A stretch of 64,000 bases of DNA from Hyunsoonleella jejuensis (GTDB taxonomy: Bacteria > Bacteroidota > Bacteroidia > Flavobacteriales > Flavobacteriaceae). The stretch covers positions 186,001-250,000 of the forward strand of contig NZ_FOFN01000003.1 in the NCBI RefSeq assembly GCF_900111025.1, in the 5' to 3' direction. The translations under genes were made by a program, and so were the position numbers. The notes below the pieces were generated by a model. It saw nothing but the letters and a program-made list of their open reading frames with translations, made no database searches and had not been told where the DNA came from. Every line of letters starts with the position of its first letter. Position 1 is the first letter of the stretch. Of this stretch, positions 1 to 64,000 are shown one piece after another.

Positions 1-1599
1 TCTGCAGAAGGTGTGTTATTAAATGGCTATTCGCGTTTGGTAAATCAGTTTTCATTTATTGAGGCTGCAACAGATGATGCTGTAAATAACCAATTAGATA
101 ACAATTTTAAGCGTATGGCTCTTGGTGAGTTAAATGCGCAGTTTAATCCTGCATCACGTTGGAATAATTTTGAAAGTGTATTATGGGTAAACAAATTTTT
201 AGAGATCATTGACGCTGCCGAAATTGTATGGTCTCCAAATGAAGAGCTGAACGAATTGTTTTATCAACGTATGGAGGGTGAGGCATTAGCGTTGAGAGGT
301 TTACATCATTTTTACGCTTTACAGGCACATGCAGGTGTAGGTACTTCTGGAGAATTGTTGGGAGTACCATACATAACAGAGTTTATAGAATCTAATGGTA
401 ATTTTAACACGCCTCGTTTATCATTCGAAGCTACGGTGCAAGCTATTATGGCGGATTTTGATGCGGCACTTGATTTATTGCCTATGGATTATGGATTAAG
501 TGAAGCAGATATAGATCCAAGGTATGCTAACTTTGATTTTGATAATTACGACGTAGTTAACGGTTCTTTGTATAATTTGCGAATTTCCGGTAGAATAGTA
601 AAAGCGTTAAAAGCACGCTTAGCACTTATGGCTGCTAGTCCATCGTTTTTAAACGACCAAGCCTATTATACAATGGCGGCTGAATTTTCAAGTGAAGTAT
701 TAAATACTATAGGAGGAGTTGCTGGTTTATCATCTAATGGTGTAGATTATTATACTACTTACGACGTGAGTACTTCTGATGAAATGATCTGGAGAGGTTC
801 TATACCAAATGGTACAAGTTCTGGTATTGAGAGACGTATGTTTCCACCCTCTGTAAATGGTAATGGGGAAATCAATCCTACACAAAATTTCGTAGATGTA
901 TTTCCTATGGAAAACGGATTTCCTGCAACAGCAGCCAATGGTTACGACCCACAAAATCCTTATGCGAATAGAGATCCTAGATTAGAGAAGTTTGTAGTAC
1001 TTAATGGAAGCTCTTTTGGAGGAGGTAGTATTAATACTGGTGTCGGTGGAGGCATTGATAGATTAGATTCTATTCCTGAATTTTCCACAAAAACAGGATA
1101 TTATCTTAAAAAATTATTACACCCGGGCGTACGATTAAATGATGATGGATCTGCAGTTGGTCAGAGAACGTATAGTGTTTATTTTAGATATACAGAATTG
1201 TTTCTAATATTTGCAGAAGCTGCTAATGAAATTGGTGGCCCAGATCAACAAATTAATGGTTTGACACCTCGTCAGGTTATTGGAGCTATTAGAGAAAGAG
1301 CGGGGCTTACTCAGCCAGATAATTACCTAGCGTCAATTACATCAATGGAGGCTATGCGCGATCTTATTAGAAACGAACGTCGTATAGAATTGAGTTTTGA
1401 AGGACATCGTTTTTGGGATTTAAGAAGATGGGGACTATCCTTAAATGAAACAGCTGAGGGCGCTTTCTTTGATGGAACCGATTATACACTGGGTATACCC
1501 GTTGAAACAAGGAATTATCCAACATTTGCTACGTATATGCCAATTCCAAATGCAGAAACTTTAAGATTTACTGCACTTGAACAGAATATGGGCTGGTAA
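1..1599 (+). CDS. SusD/RagB-family outer-membrane glycan-binding lipoprotein (5' end outside window)
   Basis: The reading frame is open from base 1, so the gene continues to the left of the window and its lipoprotein signal is not visible; 532 residues are seen. SusD proteins sit on the cell surface as the lid of a SusC TonB-dependent transporter and bind oligosaccharide before import. Family signs are the TPR-like helix with GEALALRGLHHFYAL, and the C-terminal SusD block: YTELFLIFAEAANE (about residues 397-410) followed by RNERRIELSFEGHRFWDLRRW (about 457-477). A SusC gene is expected just upstream, outside the window. The next gene follows after 37 bases and probably shares the transcript. 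The family call is secure; ulvan specificity is inferred from the neighbours. Confidence 0.95.
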   Translation, partial: SAEGVLLNGYSRLVNQFSFIEAATDDAVNNQLDNNFKRMALGELNAQFNPASRWNNFESVLWVNKFLEIIDAAEIVWSPNEELNELFYQRMEGEALALRGLHHFYALQAHAGVGTSGELLGVPYITEFIESNGNFNTPRLSFEATVQAIMADFDAALDLLPMDYGLSEADIDPRYANFDFDNYDVVNGSLYNLRISGRIVKALKARLALMAASPSFLNDQAYYTMAAEFSSEVLNTIGGVAGLSSNGVDYYTTYDVSTSDEMIWRGSIPNGTSSGIERRMFPPSVNGNGEINPTQNFVDVFPMENGFPATAANGYDPQNPYANRDPRLEKFVVLNGSSFGGGSINTGVGGGIDRLDSIPEFSTKTGYYLKKLLHPGVRLNDDGSAVGQRTYSVYFRYTELFLIFAEAANEIGGPDQQINGLTPRQVIGAIRERAGLTQPDNYLASITSMEAMRDLIRNERRIELSFEGHRFWDLRRWGLSLNETAEGAFFDGTDYTLGIPVETRNYPTFATYMPIPNAETLRFTALEQNMGW

Positions 1600-1636
1600 G
1601 TAATTACATACTTTAAAAGAACTAAAAATATTAAAT

Positions 1637-2686
1637 ATGAAAATTAAATTAGTAATAATATTCGCTATAGCCTTCGGTTTAATGGCTTGCGAAAATCAAG
1701 AATTCGTAGCGGAAGATTTTGGCACAACCACAGTCTATTTCCCTTATCAGTCACCCGCTAGAACCTTAGTGTTAGGTGAGTACGATTTGGGTTTTAATGA
1801 TAACGACAATAATGGTAGATTTGAAATAGGTGTTGTGATGTCCGGAGTTGTTGAAAATACGATAGATCGCAGGGTGTTTTTTGAATTGGCTCCAGAATTA
1901 ATAGATGCCAATGCATTAGGGGTAGATTCTGTAAATGTCCAAATTTTACCATCCTCTTATTATACTATAGAACAGCAAAGCCCGGTTACAATTCCTGCGG
2001 GTTCTATAAATGGGCGTATTCCTGTTCAACTGGAAGACGCATTTTTTGATGACCCATTGTCTTTTGCCGGGGTAAACGAAACACATTATGTGATTCCTTT
2101 GCGAATTACAGATTATGAGGAATTAGATTCTTTATTAACAGGTGTGCCTATTGTAGACAACCCCATTAAGATATTGCCAGCGGATTGGAACCCTGCACCC
2201 AAAGATTATACACTTTTTGGTATAAAGTTTATGAATGAATATCAAGGTATATATCTACGTCGTGGAGCAGATGTTATGACGAATGGTGCAGGTGAGGTAA
2301 CTACTTCTGAGTATAGAGCGGAATTTGTTGAACGTGATGAGTTGGCTACATTAACCACAACCGGAAAATCAAATGTAAGCTATGTTAATCGTGTAAGAAG
2401 AGGGGAGCTTTCGAGCCCAGGAGATCTAAATATTGAGTTGGCATTTAATAACGACGATACATGTACGGTAAGTAGTTTTGGAGACGACCCATATAATGTT
2501 TCTGGTTCAGGAAGGTTTGTACAAGATGGTGATGAATGGGGAGGAGAAAAACGTAATGTTATTTATTTAGATTACACATATACAGATGCAGTTAATAGTG
2601 AAACTCATGCTGTAAAAGATACATTAGTAATCAGAAACAGAAATGTTGTATTTGAGGAATTCACAGTTGAATTAACAACACCGTAG
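1637..2686 (+). CDS. DUF1735/DUF4361-type surface glycan-binding lipoprotein
   Basis: A 349-residue lipoprotein with a short hydrophobic signal and a lipobox LMAC (Cys18). The N-terminal half reads like the DUF1735 (BT_3987-type) beta-sandwich, with VYFPYQSP near residue 34, a beta-rich segment and a polar Thr/Ser-rich turn before NGRIPVQL. The C-terminal part resembles DUF4361, including the late NRNVVFEEFTVEL strand. Such proteins commonly follow susC/susD and act as accessory surface glycan-binding proteins (SusE/F-like role). No catalytic motif is visible. It lies 37 bases after the SusD stop, and a strong terminator follows it, so it closes the susCD operon. Exact domain borders are uncertain. 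Confidence 0.75.
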   Translation: MKIKLVIIFAIAFGLMACENQEFVAEDFGTTTVYFPYQSPARTLVLGEYDLGFNDNDNNGRFEIGVVMSGVVENTIDRRVFFELAPELIDANALGVDSVNVQILPSSYYTIEQQSPVTIPAGSINGRIPVQLEDAFFDDPLSFAGVNETHYVIPLRITDYEELDSLLTGVPIVDNPIKILPADWNPAPKDYTLFGIKFMNEYQGIYLRRGADVMTNGAGEVTTSEYRAEFVERDELATLTTTGKSNVSYVNRVRRGELSSPGDLNIELAFNNDDTCTVSSFGDDPYNVSGSGRFVQDGDEWGGEKRNVIYLDYTYTDAVNSETHAVKDTLVIRNRNVVFEEFTVELTTP

Positions 2687-2711
2687 TTTTTTACATAAAA
2701 AATGAAATGAT

Positions 2712-2750
2712 AAAAAAATAGCGAGGATTTAATCCTCGCTATTTTTTTTT
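2712..2750 (+). terminator. Rho-independent terminator after the susD operon
   Basis: An inverted repeat with arms AGCGAGGATT and AATCCTCGCT (2720-2729 and 2731-2740), extended by flanking A and T runs. It is followed by a long T tract through 2750. It lies 25 bases after the stop of the DUF1735/DUF4361 gene and separates that unit from the DUF1080 operon. Confidence 0.9.
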
Positions 2751-2840
2751 ATTTTTAATTCACACAAAAATGATTGTATTTTAAGTCCTGCAATCCTAGA
2801 ATTATCAAATAACCAGATTTAATATAAAAAATATTGATTT

Positions 2841-2885
2841 CAGGATAGAACAGGATGGCTTCTATTTTTAAATTCTGTAACTATG
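2841..2885 (+). promoter_or_regulatory. Putative PUL operator-promoter, copy 1 (DUF1080 operon)
   Basis: CAGGAT at 2841 and CAGGAT at 2851 form a 10-bp-spaced direct repeat. TAACTATG (TAnnTTTG-like -7 element, one mismatch) begins at 2878, exactly 27 bases after the second half-site start. The DUF1080 gene starts at 3001, giving a leader of roughly 110 bases. The gene-free stretch 2687-3000 holds only the terminator, this element and an AT-rich leader; I see no small gene in it. Confidence 0.65.
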
Positions 2886-3000
2886 TTGCAGTATTCAAAA
2901 TAAAATTTAGTAATTGTTTGAGTTAGTCAATACTCTTCATCATAGGTGTTAATTATTTTATGGTGGAGAGTTTTTTTATAATTTTAAAAAAATAATTAAA

Positions 3001-4392
3001 ATGAAAGTATTTAAATCAAGCTCATTATTTTTAGTAGCCCTCCTAATAATGGGTAATATGTATTCTTGTAAAGAAGAAAAGCAAGAAATACCGTGGGTTA
3101 ATTTAATACAAAACGAATCCCTTGAAGGTTGGAATATTAAAGGGGGAAATGCTACTTATGAGGTAGAAGAAGGAGTAATTACTGGAACAACAGCTGCTAA
3201 TACACCAAACACCTTTTTAACTACAAATAAAATGTATGGTGATTTTATTTTTGAAATTGATTTTAAAGTAGACTCAACAATGAACTCTGGTATACAAATA
3301 CGAAGTAACAGTTTGCCATATTATCAGAATGGAAGAGTACATGGATATCAAGTAGAGATCGATCCTTCAAAGCGTGCTTGGAGTGGCGGCATCTATGATG
3401 AGGGAAGACGTAAATGGTTAAATACATTGGAAAATAATTCAGAAGCGCAAAAAGCATTTAAACAAAATGAATGGAATCATTATCGCGTTGAAGCTATTGC
3501 AGATACTATAAAAACATGGATAAATGGTGTGCCAGCTTCTTATTTAATTGACGATAAAACAGCCAGCGGATTTATTGGTTTACAAGTGCACTCAATAGGC
3601 AAAAACAAGGAGAAATTAGGCAAGCAGGTAATGTGGAAAAATGCTAAAATTCTAACGGAAAACCTAGAAAAATACACTACAAAATCACCTTTAGAACCTG
3701 TAATAACAAAAAACAACCTTACAGTTAACGAGAAAAAATCTGGTTGGAAAATGCTGTGGGATGGAAAATCAACTAACGGATGGCGTGGTGCAAAATTAGA
3801 TAGATTTCCAGAATCTGGTTGGGTAATTGAAAACGGAGAGCTAATAGTTTTAGCTTCAGGAGGTGCAGAATCTGCCGCTGGAGGTGATATAGTAACAACT
3901 GACGATTACAGTAATTTTGAATTACAAGTGGATTTTAAACTAACGCCAGGTGCAAATAGTGGTATTAAATATTATGTAGATACTGAAATTAACAAAGGTC
4001 CAGGGTCATCAATTGGTTTAGAATATCAAATTTTAGATGATGCGTTACATCCTGATGCAAAACTTGGCAGTCATGAAGGTAGTAGAACTGTTTGCTCCTT
4101 ATATGATTTAATTCAAGCAGATCCTAATAAACCTATTAATGCTATTGGGGAATGGAATACCGCACATATCGTTTCAATAGATAATCATGTGGAGCATTGG
4201 ATTAATGGGGTAAAAGTATTAGAATATGAAAGAGGTAGCGACGATTTTAATAAATTAGTATCAGAAAGTAAATATGATAAATGGCCTAATTTTGGACTAC
4301 TCGAAAAAGGTCAAATTTTATTACAGGACCACGGTGATAAGGTGTCATTCAGAAATATTAAAATTCGAGTTCCAAAGAAAAATAACAAATAA
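3001..4392 (+). CDS. Lipoprotein with two DUF1080 (3-keto-disaccharide hydrolase-type) domains
   Basis: A 463-residue lipoprotein (signal MKVFKSSSLFLVALLIMG, lipobox Cys23) with two tandem DUF1080 / 3-keto-glycoside hydrolase-like concanavalin folds, about residues 33-220 and 245-460. Each repeat has the same landmarks: a W(N/R) opening strand (SLEGWN, TNGWRG), FIFEIDFKVDSTMNSGIQIRS versus FELQVDFKLTPGANSGIKYY, and a late HWINGVKV/TWINGVPA strand. DUF1080 members in gut Bacteroides cleave glycosides after an oxidoreductase has oxidised C3 to a ketone. The next two genes are exported oxidoreductases, spaced 2 and 3 bases apart, so the trio looks like one pathway. Substrate is unknown. The tandem-domain form is less usual than the single-domain form. 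Confidence 0.85.
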   Translation: MKVFKSSSLFLVALLIMGNMYSCKEEKQEIPWVNLIQNESLEGWNIKGGNATYEVEEGVITGTTAANTPNTFLTTNKMYGDFIFEIDFKVDSTMNSGIQIRSNSLPYYQNGRVHGYQVEIDPSKRAWSGGIYDEGRRKWLNTLENNSEAQKAFKQNEWNHYRVEAIADTIKTWINGVPASYLIDDKTASGFIGLQVHSIGKNKEKLGKQVMWKNAKILTENLEKYTTKSPLEPVITKNNLTVNEKKSGWKMLWDGKSTNGWRGAKLDRFPESGWVIENGELIVLASGGAESAAGGDIVTTDDYSNFELQVDFKLTPGANSGIKYYVDTEINKGPGSSIGLEYQILDDALHPDAKLGSHEGSRTVCSLYDLIQADPNKPINAIGEWNTAHIVSIDNHVEHWINGVKVLEYERGSDDFNKLVSESKYDKWPNFGLLEKGQILLQDHGDKVSFRNIKIRVPKKNNK

Positions 4393-4394
4393 TA

Positions 4395-5738
4395 ATGGAT
4401 AGCAAAAGAAGAGATTTTTTAAAAAAAACTACGCTGGCAGCGGCAGGTATAAGCTTAACAAGTAGTATCAATGCAATATCAGCTAAAAGCTACAATAATA
4501 TTATTGGGGCAAACGATCGTTTAAATGTTGCTATTGCAGGTTTAGGTCGAAGACTTGGAGCTTTTAAACAACCAATAGCTTTAAAACAAAGCAATGTAAA
4601 GTTAGTATATCTTTGCGATGTTATGGAAAGTCAACGTTTAAAGGGTTTAAAAGCTTTTAGAGAACACATTGACTACAATCCTGCATTGGAAAATGATATT
4701 AGAAAAGTGTTAGATGATAAAAATGTTGATGTCTTGATTAATGCCACACCAGATCATTGGCATACACCAGGTTCAATCATGGCCATGAAAGCAGGAAAGC
4801 ATGTGTATGTTGAGAAACCATGTAGCCATAACATGTATGAAAATGAGCAACTGGTAAAAGCATCAAAACATTATAATAAAATTGTTCAAATGGGTAACCA
4901 GCAACGTTCGTCTGGTCATACCATCGAAATAATTACAGAAATTCATAATGGAATAATAGGTAAACCGTATAAAGCAGTTGCATTTTATAATAATGGGAGA
5001 GGCGAGGTGCCTTTGCAAAAAAAAGCGGCTATACCAGAAGGTTTAGATTGGGATTTATGGCAAGGACCGGCTCCAAGACGTGATTATACATCTGAAACAT
5101 GGAATTACAATTGGCATTGGTATGGTTGGGATTATGGTACTGCCGAAGCAGGAAATAATGGTACACATGAATTAGACGTAGCGCGTTGGGCGTTACAAGT
5201 AGATTTTCCTCAACATGTTTACGTTGAAGCAGAAAAACGTCATTTTTTAGACGATGGCTGGGAAATGTATGATGACATGGAAGCTACCTTTAAATTTGCT
5301 GATAATAAAGTTATTAAGTGGGATGGGAAATCTAGAAATAGTTATAGCACTTATGGTGGTGGTCGTGGTACCGTAATTTATGGAACAGAAGGAACTGTAT
5401 TTGTAGATAGAGGTAAATATGTATTATACAATCGTAAAGGAAAAGTAGTTAAAGAATATGATTCTCAGTCAAACGAAGCAGGAACGGCTTTAGGTGGTGG
5501 AGGTGATACATCAACAAAACATGTTCAAAATCTTTTTGATACTATAAGAGGTAAAACTAAATTAACAGCACCTATTGACGATGCTAGCATAAGCATGGCT
5601 TTGGTACATTATGCGAATATTGCATATAGAATTAATGATGCTTTTGATGTTAACGATAAAACTGGTATGATGTATAACCGAGATGCTATGAAATTATGGT
5701 CAAGAACTTATGAACCAGGTTGGGACCCTAAAATATAA
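4395..5738 (+). CDS. Tat-exported Gfo/Idh/MocA-family NAD(P)-dependent oxidoreductase
   Basis: 447 residues. The N-terminus KRRDFLKKTTLAAAG is a twin-arginine signal, so the enzyme is probably folded with its nicotinamide cofactor before export to the periplasm. A Rossmann segment LNVAIAGLGRRLGAF starts near residue 44. The family EKP motif is at 140-142, with Lys141 the usual catalytic-site lysine, and GNNGTHELDVARWAL forms part of the C-terminal substrate domain. Family members oxidise or reduce sugar hydroxyls. Together with the DUF1080 protein upstream and the related enzyme downstream, it could produce 3-keto-glycosides from ulvan oligomers. Substrate is unproven. Confidence 0.88.
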   Translation: MDSKRRDFLKKTTLAAAGISLTSSINAISAKSYNNIIGANDRLNVAIAGLGRRLGAFKQPIALKQSNVKLVYLCDVMESQRLKGLKAFREHIDYNPALENDIRKVLDDKNVDVLINATPDHWHTPGSIMAMKAGKHVYVEKPCSHNMYENEQLVKASKHYNKIVQMGNQQRSSGHTIEIITEIHNGIIGKPYKAVAFYNNGRGEVPLQKKAAIPEGLDWDLWQGPAPRRDYTSETWNYNWHWYGWDYGTAEAGNNGTHELDVARWALQVDFPQHVYVEAEKRHFLDDGWEMYDDMEATFKFADNKVIKWDGKSRNSYSTYGGGRGTVIYGTEGTVFVDRGKYVLYNRKGKVVKEYDSQSNEAGTALGGGGDTSTKHVQNLFDTIRGKTKLTAPIDDASISMALVHYANIAYRINDAFDVNDKTGMMYNRDAMKLWSRTYEPGWDPKI

Positions 5739-5741
5739 AGT

Positions 5742-6965
5742 TTGAAAAGACGCTCATTTATTAAAAAAACAGGAATTGCAACTGTAGGTATTGCAGGTAC
5801 AGGTTATCTATACGGTGGTGTTTTGTCTAATATAAACGCTAATAGCACTATAAATATTGGTGTTATTGGCACAGGAGATCGTGGTGGTGGATTGATGTCA
5901 ATTATCAATTCAATAAAAGGTGTTAATGTTATTGCGGTCTGTGATGTTTTACCGTTTAGATTAAATAAAGGTTTGTCAAAAGCTAATTCAAATCCTATTG
6001 GCTATTTAGATTATCGAAAACTTTTGGATAATAGAGATGTTGATGCTGTTATTGTAGCAACACCATTTAATACACATTCTAAAATAGCAATAGATGCACT
6101 AGATGCTGGTAAACATGTGTATTGCGAAAAAACCTTGGCTAAAGGTTATGATCGCATAGAAGCGCTAGTAAATAAAGCAAATCAATCTAAACAGATATTT
6201 CAAACGGGGCATCAGTACCATAGTTCGAGGTTATATACACATGTGGTGGATTTAATTCAACAAGGGAAAGTCGGTAATATTACTGCATTCGAATGTCAAT
6301 GGAATAGACATGGAAATTGGAGAAGACTAGTTCCAGAACCAAAGTACGAAAAAGCAATAAATTGGAGAATGTATAGAGAATTCTCAGGTGGACTTACTGC
6401 TGAGTTGTGCTCTCATCAAATAGATTTTGTTAATTGGGTACTTAATGAAACTCCTAATCAAGTTATGGGCGTTGGTGGAGTTGATTATTGGAAAGACGGT
6501 AGAGAAACCTATGACAATGTACATTTAATGTATAGCTACCCAAAAGGAATAAAAGCAAAATTTACATGCCTTACCAGTAATGCTAAAGATGGCTATCAAA
6601 TAAAAGTAATTGGAGACAAGGGAACCATTATTATTGATACTAAAAATGCATGGTTTTATCCAGAAGGTATAAAGAAGAATAAAGTGGTCACGGATGTCGA
6701 TGGTGTTAGTGGAGCTACAGCACATTGGGATAAGGAAAAAGGTTCTAAAATAAATCTAGAGCATTTAGATCCAAGTAAACAAGCATTACTTGATTTTAAA
6801 ACTGCAATAAAAGATAATACAAAACCCATATCAGATCTAACTACTGGAGCAAAAGCTGCTATTTGCGTTCAAATGGGGCTTGATGCTATGTACAATAATA
6901 AGATCGTTAAATGGAATAAAGATATATTTCCAAAGCTACAACAGACGAGAATAATAGAAAGGTAA
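5742..6965 (+). CDS. Second Tat-exported Gfo/Idh/MocA-family oxidoreductase
   Basis: 407 residues, starting at a TTG codon 3 bases after the previous stop. That start is supported because it supplies the twin-arginine signal (KRRSFIKKTGIATVG), while the next in-frame ATG would cut into the Rossmann fold. The motif is EKT at 129-131 instead of EKP, keeping Lys130. LCSHQIDFVNWVL contains the usual histidine of the C-terminal domain. It pairs with the preceding oxidoreductase and the DUF1080 protein. The last residues (after about FPKL) overlap, in another frame, a remnant of a sialate O-acetylesterase-like gene. The natural C-terminus may therefore have been altered by the deletion that made the remnant. 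Confidence 0.85.
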   Translation: MKRRSFIKKTGIATVGIAGTGYLYGGVLSNINANSTINIGVIGTGDRGGGLMSIINSIKGVNVIAVCDVLPFRLNKGLSKANSNPIGYLDYRKLLDNRDVDAVIVATPFNTHSKIAIDALDAGKHVYCEKTLAKGYDRIEALVNKANQSKQIFQTGHQYHSSRLYTHVVDLIQQGKVGNITAFECQWNRHGNWRRLVPEPKYEKAINWRMYREFSGGLTAELCSHQIDFVNWVLNETPNQVMGVGGVDYWKDGRETYDNVHLMYSYPKGIKAKFTCLTSNAKDGYQIKVIGDKGTIIIDTKNAWFYPEGIKKNKVVTDVDGVSGATAHWDKEKGSKINLEHLDPSKQALLDFKTAIKDNTKPISDLTTGAKAAICVQMGLDAMYNNKIVKWNKDIFPKLQQTRIIER

Positions 6966-7102
6966 TTCTATATAGAGACAAGGTTAAAAACTCAATTACT
7001 GTTAGGTATGGTTATGAAGATTGTTTTGAAAGCAATTTAAAAACTAAATCAGGGTTGCCTATTTCTGTTTTTCAAACCAATACTCTGTATATTTTTGAAT
7101 AA
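6950..7102 (+). pseudogene. Remnant C-terminus of a sialate O-acetylesterase-like carbohydrate esterase
   Basis: In the frame ending with TAA at 7100-7102 the DNA reads KVILYRDKVKNSITVRYGYE, then DCFESNLKTKSGLPISVF and QTNTLYIFE. This is the typical C-terminal end of sialate O-acetylesterase (SASA) domain proteins, whose ends read roughly VRYAW..N.NLYNKEGLPASPFRTD. No start codon or SGNH catalytic block is present, and the frame is offset from the oxidoreductase ORF that overlaps its beginning. I read it as the tail of a gene that once ended this operon and was lost by deletion, with a junction somewhere around 6930-6965. The remaining bases up to 7116 show nothing else. Confidence 0.7.
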
Positions 7103-7116
7103 TTAAATAAACGTGT

Positions 7117-7161
7117 CAGGACACAACAGGACAGAATTTATCCTTCGAAATTATAATTTTA
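7117..7161 (+). promoter_or_regulatory. Putative PUL operator-promoter, copy 2 (sulfatase-GH78 operon)
   Basis: CAGGAC at 7117 and CAGGAC at 7127, 10 bp apart, then TAATTTTA starting at 7154, exactly 27 bases after the second half-site. Transcription would start near 7166-7170. This rules out the far-upstream TTG start at 7168 for the next gene and supports the ATG at 7225. Confidence 0.7.
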
Positions 7162-7224
7162 ACTGCTTTGATTTTAAAGCAGAATAATCGTAAATACAAC
7201 AACTTGATTTTAAGAAAAATTCCT

Positions 7225-10200
7225 ATGCGAAAAAATAGTTTTTTAATCCTAATTTTAAGCATTTTATATGCTGTAAGTCCATTGAGTGCTCAACATAAAA
7301 ATGGCAACGAAAAGCCTAATATCATTTTTATCCTTACTGATGACCAGCGATTTGACGCTATTGGTTACGCTGGGAATAAGTATGTTGAAACACCACAAAT
7401 GGATGATTTGGCAAACTCAGGAACTTATTTTCATACAGCCATAGTTACAACTCCAATTTGTGCTGCAAGTAGAGCTAGTATTTTTACTGGCCTTCATGAA
7501 AGGGCGCACAACTTTAATTTTCAAACAGGAAATATTAGAAGCGAATACATGGCGAATTCATATCCAACCCTATTGAAAAATAATGGCTACTACACAGGGT
7601 TTTTTGGTAAATATGGTGTGCGCTATAATGATTTAGATAAGCAATTTGACGAGTATGAAGATTACGATAGGAATAACCGCTATAAGGACAGAAGAGGGTA
7701 CTATTATAAAACTATAGATAACGATACGGTACATTTAACACGGTATACAGGACAGCAAGCGCTTAATTTTATAGACAAAAACGCTTCAAATAAAAAACCA
7801 TTTTGTTTATCATTAAGCTTTAGTGCGCCACATGCGCATGATGGTGCACCAGAACAATATTTTTGGCAGAATACTACAGATAATTTATTGTCTGATACCA
7901 CAATACCTGGACCAGAACTAGGAGATGATAAATATTTTGAAGCGCAACCTGAAATAGTAAGGAAAGGATTTAATTGGTTACGTTGGACATGGCGTTACGA
8001 TACTCCAGAAAAATACCAACACAGTCTAAAAGGGTATTACAGGATGATTTCTGGAATTGATTTAGAAATCGCTAAAATTCGAGAAAAATTAAAAGAAAAA
8101 GGACTTGATAAGAATACAGTTATTATCGTCATGGGTGATAATGGCTATTTTTTAGGCGAGCGTAAATTAGCAGGAAAATGGCTAATGTACGATAACTCCA
8201 TTCGTGTGCCTCTAATTGTTTTTGATCCAAGAGAAAATACCCATCAAGATATCAATGATATGGTATTAAATATTGATGTACCTCAAACCATAGCTGATTT
8301 GGCAGGTGTTAAAGCACCCGATACATGGCAAGGTAAAAGTTTATTGCCTATAGTAAAGCAAGAAACTAATACTATTGCTCGAGACACCATTTTAATTGAG
8401 CATTTATGGGATTTTGAAAACATTCCACCAAGTGAAGGTGTGCGAACCAAAAAATGGAAATACTTTAGATATGTAAACGATAAAACCATAGAAGAACTTT
8501 ACGATTTAGAAAAAGATCCAAAAGAGATTAAAAACTTAATAGGGAAGAAAAAGTATACGGAGGTAGCTAATAAACTAAGAGCAAAACTTGATGAGTTAAT
8601 TAAAAAAAACAGTAACGAATATAGGGCAGCACCAACTGATTTAACTGTTGAATTAATAAGAGAACCTGCTACGGATGTTGAAATTTTCGATTTAAAACCA
8701 GAATTTGGATGGACGGTACCTTTAGGTGCTAAATTTCAAGGTGCATATCAAATTTTAGTAGCATCAAACCAAGAAAGTATTAATGCTAATAATGGTAACG
8801 TTTGGGATAGTGGTAGAGTAGCATCACTAAAATCTACAAATGTGGAGTATAACGGTAAGCCTTTAGAAATTGGAAAATCATATTATTGGAAAGTTAGAAT
8901 CTGGGATGAAGAAAACAGATTGGTAGATTATTCCGAACCTCAAAAATTTACAACTGGTAAGAGCGATAGTTACATCATTTCAACAGAAAATAAATATAAT
9001 ATTGAAAAGATTAAACCAGTCAAGTTTGAGAAACGAGGAGATGTCTATTTTATAGATTTTGGCAAGGCGGCTTTTGCGACCATCGATTTCAACTACACAG
9101 CTAAAGAACCACACACTTTAACTGTTAGAATTGGTGAAATGCTAGATGATAAAGGTAATGTAAACAGAACGCCTCCGGCAAAAAGTAACATTCGTTATCA
9201 AGAAATTAAGGTTGATGTAACTCCGGGAAAAACAAAATACCAAATAGAAATTAACCCAGTTCCAGACAAACGTATGACGGGACCTAGTAAGGCAATTCCA
9301 TTACCAGAAGATTGGCCTGTTTTACAGCCGTTTAGATATGCAGAAGTTGAAGGAGCCAAAACTGCTTTAAAAGCAGAAGATTTCGAACAATTACGATACA
9401 CAAGCTATTGGGATGATAATGCAAGTAGCTTTAAAAGTAATGACGATATTCTAAACCAAGTTTGGGATTTCTGTAAATACTCTATTAAAGCCACTACTTT
9501 TGCGGGCCTTTATGTAGATGGTGACAGAGAGCGTATTCCTTACGAGGCAGATGCGTACCTAAATCAGTTAAGCCATTATACAACCGATAGAGAATATGCT
9601 ATCGCAAGGCGTACTATTGAGTATTTCATGAAAAATCCAACATGGCCGACAGAATGGCAACAACATGTGGCGCTATTAATTTATGCAGATTACATGTACA
9701 CCGGAAATACGGAATTAATAGAGCGTTATTACGAGCCATTAAAGCATAAAACGCTTTATGAGCTTTCCAATGAAGATGGGTTAATAACATCTACAAAAGT
9801 TACAGAAGAGTTTATGTATAAGCTAGGATTCGAAAAAGGTTATAAAAAACCATTGACGGATATTGTAGATTGGCCTTCAAAGAATTTTGCAGGAAGTAAA
9901 ACAAAAGGAGAACGTGATGGTTTTGTGTTTAAGCCTTACAGTACAGTTATTAATGCGTTCTTTTATGAGAATATGAAAATCATGGCTGAGTTTGCTACTT
10001 TATTAGGAAAAACACAAGAAGCCTTAGATTTTGAATATAGAGCGGCAAAAGCTAAAAAAGCAGTAAATGAACAAATGTTTGATAAAGAACGAGGTATTTA
10101 TGTGGATGGCATTGGTACCGATCATGCCTCATTACACGCTAATATGATGCCGCTAGCTTTTGGGTTAGTACCAGAAGAACATTTTAGTTCTGTTGTAGAT

Positions 10201-10758
10201 TATGTAAAATCTCGTGGCATGGCTTGTAGTGTTTACGGTGCGCAATTTTTAATGGATGGTTTATACAATGCGGGTGAAGCAGATTACGCCTTAGAGCTAT
10301 TAGCCAGTGAGGCAAAAAGAAGTTGGTACAATATGATTCGTATAGGCTCAACAATTAGTTTGGAGGCCTGGGATTATGAGTATAAAGTTAACTTAGATTG
10401 GAATCATGCATGGGGCGCAGCACCAGCTAATGTGATACCAAGAGGGTTGTGGGGTATAAAACCAAAAACGGCTGGTTTTGGTATAGCGACTATCAAACCA
10501 CAAATGAGTAAATTGAAATCTAGTGAGATTACTGTACCAACGGTAAGAGGGGCAATAAAAGCTAGTTACAAGTACAACAATCCACGATTGCAAACCTATG
10601 AAATTGAAATTCCAGGAAATATGGTCGCTGAATTTTCGCTGAACAATTTAGATGGTAAAGATTTCATTCATAACGGTGAAAAAGTACCATCAGCTTTTGA
10701 TTATATTAGGTTGTCACCAGGTAAGCATACCATTCAACTAAAAATAAATTCGTTTTAA
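7225..10758 (+). CDS. Bifunctional sulfatase (S1 family) - GH78 alpha-L-rhamnosidase fusion
   Basis: 1177 residues from the ATG at 7225, which opens a clean signal peptide ([23 protein letters not shown]). Residues about 30-470 are an S1 sulfatase: [20 protein letters not shown], a formylglycine site C79-A-A-S-R, and [15 protein letters not shown] beta-sandwich linker follows (about 490-600), then a GH78 module with [12 protein letters not shown] (Asp765, Glu769, Asp776) and a late [19 protein letters not shown] segment. The same fusion is known from the characterised ulvan locus of Formosa agariphila (an S1_25 sulfatase with GH78). It would desulfate rhamnose-3-sulfate and release the sugar in the periplasm. 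Acid-motif spacing is one residue shorter than in the Bacillus RhaB type. The subfamily call rests on recalled similarity only. Confidence 0.9.
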
Positions 10759-10765
10759 TTAAGTA

Positions 10766-12619
10766 ATGGCAAAACGTTTTTTCATAATTGTATGTGCTGT
10801 TTTAGTCTTATTTTCTTGTGAAAATTATAAAGAAGTAAACATTGATGGGGAATTAAAAAAATGGCATAGAGTTACCTTAAACTTTGAAGGTCCTCAAACT
10901 AGTGAGATGGATGAGAACAATCCATTCTTAAACTACCGGTTAGATGTTACTTTCAACAATGGTGAAGAAACTTTTGTTATTCCTGGATTTTTTGCTGCCG
11001 ATGGTAATGCAGCTGATACCAGTAGCGATACTGGTAATATCTGGCAAGTTAGATTTACACCAAATATTACAGGAGAATGGACGTATGCAGTTTCTTTCAA
11101 AGAAGGCGAAAATGTTGCCATAACTGAAGATATTACTAATGCCTCCAGCGCTGGTTTCATGGATGGGCAAACAGGAAGTTTTGTGATTGCAGAATCTGAT
11201 AAAACAGGAATAGATAATCGTGCTAAAGGAAGACTTGAATACGTTGGTGAATCTTATTTAAAGTTTGCCGAAAGTCAAAAATACTTCATAAAATTAGGTG
11301 TTGATGCTCCTGAGAATTTATTGGCATATACAGATTTTGATGTTTCAACAAACGCATTAGGTTTTCAAAAAGCATGGGAACCACATGCAAAAGATTTTGA
11401 TGAAAGCGCCACACCATATTTATGGCAAGACTCTAAAGGAAAAAACCTTTTAGGTGCTATTAATTATTTAGCGAGCGAAGCGCTTAATGTGTTTTCATTT
11501 TTAACCTTTAATGTAGATGGAGATGATAGGAATATATTCCCTCATTTACTAAAAGTGCCTATTGAAGACTACGAAAGCTATGCCAGTGTAAAGAAAAATA
11601 AGGAAGCTTGGGAAACCATGTTTCATAAAACAAGATTTGATGTTTCAAAACTAGACCAATGGGAACGAATTTTCGAATATGCCGAAACAAAGGGCATGTT
11701 TCTTCATTTTAAAACCCACGAAACTGAGACAGACCATTTAATGGATAAAGGTGTTTTTGGAACGGAAGGTAAATTGTACTACAGAGAATTAATTGCAAGG
11801 TTTGGCCATCACTTATCCATGAATTGGAATTTAGGAGAAGAAAACAATCAGCCAATTGAAGAGGTTATTAAAGCAGCCAATTATGTTTCAAAGTTAGATG
11901 CTTATAACAGTCATTTAGTTATTCATACATTTCCCAATAAAGATGATAGGTATGAAGAATTAATAGGAAATCAATCGCCATTAACAGGGGCGTCATTACA
12001 ATTAAGTCATCCAGAATTTATTGATGTTCATCCAAGAGTTTTAAAATGGCGAAATAAATCAAACTCCACAGGGAGAAAATGGGCGTTAGCAGTTGATGAA
12101 CCAGGGAAAGCTAATATTGCATTGTTGCCAGACGATGAAGACCCAGAGCATAATTATGCCAGAGGTAGAGCTATGTACGGTACACTCATGGCGGGTGGAT
12201 ACGGGGTTGAGTGGTATTTTGGCTATGCAAGTCCAAATTCTGATTTAACGTGTCAAGATTTTAGAAGCCGTGATTTATTTTGGGATCAAAATAGATATGC
12301 ATTGCACTTTTTCAATACCTATATTCCATTTTGGGAAATGGAACCTCATGACGCATTAATTTCGAGTAATGGAATTGCTTACTGTTTTGCAAAAGTAGAT
12401 GAAGTTTATGCAATTTATGTTGAAGCTAATGCAGATAAATTAACTTTAGATTTGGGGAATTCAGGAAAAACGTTCAGTATAAAATGGTTTGATCCTAGAA
12501 ATGGAGGCTCGCTTCAAGAAGGTTCGAATACTTCAGTAATTGCAACGGGTAATGCAGAATTAGGAGCTCCGCCATCTTCACCCGAAAAGGATTGGATTAT
12601 TCTGATTCAAAAGACTTAG
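10766..12619 (+). CDS. DUF5060-type putative glycoside hydrolase lipoprotein
   Basis: 617 residues, lipobox FSC (Cys18), starting 7 bases after the fusion gene. Residues about 30-120 match the DUF5060 Ig-like domain (LNFEGPQTSE, FFAADGNAADTSS, WQVRFTPNITGEWTY). A TIM-barrel-like core follows, with candidate catalytic glutamates in NWNLGEENNQP (Glu358/Glu359) and AVDEPGKAN (Glu445). The last ~90 residues resemble the small beta domain that often follows such barrels (SIKWFDPRNGGSL). The layout recalls GH140 and other DUF4038/DUF5060 glycosidases, but I cannot assign a CAZy family. It is presumably periplasmic and acts on an ulvan oligosaccharide with the fusion enzyme. Confidence 0.7.
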   Translation: MAKRFFIIVCAVLVLFSCENYKEVNIDGELKKWHRVTLNFEGPQTSEMDENNPFLNYRLDVTFNNGEETFVIPGFFAADGNAADTSSDTGNIWQVRFTPNITGEWTYAVSFKEGENVAITEDITNASSAGFMDGQTGSFVIAESDKTGIDNRAKGRLEYVGESYLKFAESQKYFIKLGVDAPENLLAYTDFDVSTNALGFQKAWEPHAKDFDESATPYLWQDSKGKNLLGAINYLASEALNVFSFLTFNVDGDDRNIFPHLLKVPIEDYESYASVKKNKEAWETMFHKTRFDVSKLDQWERIFEYAETKGMFLHFKTHETETDHLMDKGVFGTEGKLYYRELIARFGHHLSMNWNLGEENNQPIEEVIKAANYVSKLDAYNSHLVIHTFPNKDDRYEELIGNQSPLTGASLQLSHPEFIDVHPRVLKWRNKSNSTGRKWALAVDEPGKANIALLPDDEDPEHNYARGRAMYGTLMAGGYGVEWYFGYASPNSDLTCQDFRSRDLFWDQNRYALHFFNTYIPFWEMEPHDALISSNGIAYCFAKVDEVYAIYVEANADKLTLDLGNSGKTFSIKWFDPRNGGSLQEGSNTSVIATGNAELGAPPSSPEKDWIILIQKT

Positions 12620-12728
12620 ATAAGAAGTGTTTACTTCATTCGAAATGAACCAATATTGATGAATGAAGCTTAAAAAAGAAAACGCTTTATAGGTATGGCT
12701 TTATTTAGTCAGTTTTCTTTGGTATTAA

Positions 12729-12773
12729 CATAACAGTACAGGACGGGTTTTGGTGTGCCCTAAATTATCTTTA
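12729..12773 (+). promoter_or_regulatory. Putative PUL operator-promoter, copy 3 (oxidoreductase-GH43-GH3-GH105 operon)
   Basis: Degenerate first half-site CATAAC at 12729, then CAGGAC at 12739 exactly 10 bp on. TATCTTTA starts at 12766, exactly 27 bases after the second half-site. The downstream gene starts at 12802. Confidence 0.6.
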
Positions 12774-12801
12774 GCTTTTAAATTTCATCTAGATAAAATA
12801 C

Positions 12802-13773
12802 ATGAATTCGAGCATTATCAATTGGGGAATTATTGGTTGTGGCGATGTTACTGAAGTTAAAAGTGGTCCTGCTTTTCAGAAGCTAAAAGGTTCTTCCTTA
12901 GTCGCCGTTATGAGAAGGAATGAAGAAAAGGTAAAAGACTTTGCGAAAAGACATCAGGTGCCAAATTATACAACCAGTGCTTTAGAATTAATCAATGATG
13001 AAAATGTGAATGCCATTTATATTGCAACACCGCCTTCTTCTCATTTAGATTATACATTACAAGCCATTCAAGCAAATAAAAATGTGTATTTAGAAAAACC
13101 AATGGTATTGAATAGTAATGAAGCTAAAGTACTTTTAAATGCATTGAATAAAAGTGATACAAAAGTTACAGTAGCCCACTATCGCAGAAATTTACCTTTA
13201 TTTATCAAGGTGAAGGAATTATTAGATGCCAAAAAAATTGGCAAAGTAGTTTCGGCAGAAATTGATATTGCACAATCTAAAAATGCAAATTTAATAGCCA
13301 AAACTGATAAAAACTGGCGTTTAAATCCAGAAATTTCGGGTGGTGGATATTTTCATGATATTGCTCCTCATCAAATAGATTTAATGTATTATTATTTTGG
13401 AGACATAGACATGGTGAAAAAAGTAGCTGTTCCAGAAAATTCTTCTCCAAATGATGTTGTAAAAGGGGAGATTGACTTTAAAAATGGTGTTCAATTTAAA
13501 GGAAGTTGGAATTTTGTAGCTTCTGAAGATAGTGATAGATGCGCTATTATTGGAGAAAAGGGTGCCATAACATTTTCTTTTTATAGCGATGAAATAAGAG
13601 TTGAAACCAATAATAAAACGGAAACTTTCAATTTTGAAAATCCAAAACATGTTCAGCAACCTATGATAGAACAAGTGGTTGGTTATTTTTTAGGACAAAA
13701 TGAAAATCCGTGTTCGGTTGAAGAAGCGGCAGTAGTGACTAAAATTATGGATACCTTTTGCGGAATTGAATAA
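12802..13773 (+). CDS. Cytoplasmic Gfo/Idh/MocA-family oxidoreductase
   Basis: 323 residues with no signal peptide, so unlike the two related enzymes at 4395 and 5742 it should work in the cytoplasm. The Rossmann fold begins at once with INWGIIGCGDVTEVKSGPAF. The YLEKPMVLNS motif lies near residue 97, and GGGYFHDIAPHQIDLMYYYFG carries the histidine and aspartate of the C-terminal domain. The length and the GDVTEVKSGPAF form resemble small sugar or inositol dehydrogenases of this family. It is the first gene of an operon with GH43, GH3 and GH105, so it may oxidise a released monosaccharide. Substrate is unknown. Confidence 0.85.
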   Translation: MNSSIINWGIIGCGDVTEVKSGPAFQKLKGSSLVAVMRRNEEKVKDFAKRHQVPNYTTSALELINDENVNAIYIATPPSSHLDYTLQAIQANKNVYLEKPMVLNSNEAKVLLNALNKSDTKVTVAHYRRNLPLFIKVKELLDAKKIGKVVSAEIDIAQSKNANLIAKTDKNWRLNPEISGGGYFHDIAPHQIDLMYYYFGDIDMVKKVAVPENSSPNDVVKGEIDFKNGVQFKGSWNFVASEDSDRCAIIGEKGAITFSFYSDEIRVETNNKTETFNFENPKHVQQPMIEQVVGYFLGQNENPCSVEEAAVVTKIMDTFCGIE

Positions 13774-13776
13774 GTA

Positions 13777-15132
13777 ATGAAAAGAGTTTTTAAAATAACA
13801 AATGGAATTGTAGGTACAATGTTATTGGTTATAACATCTGTATACTCGCAAAATCCAATAGTCCCAAATGTCGGGTTAAACGATCCGCATATTCATATTT
13901 TCAATGATACCGCTTACGTGTATGCTTCACATGATAAATCCATTAAAAACGATAAGTTTATCATGGAAGATTGGTGGGTGTGGTCTTCGACCGATTTGGT
14001 GAATTGGACCAAACGCAGTGTTTTAAGTCCTAAAGACACCTATATTGGAAAAGAATTTTCAAGATGTTGGGCTACCGATGCGGCCTATAGAAATGGGAAC
14101 TATTATTTTTATTTTTCCGAAGGGAACGAACAAACGGGTGTAGTGGTTGGAGAAACACCAGTAGGTCCTTGGAAGGATGTATTAGGCAAACCTCTATTAT
14201 CCTCAGATTTAACACCTACGCATGAATACGATATGGCCATTTTTGAAGACAATGGTGAACATTATATCATTTTTGGTGTATGGGATTATTACATAGCTAA
14301 GCTCAACGAAGACATGATAAGCTTAGCAGAATCGCCAAAGAAAATAATTATTAATAATCCGAGAGGACCTTACAATCCTGATGGTAGCAATACAAAAATG
14401 CCAACAGACGATAAGCCTTTTGTGCATAAGTATAACGGAAAGTATTACTTGTCTTGGGGTTGTTTCTATGCCATGGCAGATAATGTATACGGGCCTTATG
14501 ATTACAAAGATACAGTTATAAAAGAGGAGAGTTTTGCCGAAGGCTTTGATGCTCCAACATGGCCAAATGGGTTTTTACAAGGGCGTCACGGGTCCTTCTT
14601 TGAGTGGCACAACCAATGGTATTATATTTATTGTGATATAAGTCAAACAGGAAATCGTTATTTTAGAGATAGCTTTATAAGCTATTTACATTATAAAGAC
14701 AATGGCGAAATGGCAACCATAAGAGTAGATGGCATTGGCGTTGGAAATTATAACGCTAATAATAGTATTGAAGCTGAAGACTATTTTAAATCCGAAGGCA
14801 TTATTAAAATTGAAAATACCATTGGAGGTTTTTCGATACAACCTCAATACGATAACAGTTATACCATATACTCAAATGTAAAAGGGTTGAATGATAAAAA
14901 TAGTTTAGAGCTACAAGTGATAGCTCGTGAAGCTGCCCAAGTTGATGTTAGAGCAGATAGCACCAACGGTAAATTATTATTTACTTGTAATGTGCCTAAA
15001 AATGATATGTATACGCTTCAAAATAGAAGGTTTGACATTGAAAATATAGAAAATACACAATCCATTTGTTTTGTGTATAAAGGAATAAAAGATAAATCGT
15101 TTATACTAAATAGATTTCAATTTAAAAATTAA
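13777..15132 (+). CDS. GH43-family five-bladed beta-propeller glycosidase with C-terminal beta-sandwich
   Basis: 451 residues, signal peptide ending near VYSQ (residue 25), 3 bases after the oxidoreductase stop. The three GH43 carboxylates are visible in order: Asp36 in GLNDPHIHIF (base), Asp101 in CWATDAAYRNGNYYFYFSEG (modulator), and a likely acid Glu255 in FAEGFDAPTW. Residues about 330-451 form a CBM6-like domain (IEAEDYFKSEGI). GH43 enzymes are mostly beta-xylosidases, alpha-L-arabinofuranosidases or arabinanases. Since ulvan contains xylose, a beta-xylosidase role is the simplest inference. Neighbouring GH3 and GH105 genes support a periplasmic oligosaccharide-trimming unit. Confidence 0.85.
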   Translation: MKRVFKITNGIVGTMLLVITSVYSQNPIVPNVGLNDPHIHIFNDTAYVYASHDKSIKNDKFIMEDWWVWSSTDLVNWTKRSVLSPKDTYIGKEFSRCWATDAAYRNGNYYFYFSEGNEQTGVVVGETPVGPWKDVLGKPLLSSDLTPTHEYDMAIFEDNGEHYIIFGVWDYYIAKLNEDMISLAESPKKIIINNPRGPYNPDGSNTKMPTDDKPFVHKYNGKYYLSWGCFYAMADNVYGPYDYKDTVIKEESFAEGFDAPTWPNGFLQGRHGSFFEWHNQWYYIYCDISQTGNRYFRDSFISYLHYKDNGEMATIRVDGIGVGNYNANNSIEAEDYFKSEGIIKIENTIGGFSIQPQYDNSYTIYSNVKGLNDKNSLELQVIAREAAQVDVRADSTNGKLLFTCNVPKNDMYTLQNRRFDIENIENTQSICFVYKGIKDKSFILNRFQFKN

Positions 15133-15153
15133 ACAACTACTAAAAACTATAAA

Positions 15154-17418
15154 ATGAAGAAATTATTTTCGTTATGCTTATTAATCAGTATTGCTGTTAC
15201 GTCTTGTGGGGAGACTGTTTCAAAAGATTATAAAGACGCTTCTTTATCCATTGATGAGCGCGTAGAAGCATTATTGCCAAAATTATCCCTTGAAGAAAAA
15301 GTAGCACAAATGCGCATTTTTCATGCCAACATCGGTACCAAACCTGATGAAAATGGTAACTTAAAATTATCAGACAGAGTTATAAAAAAACTAAAGCTTG
15401 GTATTGCAGGTATTAAAAACCCAGGAGAACATATTGATGCCGTAGCCGCGGCTAAAATGAATAATGAACTTCAAAAGTATATTATCGAAAATAACCGTTG
15501 GGGTATTCCAGCGCTATTCGTAACAGAATCATACAACGGTGTAGATGCAGAGGGTTGTACGCGATTCGGTCGCCCAATGACATCGGCAGCATCGTTTAAC
15601 CCAGAATTGGTACAACGCCAATGGGATGTTGTAGGTAGAGAAGCCCGATTGCGAGGGATGCACATGTGTCATTCACCAGAAGCTGATGTGGTGCGCGACC
15701 CGCGTTTCGGACGTATGAGTGAGGCCTTTGGAGAGGATACGTATTTAACAACGCAGATGGTAATCAGTGCCGTTAAGGGTGTACAAGGAAATTATGAAGG
15801 TTTAGGAAATGGAACTCATATTGGTGCTGTAGCAAAACACTTTGCAGGATACGGACAAGTATTAGGGGGTTCTAACTTTGCGGCTATCGAAATTTCTGAA
15901 CGCACATTAATAGACGAAATTTACCCACCGTTTGAAGCTGCTGTAAAAGAAGCAAAAACTTTAGGAATTATGGCGTCGCATGGCGATTTAAACGGTGTGG
16001 CGAGTCATGGAAATCCAGAATTGTTAACAGGAGTACTTCGCGATCAATGGGGGTTTGAAGGGTATGTGGTTTCAGATTCTAATGATATTGCACGTTTGTT
16101 TTATTTCATGAATGTTGCCGAAACTCCAGAAGATGCAGCACAAATGGGCTTAGAAGCAGGAATTGATATCGATTTATATGCTGAGGATTCTTATGCGTAC
16201 TTACCAGAAATGGTAAAGAAAAACCCAGAACTTGAAAAACTAATTGACAGATCTGTACGTCGTGTATTAAGAACAAAATTCATTTTAGGACTTTTTGATA
16301 ATCCTTACATCAATATTGAAGATGTTGAGAAAGGTAACAGAGCAGCGTCTTCTTTAGCATTAGCAAAAGAATCAGATTTAGAATCTATCATTCTATTAAA
16401 AAATGAAGATAAAGCGTTGCCTCTTTCAAAAGACAAATCTTTAAAAGTAGCTTTATTAGGGCCTCTATTAAAAGAAAACACAAAAGAAATGTTTGAATCT
16501 GTTGCGGGTTCAAATGTAAAATTCATTGCAGAAAAAGGATTCAATTTAACGAATCAAAAGGGTGGCGCTCCAGAACTTTTAGAAAGAGACCCAAAAGCCA
16601 TAGCAAATTTGGTAAATAAAGCAAGGTCTGCAGATGTTTCAATACTATTTTTGGGAGGTGATGAGTACACTGCAAAAGAAGCTTATTTTAGTAATAGTAC
16701 ATTAGGCGATCGTGCTACTATAGACCCTGTTGGCCCTCAAGATGAGCTCGTAGAAAGAATCAAGGCTTTAGGTAAACCAGTGATTGTGGTGTTAAAGCAC
16801 AGAAGGACCTTATCGATTAATGTAATAGCAGAACAAGCCGATGCTATTTTAGATACTTGGGATTTAAGTGAATTTGGGGACGAGTCTACAGCTAGAATTA
16901 TTTTTGGAGAAGTTTCTCCTTCTGGAAAGTCGCCTGTAACCGTTCCAAGATCTATAGGGCAATTACCTTTTCATTATAGTATGAAGGAAATCAATTATAA
17001 AAAAGAATATTTGTTCCTTGGTAAAGGGCCATTATACCCGTTTGGTCATGGTTTAAGTTATGCTAATTTTGAATATTCTGATATTAAAATTTCAAACCCT
17101 GAAATTACTCCAGATACTGAATTGGAAGTAAGCGTAACTGTAACTAACAATAGTGGTGTAAAAGCCAAAGAAGTAGTTCAAATGTATATTAAAGATGAGA
17201 TAGGTTCGGTTACTCGTCCAGATAAAGAGTTAAAAGGCTTTGAGAAAATAGAACTCGACGCAGGAGAAAGTAAAACCGTTTCATTCACGATAACACCAAA
17301 AATGTTAGAATTTACGGGGATTTCAATGGAAAAAGTTTTAGAAGCAGGCGATTATACCGTGATGCTAGGAACCTCTTCGAAAGATTATTTAGAAACTACA
17401 TTTAAACTTAAAAAATAG
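15154..17418 (+). CDS. GH3-family beta-glycosidase lipoprotein
   Basis: 754 residues, lipobox TSC near residue 18. The N-terminal TIM barrel carries [15 protein letters not shown] (substrate-binding region), AKHFAGYGQ and the nucleophile Asp308 in [13 protein letters not shown]. The alpha/beta sandwich domain spans about 400-620, and a fibronectin-III-like C-terminal domain spans about 650-754 ([24 protein letters not shown]). GH3 enzymes are exo-acting beta-glucosidases or beta-xylosidases. With GH43 and GH105 in the same operon, release of xylose or glucose from ulvan oligomers is likely. The sequence between nucleophile and sandwich is complete, with no frameshift. Confidence 0.92.
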
Positions 17419-17423
17419 ACATC

Positions 17424-18551
17424 ATGAATAGAACCATTTTAACACTGTTAGCAGTTGTATTGTTATTTAATTGTTCAACAGCTCAAAAAGTAGCGGATAC
17501 TCAAACTGTTGATAAGGTTAGTGTAAAAGCATCTATGATAAAAGCGCTAGAATGGCAAGAAGCGCACCCTATTTTTGCAATAGCTCCTACAGATTGGACC
17601 GCAGGAGCCTATTATACAGGTGTTGCTAGAGCACATAAAGCTACGCGAGATATGATGTATATGGCAGCTTTAAAAAACCAAGGTTATTGGAATAATTGGG
17701 AAACTTATAAGCGTTTACATCATGCTGATGATGTAGCTATCTCATACAGTTACCTGTATATTGATGCGAATGGGGGGCGTAAGAATTTTGTGGATTTAGA
17801 ACCTACAAAAAAGTTCCTTGACGCACATTTATTTGAAGATGATAATTGGAAAGCAGGAACTGATAAAAGTAAAGAAGGTAAAACTATTTTATGGTGGTGG
17901 TGTGATGCGTTGTTTATGGCACCTCCTGTGTTAAATTTATATGCTAAACATACAAATCAACCTAAGTATTTAGACGATATGCATAAATTTTATATGGAAA
18001 CATATAATCAGCTTTATGATAAAGAAGAACGTTTATTCGCAAGAGATATGCGCTTTGTTTGGCAGGGAAATGCTGACGATACAAAAGAGCCCAATGGGAA
18101 AAAAGTATTTTGGTCTAGAGGGAATGGTTGGGTAATAGCTGGTCTGGCTTTAATTTTGGATGATATGCCAAAGGATTATGAGCACCGACCGTTTTATGAA
18201 AAACTATATAAAGAAATGGCTACTAAAATGTTAGCCATTCAACCAGAAGATGGATTGTGGAGAACTAGTTTACTTTGTCCAGAAACATACGACCATGGCG
18301 AAGTGAGTGGTAGTGGGTTCCATACATTTGCATTGGCATGGGGTATTAATAACGGTTTAGTAGATAAAAAGCATACGCCGGCAGTAAAAAAAGCATGGAA
18401 CGCACTTAAGGCTTGCCAACACGAAGATGGTCGCGTAGGCTGGGTACAGAATATTGGAGCTTTCCCAGAGCCAGCATCCGCCGATTCTTGGCAAAATTTT
18501 GGAACAGGCGCCTTTTTAATGGCAGGTAGTGAGATTTTGAAGCTAGAATAA
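17424..18551 (+). CDS. GH105 unsaturated rhamnoglucuronyl hydrolase
   Basis: 375 residues, signal peptide or lipoprotein signal ending near LFNCSTAQ. The (alpha/alpha)6 barrel signature is clear: [37 protein letters not shown] with Asp161 at the position of the YteR-type catalytic aspartate, [15 protein letters not shown], and [19 protein letters not shown]. The family hydrates the 4,5-unsaturated uronic acid that a polysaccharide lyase leaves at the non-reducing end, which opens the ring and frees the sugar. It fits directly with the PL28 ulvan lyase at 27219, and a GH105 is present in characterised ulvan loci. It ends the operon 28 bases before a terminator. Confidence 0.92.
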
Positions 18552-18578
18552 AACTACAAAATTAGGATTGAATATTGC

Positions 18579-18610
18579 CTCCTCGCTATAAAATGGCGAG
18601 GAGTTTTTTT
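18579..18610 (+). terminator. Rho-independent terminator after the GH105 gene
   Basis: Stem CTCCTCGC (18579-18586) pairs with GCGAGGAG (18596-18603), followed by seven T residues. The arm core resembles that of the terminator at 2712 (GCGAGGA), suggesting a common origin. Confidence 0.9.
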
Positions 18611-18625
18611 AATTAATCTGATTTT

Positions 18626-18670
18626 CAGAATAGTACAGGATACTTTGTTAATGTTTAATCTATATATTAC
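18626..18670 (+). promoter_or_regulatory. Putative PUL operator-promoter, copy 4 (in front of a gene remnant)
   Basis: CAGAAT at 18626 and CAGGAT at 18636, 10 bp apart. TATATTAC starts at 18663, exactly 27 bases after the second half-site (two mismatches to TAnnTTTG). It sits 16 bases after the terminator. The first intact gene is 400 bases downstream (19070); a decayed gene start at 18743 lies where a first gene would be expected. Confidence 0.6.
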
Positions 18671-18742
18671 ATAAATATTTGATAATAGGATAAATAGTGC
18701 TTGGTTTTAAATTAAAACTAGGATTTAATTTAGCTAATAAAT

Positions 18743-18924
18743 ATGAAAAAGACTACTTTATTCAAAAAGCCATCCTTTATTTTTTTATTATTATTAGGAT
18801 GCATAATATTCTTCCATTTAAAAATAGAGGCAACGGAGAATTCGTTGATTTATCAAGATTTTCCAAAGGAATATATTTTTTAAAGACAGAAGATGGGGTT
18901 ACCAAACGCCTTCTATATAGATAA
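18743..18924 (+). pseudogene. Internally deleted gene: signal peptide start plus type IX secretion tail
   Basis: From the ATG at 18743 the DNA reads MKKTTLFKKPSFIFLLLLGC, a signal peptide, and stops after 46 codons. In another frame the segment ending at the TAA at 18922-18924 reads NRGNGEFVDLSRFSKGIYFL then KTEDGVTKRLLYR. This matches the last strands of a T9SS type A sorting domain. The start lies about 70 bases after the predicted transcription start of operator copy 4. I read this as a secreted enzyme gene that lost its middle and a frame. A 75-codon ORF from 18697 spans both pieces but begins before the signal peptide and is not a sensible protein. The original catalytic domain cannot be identified. 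Confidence 0.6.
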
Positions 18925-18958
18925 TTCGGTGAGGCAAGTTCAATTATAAACTATAACA

Positions 18959-19006
18959 ATGAAATTTCTCAAAATTTGCACATTATTGAGTCTTTTTTTT
19001 GTTTAA
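18959..19006 (+). pseudogene. Vestigial signal-peptide start (16 codons)
   Basis: ATG at 18959 reads MKFLKICTLLSLFFV and then stops. It resembles the start of a signal peptide and may be the relic of a second lost gene, or chance. The rest of 18925-19069 is AT-rich spacer with nothing else recognisable. Confidence 0.25.
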
Positions 19007-19069
19007 AACAGTGTAAGTTTATATTACTAAGAATCAAAGTTTAAGATTAAATTCATTAACACAAATAAC

Positions 19070-21709
19070 ATGACAAAGGAGCTCAAAGCTTTTTATTATT
19101 TACTGAGTCTTCATTTTTTTGCAATTCCTTTTGTTTATGGTCAAACATTAAGTCATGAGCAGCTTATTACAAATAATGAAATAATAATTGTTGACAGAAC
19201 AGGTGTTTCAAATGATACAGAGACCCCGGTTACTTTTGGTAAGCTTGAATTTTTAAATGCACTTAAGGCAACAGCAGTAAATATTTCGAAAACCGAAGAA
19301 TGGTCTGGATTAAATAACAAAGTGTTTTTGGTTTTAGGGTCTTCACAAGATAGTCTAGTAAAGAGTTTATTGGCTGATAAGTTAAATAGTTTAAAGAATA
19401 AACCCGAAAGTGTATTTTATCAATGGGTTGATGTAGATGCCGGTAAGGCTCTAGTAATAGGAGGTACAGATTTTAAGGGAACAATGTATGCCTTTAATGA
19501 AATATCTGAACAGATAAAAGACAAAGGATTATCTGCTTTGATTAATTTAGAAAACACTTTGGAATTTCCAGATAATAAAGTGCGAGGTTTAGATCGTTTT
19601 ATTAAAGATGAAAACGATGACGAATGGTTCTTTTCTGAAGAATTTTGGCAGTATTATGTCCAACAGCTAGCAAAAAACCGTTTTAACAGGTTAACACTTA
19701 TTACAGGTTATAATGATGGAAAAAAAGAAGACTTCATGATACCTGTTTATCCTTATTTTTTTCAAGTTCCAGGTTTTGAAAACATAGTGCTCAAAAAGAA
19801 TTTAACAAAAACACCTGAGGCATATACGAATCAATTAAGAAGGATAGGAAAGATAAGTCATAATTATGGGCTTGAGTTTGTATTCGGAATTTGGGGCCAT
19901 GGTAGAAGTGAAAGTCTTATCGACGGGTTACCAGAAAACGCAAATCAGTATACTGAATATTGTTCTAAAGGCATGCGAGAATTATTAAAAAGAGTGCCTG
20001 AAATTGATGGTATTCAACTTCGTGTAAATTATGAGTCAGGTGTTGGCGGGTTTGGAAATACCGCAGATGAATTTTGGAAGGAGATAATTTATGCCATAGG
20101 AAAAGCTAATAGCAATAGAAATGGTAATCTGTTTTTAGATATTAGAGCAAAAGGGTTAACTAATAATATACGTAAATGGGCTACTGAAACTAAGATTGAT
20201 TTTACTGTGACAAGTAAATATACATGGGAAGGTGTAGGGCTCCCTTACCATCCATTGCAAATGCGAAAAGCGGAATTAGACTTAATCAATAATTTTGATA
20301 AACGACAACGTTATGGGTATGCCGATTTTTTAAACGAATCGCGCAATTTTGATTTTATTTATCGTTTATGGGGCATTGGTACCACAAGAATGTTCACTTG
20401 GGCAGATCCTGATTATGTAAAACGATTTTCGCATTCTACGAGTTTTGGTGATAGTAAAGGATTTCAAGTTACACCGCCCATGGCTAGAAAAGATAATACG
20501 TGGCCTCTGTTTTCAGATAAATCAATGGTTTATTATCAATGGGAAGACCAACGCTACTGGGCTTGGTATCGATTATTTGGAAGGTTGGGCTATTCCACTA
20601 AAACCAATCCTGAAGTGTGGCAAAGAACGTTTAAAGAACATTACGGTAAAGCGCACCAAAAAATGTCAGACGCATATGCAGCAGCAGGCAAAGTATTGCC
20701 ACTAATTACATCATCTCATCTTACGAATCATCCAGCCAACTATAATTGGGCTGAAATGGATAGTGGTGGCGCTCTTTTTAATGCTCATAATACAAACCCG
20801 CTTCATAAATCAAAAAATAGAACATATCAATCTGCAGAGCCAGGAGACCCTGGAATGTTTTATATAATTAGTGATTATGTGCAGGATGTGCTTAGTAATA
20901 CCATACAGCCTAAGATAACGCCAATTCAATTAGCAGATTACTATAAAAAAATAGCTGATGATATATCAGAAAATATACTATCTATAAAAGAGGAAGATAT
21001 TCCAAATCAATTTCAAAAGGAATACAAAACCAATGTTTTAGATTTAACAATAACATCAGCACTTTCAATGTATCATGCAGAAAAAATTATGGCATCTCTA
21101 AATTATGTGTTTTTTGAAGAAACAAAAAACAAGGAATATTTACATTTAAGTATTCTGCATTTAGAGAAGGCAAAGTTAAGTTGGGGCGCTATTGTAAATG
21201 CCACAAACAAAATTTACCATTCATCTCCACGTTTCTTGCATGACAATGGTACTTGGAAAGATAGGCTAATAGAACTGGAAAAAGACTTAGATAGCCTTAT
21301 TGAAATAAATGGAAATTCTAAACAAATTACATTACAAAATAAAACTCGCGCATTTGGAAAAACCAGTATAACATTTAGTAATGGTTTTGATGCTGTGGTT
21401 CCAAGTGCAATTACGTTAAAAGATTCTTTACAAGTAATTTTTAAAAGTAATAAGTTCGTTAAAGAATCTCAAATCCCTAGAGTACATTATAGAATGGCTG
21501 ATATGACTTTGGGAGTATTTAATAAGCAAAAGATGATTTGGAACGGGAGTAATTATATTGCTCAAATCCCTCTAGAAAATCTTAATCCAGATTATGATTT
21601 ACTTGTTTATTTCACGTGTATTACAACTAACGAAGAGGTTGTTGTATATCCTGGGATATTTAATAAAAAACAGAATGAACCATACTATACTATTGAAATT
21701 GAAGAATAA
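19070..21709 (+). CDS. Unassigned 879-aa secreted protein with GH67/GH115-like architecture
   Basis: Signal peptide ending near PFVYGQ (residue 25). Residues about 30-165 form an alpha/beta domain (VFLVLGSSQDSLV, KALVIGGTDFKGTMYAFNEIS) like the N-terminal domains of GH20, GH67 and GH115 enzymes. A TIM-barrel-like part follows: VRGLDRFIKDENDDEWFFSE, LAKNRFNRLTLITGYN, EIDGIQLRVNYESGVGG, FLDIRAKGLTNNI, SKYTWEGVGLPYHP. The C-terminal third is helical, then beta-rich (about 780-879). Since ulvan carries glucuronic and iduronic acid, a uronidase is a reasonable guess, but I do not recognise a defined family and cannot name catalytic residues with certainty. A sulfatase gene follows 55 bases later and is probably co-transcribed from operator copy 4. 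Confidence 0.6.
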   Translation: MTKELKAFYYLLSLHFFAIPFVYGQTLSHEQLITNNEIIIVDRTGVSNDTETPVTFGKLEFLNALKATAVNISKTEEWSGLNNKVFLVLGSSQDSLVKSLLADKLNSLKNKPESVFYQWVDVDAGKALVIGGTDFKGTMYAFNEISEQIKDKGLSALINLENTLEFPDNKVRGLDRFIKDENDDEWFFSEEFWQYYVQQLAKNRFNRLTLITGYNDGKKEDFMIPVYPYFFQVPGFENIVLKKNLTKTPEAYTNQLRRIGKISHNYGLEFVFGIWGHGRSESLIDGLPENANQYTEYCSKGMRELLKRVPEIDGIQLRVNYESGVGGFGNTADEFWKEIIYAIGKANSNRNGNLFLDIRAKGLTNNIRKWATETKIDFTVTSKYTWEGVGLPYHPLQMRKAELDLINNFDKRQRYGYADFLNESRNFDFIYRLWGIGTTRMFTWADPDYVKRFSHSTSFGDSKGFQVTPPMARKDNTWPLFSDKSMVYYQWEDQRYWAWYRLFGRLGYSTKTNPEVWQRTFKEHYGKAHQKMSDAYAAAGKVLPLITSSHLTNHPANYNWAEMDSGGALFNAHNTNPLHKSKNRTYQSAEPGDPGMFYIISDYVQDVLSNTIQPKITPIQLADYYKKIADDISENILSIKEEDIPNQFQKEYKTNVLDLTITSALSMYHAEKIMASLNYVFFEETKNKEYLHLSILHLEKAKLSWGAIVNATNKIYHSSPRFLHDNGTWKDRLIELEKDLDSLIEINGNSKQITLQNKTRAFGKTSITFSNGFDAVVPSAITLKDSLQVIFKSNKFVKESQIPRVHYRMADMTLGVFNKQKMIWNGSNYIAQIPLENLNPDYDLLVYFTCITTNEEVVVYPGIFNKKQNEPYYTIEIEE

Positions 21710-21764
21710 GTTTATAAAATAGTGTTCATAAATAGAATAATGCTTCAATTGAATACATAAGAAT

Positions 21765-23522
21765 ATGAGAATTTTAAAAATTGCGTTGTTACTGAGTTTG
21801 TTGGTAACAAGCTGCCAAACGAAAAATAAAGAGACGCAAAAAGACGTAGAAACCGTTTTAGAATTACCCGAACGTCCAAATATTTTATGGTTAGTAACAG
21901 AAGATATGGGCGCTTACATTCCGCCGTTTGGAGACTCAACCGTAGTAACGCCAAACTTAAGTAAGTTAGCAAGTGAAGGTGTTGTCTATCCAAACTTATA
22001 TTCTACCTCCGGTGTTTGTGCACCAAGCAGAGCGGCAATAGCTACAGGAATGTACCCATCGAGCATTGGAGCAAATCATATGCGGGTTAATTCGTACACA
22101 AAAGAAAGAGGGCTGCCTGCTTATGAAGCTGTTCCGCCTTCAGAAGTTAAAATGATAAGTGAGTGGATGCGTATGCAAGGTTATTATTGTACCAATAACT
22201 ATAAAACCGATTACCAGTTTAAAGAACCTGTTACCGCTTGGGATGAGAGTAGTCCTTATGCGCACTGGCGCAACAGAAAAGATAATCAGCCGTTCTTTTC
22301 GGTATTTAATTTCACAGAAACGCACGAATCAGGCTTGTTTGAGCCTTATGGCTTTAGAGAAATTGAAACCCGTCATTACTACGCTGGAGATGAAGACTAC
22401 AAATGGAAAAACTTTGGTAAATCCCATGCCAATAATAGAATGAACGAAGAAGACACGCCAAAACATCTTCCGAAGGATACTAAATTTGATATTCCTCCCT
22501 ACTTACCCGATACGGAAAAAACACGTCGCGATATGTGGAAACTCTATAACAATATTGCTGAAATGGATAAGCAAGTAGGCGCTGTGTTAAAGCAGTTAGA
22601 AGATGATGGGTTGCTTGAAAACACCATTATTTTTTTCTATGGAGACCATGGCGGTCCACTACCAAGAGAAAAACGATTGATTTACGATTCTGGGTTAAAT
22701 ACACCCATGATTATTCGTTTTCCGAAAAAACTCCAAGCAGGAACAAAAGATGATCAATTAATAAGTTTTGTCGATTTTGCACCAACCTTATTGTCCTTAA
22801 TCGGTGAAGCGCCAAAACCATACATGCAGGGGCAAGCATTTTTAGGTAAGTATAAAACAAAAGCCCGCGATTATATTCATGCAGCGGCAGACCGTTTTGA
22901 TGCAGAAACCGATGTGATTAGAGCTGTACGAGACAAGCAATTTAAATACATTAGAAATTACCGTCCAGAGCAAGGATATTATCTACCTATTGAGTATAGA
23001 GAACGTATTCCGACAATGCAAGAATTGTTGCGATTGCGTGAAGAAGGTAAATTAAATGAAATTCAAAGCCAATGGTTTAGGGGAAGCAAGCCTCAAGAAG
23101 AATTATTCGACTGTTCGGTGGACCCATACGAATTGAATAATATTGCAAATAACCCTGCATATCAGGACAAAATTAATGAGTTAAGAACTGAAATGGATAA
23201 ATGGCTCAAAGTTATTGGAGATAATCCTAATTTACCTGAAAGGGAATTGATTAAGAAACTCTGGAATGGTAAAACTACACAACCAATAACATCTGCACCT
23301 GTGATTAATAACGATAATGAAAAAATTTCAATAACCTGCGAAACAGAAGGTGCTTCCATTGGGTATAAAATTGTGAAATCTGGAGAAAAAGTACCGCCAT
23401 CTTGGGAGGTGTATCAAAAACCATTAGTATTACCCGAAGGCACAAGATTACAGGTGAAATCGCATCGTATTGGGTTTAAAGCTAGTGCTATAGTTACTTA
23501 TCCCATTATGGCATCTAATTAG
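21765..23522 (+). CDS. S1-family sulfatase lipoprotein
   Basis: 585 residues, lipobox TSC (Cys17). The sulfatase core is complete: PNILWLVTEDMGAYIPPFGD (metal ligands), formylglycine site C85-A-P-S-R89, FFSVFNFTETHE, FFYGDHGGPLPREKR, and the C-terminal FDCSVDPYELNNIA box. Residues about 520-585 form a small added beta domain (ISITCETEGASIGYKI) like the chitobiase C-terminal type. Overall it resembles subfamily S1_8, which also occurs in the Formosa ulvan locus; that subfamily call is tentative. It should remove sulfate from ulvan oligosaccharides in the periplasm. FGly maturation needs a separate activating enzyme, not seen here. Confidence 0.9.
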   Translation: MRILKIALLLSLLVTSCQTKNKETQKDVETVLELPERPNILWLVTEDMGAYIPPFGDSTVVTPNLSKLASEGVVYPNLYSTSGVCAPSRAAIATGMYPSSIGANHMRVNSYTKERGLPAYEAVPPSEVKMISEWMRMQGYYCTNNYKTDYQFKEPVTAWDESSPYAHWRNRKDNQPFFSVFNFTETHESGLFEPYGFREIETRHYYAGDEDYKWKNFGKSHANNRMNEEDTPKHLPKDTKFDIPPYLPDTEKTRRDMWKLYNNIAEMDKQVGAVLKQLEDDGLLENTIIFFYGDHGGPLPREKRLIYDSGLNTPMIIRFPKKLQAGTKDDQLISFVDFAPTLLSLIGEAPKPYMQGQAFLGKYKTKARDYIHAAADRFDAETDVIRAVRDKQFKYIRNYRPEQGYYLPIEYRERIPTMQELLRLREEGKLNEIQSQWFRGSKPQEELFDCSVDPYELNNIANNPAYQDKINELRTEMDKWLKVIGDNPNLPERELIKKLWNGKTTQPITSAPVINNDNEKISITCETEGASIGYKIVKSGEKVPPSWEVYQKPLVLPEGTRLQVKSHRIGFKASAIVTYPIMASN

Positions 23523-23539
23523 GATATTCTTGACTTTTA

Positions 23540-23584
23540 CATGATGCAACAGGATACTTTATTTTAATAATATGACTTATTTCC
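23540..23584 (+). promoter_or_regulatory. Putative PUL operator-promoter, copy 5 (first GH106-like gene)
   Basis: CATGAT at 23540 and CAGGAT at 23550, 10 bp apart. The -7 position (27 bases on, 23577) reads TTATTTCC, the weakest match of the nine; a frame one base later gives TATTTCCA. The gene starts at 23609. Confidence 0.5.
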
Positions 23585-23608
23585 AAGACATAATAATTGT
23601 TCGTTAAT

Positions 23609-26600
23609 ATGAAGTATGTTTTTTCCCTGTTTTTAGTATTGTTTTTAGTTTTTGGTTGTAAAACAGAAAATAATGAGGTAACCAATGCTATTGGAAATTT
23701 AACATTGCAAGAACTAAAGAATGAGTTTAATAACCCATCTAAAAAATACTATCCAGAAACCTGGTTTCATCTAAACGGAAATAATATAAGTAAAGAAGGC
23801 CTAACCTTAGATTTAGAAGCTATAAAAGAAGCTGGTCTTCAAGGAATTCATCTATTTAATAAAGCAGGACGACTATATCCTAATGTAGAACCCATTAAAA
23901 TTTTATCACCCGAATGGGAGGATATGATTCGTCATACGGCTGACGAATGTAAGCGCTTAGGGTTAAAATTCACCATGCAAAATTGTCCAGGTTGGTCTAT
24001 GACGGGCGGCCCATGGGTGCCTGTTGAAGAAGCACAACGTGAAGTTGTAGAAACTGTTTATCATATTTCGGGAAACAAAACATTTGATGAAGTTTTAAAA
24101 ATAGATTCCCTATATAAAACGCCAGATTATGATTATAAAGATATTCAAGTATTGGCATTTCCAACAGTTGAAGGTGACGATTCAGAACCATTTAATCCTT
24201 CAAAAATTGAAACAAATAATACAGTGGTACCTTGGGAAGATATTTTTAACCCTAATTCAAAAATTAATGTAACAAGAACTACAACGCGACTAGATAAACC
24301 TTTAGAAGCGTATAGAGCCAATGGTATTTCAAAAATAAACAATCAAGACGCTTGGGTAAAGGCTACTTTTAATGAAGCAATTACATTACGAACAATCACT
24401 TTACCGCAATCGCGTCATATTATTATGGGCACAGAATACCCTAAACTAGATGTGGCTATTAAGGTTGAAGCATTGATTGGTAATAGATTAACAGCAATTA
24501 CTACTATAAATTTACCAGACGCTAATTGGAATGATAGGAGAAAACATTTAACGCTAGCCATTCCTGAAACTACTTCAAATACATTTGTATTTACATTTGG
24601 GGGTAAACATACAATAGCTCCAGAATTTATCCGACTGAGTTCAAAACCGAAATTTCATAATCATGAAGCAAGAGCAGCAAAAGTATTAAGACGCCTTGAA
24701 AAAAATGTGCAATATGATTATGCTGAAAACACCATAATTTCATCTGAAAATATTATTAATCTTACAGATAAAATGACTTCTGAAGGAAATTTAACTTGGG
24801 AAGTTCCTAATGGAAATTGGACCATCGTGCGTTTTGGGCATATTAATATGCGCTTAACCAATAAACCTGCAGTTCCAGAAGCTACAGGTTGGGAATCCAG
24901 CAAGCTTGATAAAATTGCCATTGAGAATCATTTACGAAACGGGATGATTGGTAATTTAATAAAAGATGGCGGTCCAATTGGTAATGGTAAATTACATGGA
25001 TTACTTATTGATAGTTGGGAAAGTCATGTACCTACTTGGACTATCAATTCTGAGGACATGTTTTTTGAATTTGAAACCCGAAGAGGCTATAGTATGAAAA
25101 CATACTTGCCTACAACTATGGGATATATTGTGGATAGCCCTGAGATAACCACTAAGTTTTTAAGAGACTTAAGACACACCATGGATGAAGTGTTTATTGA
25201 TAATTTCTTTAAACATTTTGCAACAGTAGCGCATGATATGGGGGCTGAAGTATATACCGAAGGTGCAGGAGGCGAAGTGCTGCCCATAGACCCTATGCGT
25301 TATTATGGCGTTAGTGATATACCTATGACAGAGTTTTGGTATCCTAAAGCACCATCTGCTCAAAACGAATATGCTAAACCAATTTACAACGCAGCATCTG
25401 CAACTCACCTTTATAACAAGCCAATGCTTGCTGCAGAAGCTTGTACACAACTTGGTGTAAAATGGAACGAACATCCGTTTTCTGTAAAATATTTAATAGA
25501 CTATAATTTTGCAAAAGGGGTTAATCATTTAGTATTTCATACGTTTTCTCATACACCGCAAACCAATGTTTATCCGGGGTCAAGTTTTGGTGGACATATT
25601 GGGTTTCCATTAGTAAGGCAACAAACTTGGTGGGCTTATATGAACGATTGGACAGAATACTTAAGTAGAAACCAATTTGTATTACAACAAGGTGAATACG
25701 CGGCTGATGTACTTAGGTATTACGGTGATCACTATGAACGCCCACCATTCGATTTAGATTATTTCCCCAAAGGCTATAGGTTTGATTATTTAAATGCTGA
25801 AGTCCTTCAGGAAAAACTAAGTATTAAAAATGGTAAAATTCATGTAAAAGATGGAGGGGACTATCGCGTGATCACATTAAGAGATTCTAAACAAATGTTG
25901 CTGTCTACCGCAAAAAAATTGAAAGATTTAGTGGAAGGTGGTGCTGTAATACTTGGTGACAAACCTTTAGATTCACCAAGTTTAATGGATGATGAAAATG
26001 ATTTAAAAAGTCTTCGTACTATTGCAGATGAACTTTGGGGAGATTCTGAAAGTGGTGTAAAACAAATAGGTAAAGGAAAAGTATATTGGGGGAAAACATT
26101 AGATGAGGTGCTTGAGGCAGAACGTATTGCTCCAGATGTAATTGTACCTGAAGGTTTAGAGATTAATTGGATTCACCGAAAAACTAATGATGCCGATATT
26201 TATTTTGTTGCTTCCAAAATGGATAAACCAGTTGATGTGTCTCTTAGTTTTAATGCAAAAGGCAGTCCTCAAATATGGGATGCTTTTACAGGAATTCAAG
26301 AAGATGCTAAGGTTTGGAAGGCTTTAAGCGATAGAACAAATGTGGCCTTATCATTACCATCAAGCGGATCTGCAATAATTGTTTTTACTAAAGCTGATAA
26401 AACACCATTGGCTTCAAAAGTTGTTTTAGAAGATGAGGTTATTTTAAACGCTGAAATGGGATGGTTTAGAATACTTGATACTGAAAATTTACCAGAAATA
26501 GCATTTAAAGGTGATGAACTTATTACTACGCATTCGGGCGAATACAAGTTTTATCAAGGTAAAGAGGTTATTTCAAAAACTATGGAAGTTCATAAAAGAA

Positions 26601-27064
26601 ATCTTCAGTTAGATTGGACTTTAAGTTTTGAAAAAGGTTGGGAAACTCCTGAAACTTTCGAAATAACAGAATTAAAGTCATTAACTGAATTATCCAATGA
26701 AGCCATAAAGCATTATTCTGGTACAACTACCTACTCAAAATCCATACAAGTAGAAACGGAAGGCAAACCTGTATTTTTAGATTTAGGTAAAGTTGCTAAT
26801 ATTGCAGAGGTATTTTGCAATGGTAAAAAAGTAGGTGTAAAATGGGCGCCGCCATTTGTTTTTGATATTTCCAATGTGATTCAAAAAGGAGTAAATAAAC
26901 TCGAAATTAAAGTGACAAATACTTGGAGAAATCAGCTCATTTTTGATAATTCTCGACCAAAGGATAAAAAGAAAACATGGACTACCAACCCACCTAAGAA
27001 AAATGAAATCGAGTTAGAATCTTCTGGTTTAATTGGACCTGTTGTTTTAAAGCTGATTAATTAA
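23609..27064 (+). CDS. GH106-like alpha-L-rhamnosidase lipoprotein
   Basis: 1151 residues from the ATG at 23609; a TTG four codons earlier is less likely. Lipoprotein signal MKYVFSLFLVLFLVFGC. The GH106 hallmark is seen at about residues 125-136 (NCPGWSMTGGPW), preceded by PETWFHLNGNNISKEGLTLDLEAIKEAGLQGI. Candidate catalytic glutamates lie in LIDSWESH (near 470) and LAAEACTQ (near 609). The C-terminus is a beta-sandwich (FLDLGKVANIAEVFCNGKKVGVKW). GH106 enzymes release alpha-linked L-rhamnose. It stands alone between operator copies 5 and 6. Two paralogues (51419, 54678) and one remnant (60051) lie further on. Other activities are possible in this broad family. Confidence 0.85.
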   Translation: MKYVFSLFLVLFLVFGCKTENNEVTNAIGNLTLQELKNEFNNPSKKYYPETWFHLNGNNISKEGLTLDLEAIKEAGLQGIHLFNKAGRLYPNVEPIKILSPEWEDMIRHTADECKRLGLKFTMQNCPGWSMTGGPWVPVEEAQREVVETVYHISGNKTFDEVLKIDSLYKTPDYDYKDIQVLAFPTVEGDDSEPFNPSKIETNNTVVPWEDIFNPNSKINVTRTTTRLDKPLEAYRANGISKINNQDAWVKATFNEAITLRTITLPQSRHIIMGTEYPKLDVAIKVEALIGNRLTAITTINLPDANWNDRRKHLTLAIPETTSNTFVFTFGGKHTIAPEFIRLSSKPKFHNHEARAAKVLRRLEKNVQYDYAENTIISSENIINLTDKMTSEGNLTWEVPNGNWTIVRFGHINMRLTNKPAVPEATGWESSKLDKIAIENHLRNGMIGNLIKDGGPIGNGKLHGLLIDSWESHVPTWTINSEDMFFEFETRRGYSMKTYLPTTMGYIVDSPEITTKFLRDLRHTMDEVFIDNFFKHFATVAHDMGAEVYTEGAGGEVLPIDPMRYYGVSDIPMTEFWYPKAPSAQNEYAKPIYNAASATHLYNKPMLAAEACTQLGVKWNEHPFSVKYLIDYNFAKGVNHLVFHTFSHTPQTNVYPGSSFGGHIGFPLVRQQTWWAYMNDWTEYLSRNQFVLQQGEYAADVLRYYGDHYERPPFDLDYFPKGYRFDYLNAEVLQEKLSIKNGKIHVKDGGDYRVITLRDSKQMLLSTAKKLKDLVEGGAVILGDKPLDSPSLMDDENDLKSLRTIADELWGDSESGVKQIGKGKVYWGKTLDEVLEAERIAPDVIVPEGLEINWIHRKTNDADIYFVASKMDKPVDVSLSFNAKGSPQIWDAFTGIQEDAKVWKALSDRTNVALSLPSSGSAIIVFTKADKTPLASKVVLEDEVILNAEMGWFRILDTENLPEIAFKGDELITTHSGEYKFYQGKEVISKTMEVHKRNLQLDWTLSFEKGWETPETFEITELKSLTELSNEAIKHYSGTTTYSKSIQVETEGKPVFLDLGKVANIAEVFCNGKKVGVKWAPPFVFDISNVIQKGVNKLEIKVTNTWRNQLIFDNSRPKDKKKTWTTNPPKKNEIELESSGLIGPVVLKLIN

Positions 27065-27141
27065 TAGTCCTGAAATTATGAGAAAAATTCATTAGGTTTT
27101 TATGCTTTTTTTTTTTAAATAGGGCTGGCTTGACTTGAGGT

Positions 27142-27186
27142 CAGCATAGTTCAGGATAGCAATGTTTAGTTTATTAATTAATTTCG
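27142..27186 (+). promoter_or_regulatory. Putative PUL operator-promoter, copy 6 (PL28 ulvan lyase)
   Basis: CAGCAT at 27142 and CAGGAT at 27152, 10 bp apart. TAATTTCG begins at 27179, exactly 27 bases after the second half-site. The lyase starts at 27219, about 30 bases after the -7 element. Confidence 0.7.
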
Positions 27187-27218
27187 AATTCTATAAAATT
27201 GTCTAGGTAATACAACTA

Positions 27219-28787
27219 ATGATGGCTATGAAAAAAAATACTCTCAAATCTTTTATATTTTTCGGTTTTACCCTTTTCTCACTTTTTTTAAAAGCGCAAA
27301 CAGCTCCTGATGAAGATACAAGTACAGATTTAACTTGTCCAGCTTCAGGGGAATTCGAAAACAATAATACTAGAAATGTAGATGTGTCAAACCCTGATAA
27401 TGTTGGGACTGTTGACGATAGAAGTTGCTACTCCGATTACTCAGAAAGTAATGTTTATGGAAAAACTTGGGGCGTTTATAATATTACTGTTGGCTCTAAC
27501 CACTGGGATGCTCCAAACACCTTACAACCCAGAATAGAGCGCTCCTTACCTAGATCTGGTGAAACAGGTGTAGGGAGTTATGCCAGATTTACTGGAACGT
27601 TTAGGATTTTAGAGGTAGGTGATGCTGGCAGTTTTAGTCAAGATGGAACTTATATAGCTCAAGCCAAAGGAAAGCATACAGGTGGAGGTGGTCCGCCAGA
27701 CCCGGCAATTTGTTTGTATTTAGCTAAACCCGTTTATGGCACCGGTATAGATGCAGATAAGCAAGTTGCATTCGATATTTATGCGGAACGTATCTTAGAG
27801 AGGGGCGGATCAGGTAGTGGAAGGGAAGTGGTTTTTTTAAAGCGAGTAAATAAGGATGAGGAAATCGATTTTGAATTAGAGGTAGGTTTTAGAGTAGATC
27901 CAAACGATGCTACAAAAAAAATTCATTATTGTGATGCAGTAATTGGAGGTGACCCTTTTAATTATGAAATTCCTGATCCAGAAAGAGGATTAGAATCTGG
28001 TATTAGGTATGGTGTATATCGCGTTAAAGGAGGTAGGGCACAAATTAGGTGGGCAAATACAACATATCAAAGAGAGGAAGTTGTAGATAATTCTGGTACA
28101 CCGCCTTCTGATAATATTTTTAGGTTAAGAAACCTGGCCACAGGGCAATTTCTAACGGCTGTAGGATCAAGTGCTGAACCAGTTGTAATGACAGACTCAG
28201 GTGAAGCTCAAAACACACATTGGACCTTCGTAGTAAGTGGAGCATATTTTAATATCGATAGTGAAACTGTTGGTATTTTGCGTGCACCAGGTGCTAATTT
28301 TTCTGGAGGTGCATATCGTGTCGTTAGCACTGGAGCAGCAGCTCCATCAAGTGATACAGATAAAACATGGACTATAGAATATAACGACACCGAAGACACT
28401 TATAGATTTGAATCTAGAACTAATGGTAGATATTTGTATCAAGAAGTAGATGGAACCGTAACACATAGTATCGTTCCAGAATCAGATACCAGAAGCGTAT
28501 GGGAAGCTATTCCAACAAGTGTAGCGCTAAGTGTTGATGATAATGAATTTTTGTCATCAACAATAAAAGTTTATCCTAATCCTTCAGCGGATAGATTTAC
28601 CATAGCTTTTAAAAATATGAATGGAGTAAAAGTTAGTATTTATGATATTTTAGGAAAGGTTGTTTATCAAAACTCTACCAGTAATAATAAACTTGAAGTT
28701 GATAATCATTTTGAATCTGGAGTTTATCTTGTTAAGGTTGTTGATGATACCAATAAAGTGTACCACACCAAACTCATAAAGAGATAA
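27219..28787 (+). CDS. PL28 ulvan lyase with ricin-like domain and T9SS sorting tail
   Basis: 522 residues; ATGs at 27219, 27222 and 27228 are all possible, and the last gives the cleanest signal peptide ([24 protein letters not shown]). Residues about 25-285 match PL28 ulvan lyases closely, as I recall them: [78 protein letters not shown] ricin/CBM13-like domain spans about 300-430 and a T9SS type A tail about 440-522 ([14 protein letters not shown] to YHTKLIKR). It is therefore secreted and probably surface-attached, cleaving rhamnose-3-sulfate to glucuronate/iduronate bonds by beta-elimination. This is the key evidence that ulvan is the substrate of the locus. Confidence 0.92.
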
Positions 28788-28809
28788 TATACTTTCTACA
28801 ATTTATATT

Positions 28810-28843
28810 AAAAAAGCCAGAAAACGATTTTCTGGCTTTTTTT
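28810..28843 (+). terminator. Rho-independent terminator after the ulvan lyase
   Basis: AAAAAAGCCAGAAAA pairs with TTTTCTGGCTTTTTT around a CGA loop, followed by T residues. It lies 22 bases after the lyase stop, so the lyase is a single-gene unit. Confidence 0.92.
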
Positions 28844-28855
28844 AATGGAATAATA

Positions 28856-28900
28856 CAGGACAAAACAGGACAGATAAATACCTAATTTTAAATACTTTTC
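28856..28900 (+). promoter_or_regulatory. Putative PUL operator-promoter, copy 7 (heparinase-like gene)
   Basis: Perfect pair CAGGAC at 28856 and CAGGAC at 28866, 10 bp apart, with TACTTTTC starting at 28893, exactly 27 bases after the second half-site. The gene starts at 29022, giving a leader of about 115 bases with no visible ORF or strong hairpin. Confidence 0.65.
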
Positions 28901-29021
28901 AAAAGGTAATAAATTATGTGATTTATTAAATATGAAATAAGCCATATCAAGAAGTTGATACCAACCAAAATAATTATTGGCAAATTATATCTGACCAATA
29001 AAAAACAGTAAAATTTAACAG

Positions 29022-30935
29022 ATGAAAAGACGTAACTTTATACAACTATCAACACTGGCAGGAGTAGGGATTTCTCTTCCGATAGCTGGAATTTTAAATG
29101 CATGTGAAAATCATCCTGAACACTCTCTAGAATTCAAAAATCTAATTTCAGGTCTTTTGAAAGACTGGTGTGATGGGATGATAAAAGTACAAATTAATAA
29201 CCCTTCTAATTTGGAAGAACATGGCGCTTTAGGTTGCCCGTCGTGTTCACATATACATGGTCGATGTATGGATGCGGTGTATCCATTTTTATATATGGCT
29301 GATATATCAGGAGATGTAAAATATACTGAAGCTGCCAAATTAGTTATGACTTGGGCAGAAAATAATGTTTCTCAAGATGATGGGGCTTGGACCGTAATTA
29401 AAAATCCGAAATCTTGGAAAGGAATTACCGTTTTTGGAGCAATAGCTTTAGCAGAAGCATTGCATTATCATGGTCATGTTTTAGACGAGGCAACGCAAAA
29501 AGAATGGACAGCACGTTTAGAAAAAGCAGGACAATTTGTATATGATACATTTACTATAGACTTTACTAATATTAATTATCCAGGAACAGCCGTCTATGGT
29601 TTAAATTTAATGGGTAATATTTTAAACAGAGACGATTTTAAAGCCAAGAGTAAAAAATTAGCTTCTGAGGTAAAAGCATATTTTACTGCAAATGAAGGCT
29701 TATTGTTTGGAGAATGTAAAAAGAGTTCTAGTAAACTAAGCGAAAAAGGATTACATGGTGTTGATTTAGGATATAATGTAGAAGAAACCTTAAACAGTTT
29801 AGTAATGTACGCGCTAAAAGAAAAAGATGAAGAGCTACTACAAATATTAACAAAATCGTTGAACAGTCATCTAGAATTCATGTTACCAGATGGAGCTTGG
29901 GATAACAGTTGGGGTAACAGAATGTATAAGTGGAGCTATTGGGGAAGCCGCACCTGTGACGGAAGTCAACCAGCCTTTGGGATGATGGCGCACATAAATC
30001 CTGCTTTTGGAACAGCTGCTGTAAAAAACACGGAACTGTTGCAACGCTGTACAGCAGATGGACTTATTCATGGAGGGCCTGGTTTTGTGGAAGCTGGTAT
30101 TCCTCCTTGTGTACACCACACGTTTACGCATGCGAAACCTTTAGCAGCATTGTTAGACCACTGGGGTCATTTACCAAAAATTAATTCAAACGCTAGTTTA
30201 CCAAGAGCTACCGCAGATGGTGTAAAGCACTTTAAAGATTTAGATGTATACCTTTTTGCAAGAGGGGATTGGAGAGGAACTGTAAGTGCTTACGATGCAG
30301 AGTACCATTACAAAGAAGATTTTCGTCAAGCTTCTGGTGGTGCATTAGGTCTATTATATCACAATAAAGTGGGTTTGCTATGTGCTGCTAGTATGGCAAA
30401 GTATCAAATGGTTGAGAAAAATAATCAACAAGCACAACCAGGAAAAGATATTTGTTTAACACCTCGGGTTGAAACATTTATAGATGGAGTTTGGTACACA
30501 AATTTATACGATTTACCAGCTACAGTTACTTCTAAAGATGAAAATGACACTATTGAATTGGTTGCAGATGTAAAATTGAAAAATGTAGCTAGAGAAGAAG
30601 TAAAAGAAACAGCTTCTAAATTCGATATTAGATATAAGTGTGATGTAAATCAAACGGTAATTTCAGTAAAAACAGACCAGAATATTACTTCGCCAACTGC
30701 TTTTGTATTACCTATTGTTTCGCCAAACAATGAGGTTGTTTCTAGTGTAAGCGATACGGAAGTTACCATTCAAAAACCTGAAGGATTAGTTACTATTAAA
30801 GCCAATGCTCCAATTAAATTGAAGACGCTACAAAGTAAAAGAACCTTTAATATGGTGCCTGGTGTAGAAGCTCTACCTTTCGAAATCTTTTTTGATGAAA
30901 AGAAGGTGTTAGAAATAACAATTACAATAAGCTAA
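29022..30935 (+). CDS. Heparinase II/III-like protein, candidate oligo-ulvan dehydratase or lyase
   Basis: 637 residues. The N-terminus has a twin-arginine motif (MKRRNFIQLSTLAGVG) and a possible lipobox at NAC. The first ~380 residues look like an (alpha/alpha) toroid (YPFLYMADISGDVKYTEAAKL, WKGITVFGAIALAEALHYH), with CVHHTFTHAKPLAALLDHWG and a Trp-rich WDNSWGNRMYKWSYWGSRTCDG. The rest is beta-rich. The locus order next to PL28 matches the Formosa agariphila ulvan locus, where the neighbour is an oligosaccharide dehydratase (P29_PDnc). I infer that this is its counterpart, which would make unsaturated uronate ends for GH105. Sequence alone only supports the general fold. Its stop directly abuts the stop of the convergent AraC gene. 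Confidence 0.6.
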   Translation: MKRRNFIQLSTLAGVGISLPIAGILNACENHPEHSLEFKNLISGLLKDWCDGMIKVQINNPSNLEEHGALGCPSCSHIHGRCMDAVYPFLYMADISGDVKYTEAAKLVMTWAENNVSQDDGAWTVIKNPKSWKGITVFGAIALAEALHYHGHVLDEATQKEWTARLEKAGQFVYDTFTIDFTNINYPGTAVYGLNLMGNILNRDDFKAKSKKLASEVKAYFTANEGLLFGECKKSSSKLSEKGLHGVDLGYNVEETLNSLVMYALKEKDEELLQILTKSLNSHLEFMLPDGAWDNSWGNRMYKWSYWGSRTCDGSQPAFGMMAHINPAFGTAAVKNTELLQRCTADGLIHGGPGFVEAGIPPCVHHTFTHAKPLAALLDHWGHLPKINSNASLPRATADGVKHFKDLDVYLFARGDWRGTVSAYDAEYHYKEDFRQASGGALGLLYHNKVGLLCAASMAKYQMVEKNNQQAQPGKDICLTPRVETFIDGVWYTNLYDLPATVTSKDENDTIELVADVKLKNVAREEVKETASKFDIRYKCDVNQTVISVKTDQNITSPTAFVLPIVSPNNEVVSSVSDTEVTIQKPEGLVTIKANAPIKLKTLQSKRTFNMVPGVEALPFEIFFDEKKVLEITITIS

Positions 30936-31811
30936 TTAATTTGATGAATTTCTAAATTTTCCTGGAGCTAAACCAGTTTTATTTTTAAATAAGCGATTAA
31001 AATAAACGTCCGATTCAAAACCGAGTTCAAAAGCAATTTCTTTTTGGCTTTTTGAGGTATTTAAAAGTAATTCTTTTGATTTTTCTATTTTAAGAAGCAA
31101 ATGGTACTGTAATGGCGAAATACCTGTTTGCTTTTTAAAATCAATCCTAAATTTGGAATAACTTACACCTAATTCTTGTGCTACTTTTTTCAAATTTAAA
31201 GTTGAATAAATATTTTTGTACATGATGCTTTTGGCTTTTGCTACTAGCGAGTTTAAACTTTCAATATTACTGCCACCACTTTTAATATTATATAAATCAG
31301 CCATAAGCTGCAGGCAAATGCCCGATGCTGTGCGCTGAAAACCATAAGGTTCTTCATCAAATAATTTAAAGAGCGAATTAAAATGTTGTAATATAGAAGG
31401 TTTGTTACACTTTGATATTACAGGTTCATTTGTACTGAAAAACCCATTTGATAGGAATTGAGAAGCAATCTTACCTGAAAATCCTACCCATCGTTCAGTC
31501 CAACCTGTACTTTTTTTTGGTTTATAACGGTGCCAGATACCAGGAAATAATAAAAAAGCATCACCATCGGATACGTTTATTTTTCCCGTAGCCTTACTTT
31601 CAAAAATACCTTCGCCCTTAGTGATTAGAACTATATGAAATTCGTTTAATATACGCCCTTTATCCCATGTAAATATATATTGGTCTGGGTGATCTTTAGA
31701 AGGATATTCTGTGTTTTTTTCAATAACATTTCGTCCTAAATTATTAATATAAAAGCCCCATAAAGTTTCTATATTACTGGTTATTAAGTATTTTCTGTAT
31801 TTATTTATCAT
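30936..31811 (-). CDS. AraC-family transcriptional regulator
   Basis: 291 residues on the minus strand, the only gene on that strand and the only regulator in the window. The N-terminal cupin-like sensor spans about 20-160 (GEGIFESKATGKINVSDGDAFLLFPGIWHRY). The C-terminal pair of helix-turn-helix motifs covers about 195-290 (LNLKKVAQELGVSYSKFRIDFKKQ and SQKEIAFELGFESDVYFNRLFKNKTG). Its start lies about 110 bases upstream of operator copy 8 in a divergent region. AraC regulators of this form bind a sugar and activate catabolic genes. It is the prime local candidate to bind the repeated CAGGAY operator, although a regulator outside the window (such as a hybrid two-component system) is also possible. 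Confidence 0.92.
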   Translation of the reverse strand: MINKYRKYLITSNIETLWGFYINNLGRNVIEKNTEYPSKDHPDQYIFTWDKGRILNEFHIVLITKGEGIFESKATGKINVSDGDAFLLFPGIWHRYKPKKSTGWTERWVGFSGKIASQFLSNGFFSTNEPVISKCNKPSILQHFNSLFKLFDEEPYGFQRTASGICLQLMADLYNIKSGGSNIESLNSLVAKAKSIMYKNIYSTLNLKKVAQELGVSYSKFRIDFKKQTGISPLQYHLLLKIEKSKELLLNTSKSQKEIAFELGFESDVYFNRLFKNKTGLAPGKFRNSSN

Positions 31812-31911
31812 ATCATTTTGTGCAACTAATATATCAATTTGTTAATTGTGAATTTGGATAAATCAAAAGAAATTTACAAACAAGTTATAAATGAAGTGGA
31901 TTGAAATCTTG

Positions 31912-31956
31912 CGGGAGGGGACAGGATAGTAATCTATGTGTTTTTAGTTTTATTTA
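31912..31956 (+). promoter_or_regulatory. Putative PUL operator-promoter, copy 8 (GH78 cluster)
   Basis: Degenerate CGGGAG at 31912, then CAGGAT at 31922, 10 bp apart. TTTATTTA starts at 31949, 27 bases after the second half-site (two mismatches to TAnnTTTG). It lies between the divergent AraC gene and the GH78 gene at 31989. The rest of 31812-31911 shows no clear promoter for the AraC gene that I can defend. Confidence 0.5.
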
Positions 31957-31988
31957 TTACTTTCAAACTAAACCAAATAATATATCGC

Positions 31989-34900
31989 ATGAAACTAAAG
32001 AACGCTGGCAGCATTTTTCCAAGTTCTATATTATTGTTAATAATTATAAGTGGACTAATATGTGTCTCTTGTGGGCAATCGCTTTTAAGAGTTAAAGATT
32101 TAAAATGTGAGTACCGTACAAATCCTCTCGGTATCGATAATACAATGCCAAGATTTGGTTGGAAATTAATTGATGAAAACAACCAGAGAGGACAAAAACA
32201 AACCGCTTATCAAATATTAGTGTCTAGTAATATTGAAGGATTAAAAAATGATAAAGGTGATGTTTGGGACTCAGGTAAATTTAAAGCGGATAAATCGGTC
32301 AACATTGAGTTTTCAGGAAAACCTTTAGAATCTGGAAAACAGTATTTCTGGAAAGTGAAAATTTGGGATGCTAATAATTTAGAATCCAATTGGAGTGAAG
32401 TCGCCAAGTTTTCAATGGGCTTATTGAACCCAGAAGATTGGAAAGCCGAATGGATTTACAAAAAAGACCAAAACAAAAAAGACCATAATTGGTATAGAAA
32501 AAAATTCACTTTAGAAAGAACGCCTCAATCCGCATTCATTCATGTGGCCTCTTTTGGCTATCATGAATTATATGTAAATGGCAAAAAAGTTGGAGATGAA
32601 GTTATGAATCCTGTAAATTCCTTTATGAAAAAACGCCTGCCTTATCTTACTTACAATATAAAAGATTATTTGGTAGAAGGTGATAATGTCATTGGTATTT
32701 GGCATGCCGCAGGTTGGGCAAGATGGGGTCGCATAAAAGCATATTTCGACCCGCCTTTTGTTTTCAAAGCTCAGGCCAATATTAATATGGGGTACGACAA
32801 CATCACCTTAGTTTCAGATGGGGCGTGGAAATGTAAAAAAAGCTATAGTGCTTACCATAGCTCTTGGGATATTTTGGATTTTGGTGGCGAAATTATTGAC
32901 GAACGTTTACGAGAAGAAGATTGGAATACTGCAGAATATAATGACAGTGCTTGGGCAAATGCTGTTGTTTTTGATGAAACAGATATGCAAGATGTTGAAG
33001 TAACCAATATCAATTTGGGACCTAAAGGGGCTATACGAGCACCAAGTACAGATGCTAACCCACCAATAAGTAAAATTACCGCAACTCTAAGTGCACAAAT
33101 GGTGGAACCACAAGTAAAATTTAAGGAGGTTAAACCTGTTGGTGTTGAAAAGAATAAAGAAGGTAATTATGTGATTGATATGGGCGAAAATTATACAGGT
33201 TATTTTGAAATGAACCTGCACAATGGTAAAGAAGGTGATACGGTTACTTTTGAAATAGCCGACCATAAAGAGGTGTCCACTTCTTGGGAACAGCGTAGTA
33301 AATATATTTATGATGAAACCGGAGAAGGACATTTTACTAACCGATTTAATTTGGCTGGAGGTCGCTTTGTAACGGTTTATGGGATTAATTATAAACCTGA
33401 ATTAAAAGACATAAAAGGTTACGTTATTACCAACAACCGAAAACAAATTAGTAAATATAAAAGCTCAAGTGAGCTTTTGAACAAGATTTACCAAGTGAAT
33501 TTGAATACCTACATCGCCAATACAATAGATGGTATTTTGGTAGATTGCCCACATCGAGAACGCCGTGGTTGGGGAGAGGTTACTGTAGCCGCTATGTACG
33601 GTGATGCATTGCCAAATTTTGAAAGTGGGGCCTATATGATGCAATACGCACAGTTTATGCAAGACGCACAGGCCGATGATGGTAAAATGCGAGCGGTAAT
33701 AAATGGCGACGATTTTGAGTTTTTAATGTGGATGGCCAACAGCCCTATTACTATTTGGGAAACCTACCGTATGTTGGGAGACAAACAATTATTAGAAAAT
33801 CATTACCCTACACTTAAAAAATGGATGCATTGGCTTTATGAACATTCAGATTATGATACTGGTGGTGCACTTAAAATTGGTGCACAAGGCACTTTAGAAT
33901 TTCCGGGTTTAGGTGATTGGTGTACACCTAGAGGCAATTTTTGGACATCGAGTAATTCTCCTGAGTCTGAACATTTCAATAATTGCGTGTATGCCTATAT
34001 GCTCGAATCGGCTTTAGAAATAGCAAAAACGCTGAATAAGAAAGAAGATGTAAAATTATTTGCAGACCGTTTAACGGTGCAACGAAAAGCAACGCACCAA
34101 GAAATATATAACGAAAAAACTGGAAAGTACGGCGAAGGTCATCAGGTAAATCAAGCCTTTGCTTTGTTATCCGGAGTTACACCACAAGCAGAAAAGCAAA
34201 AGGTTTACAATAATTTAGTAGACCAAATACTTTATAAATTTCCATACTATGATACTGGTAGTTCTGGGCAAGCCCTTTACACCCGCTATTTTATAGAACA
34301 TGGAGAGCGTATGGATTTAATTTATGAATTACTGAAAGATAAACACCACCCGAGCTATGGCTACTTTTTAGAGCAAGGTAAAACGGTATGGCCTGAGCGG
34401 TGGTCGGCAATTGGGAATAGTCAAATTCATACGTGTTACACGGGTATTGGAGGTTATTTTATAAAAGGTTTTGCGGGTATTCGTCCAGACCCTGAACAAC
34501 CAGGGATGCAACAGTTTATAGTAAAACCCACCCCTGTAGGTGATTTAACTTTCACCAATACAAGCTTTCAATCTACATATGGCAAAATAGTATCGAATTG
34601 GAAAATAAATGATGAAGCAGCCGCTTTTCATATTGAAATTCCTGTAAATACATCTGCTAAAGTTTATATTCCAGCAAACCGAATTGAATCTGTTTTTGAG
34701 GGTTGTATTAGTGCAGAAAAATCAGAAGGTATTAAATATATAGGCTCAGAAAAAAGTGATGCCGTTGGAAATTATATCATTTTTGAAGTTGCTTCTGGTA
34801 TTTATGATTTTGAAGTTTCAGAATTACCCACAGTAAGTTACCCAGACCCAATAAATAAACCTGATAACTTGGCATTAATAGGGCGTATAAACGCTTCTAC

Positions 34901-35261
34901 AATGACCATTGATTCTGAAAAACTACCACTTTTTGAAGCCTTTCGAGCAAATGATGAAAACGAAAAAACGTTCTGGAAAGCCAGTTCAAACACAAACGAA
35001 TGGTTAGAGGTAGAATGGTTTAAACCACAAACGTTTAATAAAATTATCATAAACGAAAAGCGCAATCATATTTCAAACTATAAAATTCAGTACTTTAAAA
35101 ATGGAGAATGGATTGATTTGGCAGAAGACACATCTTGCGGTACATACAAGACTCACAAATTTCAAGAAGTAACCACGTCAAAATGTAGAATTCTAATAAT
35201 TGCTTCAAATGATATTCCTGAAATTTCAGAAATTGAAATTTATAATTCAAATGAACATTAA
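31989..35261 (+). CDS. GH78-like alpha-L-rhamnosidase with C-terminal discoidin-like domain (paralogue A)
   Basis: 1090 residues from the ATG at 31989, which starts the export signal (MKLKNAGSIFPSSILLLIII, Cys near residue 23). A longer frame from 31938 overlaps the predicted -7 element and is rejected. Order: Ig-like domain (DLKCEYRTNPLGIDNTMPRFGW), sugar-binding jelly roll (FGYHELYVNGKKVGDEVMNP), GH78 six-hairpin barrel, beta domain, and an F5/8 (discoidin)-like domain at about 980-1085 (EWLEVEWFKPQTFNKIIINE). The acid motif reads VDCPHRERRGWGEV, so the usual last Asp of DCPxRERxxWxGD is missing. TVWPERWSAIGNSQIHTCYTG holds the expected C-terminal glutamate. It closely matches the gene at 37803. 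Rhamnosidase activity is likely; linkage is unknown. Confidence 0.88.
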   Translation: MKLKNAGSIFPSSILLLIIISGLICVSCGQSLLRVKDLKCEYRTNPLGIDNTMPRFGWKLIDENNQRGQKQTAYQILVSSNIEGLKNDKGDVWDSGKFKADKSVNIEFSGKPLESGKQYFWKVKIWDANNLESNWSEVAKFSMGLLNPEDWKAEWIYKKDQNKKDHNWYRKKFTLERTPQSAFIHVASFGYHELYVNGKKVGDEVMNPVNSFMKKRLPYLTYNIKDYLVEGDNVIGIWHAAGWARWGRIKAYFDPPFVFKAQANINMGYDNITLVSDGAWKCKKSYSAYHSSWDILDFGGEIIDERLREEDWNTAEYNDSAWANAVVFDETDMQDVEVTNINLGPKGAIRAPSTDANPPISKITATLSAQMVEPQVKFKEVKPVGVEKNKEGNYVIDMGENYTGYFEMNLHNGKEGDTVTFEIADHKEVSTSWEQRSKYIYDETGEGHFTNRFNLAGGRFVTVYGINYKPELKDIKGYVITNNRKQISKYKSSSELLNKIYQVNLNTYIANTIDGILVDCPHRERRGWGEVTVAAMYGDALPNFESGAYMMQYAQFMQDAQADDGKMRAVINGDDFEFLMWMANSPITIWETYRMLGDKQLLENHYPTLKKWMHWLYEHSDYDTGGALKIGAQGTLEFPGLGDWCTPRGNFWTSSNSPESEHFNNCVYAYMLESALEIAKTLNKKEDVKLFADRLTVQRKATHQEIYNEKTGKYGEGHQVNQAFALLSGVTPQAEKQKVYNNLVDQILYKFPYYDTGSSGQALYTRYFIEHGERMDLIYELLKDKHHPSYGYFLEQGKTVWPERWSAIGNSQIHTCYTGIGGYFIKGFAGIRPDPEQPGMQQFIVKPTPVGDLTFTNTSFQSTYGKIVSNWKINDEAAAFHIEIPVNTSAKVYIPANRIESVFEGCISAEKSEGIKYIGSEKSDAVGNYIIFEVASGIYDFEVSELPTVSYPDPINKPDNLALIGRINASTMTIDSEKLPLFEAFRANDENEKTFWKASSNTNEWLEVEWFKPQTFNKIIINEKRNHISNYKIQYFKNGEWIDLAEDTSCGTYKTHKFQEVTTSKCRILIIASNDIPEISEIEIYNSNEH

Positions 35262-35265
35262 ATTA

Positions 35266-37785
35266 ATGAAATTGACAACTTTAAAGAAAAATACAATTTT
35301 AGTAATACGTTTTGTAGCAATATGCTTTCTATTAAATAGCTATTTGCAATCAAATGTATTAAGTGCTCAGGTTGATTCAATCACTTCAATAAAGTGGAAT
35401 GATGCAAAATGGATTGGCTACACCAAAGACCATCGCCCTGAAGAATGGGCTGCGAGAGATTTGGTGCGCAACCAACCCCCCATGGATATTAATACTTGGG
35501 TCCCTAAAGAGGAAGACTTAAAAGTAACTCGACGCAAAACCCATCCTTCTGTGCTTTTAAGAAAATCATTTTCAATAACTAAAGAAGTGTCATATGCAGA
35601 AGTAGCCGTTTGTGGATTAGGGCTTTATGAGCTGTATTTAAATGGTGAAAAAGTAGGGGACCGTGTACTCGACCCTGCACAAACCTCATACAACAAGCGG
35701 GCTTTTTATGTACGTCATAATGTAACCGAAGCGCTTCGTAAAAACAACAGTTTGGGAGTAATGTTAGGTAATGGGTTTTATGGGCAAAATATGGCATTTT
35801 CACCTGGACTTTCATACGGCAAACCTCGAGCAATATTAATATTAAACATAGTTTATAAAGACGGAACAAAGGAGCAGATTGTAACCGATGAAAGCTGGAA
35901 AGTTCATAGCAGTCCTATTCTTTTTGATAATATTTACCATGGAGAAACTTATGATGCCAGAGAGGAAATTAAAGATTGGTGCAGTTTTAATTATGATGAT
36001 ACATCATGGGATACTGCAGAATTAATGGAAGTACCTAAAAATACTTTGATTAAGCAGGAATTAGAACCCATGCGAAAGATCAGACCAATTAAACCTATTT
36101 CTATTTGGAAAGCGGAAAAGGGTTGGATATTGGATATGGGGCAAAACATGACGGGTTGGTTAGCCATTTCCGTAAAAGAAAAGGAAGGTACTGTTGTAAA
36201 AATGCGTTTTGCCGAACATCTCATGCCCAATAAACAAAACATAGACCCTGCATCTACTGGTATTCACGTTACTGGAAATACCCAAACCGATATATATATC
36301 TGTAAGGGTGATGGAACTGAAACTTGGGAACCCCGTTTTACCTATCATGCCTTTCGCTATGTTCAAATTGAAGGACTCAGTGAAAAGCCAGATTTAAGTC
36401 AATTTACGGGTTGGCTAGTACGCACCGATGCAGAACGTATAGGGACGTTTAAATGTTCTGATATGCTTATCAATAAATTTTATGAGGTGTCCATGTGGAC
36501 CATTGAAGATAATATTCAAGGGTTGTTAAGTGATTGTCCACATCGCGAGCGCTGTGCTTGGATGGGTGATGCCTACGTGGTTGCCGAAGCAGCTAGTTTT
36601 AACTTCGATTTGAAGTGTTTGTGGCAAAAAACATCGTCTGATATGGAAACGGTTTTAGGGGTATCGCAGGCACATTTTAAAGACCCTTTTCCTTATGATG
36701 CGCGCACACCTGCAAATATTTCCGTTGGAAAGCGTCTCTGTTTACAAGCACGACCAGACTGGGGGGCTGCCACCATTATGGTACCATGGTTTTCGTATGT
36801 GTATTATGGCGATAAGTCAATTATTCAAGGCGCTTGGGAGATGATGGAAGGTTGGATGGCCTATTTAGATGAAAAAGTACAAGAAGATGGTATTATAAAC
36901 GGCGGATTTGGAGATTGGTGTCCTCCTGGAGGTAATCCAGAAATGGATACAGCACCAGCTTTGACGTCTACCGCGTTGTATTATCAGTCTTTAGTATCAA
37001 TGGAAAAAATGGCAATGGTTTTAGAAAAAAGAGAAGCCGCTAATAATTATGCTGAAAAAGCCAAAATGGTAAAGACCGCTTTTAATCAAACTTTTTTTAA
37101 TGCAGAAACGAAATCATATGGTTCTCAAACGGGTAATGCTTTTGCAATATATTCTGGTTTAGTTCCTGAAGGCTTGGAGCAGTTGGTCGCTGATAATTTG
37201 GCTACCATTATAATGAGAGATAAAAAGGGGCATTACAGCACGGGTATATTTGGACATCGTCCACTTTACACTGTACTGAATGATTATGGACATGATGCCA
37301 TAACCAAGCACTTATGGAGTATTACTGATTATCCAAGTTTAGGATTTATGACCGAGGAGCACGATTTAACTGTATGGCCGGAGGGTGTTAATAATTGGGA
37401 TAAAACTAAACGGTATTATCGACACTCATTTAACCATCCCATGCAAAGTGGATTTGCTGCTTCGTTTCATGAAAGTTTAGGAGGCATCAGACCTAATGCA
37501 GAATACCCTGGATTTAAAAAGTTCTATTTAAAACCAACGTTTCTTGAAGGGGTAGATTGGGTTGAGGTAACGCACAAATCGCCGCAAGGCACCATAGAAA
37601 GTTATTGGAAAAAAGAAGATTCAAAAGTTGTTTGGACTATTTCGGTGCCAGAACAATCAGAAGCTATTGTGCAGTTACCTTACTATAAAAAAGAACAAAT
37701 CAAATTAAATAATACATCAGTTAGTGCTAATGTATTTAATGTATCATCGGGTAAACACATCATACGTATATCAGATTCAAAATAA
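35266..37785 (+). CDS. GH78 alpha-L-rhamnosidase
   Basis: 839 residues from the ATG at 35266, 4 bases after the previous stop. Earlier ATG and TTG codons would overlap the upstream gene without improving the signal peptide (MKLTTLKKNTILVIRFVAICFLLN, cleavage near SAQ). Sugar-binding domains come first (VAVCGLGLYELYLNGEKVGDRVLDPAQTS), then the catalytic barrel with a canonical motif SDCPHRERCAWMGDAY, GDWCPPGGNPEMDTAPALTSTALYY, and a later VWPEGVNNWDKTKRYYRHSFNHPM. All GH78 acidic positions seem to be present, unlike its two flanking relatives. It is expected to act in the periplasm on rhamnose-containing oligomers. Confidence 0.93.
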   Translation: MKLTTLKKNTILVIRFVAICFLLNSYLQSNVLSAQVDSITSIKWNDAKWIGYTKDHRPEEWAARDLVRNQPPMDINTWVPKEEDLKVTRRKTHPSVLLRKSFSITKEVSYAEVAVCGLGLYELYLNGEKVGDRVLDPAQTSYNKRAFYVRHNVTEALRKNNSLGVMLGNGFYGQNMAFSPGLSYGKPRAILILNIVYKDGTKEQIVTDESWKVHSSPILFDNIYHGETYDAREEIKDWCSFNYDDTSWDTAELMEVPKNTLIKQELEPMRKIRPIKPISIWKAEKGWILDMGQNMTGWLAISVKEKEGTVVKMRFAEHLMPNKQNIDPASTGIHVTGNTQTDIYICKGDGTETWEPRFTYHAFRYVQIEGLSEKPDLSQFTGWLVRTDAERIGTFKCSDMLINKFYEVSMWTIEDNIQGLLSDCPHRERCAWMGDAYVVAEAASFNFDLKCLWQKTSSDMETVLGVSQAHFKDPFPYDARTPANISVGKRLCLQARPDWGAATIMVPWFSYVYYGDKSIIQGAWEMMEGWMAYLDEKVQEDGIINGGFGDWCPPGGNPEMDTAPALTSTALYYQSLVSMEKMAMVLEKREAANNYAEKAKMVKTAFNQTFFNAETKSYGSQTGNAFAIYSGLVPEGLEQLVADNLATIIMRDKKGHYSTGIFGHRPLYTVLNDYGHDAITKHLWSITDYPSLGFMTEEHDLTVWPEGVNNWDKTKRYYRHSFNHPMQSGFAASFHESLGGIRPNAEYPGFKKFYLKPTFLEGVDWVEVTHKSPQGTIESYWKKEDSKVVWTISVPEQSEAIVQLPYYKKEQIKLNNTSVSANVFNVSSGKHIIRISDSK

Positions 37786-37802
37786 AAAATCAAAGTGTTA
37801 AA

Positions 37803-40800
37803 ATGAAGTATCTAAGGAATTTTGGAACCTATCTAATCATTGTATTGGTTCTTAATCTGTTTGGCAGTTGTAATACGAAACCTTCCCAAGTAAAGGTTAC
37901 GGACCTTAAATGTGAATATAAATCAAACCCTTTGGGTATTGATAACACGGCGCCAAGGTTAAGTTGGAAACTTTTAGAAGATGTGCAAACAAGGGGTCAG
38001 AAACAATCGGCGTATCAAATTTTAGTGTCTAGTACTTTAGAAAATTTGGAAAGCAATAATGGTGATGTTTGGGATTCAGGTAAAACTGAAACCAACCAAT
38101 CGGTAAATATCAATTATCAAGGAAAAGCTCTAGAATCAGCGAAACAGTACTTCTGGAAAGTAAAAATTTGGGATAGAGATAAAATCGCTTCAAATTGGAG
38201 TGAACCCGCTACATTTTCTATGGGCTTATTAAACCAATCTGACTGGAAAGGGGATTGGATTATGAAACCAGACCAAGAAAAGACAGACCATAATTGGTAT
38301 AGAAAGAATTTTGAATTAAAAGAAAATCCATCTTCGGCATTTGTGTTTGTGGGTTCTTTCGGTTATCATGAATTATATGTAAATGGTGAAAAAATTACGG
38401 ATAATGTGTTGAATCCAGTATCATCATACATGAAAAAAAGGATTCCTTATTTAACTTATGACATTTCGGATAAACTGAAGAAAGGCGATAATGTGATTGC
38501 TGTTTGGCATGCTGCAGGTTGGTCTAGATGGCGACGAATTAGAGAATACAGAAATATCCCTTTTGTGTTTAAAGCGCAAGCCGAAATTCAAACAGAGAAT
38601 GAGGAGATAACGCTAAGTACAGACGAAACTTGGATAACTAAAAAGAGCCATAGCGAGTATTTTGGTGATTGGGATGTTTTGCGTTTTGGCGGTGAAACTA
38701 TTGACGATAGAAAACGTGAGGACAATTGGAATACATCAGACTATGATGATACGAATTGGGAGCATGCAGTTGTTTATAAGCATGAAGCATTAAATGCAAA
38801 AATAGCTAAAGGAAACAACATTAATTTTGCTATAAATAGTAAAAAAGATAGAAAAGTTCGCGCCTTATACAGTCCTATTAAAACTACTCTAAGTGCGCAA
38901 ATAGTAGAGCCACAAGTTAAATTTAAAGAGATAAAAGCTATTGCTATTGATAAAAATGAAGACGGTACCTATCGTGTAGATATGGGAGAAAACTACACCG
39001 GTTTCTTTGAAATGGATTTGTATAATGGTGTAGAAGGCGATTCTATTACGTTTAAAATTAGTGATCAAACGGAAGTGGTCATGAACTGGAACCAAAAGAG
39101 TAAATATATCTATGGTAAATCAGGACAAGGAAAATTCCAAAACCGATTTAATGTGGCTGGAGGACGATGGATTACCGCTTATGGTTTGAACTATGAGCCT
39201 AAATTAGAAGATATTAAGGGTTATGTTATTACTAATAATCGTAAGCGAATTAGCAAATTTACATCCTCAAATGAGCAACTCAATAAAATTTATCAAATCA
39301 ATTTAAATACGTATTTGGCTAATACTATGGATGGTATTTTAGTTGACTGCCCACACAGAGAACGTCGAGGTTGGGGAGAAGTTACAGTAGCCGCCATGTA
39401 CGGCGATGCTTTACCCAATTTTGAAAGTGGTGCTTATATGGATCAGTATTTACAATATACCCGAGATGCTCAGTTGTATGATGGTCAAATCAGGGGTGTT
39501 ATAAATGAAGAAGATCGTCCGTTTTTAATGTGGAAAGCCAATAGCCCATTAACTGTATGGGAAACCTATAGAATGTTGGGAGATAAAAAGGTATTAGAAG
39601 ATAATTACGAGTCTATGCAAAAATGGATGCAATGGCTCTATGATAATTCAAAGTACAAAACAGGAGGCGCTTTAAAAGCAGGAAAACAAGGTGCAAGAGA
39701 ATTCCCTGGTTTAGGTGATTGGTGTACACCAAGAGGTAATTTTTGGACAAGCAGTAATTCCCCTGAAGCCGTTCATTTTAATAATTGTTTGTATGCTTTT
39801 ATGTTAGATAATGCGATGCATATAGCAGAAGCTTTAGGTAAAAAAGAAGATGCAAATACCTATAAAAATAGGCTAAAAGTACAAAGAGAAGCTACTCATA
39901 AATTGTCTTATCATCCAGAAACAGGTAAATATGTAAAGGGGTATCAAGTAGATCAAGCATTTGCATTATTGGCAGGGGTAACACCAGCATCAGAAAGAGA
40001 AAAAGTAGAAGCTGTTTTGGAAGATAATGTACTCTATAAATTTCCTTATTACGATACAGGAAGTTCAGGGCAAGCCCTTTATACTCGATATTTTACAGAA
40101 TCTGGAGAGCGTATGGATTTGATTTATGAGCTACTACAAGACAAGCATCACCCTAGTTATGGTTACTTTTTAGAACAAGGTAAAACCGTTTGGCCAGAAC
40201 GATGGTCTGCCATTGGTAATAGTCAAATACATACCTGTTATACAGGTATTGGAGGCTATTTTATAAAAGGATTTGGTGGTATTCGTCCCAATCCAGAACA
40301 ACCAGGTATGCAGCACATGCTTATTAAACCTGCTGTAGTTGGCGACTTAACTTTTGCAAATACCGAGTATCAATCTATGTATGGAAAGGTAGTTGTGAAT
40401 TGGAAAAAAGAAGATAATGGTGCTTCGTTTCATATTGAAATTCCAGCAAACACTTCGGCTAAGGTGTATTTGCCTTCAAATGATAAACATGATATTTATG
40501 AAGGTGAACAATTAGCTGAGAAATCTGAAGGTGTTGAATATGTCGGTTCAGAAAAAAATGAAGCGGTTGGTAATTACATCATATACAATGTAGCGTCAGG
40601 TGTTTATGATTTTAAAGTGAATGCATTACCAAAAACAGAATTTCCAGACCCAATAGATTCACCAAGCAATTTAGCATCTATTGGTAGGATGAATGCCTCA
40701 TCTATGTTTATTGAAACAGAAAAACTACCCGGATTTGAAGCCTTCAAAGCTAATGATAACAACGAAGAAACCCGATGGCTTGCCAATGGTACAACAAATC

Positions 40801-41057
40801 AATATTTAGAGGTGGAATGGGTGAAGCCACAAGCCTTTAACAAAGTGGTTGTTGATGAAAACGGAGACCATATTTCAAAGTATACCATTGAATATTTTGA
40901 TAATAATGAATGGGTTATATTGGTAAACGGCACTAAATGTGGTAAAAATAAAGAACACAATTTTGAGAAGGTAACTTCTAATAAGTGTAGAATATTTATT
41001 GAAGAAGCAGATAAAGCACCCTCAATAAAAGAAATAAAAATTTATAACAAAAATTAA
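37803..41057 (+). CDS. GH78-like alpha-L-rhamnosidase with discoidin-like domain (paralogue B)
   Basis: 1084 residues, lipobox GSC (Cys23). Domain order and length match the gene at 31989 from the Ig-like start (DLKCEYKSNPLGIDNTAPRLSW) to the discoidin-like end (QYLEVEWVKPQAFNKVVVDE). Long stretches are the same in both, for example VDCPHRERRGWGEVTVAAMY and TVWPERWSAIGNSQIHT. The two are tandem duplicates flanking the 839-residue GH78. Like its twin it lacks the last Asp of the acid motif. A difference is an extra loop near residue 340 (ALNAKIAKGNNINFAINSK). The pair may differ in linkage or sulfation preference. Confidence 0.88.
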   Translation: MKYLRNFGTYLIIVLVLNLFGSCNTKPSQVKVTDLKCEYKSNPLGIDNTAPRLSWKLLEDVQTRGQKQSAYQILVSSTLENLESNNGDVWDSGKTETNQSVNINYQGKALESAKQYFWKVKIWDRDKIASNWSEPATFSMGLLNQSDWKGDWIMKPDQEKTDHNWYRKNFELKENPSSAFVFVGSFGYHELYVNGEKITDNVLNPVSSYMKKRIPYLTYDISDKLKKGDNVIAVWHAAGWSRWRRIREYRNIPFVFKAQAEIQTENEEITLSTDETWITKKSHSEYFGDWDVLRFGGETIDDRKREDNWNTSDYDDTNWEHAVVYKHEALNAKIAKGNNINFAINSKKDRKVRALYSPIKTTLSAQIVEPQVKFKEIKAIAIDKNEDGTYRVDMGENYTGFFEMDLYNGVEGDSITFKISDQTEVVMNWNQKSKYIYGKSGQGKFQNRFNVAGGRWITAYGLNYEPKLEDIKGYVITNNRKRISKFTSSNEQLNKIYQINLNTYLANTMDGILVDCPHRERRGWGEVTVAAMYGDALPNFESGAYMDQYLQYTRDAQLYDGQIRGVINEEDRPFLMWKANSPLTVWETYRMLGDKKVLEDNYESMQKWMQWLYDNSKYKTGGALKAGKQGAREFPGLGDWCTPRGNFWTSSNSPEAVHFNNCLYAFMLDNAMHIAEALGKKEDANTYKNRLKVQREATHKLSYHPETGKYVKGYQVDQAFALLAGVTPASEREKVEAVLEDNVLYKFPYYDTGSSGQALYTRYFTESGERMDLIYELLQDKHHPSYGYFLEQGKTVWPERWSAIGNSQIHTCYTGIGGYFIKGFGGIRPNPEQPGMQHMLIKPAVVGDLTFANTEYQSMYGKVVVNWKKEDNGASFHIEIPANTSAKVYLPSNDKHDIYEGEQLAEKSEGVEYVGSEKNEAVGNYIIYNVASGVYDFKVNALPKTEFPDPIDSPSNLASIGRMNASSMFIETEKLPGFEAFKANDNNEETRWLANGTTNQYLEVEWVKPQAFNKVVVDENGDHISKYTIEYFDNNEWVILVNGTKCGKNKEHNFEKVTSNKCRIFIEEADKAPSIKEIKIYNKN

Positions 41058-41060
41058 TAC

Positions 41061-42470
41061 ATGAAAGTAGGATTATTTGGTATCGGGTTAGATACCTATT
41101 GGCCTCAGTTTGAAGGTTTATTAGAACGTTTAGAAGGTTATCAACAGCAAATTGCTAATAAGATGGAAGGCTTTGGGGCCGAAGTGATAAATGTTGGTTT
41201 GGTAGATTCTCCTGAGGTAGCAAGAGAGAAAGCACAGATATTAAAAACAGAAGATGTAGATATCTTATTTTTATATGTATCTACTTATGCTTTGTCATCT
41301 ACAATATTACCTGTGGTACAAAAAGTGAAATGCCCTGTAATAATTTTAAATATTCAACCCGTAGCAGCCATTGATTACGAGAACTTCAATAAACTAGGTG
41401 ATAGAGGTAAAATGACAGGTGAATGGTTGGCACATTGTCAAGCATGCTCTGTACCTGAATTTGCTAATGTACTCAATCGTTCAGGAATTGATTATGAATT
41501 TGTTACTGGTTATTTGGATGAACAATCGGTTTGGGATGATATCCAAGACTGGATAGATGCAGCTAAGGTGGCGGCTATAATGCGAAATAACAGACTCGGC
41601 GTTTTAGGACATTATTACTGTGGCATGCTTGATGTGTATTCAGACTTAACCAAGCAATCTTCAGCTTTTGGGACACATATAGAAATTGTTGAAATGTGTG
41701 AAGTTAAAAAATATCGAGATGCTGTAACCGCGGAAGAGATAGAGACAAAAATAGCTGAATTTCGAAGTATTTTTGAAGTTATTGATGCCTGTGAACAATC
41801 AGAATTAGAGCGCGCTGCTAAAACTTCTATAGCATTAGATAAGTTGGTTGAAAATCATAATTTGGGGTCTATGGCTTATTATTATGAAGGGGAAACGGCT
41901 AACGAATATGAAAATATAGTAACATCTGTCATCGCAGGAAATACGCTACTAACAGGTAAAAATGTTCCAGTTGCAGGAGAGTACGAAGTGAAAAATGCCC
42001 AAGCCATGAAAATCATGGATGCCTTTGGTGTTGGTGGTTCGTTTTCTGAGTTTTATGCCATGGATTTTAATGATGATATCGTTATGTTAGGTCATGATGG
42101 TCCAGCGCATTTTGCAATTGCAGAAGGGAAAGTGCAATTGGTACCGTTACCAGTATATCATGGCAAACCAGGAAAAGGCTTATCTATTCAAATGACAGTG
42201 CAACATGGTCCCGTGACGTTGCTTTCAGTAGTAGAAGGTAAAGATGATGTGTTTTTATTAGTCGCAGAAGGCGAATCTGTAGAAGGTCCAGTGCTTCATA
42301 TAGGAAATACCAATAGCCGTTACCGTTTTTCAATAGGAGCCAGAGCATTTATGAACCAATGGTCTAAACAAGGGCCTTCACATCATTGCGCTATTGGTGT
42401 TGGGCATATAGCTAGTAAAATTGAGAAATTGGGAAGTTTACTGAACCTAAGAGTAGTTAGAATTTGTTAA
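41061..42470 (+). CDS. L-arabinose/L-fucose isomerase-family protein
   Basis: 469 residues without signal peptide, 3 bases after the GH78 stop. The fold family is indicated by the start MKVGLFGIGLDTYWPQFEGL, the N-terminal flavodoxin-like segment (VDILFLYVSTYALSSTILPV), GVLGHYYCGMLDVYSDLTKQ, and C-terminal pieces GHDGPAHFAIAEGK and GPSHHCAIGVGHIASKIEKLG that carry the metal-ligand histidines. Such enzymes convert aldoses to ketoses with a divalent metal. It is one of only two likely cytoplasmic catabolic enzymes here and lies at the end of the rhamnosidase operon. It may therefore isomerise rhamnose or another released sugar. It is not a recognisable RhaA. Substrate is inferred only from context. 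Confidence 0.75.
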   Translation: MKVGLFGIGLDTYWPQFEGLLERLEGYQQQIANKMEGFGAEVINVGLVDSPEVAREKAQILKTEDVDILFLYVSTYALSSTILPVVQKVKCPVIILNIQPVAAIDYENFNKLGDRGKMTGEWLAHCQACSVPEFANVLNRSGIDYEFVTGYLDEQSVWDDIQDWIDAAKVAAIMRNNRLGVLGHYYCGMLDVYSDLTKQSSAFGTHIEIVEMCEVKKYRDAVTAEEIETKIAEFRSIFEVIDACEQSELERAAKTSIALDKLVENHNLGSMAYYYEGETANEYENIVTSVIAGNTLLTGKNVPVAGEYEVKNAQAMKIMDAFGVGGSFSEFYAMDFNDDIVMLGHDGPAHFAIAEGKVQLVPLPVYHGKPGKGLSIQMTVQHGPVTLLSVVEGKDDVFLLVAEGESVEGPVLHIGNTNSRYRFSIGARAFMNQWSKQGPSHHCAIGVGHIASKIEKLGSLLNLRVVRIC

Positions 42471-42485
42471 AATTTCATTTTAGTC

Positions 42486-42530
42486 CATGACATTACAGGA
42501 TAACTATTATGTAAACTTTGGTTAGTTTTC
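42486..42530 (+). promoter_or_regulatory. Putative PUL operator-promoter, copy 9 (right-hand operon)
   Basis: CATGAC at 42486 and CAGGAT at 42496, 10 bp apart. TAGTTTTC starts at 42523, exactly 27 bases after the second half-site. The first gene starts at 42572. No further copy is seen to the right edge, so the genes from 42572 on may form one long operon. Confidence 0.65.
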
Positions 42531-42571
42531 GGTTTCAAACCAAATAAAGCACTTAATACAAGTAATCAGTA

Positions 42572-44953
42572 ATGGCAACAAAACCCAAAACAGTTCAATT
42601 TATTCAGTATATAACTGTACTTCTTTTTTTAACATTAAGTGTAACAGCTTTTGGCGGCAACCCAAATTGGCAAAATGCCCAATGGATTTGGCAAGAAGAA
42701 GACGGACCATCCAATACTTGGATGAGTTTTAGTAAAACAGTCACAATCGATGAAGTTCCAGAGGTTGTTGAAGCTTATATTTCAGTAGATAGCAAATTCT
42801 GGCTATGGATAAATGGAGAAATGGTTTTATTTGAAGGCGGTTTATCAAGAGGACCAAGTCAATCAGGAGCATGGAATCGTAAAGAAAACATAACACCTGC
42901 AAACTCTTGGTACGAAACCGTAAATATTCAGCCCTATTTAAAAAAGGGAAAAAATACCATCGCCATTTTAGTATGGTATTGGGGACGTGAAACACACAAA
43001 GGAACGCACATAGATAGTGGGAAAGGTGGTTTGTTGTTTTCATCAGAGATAGGTAAGCAAAATGTAGTTTCAGATAGTTCTTGGAAAGTCTTACAACACC
43101 CAGGCTATGATAATACAATTGAACCAGCTAGTAAATCTTTGGTGCAGTATTCTGTAAAATTTAATGCTTCTAAAGCTTTAAACGATTGGTCAGATAAAGC
43201 TTGGTATTCAGAAAGTTTTAATGATAGTAACTGGAATTTCGCAGTTGAAAAAGGAAAATTGGGTGTTGCACCTTGGTACAATGTAGAACCAAATATAGTT
43301 CCGCACTTAATTAATCATGGATTACAAAATTATAAAAATTACGACGATTCAAAATTCCCATTTGTGAGCGATGGAACGACCATAAAAGCCATATTGCCTT
43401 TCAATAAACAAATAACGCCTTATTTAGAAATAGACGCTAAAGCGGGAGATACTATTTTTATTACAACAGACAACAGATTGAATAGAATTACTGCAACGTA
43501 CATTGCTAAAGACGGTAAACAGTCTTTCGAGAGTTTTTCTTGGATGAACGGTCATGAAATATTATATACCATTCCAAAAGGAGTAAAAGTAAACGAGTTA
43601 AAATACCGATGGATGAGTGTTGGTGAAATGGTTGGTAAATTTGAAGTTGATGACCCTTTTTACCAGCGTTTGTGGTGGATGGGAAACAACACCTTGTTTG
43701 TCTGCGCACGAGATAATTTTATGGATTGCCCAGACCGAGAACGGGCTTTATGGATTGGTGACGTAGCAGATCAAGTAGGTTATTTATTTTATACTATGGA
43801 TAATGCTGGACGTCAATTATTAAAAAAAGCCATTTTACAAACCACTGCATTTAGTGAGAACGGAGTAATGGGAGCTTTAGGGCCTCTAAGAGTTCGTGAG
43901 TTGGTTGCACAAACTTTGCAATTTATAGCGCAAGGTATTTGGCCTTATTATTTAAATACAGGAGATAAAGAAACTTTAGAAAAAGCCTATCCTTATGTGT
44001 ACGACTATTTGGCCTTATTTCCAATGCAAGAAAATGGATTGCCAGAATATCGAAAAGGTAAAAGTCCAGATTCTTGGGATTGGGTAGATTGGGGTGTTAA
44101 AAATACCGCTGATAAGCAGCCCATTCAAATGGCATTTTACTATTTCGCTCTAAAAGAAGCTAAAAAAATGGCAGAAGTTTTAGGTAAACCTGAGCATATA
44201 AAATGGTATTCAAACAGAATGAAAACAATGAAACCTGCGTTTGATAAAGCGTTTTGGAAGAATGGATATTACAGTACGAATTCAGAAAAATTGAAAGATG
44301 ATAGAGCAAATGCTATAGCTATTGTTTCTGGAATTGCAAATCCAGCATATTATAACCAAATTGTTGATAACGTACTGATTCCAAATCGTTTTTCGAGCCC
44401 CCATTTTGAGTGGCTTGCAGAAGAAGCCATGTGTATTGCTGGTAGATATAAAGCATCTCTAGAAAGAATGAAGGTACAATATCAAAGTCAAGTAGACAAA
44501 AAGGAGATGACTACATTGTATGAAATGTTTCCAAAAGGAGGTAGTTACAATCATGCGTGGAATGGTTCAAATACCATATTTTCAAAATATGTGGCAGGCG
44601 TAAAACCTACTAAAGTCGGGTGGAGCGAGTTTACTGTTATGCCCGAGTTGGTGCACTTTAAATCGATACAAAAATCGATTCCAACCGTAAAAGGAACTAT
44701 CAATATTGATATGAAAAAAGACAGGAAATCATATCAACTAAAATTAGAATCCCCGAAAAATACAACGGCTATTATCGGTATACCTAAATCTGATAAGGAA
44801 ATTACTATAGTAACAGTAAATGGTACTATGGTTTGGAAAAAGGATAAAAATAAAAACCAGTTGAACGGTCTAGAATTTAAAGCCGAAGATGATAAGTTTT
44901 TAATGTTTACGGTTCAATCTGGAGATTGGGCATTTGAGGCTTCATATCGATAA
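42572..44953 (+). CDS. GH78-family alpha-L-rhamnosidase-like protein
   Basis: 793 residues, signal peptide ending near TAFG (residue 28). It opens with a sugar-binding jelly roll (NAQWIWQEEDGPSNTWMSF, WLWINGEMVLFEGG, LVWYWGRETHKGTHID). The catalytic barrel has the canonical motif MDCPDRERALWIGDVADQVG. The later glutamate is probably in TTLYEMFPKGGSYNHAWNG, with GVKPTKVGWSEFTVMP in the C-terminal beta domain. It is shorter than the duplicated GH78 proteins and lacks their Ig-like and discoidin ends, so it belongs to a different branch. First gene of the right-hand operon. Confidence 0.85.
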   Translation: MATKPKTVQFIQYITVLLFLTLSVTAFGGNPNWQNAQWIWQEEDGPSNTWMSFSKTVTIDEVPEVVEAYISVDSKFWLWINGEMVLFEGGLSRGPSQSGAWNRKENITPANSWYETVNIQPYLKKGKNTIAILVWYWGRETHKGTHIDSGKGGLLFSSEIGKQNVVSDSSWKVLQHPGYDNTIEPASKSLVQYSVKFNASKALNDWSDKAWYSESFNDSNWNFAVEKGKLGVAPWYNVEPNIVPHLINHGLQNYKNYDDSKFPFVSDGTTIKAILPFNKQITPYLEIDAKAGDTIFITTDNRLNRITATYIAKDGKQSFESFSWMNGHEILYTIPKGVKVNELKYRWMSVGEMVGKFEVDDPFYQRLWWMGNNTLFVCARDNFMDCPDRERALWIGDVADQVGYLFYTMDNAGRQLLKKAILQTTAFSENGVMGALGPLRVRELVAQTLQFIAQGIWPYYLNTGDKETLEKAYPYVYDYLALFPMQENGLPEYRKGKSPDSWDWVDWGVKNTADKQPIQMAFYYFALKEAKKMAEVLGKPEHIKWYSNRMKTMKPAFDKAFWKNGYYSTNSEKLKDDRANAIAIVSGIANPAYYNQIVDNVLIPNRFSSPHFEWLAEEAMCIAGRYKASLERMKVQYQSQVDKKEMTTLYEMFPKGGSYNHAWNGSNTIFSKYVAGVKPTKVGWSEFTVMPELVHFKSIQKSIPTVKGTINIDMKKDRKSYQLKLESPKNTTAIIGIPKSDKEITIVTVNGTMVWKKDKNKNQLNGLEFKAEDDKFLMFTVQSGDWAFEASYR

Positions 44954-45017
44954 CAATAAAATATGGTTTGGATTTTAAAATATCAATCTATCTAATAGCT
45001 AAAGTAAACATTAAATA

Positions 45018-46946
45018 ATGAAGAAATCACCTGTTTTTATACTTTGTCTTTGGCTTGCTTTTCACTTTTCGGTATTTGCACAGCGAGACTTTTTGACCAA
45101 GTCTTGCACACTAGAAGAACTCACAGAAATGCTAGTATTAGATCAAAAATGGGTTACATATCCAGATTATTCAAATCGTAATGCTTGGGACAAGTTGTTT
45201 GGAATACATAAAGAAAGCTTGATTCAAAGTGGAGAAGGGTATTTAGATTATGATTGGCAGGTGGTTAGAGCAACTCATTATCTTGATTATACCAGAACAG
45301 GTAATCGTAATACTATGCAAGATCCTTATTTCGATAATCAGGATGCACTAAGTACGTTAATTTTAGCAGAGTTGGCTGAGGGTAGTGGGCGGTTTCTAGA
45401 TCAGATTATTGATGGTATATTTATGAATTGTGAGATGACAAGTTGGGTGTTATCAGCACATTTTAAAATTTCGGCTAAAGAAGTTAAAAACCATTTCCCC
45501 GATATAAACGAAAACTTAATTGGATTGTATTCCTCGCAAACTGGAGCTATGTTATCTTGGGCACATTATTTTTTTAAAAATGAGTTTGACAAGGTCAATC
45601 CACTTATTTCTGAACGTATTCAATTTGAAGTAAAAAAGCGCATACTCGATCCATATATGAATATGAATTATTGGTGGACAGCACTTCCGCCTTATGCCAA
45701 TAAAAAGCCGAAAGTTAACAACTGGAATCCGTGGTGTAATGCCAATGTATTGCAGTGTTTTATGTTGATGGAAAATTATAAAGATAAATTGGCTGAAGCT
45801 GTGTATCGTTCCATGCAATCTGTAGATATGTTTATTAACGAAGATAAAGACGGTGCTTGCGATGAAGGTCCTGGCTATTGGGGCGTTGCGGCAGGAAAAA
45901 TGTACGATTATTTGTCATTATTAGAAAAACTAACAGCCGGAAAAATTTCCATATTCGATAAACCTGAAATCAAAGCCATGGCAGAATACGTTTATCGCGC
46001 CAATGTTGGCAATGGTTGGGTTGTTAATTTTGCAGATGCTTCTGCAAAGGGACGTGGAAATCCTTATTTTATTTACAGTTTTGGTGAGGCAGTAGGTAGT
46101 CAAGATATGATGCAATTTGCCGCCTATTTGAAAAAAGAAAATCCTGAGACAACTATTGCTTACAATAGAGATATTGATAGAGCTTTAAGAAATGCAACCA
46201 TATCTGAAGAACTAGACAATACAGATCCCGTTTTTAAAGTCCAAGAGTATTCATGGTATCCTAAAACAGAATACTGTTTTATGAGTAATGAGGAAGGTCT
46301 TTTTCTGGCTACAAAAGGAGGGTATAATCAAGAAAACCATAACCATAATGATGTTGGGTCATTTATGTTTTATATAAATGCCACACCCATATTTATTGAT
46401 ACAGGAGTAGGTTCTTATACCGCCAAAACATTTGGGCCAGATCGTTATACTATTTGGACCATGCAAAGTAATTATCACAATGTACCTTTAATTAATGGTG
46501 TTGCCCAAAGCCCAGGAACAAAATTTAAAGCAACTAATTCAAGTTTTAATAAAAATAAAAAAACCTTTACTACAGATATTGCCAAAGCCTATCCAGAGCA
46601 TGCGGGTGTAAAATCATGGATGCGTACTTATCAATTAAAGGAAAACGGATTAAGTATAAAAGAGAAATTTTCGCTAAAAAAAACAATAGAACCTAATCAA
46701 CTTAATTTTATGATTTGGGGTGAAGTTAATATTGAAACACCAGGTAAAGTTATTATTAAAGTTGAAGAAGAAACTGTAGAGCTTATTTATAATGCAAATC
46801 TGTTAAGGCCCTCTATTGAAACCATTCAACTTAACGAAAAAAAGTTAAGCGGTGTTTGGAGCGATACCATATACAGATTATCATTTAACGCCCTAACACT
46901 TCAAAAGGAAGGTGAATACACGTTTCAAATTATTAAGGCAAAATGA
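45018..46946 (+). CDS. Heparinase II/III-family polysaccharide lyase-like protein
   Basis: 642 residues, signal peptide ending near FAQ (residue 22). The N-terminal ~370 residues are a helical toroid (YLDYDWQVVRATHYLDYTRT, WWTALPPYANKKPKVNNWNPWCNANVLQ, DEGPGYWGVAAGKMYDYLSLLEKL). The heparinase-type beta domain follows, with ENHNHNDVGSFMFYINATPIFIDTGVG, where the NHNHND histidines are typical of the family, and NYHNVPLINGVAQSPG. Lyases of this fold (including families with ulvan or glycosaminoglycan activity) cut at uronic acids. It may be an exo-lyase for ulvan oligomers. The family cannot be fixed by eye. Its stop overlaps the next start by 4 bases (ATGA). Confidence 0.82.
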   Translation: MKKSPVFILCLWLAFHFSVFAQRDFLTKSCTLEELTEMLVLDQKWVTYPDYSNRNAWDKLFGIHKESLIQSGEGYLDYDWQVVRATHYLDYTRTGNRNTMQDPYFDNQDALSTLILAELAEGSGRFLDQIIDGIFMNCEMTSWVLSAHFKISAKEVKNHFPDINENLIGLYSSQTGAMLSWAHYFFKNEFDKVNPLISERIQFEVKKRILDPYMNMNYWWTALPPYANKKPKVNNWNPWCNANVLQCFMLMENYKDKLAEAVYRSMQSVDMFINEDKDGACDEGPGYWGVAAGKMYDYLSLLEKLTAGKISIFDKPEIKAMAEYVYRANVGNGWVVNFADASAKGRGNPYFIYSFGEAVGSQDMMQFAAYLKKENPETTIAYNRDIDRALRNATISEELDNTDPVFKVQEYSWYPKTEYCFMSNEEGLFLATKGGYNQENHNHNDVGSFMFYINATPIFIDTGVGSYTAKTFGPDRYTIWTMQSNYHNVPLINGVAQSPGTKFKATNSSFNKNKKTFTTDIAKAYPEHAGVKSWMRTYQLKENGLSIKEKFSLKKTIEPNQLNFMIWGEVNIETPGKVIIKVEEETVELIYNANLLRPSIETIQLNEKKLSGVWSDTIYRLSFNALTLQKEGEYTFQIIKAK

Positions 46947-48493
46947 AAAAAGTAATCTCCGTTTTAATATTTAGTTTAGGTTTTTTAGCTGTAAAAGCAC
47001 AAGATACTGACAATAATAAAATAAATATTGTGTTTATTTTGGCCGACGATTTGGGTTGGGCAGATGTAACACTATACGGTAAAACAAAATTTTACGAAAC
47101 GCCCAATTTAGAGCGACTAGCAGCACGAGGAATGACTTTTAATAGAGCATACGCCGCCAGTCCCTTATGTTCGCCAACACGAGCCAGTATTTTAACAGGG
47201 CAAACACCTGCACGTACAGGGATTACATCTCCTGCTGCACATCAACCTAATGTACAATTAAAAGCATCGCGACCTCCAAAAGCTGCTCCAGATTCTAAAT
47301 CCATTGCCTGTACGCCAGTAACAAGGTTAGATACTATTATTCCAACTTTAGGAAAATTGTTAAAAGCAGATGGTTACAATACAGCTCATTTTGGAAAGTG
47401 GCATTTGGGTAGAGCACCCTATACACCTATTCAACATGGTTTTGATATGGACGTACCCCATTGGCCAGGTCCCGGTCCAGCAGGTAGTTTTGTCGCACCA
47501 TGGAAATATCCAAATTTTAAGGCAAATTATGAGTACGAACATATAGAAGATCGTATGGCTGATGAAGCCATTAATTGGTTGCGTTCTAGAGATTTGAATA
47601 CCCCTTTTTTTATGAACTATTGGCAATTTTCAGTGCATGCGCCTTTTGATGCCAAAGAAAGTTTGATAAAGTATTACCAGACTAAAATAGATTTTACAGA
47701 TTTACAACATTCGCCAACGTATGCGGCTATGGTGCATTCTTTAGATCAAGCAGTTGGGCGTTTGTTAGATGAAATAGATAGGTTAGGAATTAGTGATAAC
47801 ACAGCCATTATCTTTTTTAGTGATAATGGAGGAAACATGTATAATGGAATCCGTGAAACTTCACAATCAGGCGAAGAATTTATAACTGAACCCACAAGCA
47901 ATCGACCTTTACGTGGCGGTAAAGCTACTATTTATGAAGGAGGTACGAGAGTCCCTTGTATTGTGGTATGGCCAAAACTAACAGTACCAGAGTCTAGATC
48001 GGATGTGATGATTCAATCTACCGATTTTTATCCAACTATTTTGAATCAACTAGGTATTCAATTTCCCAAAAAACATAAAATTGACGGAGTCGATATTACC
48101 GAAGCCTTAAAAGGAAAAGATCAAGATAGAGGGCCAATCATTACCTATTTTCCACACAATCCTAAAATACCCAATTGTTTACCACCTTCTGTTGCTGTTC
48201 ATGATGGCGATTGGAAACTGATTCGTGTTTTCAATTACGGAAAAGATTTTACACATCAGTATTTTTTATATAACCTAAAACAAGATATTGGAGAAGTGCA
48301 TAACCTTACAGCAAAATATCCAGATAAAGTAAAAGAACTTGATGCCATAATTGAAGCACATTTAAAAGATACAAAAGCTGTTGTGCCAATTGCAAATCCT
48401 GCATTCGACCCACAAAAATACCATCCTGAAGACATAGGGATACAAAAAGGAGGTTTACGAGTAGCAAAGAGAATTGAACATAATAAAAAATAG
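46943..48493 (+). CDS. S1-family sulfatase (arylsulfatase A type)
   Basis: 516 residues, signal peptide ending near VKAQ (residue 20). Complete core: IVFILADDLGWADVTLYG, formylglycine site C76-S-P-T-R80 with ASILTGQTPARTG, HFGKWHLGR, FFSDNGGNMYNG and RGGKATIYEGGTRVPCIVVWP. It is a different branch from the sulfatases at 7225 (CAASR) and 21765 (CAPSR), so the three probably act on different sulfate positions or chain contexts. It overlaps the heparinase-like gene by 4 bases, and the next gene starts 2 bases after it, so translation is likely coupled. Confidence 0.93.
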   Translation: MKKVISVLIFSLGFLAVKAQDTDNNKINIVFILADDLGWADVTLYGKTKFYETPNLERLAARGMTFNRAYAASPLCSPTRASILTGQTPARTGITSPAAHQPNVQLKASRPPKAAPDSKSIACTPVTRLDTIIPTLGKLLKADGYNTAHFGKWHLGRAPYTPIQHGFDMDVPHWPGPGPAGSFVAPWKYPNFKANYEYEHIEDRMADEAINWLRSRDLNTPFFMNYWQFSVHAPFDAKESLIKYYQTKIDFTDLQHSPTYAAMVHSLDQAVGRLLDEIDRLGISDNTAIIFFSDNGGNMYNGIRETSQSGEEFITEPTSNRPLRGGKATIYEGGTRVPCIVVWPKLTVPESRSDVMIQSTDFYPTILNQLGIQFPKKHKIDGVDITEALKGKDQDRGPIITYFPHNPKIPNCLPPSVAVHDGDWKLIRVFNYGKDFTHQYFLYNLKQDIGEVHNLTAKYPDKVKELDAIIEAHLKDTKAVVPIANPAFDPQKYHPEDIGIQKGGLRVAKRIEHNKK

Positions 48494-48495
48494 AT

Positions 48496-49584
48496 ATGCG
48501 TGTACTGTTTTGTGTTGTATTGGTTATAGTTTTCAGCTCTGGGTTGTTTATATGCAATGCGCAAACTAATCGCGATACGATTTACCCAATTTTTCAATTT
48601 CCACAAAACAAAATGCCTCGAATAGATGGTGACTTTTCCGATTGGAATCTGGTTCCAGATACCTATGCCATTGGCTTAGACCAAATGAAAGAAAGTATAA
48701 ATGGTATCGGGTTTAATCTGGATGCAACCGATTTAGATATTAGCGTTAAAGTGGGATGGGTAAAAGACTTGAACCGATTATATTTTTATGTTGAAGTTTT
48801 TGATGATTTCTGGGAATTTGAACAACTTGATATTAAACAGGATATTTTTGAATTGGTCGTTGACGCCGATGTTTCTGGTGGTAATTTTATAAAAAAATGG
48901 AACGCCAACAAAAAATATATTCCTATCGAAGAATTGCACTTTAGAGGTCATGGAGCGCATGCTCAAAACTATCATGTTTTTATGCCTGCCGTAAATAAGG
49001 ACTGGGCCATGGTTTGGGGTAATACGCCTTGGATTAAAGACTTTCCTTATGCTAATGCTGCTTATCAGCATAATTTAAAACAGGGTAAATCTGGAGCACT
49101 TAAAATGGAATTTTGGATTACACCATTCGATTATGCCGCTATTGAGGGTATCAATCGTTCCGCTATTTCAACGCTTAAAGAAAATGAAATTATTGCTATG
49201 TCTTGGAGTGTTATCGATTATGATAATGATAATAAAGAAAGAAAGGATTTTACAAGTCTTTCGCATAACATTAATATGATTCATGATGCCGATTTTATGA
49301 ATGCATTTAGATTAATGCCACTGATAAAGGAATTAGCACCTGAACTTCAAGCCAATTGGTCTTTTGTTGAGGTAAATAGAGAAAGACGTGTTTTTGCTTT
49401 TAAAGATGAATCTGTGGGTGACGTTGAAAAGTGGACTTGGGATTTTGGAGATGGAACAACTTCTAATGAACAAAATCCTGTTCATCAATATAATTCTGCA
49501 GACCACTGGACTGTGGTACTCACAGTAGAAAATAAAAACGGTAAATCCATACGTTCTAAAGTTTGGGATGTGGTTACAAAATAG
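48496..49584 (+). CDS. CBM9-like domain plus PKD domain secreted protein
   Basis: 362 residues with a signal peptide (cleavage near CNAQ, residue 22). Residues about 30-265 resemble a CBM9-type sugar-binding beta-sandwich (MPRIDGDFSDWNLVPDTY, RLYFYVEVFDDFWEFEQ, KMEFWITPFDYAAIEG). Residues about 280-360 are a PKD repeat (WTWDFGDGTTSNEQNPVHQY, HWTVVLTVENKNGKSI). There is no catalytic motif, lipobox or T9SS tail, so its location after export is unclear. Placed between a sulfatase and an amidohydrolase fusion, it may be a periplasmic glycan-binding helper. Confidence 0.75.
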   Translation: MRVLFCVVLVIVFSSGLFICNAQTNRDTIYPIFQFPQNKMPRIDGDFSDWNLVPDTYAIGLDQMKESINGIGFNLDATDLDISVKVGWVKDLNRLYFYVEVFDDFWEFEQLDIKQDIFELVVDADVSGGNFIKKWNANKKYIPIEELHFRGHGAHAQNYHVFMPAVNKDWAMVWGNTPWIKDFPYANAAYQHNLKQGKSGALKMEFWITPFDYAAIEGINRSAISTLKENEIIAMSWSVIDYDNDNKERKDFTSLSHNINMIHDADFMNAFRLMPLIKELAPELQANWSFVEVNRERRVFAFKDESVGDVEKWTWDFGDGTTSNEQNPVHQYNSADHWTVVLTVENKNGKSIRSKVWDVVTK

Positions 49585-49596
49585 ATATAATGTTTT

Positions 49597-51384
49597 ATGA
49601 CATTTAATTTAAAAGTATATGTAATTTTTCTTTCGCTTTTGGCGTTTGTCTTATCCGCTTTGGGTCAAAACAATACTGCTCGAATAGATGCACATATTCA
49701 CCTTTACGATATTAATCGAGACAGTAGTTTTACTTTTTTAAACAAACAAAATAAAGATACCAACCCAGAGCTATTTCGTCCGCATTTAGAAAAAGACTTT
49801 TTAGAGGTAGCCAATTCATCAGGTATTAACTATGCATATCTTGTTGAAGCAAGTACCAGAAGGGAAGATAACTTTTGGCTATCTCAAATAGCTAGCGAAT
49901 CAAAGCATATACTCGGTTTTACAGTAAATTTAAATCCTTTAGATGCTAATTTTAAAAGTGATTTAGATACTTTAAAAAAGAATACCAAGTTTAGAGGTGT
50001 TCGTCCAAGATATAAAGGATTGGATTTTTCAAATGCTGAAGTATTTAAACAATTAAAAGAATTAGACAAACGCAATTTAGTACTTGAAATTAATGGGTTA
50101 AAACATGTAGCAACCATCGCTAAACAATACCCAAACATGCCTATTGTAGTCAATCATTTTGGAGGGGTAAAATTAAAAAATGGCGTATTGCAAAATGAAG
50201 AAAATTACAAAAAAGCACTTCAAGAAGTGGCATCCTTTCCAAATGTATTTATGAAGATTTCTGCGCTTCATACCCTTTCTGGAAAAAATCCAGCTCCAAA
50301 AAAGTTAAAATATTACAAACCTTTATTAGATGCAAATCTTGAGGCTTTTGGTCCAAATCGAGTGTTATTTGGTAGCAATTGGCCTTTATCTGGTTTACGA
50401 GGAAAGTACAACAATGCAATCCAAATTCTTGAGGCATATTGTTCAACTCGAAATGATTTAAGTGAAGAACAACTCTTTTTCAATAACATTATAAAAGCTT
50501 ATGGATTAACAAATCCTACCATTCCTACATTTATGGAATTGAGTAATGATGAACTTCGTTTAAAATTAGATTTAAGAAGAGGTGGCGCCATAGCTTACAT
50601 TTCTAAATCAGATATTGATAGAAATATTGTAAATATTCATGATGAGGGGAGATACATTCAGCAATCCTATTATGGAGGTAACATTATTAACAGACAACAA
50701 GAAGGGCAAAAAAAGGCATGGTCTCCATGGTCTTGGAATCCCATTCAGGTAGGCGATTGCTATCGTAACCGAGCAGAAATTCTGGAATATAAACAAGAAG
50801 GCCATACATTGTATGTGAAATGTATCCCAATGCTATGGGACATGAAAAACAAACCTGCAGAAGCCATCATGGAACAATGGACAACTCTAGAAGGTAATGT
50901 GATTAAAGTTCAGAATAAGTTAACTTGCCACAGAACAGATACTATTTATGGCGAAGGAAAAACGCACAACCAAGAGTTGCCAGCAGTGTATCCAATATCA
51001 GCTTTAAATAATTTGTATTCTTATTTTGGAGACAAGCCTTTTACAGGTGCGCCTCTAAGTAAACCAAAAGTGGTGAATCTGCGAAGTGGTTTTTGGGGCA
51101 AATACAAAAACAATATGGTTACCGAAAATTGGATGGCTTTTGTAAATGACGATTTATGGGGCATGGGAGTATACACACCTACATGTTCTAACTTTTTGGC
51201 TGGAATGGCAAAAGATCCAGGGTATGAAGCCTATGATAGTGCAACATCATATATAGCGCCAATAAACAAGGCTACACTCAATAAAGACACGGTTTATGAA
51301 TTTGATTATTATTTAATAATTGGTAATTTGAGGGTTATAAGAGAAGATGTGTATGATTTAAATAAATTAATAAAAAGTAAATAA
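49597..51384 (+). CDS. Exported amidohydrolase (sugar-lactonase-like) fused to an unrecognised beta-rich domain
   Basis: 595 residues, signal peptide ending near ALGQ (residue 24). Residues about 27-310 form an Amidohydro_2 TIM barrel: ARIDAHIHLYD, LGFTVNLNPLDAN, FRGVRPRYKG, MPIVVNHFGG and VLFGSNWPLSG. This subgroup includes L-rhamnonolactonase and L-fuconolactonase-like enzymes. Where many relatives have GSDWP, this protein has GSNWP, so the usual metal or catalytic aspartate is an asparagine. Residues about 315-595 are a separate beta-rich domain (GGAIAYISKSDIDRNIVN, EGRYIQQSYYGG, AWSPWSWNPIQVGD, YEFDYYLIIG) that I do not recognise. The fusion in an exported protein is unusual, since sugar lactonases normally work in the cytoplasm. 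Confidence 0.7.
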   Translation: MTFNLKVYVIFLSLLAFVLSALGQNNTARIDAHIHLYDINRDSSFTFLNKQNKDTNPELFRPHLEKDFLEVANSSGINYAYLVEASTRREDNFWLSQIASESKHILGFTVNLNPLDANFKSDLDTLKKNTKFRGVRPRYKGLDFSNAEVFKQLKELDKRNLVLEINGLKHVATIAKQYPNMPIVVNHFGGVKLKNGVLQNEENYKKALQEVASFPNVFMKISALHTLSGKNPAPKKLKYYKPLLDANLEAFGPNRVLFGSNWPLSGLRGKYNNAIQILEAYCSTRNDLSEEQLFFNNIIKAYGLTNPTIPTFMELSNDELRLKLDLRRGGAIAYISKSDIDRNIVNIHDEGRYIQQSYYGGNIINRQQEGQKKAWSPWSWNPIQVGDCYRNRAEILEYKQEGHTLYVKCIPMLWDMKNKPAEAIMEQWTTLEGNVIKVQNKLTCHRTDTIYGEGKTHNQELPAVYPISALNNLYSYFGDKPFTGAPLSKPKVVNLRSGFWGKYKNNMVTENWMAFVNDDLWGMGVYTPTCSNFLAGMAKDPGYEAYDSATSYIAPINKATLNKDTVYEFDYYLIIGNLRVIREDVYDLNKLIKSK

Positions 51385-51418
51385 CAATTCGTAAGAATTA
51401 GTAAAATCAATTTTATAT

Positions 51419-54400
51419 ATGTTCTTAAAAAAAAATATAACAATATTAATATTTTCATCAATATTGTTTTTTACCCTATGGTCTTGTAATAATACTAAAA
51501 AAAACGAAATAGTAAAATCTGAATTTATATTACCTACAGAAGATAATTCCGTGTGGTGCTATTGGTATTGGATTAATGATGATATTTCTAAAGTAGGCAT
51601 CACCAAAGATTTAGAAGCGATGAAAAAAGCAGGCATTGGTGGTGCATTAATAGGGAATATTAATCCTGCTCACAAAGATGGTAAAGTACCCATGTTAAGT
51701 GAAGAATGGTGGAGTCATATGGTACATGCTGTCGAGGAAGGAAAAAGAATTGGTGTAGATATTGGTGTATTTAATTGCCCAGGATGGAGCCAAAGCGGCG
51801 GGCCTTGGGTAGATTATACAAAAGCTATGCGATATCTTACGTATAGTGAAACGAAAGTTTCAGGAGGAAAACAACTTTATTTAAAATTACTACAACCTAA
51901 AAAGGAATTTCAGGACACCCATACTTTCGCTTTCAAATCTTCGGTAATTGAAGAAAACAGTACACAATTTATTCCTACGAAAATAAGTGCTAATTGGAAG
52001 GATGTAAACACAACTATTTTGAATGATGGAAATAAAGAAGATGATACCAGTTTTGAGCTCAAAAAAGGAGAAGCTTTAGAAATTAGTTTCCAACTTTCTC
52101 AGCCAATAACAGCGCGCTCTATTACTATAATCCCAAGCAGATCCTTCAAATGTAATATAATATTATCAGCTATTATAGATGGTGAAGAAAAAACAATTAA
52201 AGAGTTTCATTTTGATCGTTTTCGCATTACGCCAAATGTAGCATCCATTGAAACAGGAGATTTTGCCACCGTTTTACCTGAGACTAAAGCGCAACAATTC
52301 AAATTGAGGTGTACCAATTTTGTAAGTAAGGAAAAGGAATATGGCTTTGCTGAAATTAATATATCTGAAGCACCAGTGTTGGATAAATATATCGAGAAAC
52401 AACTCGGAAAGATGCATTCTACTCCCAAACCTGATTGGGATACTTATATTTTTAAAACACAGGAAGCACTTGAAAATCAAAGTTTATCTATAAATCCAGA
52501 TGAGGTGATTAATTTAAGTCATAAGCTTGATGAAAATGGAACACTAAATTGGGATGCACCAGCAGGAAACTGGACAATTATACGCATGGGTATGACACCA
52601 ACAGGTACAAAAAATGCTCCGGCGGCGCCACAAGGTGTTGGTTATGAAATTGATAAGATGAATAGTGATTTGGTACAGTACCATTTTGATAATTTTGTGG
52701 GCGAGTTGTTAAAACGAATTCCAGAAGAAAGTAAATCGGCTTTTAAATATGTGGTGGCTGACAGTTACGAACAAGGATCTCAAAACTGGACGGATGGGTA
52801 TGAAGTAAAATTCAAAGAAAAATTCGGATACGACCCTGTACCATTTTTACCAGTACTTTCAGGAAGAATTGTAGGTAGTGTTGATCAATCCGAACGCTTT
52901 TTATGGGATTTACGTCGTTCTATTGCAGATGATGTGGCTTATGAGTATGTAGGTGGGTTAAGAAAAGCGAGTAATAAACATAATTTAAAAACCTGGTTAG
53001 AAAACTATGGGCACTGGGGGTTTCCAGGAGAATTTATGATGTATGGTGGGCAATCCGATTTGATTTCTGGAGAATTTTGGAACGAAGGTACATTGGGTAA
53101 TATAGAATGTAAAGCGTCTTCTTCAACATCACATACCTATGGCAAACCCATTACTTCTGCTGAGGCGTTTACATCGTCTCGTAAAGCTTATCTAAGGCAT
53201 CCAGCTATGCTTAAAAAACGAGGCGATTGGGCTTTAACAGAAGGCATCAATCATTTTGTATTGCATTTGTACATTCAACAGCCAGATAATAATAGAAAAC
53301 CAGGAATGAATGCTTGGTTTGGTACAGAATTCAATCGTCACAACACTTGGTTTAGTCAAGCAGATACCTATTTTGACTATCTGCGTCGCTGTCAACACCT
53401 TTTACAACAAGGAAAATATGTTGCAGATGTGTGTTACTTTATTGGAGAAGATGCACCAATAATGACTGGTGTTCGTCAACCAGAACTCCCTAAAGGATAC
53501 TCTTATGATTATATCAATGCAGAAGTAATTCTAAATAGACTTACAGTTAAAGATGGTCGTTTTGTTTTACCAGATGGGATGTCTTATAAGGTAATGGTAT
53601 TGCCACCATTTAAAACAATGCGTCCTCAATTGTTAAAAAAAATAGAGCAATTGGTACAACAAGGAGGAGTAGTTTTAGGTCCAAAGCCGGAAAAATCACC
53701 AAGTCTGCAAAACTATCCTGCTAGTGATGATGAAGTTAAAAATATTGCAAGCAAGTTATGGGCTGGAACTTATAAAGATGGTAAAATGTCAGTTCAATAT
53801 GGCAAAGGAAAAGTAATGGATGGCTTCGAATTGTCTGAAGTATTTGCAGATTTAAATTTAGGTAAAGATGTTGATGTTTCAGAGGATACACCAATACTTT
53901 GGATACATAGAAATATGCCAGGTATGGATATTTATTTTATTACTAATCAAAGTGATAAAACTATAGAATTATCTCCTGTTTTTCGTGTGAATAAAAAAAT
54001 GAAACCACAGTTGTGGGACGCTGTAAATGGTGAAATGCGAGCTTTACCTGATTATGAAATTACAGATACAGGTATAAAAGTACCCTTAAAAATGAAAGCT
54101 GTGCAAAGTTGGTTTGTAGTGTTTGTAAAAGAGGATAATAATGTTGGAGTAAAACCTGCATATACTGCAAATTTTCCTGAATATCAAAAGTTAAAAACCA
54201 TTAAAACACCATTCGAAGTCGATTTTAAAAATAAAGACATTGCACCTAAAGAACCTATAATATTTAATGAATTAATAGACTGGAGAAACTCTGAAGATGA
54301 GCAAATACAATATTATTCAGGAACTGCCTTTTACAAAACTAATTTCAACATAGATGAACTGCCTAAAAATCAGGATATCTATTTGAATCTAGGGGAAGTT

Positions 54401-54676
54401 TCAGTAATGGCAAAAGTAAAATTAAATGGCAAAGATTTAGGCGGTGTTTGGATGGCTCCTTATCGACTAAATATATCTGAGACACTAAAAAAAGGAGAAA
54501 ATCAATTAGAAATTGAAGTGGTGAATCTTTGGAGAAACCAATTGATAAAAGACAAACAACGTTCAGAAGATGAAAAATATACTTGGTTGGTTATTGATGA
54601 TATCAAACCAAATTCAAAATTACAGCCTTCAGGATTGTTAGGGCCAGTAACTCTTGAAACAATAAATAATAATTGA
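51419..54676 (+). CDS. GH106-like alpha-L-rhamnosidase lipoprotein (paralogue 2)
   Basis: 1085 residues, lipobox WSC near residue 22. It has NCPGWSQSGGPWVDYTKAMRYL near residue 120 and a preceding WCYWYWINDDISKVGITKDL. Candidate catalytic glutamates are in VADSYEQGSQNW and SAEAFTSSRKAY. ALTEGINHFVLHLYIQQP and a C-terminal sugar-binding sandwich (YLNLGEVSVMAKVKLNGKDL) complete the family layout. The C-terminal end EIEVVNLWRNQLIKDKQ is nearly repeated in the remnant at 60051-60239. A single base separates its stop from the next start, so it is co-translated with paralogue 3. Confidence 0.85.
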   Translation: MFLKKNITILIFSSILFFTLWSCNNTKKNEIVKSEFILPTEDNSVWCYWYWINDDISKVGITKDLEAMKKAGIGGALIGNINPAHKDGKVPMLSEEWWSHMVHAVEEGKRIGVDIGVFNCPGWSQSGGPWVDYTKAMRYLTYSETKVSGGKQLYLKLLQPKKEFQDTHTFAFKSSVIEENSTQFIPTKISANWKDVNTTILNDGNKEDDTSFELKKGEALEISFQLSQPITARSITIIPSRSFKCNIILSAIIDGEEKTIKEFHFDRFRITPNVASIETGDFATVLPETKAQQFKLRCTNFVSKEKEYGFAEINISEAPVLDKYIEKQLGKMHSTPKPDWDTYIFKTQEALENQSLSINPDEVINLSHKLDENGTLNWDAPAGNWTIIRMGMTPTGTKNAPAAPQGVGYEIDKMNSDLVQYHFDNFVGELLKRIPEESKSAFKYVVADSYEQGSQNWTDGYEVKFKEKFGYDPVPFLPVLSGRIVGSVDQSERFLWDLRRSIADDVAYEYVGGLRKASNKHNLKTWLENYGHWGFPGEFMMYGGQSDLISGEFWNEGTLGNIECKASSSTSHTYGKPITSAEAFTSSRKAYLRHPAMLKKRGDWALTEGINHFVLHLYIQQPDNNRKPGMNAWFGTEFNRHNTWFSQADTYFDYLRRCQHLLQQGKYVADVCYFIGEDAPIMTGVRQPELPKGYSYDYINAEVILNRLTVKDGRFVLPDGMSYKVMVLPPFKTMRPQLLKKIEQLVQQGGVVLGPKPEKSPSLQNYPASDDEVKNIASKLWAGTYKDGKMSVQYGKGKVMDGFELSEVFADLNLGKDVDVSEDTPILWIHRNMPGMDIYFITNQSDKTIELSPVFRVNKKMKPQLWDAVNGEMRALPDYEITDTGIKVPLKMKAVQSWFVVFVKEDNNVGVKPAYTANFPEYQKLKTIKTPFEVDFKNKDIAPKEPIIFNELIDWRNSEDEQIQYYSGTAFYKTNFNIDELPKNQDIYLNLGEVSVMAKVKLNGKDLGGVWMAPYRLNISETLKKGENQLEIEVVNLWRNQLIKDKQRSEDEKYTWLVIDDIKPNSKLQPSGLLGPVTLETINNN

Positions 54677-54677
54677 T

Positions 54678-57600
54678 ATGAATATAAAATTAAGATACAT
54701 TTTTACGATATTAATGGTTGTATTATCATGCAAGCAACAAAAGTCAAATGTCGAATTAGAAAATAATTTTAAGAATCCCCCTCCCGAAGCGCGTCCAAGA
54801 ACTTGGATGCATTCAATGTCGAGTAATATGTCGAAAGAAGGTTTTACAAAAGATTTGGAAGCCATGGCAGATGCTGGTATTGGTGGAATCATTTTATTTA
54901 ATGTAACTACAGGAAAACCTAAAAAAGGAAAGGTGATATTTAACTCACATGAACACATTGAAATGACTGCGCATGCAGCAAAAGAGTGCGAGAGGTTAGG
55001 GCTCACTTTTGGAATTCACAATTGTGATGGTTGGACATCGAGCGGAGGTCCATGGGTTACTCCAGAGCATTCTATGAAACAGCTTACTTTTAGTCAACAA
55101 ATAGTAAAAGGAGGAAAGGTAAAAGTGAATTTGGAAACACCTTCTAGCGTTGCCGATTTTTATCAAGATGTTGCCGTAATTGCTTATCCTTCCTTGGTTT
55201 CTGAATTAGCAGATGAGAACAATCAACCTATTGTTAAATCATCAGATAAGAAATTAAATCTAAGTATTATTAATGATGGTAAAATTGAAGAAAAAACTAC
55301 ATTGAAAGTTGAAAAAGAAGGAGTAGAATGGGTTGAATTTCAGTATAATAAACCATTCAGAGCAAACTCAATATACCTTAATTTTCATACAAGAGTCTCT
55401 AGAGAAATGAGATTGGTACTAAAAGTGTCTGATGATGGAATTAATTATACAAAAGCTGCCGAGTTGAAACCTCTACGTATGGGGAAAATAGAGCATGGTG
55501 TAGACATGATTTTAAACAATATACAAGCAAAATACTTTAGAATAGAGGTGCCTGTAAGTTTAGATATTTCAGAAATAAGCTTAAGTGCAGTAAAGAAGTT
55601 CGATAATATTTTGGCTCGTACTTCTTTATTTAAATTAGAAAACCATCGAATTCCATCAATAAAAGGAGCTAAAAAAGATGCTACTATTCGTAAAGAGGAT
55701 ATTATTAATTTAAGCGCTTTCATGGATGAAAACGGTTCGTTGCAAACAGAATTACCAAAAGGAGATTGGACAATTATGCGTTTTGGATACACTATTACGG
55801 GTGCCGTAAACGGGCCAGCTTCTGAAGAAGGACGTGGTTGGGAAGTAGATAAAATGAGTCGAGAATCTTTTAAAATATTCTATGAAGGTTATGTGCGTAA
55901 CGTTATTGATGCATCTAAAAAAGTAGCACCCAATGCCCTTCAGTATATTGAGATTGATAGCTATGAAGTAGGTGGGCAAAACTGGACAAAGGATTATCAG
56001 TCTTTTTTCAAAGAGGAATTGGGTTATGATATTATCGAGTATTTGCCGCTTTATGCCGGTAGGTATATTGACAATGCCGACACCACAGAGCGTATTTTAT
56101 GGGATGTTCGTAATTTCAATAGCAAATTAATGACTGATAATTATTTTGATTATTTCACCGAACTTTGTCATGAGGATGGTCTTATAAGTTATGTAGAGCC
56201 TTACAGTTTCAATTCAGGGTTTAACGAACTTGATGCTACCAAAAAAGTTGATATTCCTATGGGAGAGTTTTGGATGCATCAACGTTATCAAGCTGAAACA
56301 GCTGTATCTGGTGCTCGTATTTATGGTAAAAATATTGTCTCTGCAGAATCTTTTTCTGCACAACCTAACATTAATTGGAAAGGGCATCCTGGAACATTAA
56401 AGTTAACTGGAGATAAAGCTTGGACATTGGGAATAAACGAATTTTTCTTTCATCGTTTTACGCATCAACCCAATACACACGTAATGCCCGGTCTTACTAT
56501 GTATCAATGGGGATCACATATCGACCGCACACAAACCTGGTGGTACAATGCAGGTAAAGCATGGTTTGAGTATTTAGCACGCGGGCAATACATATTGCGT
56601 CAAGGTATTCCAGTTTCGAATTTATTGGTTTTTGTAGGCGATGGCTCCCCTAACTCAATTGTTCATCGTCGTAATTTAAAAATAAAAAACCAGACCAACT
56701 TCGATTGTATCAATGCTGATGCTTTGATCAATCGCATTTCAGTAAAGGATAAAACATTGAATCTACCAAATGGTATACAGTATCATGGATTGCACTTGAC
56801 CAATACAAAGGAAATGCGCTTGTCAACTTTGAAAAAAATTGCTGAATTAGCTCAAGAGAGTATTTTAATTGTAGGGGCAAAACCCGAAACTATTGGAGGT
56901 TATAATAATTCAGATATAGATAAAAACGAGTTTGATCGCTTAGTAGATTTGGTATGGGGCAAGCCAACAACTTATGAAAAAGCTGACTGGGATGAATTGT
57001 TTGCTAATAACAACGTTCCAGTAGACTTAAAGATTAGTAACGGAGAGGAGATTGAATACATTCATCGAAAAACGAAGACTGAAGATATCTACTTCTTTTA
57101 CAACCCAACAGATAAAGAAAAAACTTTTGACTGCACATTTAATGTAGACGGAAAAATTCCTGAATTATGGAATCAAATGACTGGTGAAACGACTAAATTA
57201 GGTGCTTTTGAGCATAAAAATGGTCAAACACAAGTAGCGATAAGCTTTCCTGCAGAGGGTTCAGGTTTTATTGTGTTTCGTGAATCGTCAAAGGGTGTTA
57301 AATCTGTTGATCCTAAAAACGCTTTAAACAACAAAAACCTGCGCTTTACTTTGAATACTGATAATGTTATTCAGGTAGAAAGCAATCAAACCGAAACGCT
57401 TAAATTAGAATTGTCTGATGGTACAAAAAAATCTTTGGCTATTAAAAATCTTCCTGGTAACGTCCTATTAAAAAATGCTTGGAATGTTGAGTTTCCAGAT
57501 ACAAAATCTGGTGGGAGAAAAGTAGTTTTTGATTCCTTAATGGATTGGACGCATCATGCAGGGGAAGAGATCAAGCATTACTCGGGAACAGCTAATTATG

Positions 57601-58028
57601 AAACTACATTTACGATTCATAAAAAAATGCTTGTAGAAGGTATAAAATGTAGGCTAGATTTAGGTGAAGTGAATATAGCAGCACGTGTTTTTGTAAATGG
57701 CAAAGACATAGGTATGGTGTGGATGAAACCATATGTTATTGATATTAGTTCAGCAATTCAATTAGGTGAAAATACCTTAAAAATTGAGGTAACCAATCAG
57801 TGGACAAACCGCTTGATTGGAGATGAGCATTTTCCTGATGCAACAGGATATCATGCCGATAAATCAAAGAAGATGCCCGATTGGTTTATAAACAATGAAC
57901 CGGCTCCACTTAAACAACGTAGTACGTTTACGACATTCAACTTTTATACAAAAGATAGTGAATTGATACCTGCAGGTCTTGTTGGGCCAGTAAAGTTAAT
58001 TTTTTCAAAAAAATCGTTACTAAAATAG
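54678..58028 (+). CDS. GH106-like alpha-L-rhamnosidase lipoprotein (paralogue 3)
   Basis: 1116 residues, lipobox LSC near residue 18. It carries PPPEARPRTWMHSMSSNMSKE and HNCDGWTSSGGPWVTPEHSM; the family NCPGW is NCDGW here. EIDSYEVGGQNW and VSAESFSAQPNINW hold candidate catalytic glutamates, and FFHRFTHQPNTHVMPGLTMYQWG follows. The C-terminal sandwich is present (RLDLGEVNIAARVFVNGKDIG), with a longer tail (PDWFINNEPAPLKQ). Neighbouring paralogue 2 and this gene are old duplicates with clearly different sequences, so they probably have different linkage preferences. Confidence 0.85.
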   Translation: MNIKLRYIFTILMVVLSCKQQKSNVELENNFKNPPPEARPRTWMHSMSSNMSKEGFTKDLEAMADAGIGGIILFNVTTGKPKKGKVIFNSHEHIEMTAHAAKECERLGLTFGIHNCDGWTSSGGPWVTPEHSMKQLTFSQQIVKGGKVKVNLETPSSVADFYQDVAVIAYPSLVSELADENNQPIVKSSDKKLNLSIINDGKIEEKTTLKVEKEGVEWVEFQYNKPFRANSIYLNFHTRVSREMRLVLKVSDDGINYTKAAELKPLRMGKIEHGVDMILNNIQAKYFRIEVPVSLDISEISLSAVKKFDNILARTSLFKLENHRIPSIKGAKKDATIRKEDIINLSAFMDENGSLQTELPKGDWTIMRFGYTITGAVNGPASEEGRGWEVDKMSRESFKIFYEGYVRNVIDASKKVAPNALQYIEIDSYEVGGQNWTKDYQSFFKEELGYDIIEYLPLYAGRYIDNADTTERILWDVRNFNSKLMTDNYFDYFTELCHEDGLISYVEPYSFNSGFNELDATKKVDIPMGEFWMHQRYQAETAVSGARIYGKNIVSAESFSAQPNINWKGHPGTLKLTGDKAWTLGINEFFFHRFTHQPNTHVMPGLTMYQWGSHIDRTQTWWYNAGKAWFEYLARGQYILRQGIPVSNLLVFVGDGSPNSIVHRRNLKIKNQTNFDCINADALINRISVKDKTLNLPNGIQYHGLHLTNTKEMRLSTLKKIAELAQESILIVGAKPETIGGYNNSDIDKNEFDRLVDLVWGKPTTYEKADWDELFANNNVPVDLKISNGEEIEYIHRKTKTEDIYFFYNPTDKEKTFDCTFNVDGKIPELWNQMTGETTKLGAFEHKNGQTQVAISFPAEGSGFIVFRESSKGVKSVDPKNALNNKNLRFTLNTDNVIQVESNQTETLKLELSDGTKKSLAIKNLPGNVLLKNAWNVEFPDTKSGGRKVVFDSLMDWTHHAGEEIKHYSGTANYETTFTIHKKMLVEGIKCRLDLGEVNIAARVFVNGKDIGMVWMKPYVIDISSAIQLGENTLKIEVTNQWTNRLIGDEHFPDATGYHADKSKKMPDWFINNEPAPLKQRSTFTTFNFYTKDSELIPAGLVGPVKLIFSKKSLLK

Positions 58029-58098
58029 TGATAAAGTGTTTTTTGATTCATTGAAGAATCTAGATAATTTATAAGAGTAGAATTATAAACAGTTTTGT

Positions 58099-60024
58099 AT
58101 GAAGTCATTAGTTATTAAATTTAATTTATTTGTTTTTTCATTTCTTTATTTTAGCAACCTTTCTGCTCAAGAAGCACCTTCTTGGGTCGATTTCTGTACT
58201 AACAGAGAAAGTGGAAAGATGAGAAATAGTGTATTGTTAGATTATTCGTATGCTGGGTATCACTTTTCTGAAAAACCAATTCCAGATTTATCAACGTGGA
58301 ATACCATTTCAGTAATTGATTATGGAGCTACACCTAACGATGATACTTATGATGAAGTTGGAATTCAATCAGCCATTGATGCTGCAGAAGCTAGTGGAGT
58401 ACCTACCGTAGTGTATTTTCCATCGGGAAGATACAAAGTAGGTAGCGAGAAGAATAAAGGCAAACCTATTGAGGTGAACAAAAGTTTTATTGTGTTGAAA
58501 GGTGCAGGATCAGGGACAGATGGAACAGAAATTTTTGCAGATAAACACGGAGATGTAGCTCTAAGGTGGAACACCCCATGGCAATTTTTGTTTGAACCTT
58601 GGAAACGTTCTTCAACTAAAATAGCATCCATTACAAGTAGTATTCAACGAGGTGACAAGACTGTGGAAGTTGACAACAGTACCGCTATTGTTGCAGGTCA
58701 GTTAGTGGAATTAGCACATCAAGGTGTTGAGAATTTGGAGTTAAACTTACCTGGACTAGAATACAGCTCTAAGTGGCCATCCATTAATAAAAACGGTATT
58801 ATGGTAATGGAAAAACATTTGGTCACAAAAGTGAAAGGGAATACCATTTACTTTAAAAACCCAGTGAACTATAACGTGCCATTAAATGGAGACTATGCTA
58901 GTATTAAAACTTTTGAGCCAATAGAAGAAGTTGGCGTACAGGATATTCTATTTACTAGTGCATGGAAAGATTATCCTGAAGATTTTGTTCATCACGCAAA
59001 TAACATTGTTGATTATGCTTGGCGTGCAGTCCGTTATAAAAATGTATATAATAGTTGGATTAAAAATGTAAAATTTCGAGATTGGAATGACTGCATACAA
59101 ATTTCTGAAAGTTTTTCGGTTACGGTAAAAGACATACAAGTTTCTGGTAAGCAAGGGCATGCATCTTATATGGCAGCGGCTTCTACAGGTGTGCTTTTTG
59201 GAAATTGCAAGGATAATGTACCAGTAGGTTTCAATGATGCAGGAGGGCAGGCACATGGACCCGCATTTCAAAGGTCATCTACAGGTTGTGTTTACACTAA
59301 CGTGAAAATGCAAAAACATCAATCTGTAGATTGTCATAGCGAAACTCCTTATGGTAATTTGTTTGATAATATTCAGGGAGGTTGTTTTAGAGGAAATGGT
59401 GGCTCAGAAAAAGTATATCCAAATAGTGGACCAGATCTTGTTTTTTGGAATTTTGTTCATTCCTCTAATTATGCAATACATGAATTTGATTTTTGGAGTA
59501 TCAATAAGCGCCGATTACACACCTATGCAAAACCAAAGTTTGTAGGCTTTACTTCTCCTGGAGAGGATATTTCTTTTAAAAACGTAGGGTTGGATGAGTT
59601 GCATGGTACACAAGTATATCCACAATCCCTATTTGATGCTCAATTGCAATTACGATTGTATGACGTTTATGCTAGTGCCTCTTCACAAAAAAAAGGATGT
59701 CCTGCTTTAAATGTATTAAATAACAAAGTAAATGATTTTTGGAGTCCAAAGAACAGCTTGGAAGATAGTTATTTGATGTTGGATTTTGGTACAAATAGAA
59801 GTGTCAATTCTATTTTTTTAAAGGAAAATCAAAAATCAATAAAGAAATTTAAACTTGAATGTTGGATTGATGGTGGATGGGTGAGTTATATGCCAAAACA
59901 ATCTGCTAATACAGACAACGCTTGGGAACTAGATAGCATGGTCGTCACACGGAAAGTAAAACTCGTAATTGAAGAAACTTACCCTAATAGGCCTATTCAA
60001 ATTATTGAATTTAAAGCTCTTTAA
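58099..60024 (+). CDS. Right-handed beta-helix protein (pectate-lyase superfamily, DUF4955-like)
   Basis: 641 residues, signal peptide ending near LSAQ (residue 24). The segment VIDYGATPNDDTYDEVGIQSAIDAAEASG with VYFPSGRYKVG is the classic N-terminal turn of pectate-lyase-superfamily beta-helices. Helix coils continue to about residue 470 (RYKNVYNSWIKNVKFRDWNDCIQ, CVYTNVKMQKHQSVDCHSETPYGN, DLVFWNFVHSS). The C-terminal part resembles DUF4955 and a small discoidin-like end (YLMLDFGTNRSVNSIFLKEN). It may be a lyase or hydrolase for a uronate- or galacturonate-containing part of the glycan; no catalytic triad can be named. The gene seems to have been inserted between a GH106-like gene, of which only the tail remains, and its former upstream neighbour. 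Confidence 0.75.
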   Translation: MKSLVIKFNLFVFSFLYFSNLSAQEAPSWVDFCTNRESGKMRNSVLLDYSYAGYHFSEKPIPDLSTWNTISVIDYGATPNDDTYDEVGIQSAIDAAEASGVPTVVYFPSGRYKVGSEKNKGKPIEVNKSFIVLKGAGSGTDGTEIFADKHGDVALRWNTPWQFLFEPWKRSSTKIASITSSIQRGDKTVEVDNSTAIVAGQLVELAHQGVENLELNLPGLEYSSKWPSINKNGIMVMEKHLVTKVKGNTIYFKNPVNYNVPLNGDYASIKTFEPIEEVGVQDILFTSAWKDYPEDFVHHANNIVDYAWRAVRYKNVYNSWIKNVKFRDWNDCIQISESFSVTVKDIQVSGKQGHASYMAAASTGVLFGNCKDNVPVGFNDAGGQAHGPAFQRSSTGCVYTNVKMQKHQSVDCHSETPYGNLFDNIQGGCFRGNGGSEKVYPNSGPDLVFWNFVHSSNYAIHEFDFWSINKRRLHTYAKPKFVGFTSPGEDISFKNVGLDELHGTQVYPQSLFDAQLQLRLYDVYASASSQKKGCPALNVLNNKVNDFWSPKNSLEDSYLMLDFGTNRSVNSIFLKENQKSIKKFKLECWIDGGWVSYMPKQSANTDNAWELDSMVVTRKVKLVIEETYPNRPIQIIEFKAL

Positions 60025-60050
60025 AGTGACTTTTGACTTGAAGAGATTAT

Positions 60051-60239
60051 GTAGAAAATAAACTAGAAATTGAAGTGGTGAATTTATGGCTAAATCAATT
60101 GATAAGAGATAAATCACGTGCAGAAGACGAAAAGTACACTTGGATAGTTATCGATAAAATCACACCTGAATCTCCATTGCAAAAATCAGGATTGTTAGGG
60201 CCAGTGGTTATTGAGTCTGTGGAGTATAAATATAATTAA
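60051..60239 (+). pseudogene. Remnant C-terminus of a fourth GH106-like rhamnosidase
   Basis: The frame ending with TAA at 60237-60239 reads ENKLEIEVVNLWLNQLIRDK, SRAEDEKYTWIVIDKITPES and PLQKSGLLGPVVIESVEYKY. This matches the last ~60 residues of the protein at 51419 (ENQLEIEVVNLWRNQLIKDK, then SEDEKYTWLVIDDIKP and SGLLGPVTLETI), and the DNA is also clearly similar. No start codon or upstream body is present; the intact beta-helix gene ends only 26 bases before. It is a deletion relic, 10 bases ahead of the GH2 start. Confidence 0.9.
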
Positions 60240-60249
60240 AAGAAAAACA

Positions 60250-63200
60250 ATGAAAAGGTCCTTTTATTTGATATTAGTGGTTGCCTTAGGTCTATCAAAA
60301 CAAATAAATGCCCAAAATGCAGAGAAGTATATCGAGCTTTTGGTGGGGAAACCAGATGTAGAATGGTTGGATTATTTAGATAATGAACTACCAACGCATC
60401 AACTAGATTTTACGAAACGGCACGCTTCAGGATTTAATCAAACAGATAAAAATGCTAGAAAACAAGCATTTCTAAATGCGCCATGGCATTTTTTTAAAAA
60501 TCAAAACAATCAAGGAAAAACTGCTCCTGAACTAGTTTCAATTCCTCATACTTTTGAAAAAGAAAGACAATACCATTCTGCATGGTATTGTTCAAAATAT
60601 AACTTAAAAAAATCAAACGAAGAGCGTTATTTTTTAATGCTTAGTCGGGTAGATTTAATAAGTAGCGTGTATGTAAACGGGAAAAAGATAGGTTCACATA
60701 TTGGCGCGTACACACCATTTGAATTTGATGTAACAAATGAGTTAAAAGACGGCGATAATCTAATTGCCATTTTTGTTTATGATAAAAGTGGAGCCGTTGA
60801 TGGTGATCGTTTAATTACCCAAGTAGGGCCTAATTACATGCAGGCGAATGAAAATAGGTTTAAACACCCAGGCGGAATAGATGATGTGCCTATTTTAGAA
60901 GTGCGAAATCCACAGCATATCGATAATGTTTTTGTAAAAACGTCTACACGCTTAAACGAAATTGAAGTTGAATTTGAACTAAATCGAAATCTTGATGCAT
61001 CAAAACTAAAACTCACTTTTGACATATTAAAGTGGCCAAATGGTGAAAAAGTAGATTTAAAAATCCCTGACGCAAATTACAACAGTATTAAAAATGGGGT
61101 AAACTCAATAAAAACAAAATGGGATAATCCTGAGCTTTGGAGTCCAGACCATCCCAATTTGTATGTTTTACGAACCACTTTAAAAAGCGAATCGGGTACA
61201 GATGTTGTTGAAACCCGGTTTGGTTTTCGTGAGTTTTGGATTGATGGTAAAACCTTTATGTTAAATGGTGTACCAACTAAATTAAGAGGCGAGTCGCACT
61301 ACCATTTGTTTCGTCAGGGTGTCGATTTTCATCGAGAGGTATTTAATATGCATAAGAAATTATTTCAATCCAACGCTTGCAGAGTCCATGCTTTTATGCC
61401 GCATCCAGATATTTTTTTAGGAGCTGATGAAGCTGGTATTTTAATTGTAAATCAATCAGCTGTTTGGTCGGTTAACGGACAATTATATGCCAGAGGAGGC
61501 GATGTTCTATTAAACAATCTTGAACGTGAGTATGAAGCCTGGGTAAACCGTGACAGAAATTGTCCTTCGGTTGTTATTTGGGATATAGAAAATGAAATGT
61601 TACGTTTTGATTTTGATTTACACTTGTCTTGGATTTCTAAATTACCTGAATTTGTTACCAAATATGATGATACAAGACCAATAAATTTGTCAGGAGCAGG
61701 ATGGTTTAGCCCCAATCAAGATATGGTGTCTTTGCATATGCAAGACCATTATGCCCGCATCATGCACGACTGGAAAACGAAGGACACCAGGCCCTTAATT
61801 ACAGGCGAGTTTTGGGTGGGTGCACGTGCAGACCAACGTTTGCCAAGTGCGCCAGAAATCTCCTCAGAACACGAAAGGTACGTAGAAGAAGCTGCAACTT
61901 ATGAGCGTAATATTTTAGAAATGCGCTATTTTGATATTTCAGGGTTTATGCCATTTAGAATTTCAATTCTTGGTTTAAAACAACGGCCACATTCAACCGA
62001 AGGTTATGCGTTTACAGCACCAGACAAATTGAATAAAGAAAAGCGTTCAGACGATGTAATAATAAAACTGAGACATGCTTTACAGCCCGTAACGACATTC
62101 TTTTGGCCTCGTGAAAAATATTATGATGCCCACCAGCCATTTCAGCGCGAATTGGTTATTTGCAATGATAGTGAAACAAAAGATCAATTTGAGATTCAAT
62201 GGAAATGGGAGGGGCAAGAAGCTTCAAAACAGCTTATAGTCATGGCTCCAGGAGAGCAAAGAAAATTAAATATTAAAACTACAGCTCCAAAAACGACTAC
62301 AAGTATTATAGCATTAATAAAAAAGAACGAAAAAATTATATCTGCCGATACCATTTCAATGCATCCCATACAACAAAAAATGACTAAGTCAACGCAATCT
62401 ATTCGCGTTTTTGATGATGCCGAATTGGTAAATAAACTTTTAGCGGCAGGATATAATGCTTCAGGAGATAATTTAATACCCAAACCTAACGAAAATGTAC
62501 TTTGGGTAATCCCTGAGCATGCCAATAATAGAGCACTTGAAGCATTAAAAGACGATATTCTAATCTATTTACAAGAAGGCGGTAATATATTATGTTTAAA
62601 ACAAGAGCAAGTGCCCACATGGTTTCCTGTAAAATTTCAGTTTTGGTCGGCAAATCTAGTACATCTGCATTCTTACGCTGCCATGGGTTGGGAAGGGTTA
62701 AATAAAGACTTGCGCTATGCTAAATTTGCCACTATTCTAGCTCCAACTCACCCAATTTTTGATGGTATTAATAATACTTCCCTACATATGTGGAATACTT
62801 TTGATGGGCGTGTGGCGGACGATGCTTATGTTCGCCCAAGTAGCATAGATAAATATGAGTCTGGTAATTGGAGGCCACTAGCAGCATCAGCAAAAAATAC
62901 ACAAATGAGTTTAGCTGAAATTTTTTATGGTAAAGGAACATTAATAGCATGCCAACTTCATGTGATTGAAAATTTAAAAAACCCTCAAGCTAAACGCTTA
63001 TTTGATAATACACTCAGCTACTTAGCAAACAAAGAGGCAAAACAACTTGATGGAGAAGTCGTTATCGAAGGTTCCATTTCTCCTGAAATGATATCTAGAA
63101 TAACAGGTGCTAACAATCAAAACTTGATGGGTCATCAAGACACCAAATACATGTTTGCTTTTGAGGGGGCTAATCAGGAAAATATTAAGAAATGGGCTGA

Positions 63201-64000
63201 AAAAGGTGGTACCGTACTAGCATTTTCAACTAAAGTGATAAAGGATTTTAGTGGCATAGAAGTTATTCCTGCTAAGGAAGATGTGAGTTATACAGCCACG
63301 AAAATCAATAATCATCCTTTACTGGAAGGCATTTCTTCAGGGAATTTTAAGTCGACCATAACAGATGGTTATTTTAAAGGCATGCCAAAAAATGCCAAAG
63401 TATTATTGCAAGGTTTTGAAAGTGACATGGGATTATGGCGAATTAAAGAAGCGGGACCTGTAATGATTTCAATACCATATGGAAAAGGTGAAATTATTAT
63501 GTCAACAATAATTATTAATGAAAAATCTAGTAATGCTTCAAAAGAATTTTTAAGACAGCTACTTTCTAATATTAACGTCCCCATAGCTTATAAGGAATTA
63601 AGTCCTGAGGTAACCACTATTAAAAAGACCATACCTATTAAAGTGGATGGAAAGTTAGATGAATGGCTAGATGATATGGAGGACCGTTTTGTTTCCCAGT
63701 ATATACATGCACAACCGGTGTATTTAACTTCTGAACAGCGGTTAGAAGGTCCTACAGCTTATGATTTAAGACTTTCAGGAATTAATTATTTTTTATGGAA
63801 TAAGGAAGCGTTGCATATAGCGGGTGTTATTTTTAGTGAAGAAAAAACGGCTATGTCTGGGATCAGATATGGTGCTGAAAAGACATATACACAACAAATA
63901 CTTTTTAATGATGATGTTATTGATGTTACGTTTGAAAATGAAAAACTATCTGTAAAAGTCAATGGAAAAACCAATGATGCTATTGCATTTGAAAACAGTC
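60250..64000 (+). CDS. GH2-family glycosidase with C-terminal CBM9-like domain (3' end outside window)
   Basis: The frame is open from the ATG at 60250 to the right edge (1250 residues, no stop), so the gene continues. Signal peptide MKRSFYLILVVALGLSKQIN, cleavage near NAQ. Domains: GH2 sugar-binding jelly roll (about 75-185, SVYVNGKKIGSHIGAYTPFEFDV), Ig-like domain, and TIM barrel starting at MLNGVPTKLRGESHYH. The acid/base is Glu449 in VVIWDIENEM and the likely nucleophile Glu520 in LITGEFWVG. About 700-1110 holds two alpha/beta stretches reminiscent of glutamine-amidotransferase-like domains (VLWVIPEHANNRALEALKDD, GGTVLAFSTKVIKDF). From about 1128 there is a CBM9-like start (IPIKVDGKLDEWLDDMEDRF). 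GH2 members in ulvan loci act on uronate- or galactose-type residues. Substrate is unknown. Confidence 0.88.
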   Translation, partial: MKRSFYLILVVALGLSKQINAQNAEKYIELLVGKPDVEWLDYLDNELPTHQLDFTKRHASGFNQTDKNARKQAFLNAPWHFFKNQNNQGKTAPELVSIPHTFEKERQYHSAWYCSKYNLKKSNEERYFLMLSRVDLISSVYVNGKKIGSHIGAYTPFEFDVTNELKDGDNLIAIFVYDKSGAVDGDRLITQVGPNYMQANENRFKHPGGIDDVPILEVRNPQHIDNVFVKTSTRLNEIEVEFELNRNLDASKLKLTFDILKWPNGEKVDLKIPDANYNSIKNGVNSIKTKWDNPELWSPDHPNLYVLRTTLKSESGTDVVETRFGFREFWIDGKTFMLNGVPTKLRGESHYHLFRQGVDFHREVFNMHKKLFQSNACRVHAFMPHPDIFLGADEAGILIVNQSAVWSVNGQLYARGGDVLLNNLEREYEAWVNRDRNCPSVVIWDIENEMLRFDFDLHLSWISKLPEFVTKYDDTRPINLSGAGWFSPNQDMVSLHMQDHYARIMHDWKTKDTRPLITGEFWVGARADQRLPSAPEISSEHERYVEEAATYERNILEMRYFDISGFMPFRISILGLKQRPHSTEGYAFTAPDKLNKEKRSDDVIIKLRHALQPVTTFFWPREKYYDAHQPFQRELVICNDSETKDQFEIQWKWEGQEASKQLIVMAPGEQRKLNIKTTAPKTTTSIIALIKKNEKIISADTISMHPIQQKMTKSTQSIRVFDDAELVNKLLAAGYNASGDNLIPKPNENVLWVIPEHANNRALEALKDDILIYLQEGGNILCLKQEQVPTWFPVKFQFWSANLVHLHSYAAMGWEGLNKDLRYAKFATILAPTHPIFDGINNTSLHMWNTFDGRVADDAYVRPSSIDKYESGNWRPLAASAKNTQMSLAEIFYGKGTLIACQLHVIENLKNPQAKRLFDNTLSYLANKEAKQLDGEVVIEGSISPEMISRITGANNQNLMGHQDTKYMFAFEGANQENIKKWAEKGGTVLAFSTKVIKDFSGIEVIPAKEDVSYTATKINNHPLLEGISSGNFKSTITDGYFKGMPKNAKVLLQGFESDMGLWRIKEAGPVMISIPYGKGEIIMSTIIINEKSSNASKEFLRQLLSNINVPIAYKELSPEVTTIKKTIPIKVDGKLDEWLDDMEDRFVSQYIHAQPVYLTSEQRLEGPTAYDLRLSGINYFLWNKEALHIAGVIFSEEKTAMSGIRYGAEKTYTQQILFNDDVIDVTFENEKLSVKVNGKTNDAIAFENS

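Follow-up and report, generated by a model that had tools for sequence, protein, structure and literature searches.

The breakdown of sulfated, rhamnose-rich glycans from algae is encoded by large gene loci, and for some of their genes no step has been assigned. The locus described here encodes a protein in which an amidohydrolase barrel with altered motifs is joined to a domain of no catalogued family, and the question is which half is the working part and on what it acts. The open reading frame (ORF; 49597-51384, forward strand, 595 aa) was found in a stretch of 64,000 nucleotides from Hyunsoonleella jejuensis (Flavobacteriaceae), a marine bacterium of the seaweed-degrading kind, and this whole stretch is referred to as the window. 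The initial annotation, made from the sequence alone, had described an exported amidohydrolase with GSNWP in place of GSDWP, fused to about 280 residues of an unknown domain.

The 595-residue protein and its locus

A scan of species genomes yielded seven loci (L001-L007). The features on which the analysis rests are listed by window coordinates and strand.

49597..49665, +, signal-peptide-like N-terminus, residues 1-23, judged by eye
49642..50511, +, in-frame cassette that holds the amidohydrolase barrel and has no counterpart at this position in L002 or L004
49684..50508, +, Amidohydro_2 / COG3618-type barrel, residues 30-304 (Pfam, NCBIfam, Foldseek)
49687..49704, +, DAHIHL, HxH motif kept (H33, H35), present in all four fused proteins
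50371..50385, +, GSNWP, residues 259-263 (N261), Asn in all four fused proteins and Asp in all 12 comparators
50527..51381, +, C-terminal domain, residues 311-595, possible supersandwich fold, without Pfam, NCBIfam or PDB sequence match
50641..50661, +, DEGRYIQ with invariant D349, G351, R352 and Q355 (21-member alignment)
50734..50757, +, WNPIQVGD with invariant W380, P382, Q384, G386 and D387 (21-member alignment)
50869..50991, +, stretch with MEQW (E426, W428) and QELPAVY (Q459, E460, P462, Y465) (21-member alignment)
45018..46946, +, PL33-like lyase gene, PDB sequence matches 8r6z etc., best E 7.4e-220
51419..54676, +, GH106 alpha-L-rhamnosidase gene (Pfam PF17132, 718.9 bits)

The signal-like N-terminus was recognised by eye, and the full-length model, which is of low confidence, placed a helix at residues 3-18. 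The coding DNA of this region is partly common to the barrel-less genes of L002 and L004. Read in this way, the 595-aa protein would be exported.

The gene of a PKD-containing protein (48496-49584) ends 12 bases upstream of the ORF, and the GH106 gene starts 34 bases downstream of it. The PKD protein consists of a PKD domain and an N-terminal part without assignment, and is present in L001-L004 and L046. Because the window carries genes for a PL28 ulvan lyase, an S1 sulfatase-GH78 fusion, GH78, GH106, GH3, GH43 and GH88 enzymes and sulfatases, the locus is called an ulvan-type utilisation locus. The ulvan pathway of Formosa agariphila (PMC8511951) likewise has a PL28 lyase, an S1 sulfatase-GH78 fusion (P36), GH3, GH43, GH78 and GH88 enzymes and sulfatases; the words amidohydrolase and lactonase are absent from the main text of that paper, and the 595-aa protein is not among the enzymes of its Discussion. 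A literature search on ulvan with amidohydrolase or lactonase, with most subscription journals outside its scope, gave no description of such a protein. The architecture is genuinely new and the domain family uncatalogued; the locus is of a well-studied kind.

The gene at 45018-46946 is a clear relative of the PL33 lyases 8r6z and 8r70-8r75 (PMC11848413). The window gene sits in an ulvan-type locus; the word ulvan is absent from the main text of that paper. Assignment of this gene as the ulvan dehydratase P29_PDnc was dropped, as its PDB matches are PL33 lyases.

The amidohydrolase barrel

Residues 30-277 matched Amidohydro_2 (PF04909) with 90.1 bits (cut-off 26.4, E 2.7e-25), which bears out the annotated amidohydrolase, and residues 29-304 scored 88.8 bits against the NCBIfam L-fuconolactonase model NF052480, below its equivalog cut-off of 400. 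The closest solved relative was 4dlf, a COG3618 amidohydrolase of Burkholderia multivorans (E 5.2e-12 by sequence, 7.7e-12 by Foldseek), and 4dlf, 4do7 and 6uvz topped the Foldseek list obtained with the full-length model (E 8e-12 to 2e-11), a model of low mean confidence in which the barrel was usable and the C-terminal domain poor. Compared with 4dlf/4do7, which is known as L-fucono-1,5-lactonase and to which the N-terminal half was most similar in both sequence and fold, the H. jejuensis protein is exported-looking and fused, has N261 for Asp, and lacks the GxRH His and DHxxKP.

The barrel was further compared with the 12 best relatives found (25-31% identical), of which five came from one genus and two of those were near copies; they were labelled fuconolactonase-like from their motifs and, in four cases, also from neighbours read by eye. 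All 12 are open frames of 275-292 aa, in agreement with the annotated view that relatives are normally cytoplasmic, single-domain enzymes. GSDWP, GxRH, DHxxKP and KxSG were each present in every comparator. The four fused proteins carry GSNWP, GVRP, NHFG and KISA at these places, confirming the annotated GSNWP, and retain HxH, GVR and the His of NHFG. None of the four has any of the L-fuconolactonase-type hallmarks, namely the GSDWP Asp, GxRH and DHxxKP.

PDB titles list complexes of LigI, a related pyrone-dicarboxylate hydrolase, that were solved with the variants D248A and D248N. D248 is presumably the Asp of GSDWP, and since disabled enzymes are typically solved as complexes, these structures fit a catalytic role of that residue. 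The Asn alone is nevertheless no proof of inactivity, because 6uvz, an amidohydrolase 2 of Bifidobacterium longum infantis, natively carries SSNWP, the same Asp-to-Asn change; unlike the H. jejuensis protein, it is a single-domain chain of 258 aa. No tested function was found for 6uvz, and a literature search, which was not exhaustive, found no tested GSNWP lactonase. As reported in passages of PMC7732495, B. infantis has a predicted, induced L-fuconolactone hydrolase, FumD, to which 6uvz might correspond.

Pairwise dN/dS in the barrel was 0.14-0.19 (6 pairs; rough values, dS being >1 in pairs with L005), and the barrel is therefore not decaying but under purifying selection. Judged from its motifs, the barrel is probably a diverged add-on and not an ordinary lactonase. 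Two more amidohydrolases (L063 and L064), 25-26% identical, occur in barrel-bearing genomes.

The barrel was present in four proteins, those of the window, L001, L003 and L005. In L002, L004 and L007 (Hyunsoonleella, with 319 aa, and two Polaribacter), the C-terminal domain is a complete protein of 315-319 aa with its own signal-like N-terminus (by eye); no barrel was found in these loci by tblastn, nor in their genomes at E<=1e-8. When the window was aligned to L002 by BLASTN, the alignment ran through the upstream gene and 45 bases of this gene, ended at 49641 and restarted at 50512 (NPTIP codons), with 82% on both sides; the lengths differ by 825 bases, or 275 codons. Against L004, the alignment stopped at 49655 and restarted at 50512. 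DNA homology thus breaks inside the signal-peptide region and restarts at 50512, with the barrel as an in-frame cassette between the two points. Beyond the group of seven close members, none of the 14 others has the barrel, so that its gain is more probable than its loss. Within the group of seven, the tree required 2 changes with its inner forks open, and no single barrel gain was resolved.

L005 and L007 have no PKD gene at the expected position, and their domain gene starts with a PKD-gene-like signal sequence (MRLL...), which marks the signal-peptide region as a repeated junction. Between the window and L003, dS was 0.19 in the barrel versus 0.96 in the C-terminal domain, a difference that suggests recombination close to the border between the two. 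Identity to L003 (Seonamhaeicola aphaedonensis) per 200 bases was 96-100% for 48800-50200, falling to 93% in the following bin and to 73-89% from 50400 onward. By this pattern of identity, window positions 48800-51384 are a recombination mosaic relative to L003.

The C-terminal domain family and its genomic company

The annotated unknown domain proved to be 285 residues long. It (residues 311-595) had no match to Pfam at E<=1, none to NCBIfam except one chance match (E 0.18), and none to PDB sequences at E<=10; no catalogued glycoside hydrolase or lyase family was thus matched by the C-terminal half in these three collections. Searches of viral contigs, plasmids and PHROGs gave nothing usable, with PHROGs matches only at E >0.2. 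A DUF6807 protein is encoded beside the domain in L018, and profile comparison showed no relation between the two.

Stand-alone homologues, a search for which the initial annotation had proposed, were found, and 21 members were aligned (27-90% identical). Eleven of them are encoded alone (305-343 aa), the barrel is fused to the domain in 4, and the remaining 6 have other extensions; in L006, the domain follows ~160 other residues without convincing Pfam match. The stand-alone homologues are 85-89% identical in close relatives and 59-69% in others. L014, a 28% fragment match with stops (genome G212, E 5.1e-5), was excluded, and L011 and L013 are fragments of a single gene. At E<=0.001, 4 of the 299 genomes from the window's family carried the domain, as did 5 of 395 from the phylum, with the window's genome counted in; at E<=1e-5, it was found in two other families, in 3 of 79 genomes of one and 6 of 147 of the other.

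The alignment had 31 invariant columns, a count to be read with the fact that 13 members came from fetched regions chosen by the motifs GR.[IV]Q and W[ND]P[IV]Q.GD (13/13 regions gave one, and no member was missed in this way), a selection that leans on these motifs. The residues D349, G351, R352, Q355, W380, P382, Q384, G386 and D387, which belong to the two motifs quoted as conserved-looking in the initial annotation, were identical in 21/21, as were Y359, Y406, K408, E426, W428, Q459, E460, P462, Y465, E510, W512 and Y552. No His was invariant or even 90% conserved. Pairwise dN/dS in the C-terminal domain was 0.05-0.07 (6 pairs; again rough, with dS >1 in pairs with L005), and it is the more constrained half (barrel, 0.14-0.19).

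A model of the domain, built from eight sequences of which 7 were close, had a mean pLDDT of 50.8 and a pTM of 0.59. VIA-align comparison of this low-confidence model placed 218 of 999 aligned chains at Z>=8, with the best at Z 12.0. Among these neighbours were GH174 fucanases (Z 11.4 and 11.2; endo-1,3-fucanase 8jd7/9k1g), OpgG/OpgD, and mutarotases or putative aldose 1-epimerases (3k25, 3nre, 2hta); the GH174 fucanases, OpgG/OpgD, YeaD and slr1438 spanned Z 9.5-11.4. We take the neighbour chains to be mostly supersandwich domains of sugar enzymes. In contrast to the galactose-mutarotase-like supersandwich enzymes, the C-terminal domain has no detectable sequence relation to them (E<=10) and no epimerase-type conserved His. 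By Foldseek, no TM-score reached 0.4 among the 50 matches listed, and viral capsid chains came first. From the model, a mutarotase-like supersandwich fold is likely.

A GH106 gene directly adjoins the domain gene in the window, L004, L041, L045 and L046, and in L035 a GH106-like gene just under the cut-off lies beside it. The L035 locus has RhaA and RhaT, and the L041 locus RhaT and an aldolase-dehydrogenase. A rhamnosidase similar to one of the window's was located in the fetched stretch of 12/21 members, with L035 sub-threshold, and in none of 8/21 (L006, L036-L039, L042-L044), among which L006, L037 and L039 are contigs of <8 kb. Since the domain often stands alone near rhamnose-cutting enzymes in relatives, it is probably this half of the protein that is the older one and does the work. 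Algibacter pacificus (G153) carries the fused protein L005 and, ~200 kb apart, a second stand-alone copy (L047, 9585-10526) near GH106 and sulfatase genes.

GH106 (E<=1e-10) was present in 16/19 domain-positive versus 4/20 negative genomes (Fisher p 8.8e-5), being absent from 3/19 positive ones, and in 9/12 versus 4/20 when the seven close genomes were removed (p 0.0035); these p values are only indicative, because the genomes are related and the 20 controls were not random but hand-picked from three families (f1, f4, f17), none from the family of G536. The L006 genome was left out of this test, and G872 was dropped as a duplicate of G153. The mutarotase RhaM (Pfam) was found in 15/19 positive versus 13/20 negative genomes, without clear enrichment, and its gene lies 1-2 kb from the domain gene in G646 and G002. 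The PL33-like gene (E<=1e-20) and the barrel (E<=1e-8) occurred together in 4 genomes and were both missing from 3 (one-sided Fisher 0.029), an association over seven genomes, few and related, one of them with a stated completeness.

Competing readings of the two halves

The initial annotation had offered two readings, a lactonase acting on lactones made by exported oxidoreductases, or a new role in which the second domain is the catalytic part. The first would make the barrel an active exported sugar-lactonase despite its Asn (for instance on L-rhamnono- or uronolactones), with the C-terminal domain only aiding substrate finding. The barrel keeps HxH, GVR and the His of NHFG on a COG3618-type scaffold at dN/dS 0.14-0.19, the natural SSNWP of 6uvz leaves room for such an activity, and Gfo/Idh/MocA oxidoreductases are encoded in the same window. 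However, the GxRH His, DHxxKP and KxSG are changed too in 4/4 fused proteins, the C-terminal domain has no barrel fused to it in 17/21 members, no barrel match at E<=1e-8 was found in the L002, L004 and L007 genomes, and the LigI variants, changed at the presumed GSDWP Asp, were solved as disabled enzymes are. The lactonase reading was therefore weakened, and we consider it improbable. The annotated alternative of a catalytic second domain gained favour from its occurrence alone in 11/21 members, its lower dN/dS and its many invariant polar residues.

What the C-terminal domain does could still be read in other ways. As an exported aldose 1-epimerase-like enzyme, it would interconvert the anomers of rhamnose or of the reducing end of oligosaccharides that the neighbouring rhamnosidases set free, and both its size (~285 aa) with the mutarotase neighbours 3k25, 3nre and 2hta and the GH106, RhaA and RhaT genes nearby agree with this. 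Known aldose 1-epimerases use His and Glu, whereas no invariant or 90% conserved His occurs in the 21 members; the C-terminal half had no Aldose_epim match in Pfam at E<=1, and RhaM, presumably cytoplasmic, already puts a rhamnose mutarotase at hand in 15/19 positive genomes, which leaves the epimerase a quite unlikely reading. A non-catalytic glycan-binding module usable by various partners, an unlikely but slightly better candidate, would fit the finding that the domain is combined with a barrel or with further N- or C-terminal stretches in 10/21 members. Against it, the domain is encoded alone in 11/21, which is unusual for a binding module, its invariant charged residues are dense, and Pfam binding-module profiles were matched neither by the window protein (E<=1) nor by 5 further members (E<=5), so that the second domain corresponds to no known carbohydrate-binding module in Pfam.

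The reading that we prefer places the 595-aa protein in an ulvan-type polysaccharide utilisation locus of this Flavobacteriaceae bacterium. The C-terminal domain would represent an exported carbohydrate-active enzyme family, uncatalogued in Pfam, NCBIfam and the PDB and often encoded alone, which may act outside the cytoplasm with GH106 and GH78 alpha-L-rhamnosidases on rhamnose-containing oligosaccharides. This domain is most likely the working enzyme, with both catalysis and substrate inferred; hydrolysis of a bond adjacent to rhamnose would be more likely than elimination or anomer exchange. Candidate catalytic residues on the mutarotase-like beta-supersandwich would be invariant carboxylates among D349, D387, E426, E460 and E510. 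The barrel, a COG3618 lactonase relative carried as an in-frame cassette behind the signal peptide, has lost several lactonase hallmarks but is still selected, and its probable role is to bind or process a sugar acid connected with the PL33-type lyase of the same genomes. We regard this whole explanation, an exported rhamnose-glycan CAZyme domain with a diverged barrel cassette in an ulvan-type locus, as standing at about even chances. Weighing against it are the weak domain model (pLDDT 50.8, pTM 0.59) with its low Foldseek TM-scores, the lack of a sequence match between the C-terminal domain and any known enzyme, the 3/19 positive genomes missing GH106 and the 8/21 members without a window-like rhamnosidase in their stretch, the fact that invariant residues could also serve ligand binding, and a tree without a single resolved barrel gain over seven genomes, few and related.

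A bolder form of the preferred explanation is tentative and would sooner fail than hold. In it, the domain would be the first recognised group of a new exported supersandwich CAZyme family for rhamnose glycans such as ulvan, and the barrel a neofunctionalised lactonase fold serving the product of the PL33-type lyase, so that the fusion would be a two-step enzyme in an undescribed green-algal branch. The domain family is small, has invariant acids and lies beside GH106 in several Bacteroidota, and it could name one of the steps still without assignment in loci for rhamnose-rich sulfated glycans. In its stand-alone form of ~300 residues, it lends itself readily to assay and crystallography. The fusion is a natural experiment, in which forms with and without the barrel share a domain 85-90% identical, the empty site is clean, and the barrel co-varies with one lyase gene.

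Other genes of the window were noted in passing. At 3001-6965, a 3-keto-disaccharide hydrolase (PF06439) precedes a pair of Gfo/Idh/MocA oxidoreductases, and the three may form a keto-glycoside module. The DUF4955 protein at 58099-60024 scored 249.6 bits against the BT3328-family hyaluronan lyase model, below the 1100-bit cut-off. Large proteins without Pfam match at E 0.001 are encoded at 19070-21709 (879 aa) and 29022-30935 (637 aa), and the product of 41061-42470 is a distant relative of L-arabinose, L-fucose and sulfoquinovose isomerases, with counterparts 93% identical in L002 and 90% identical in L007.
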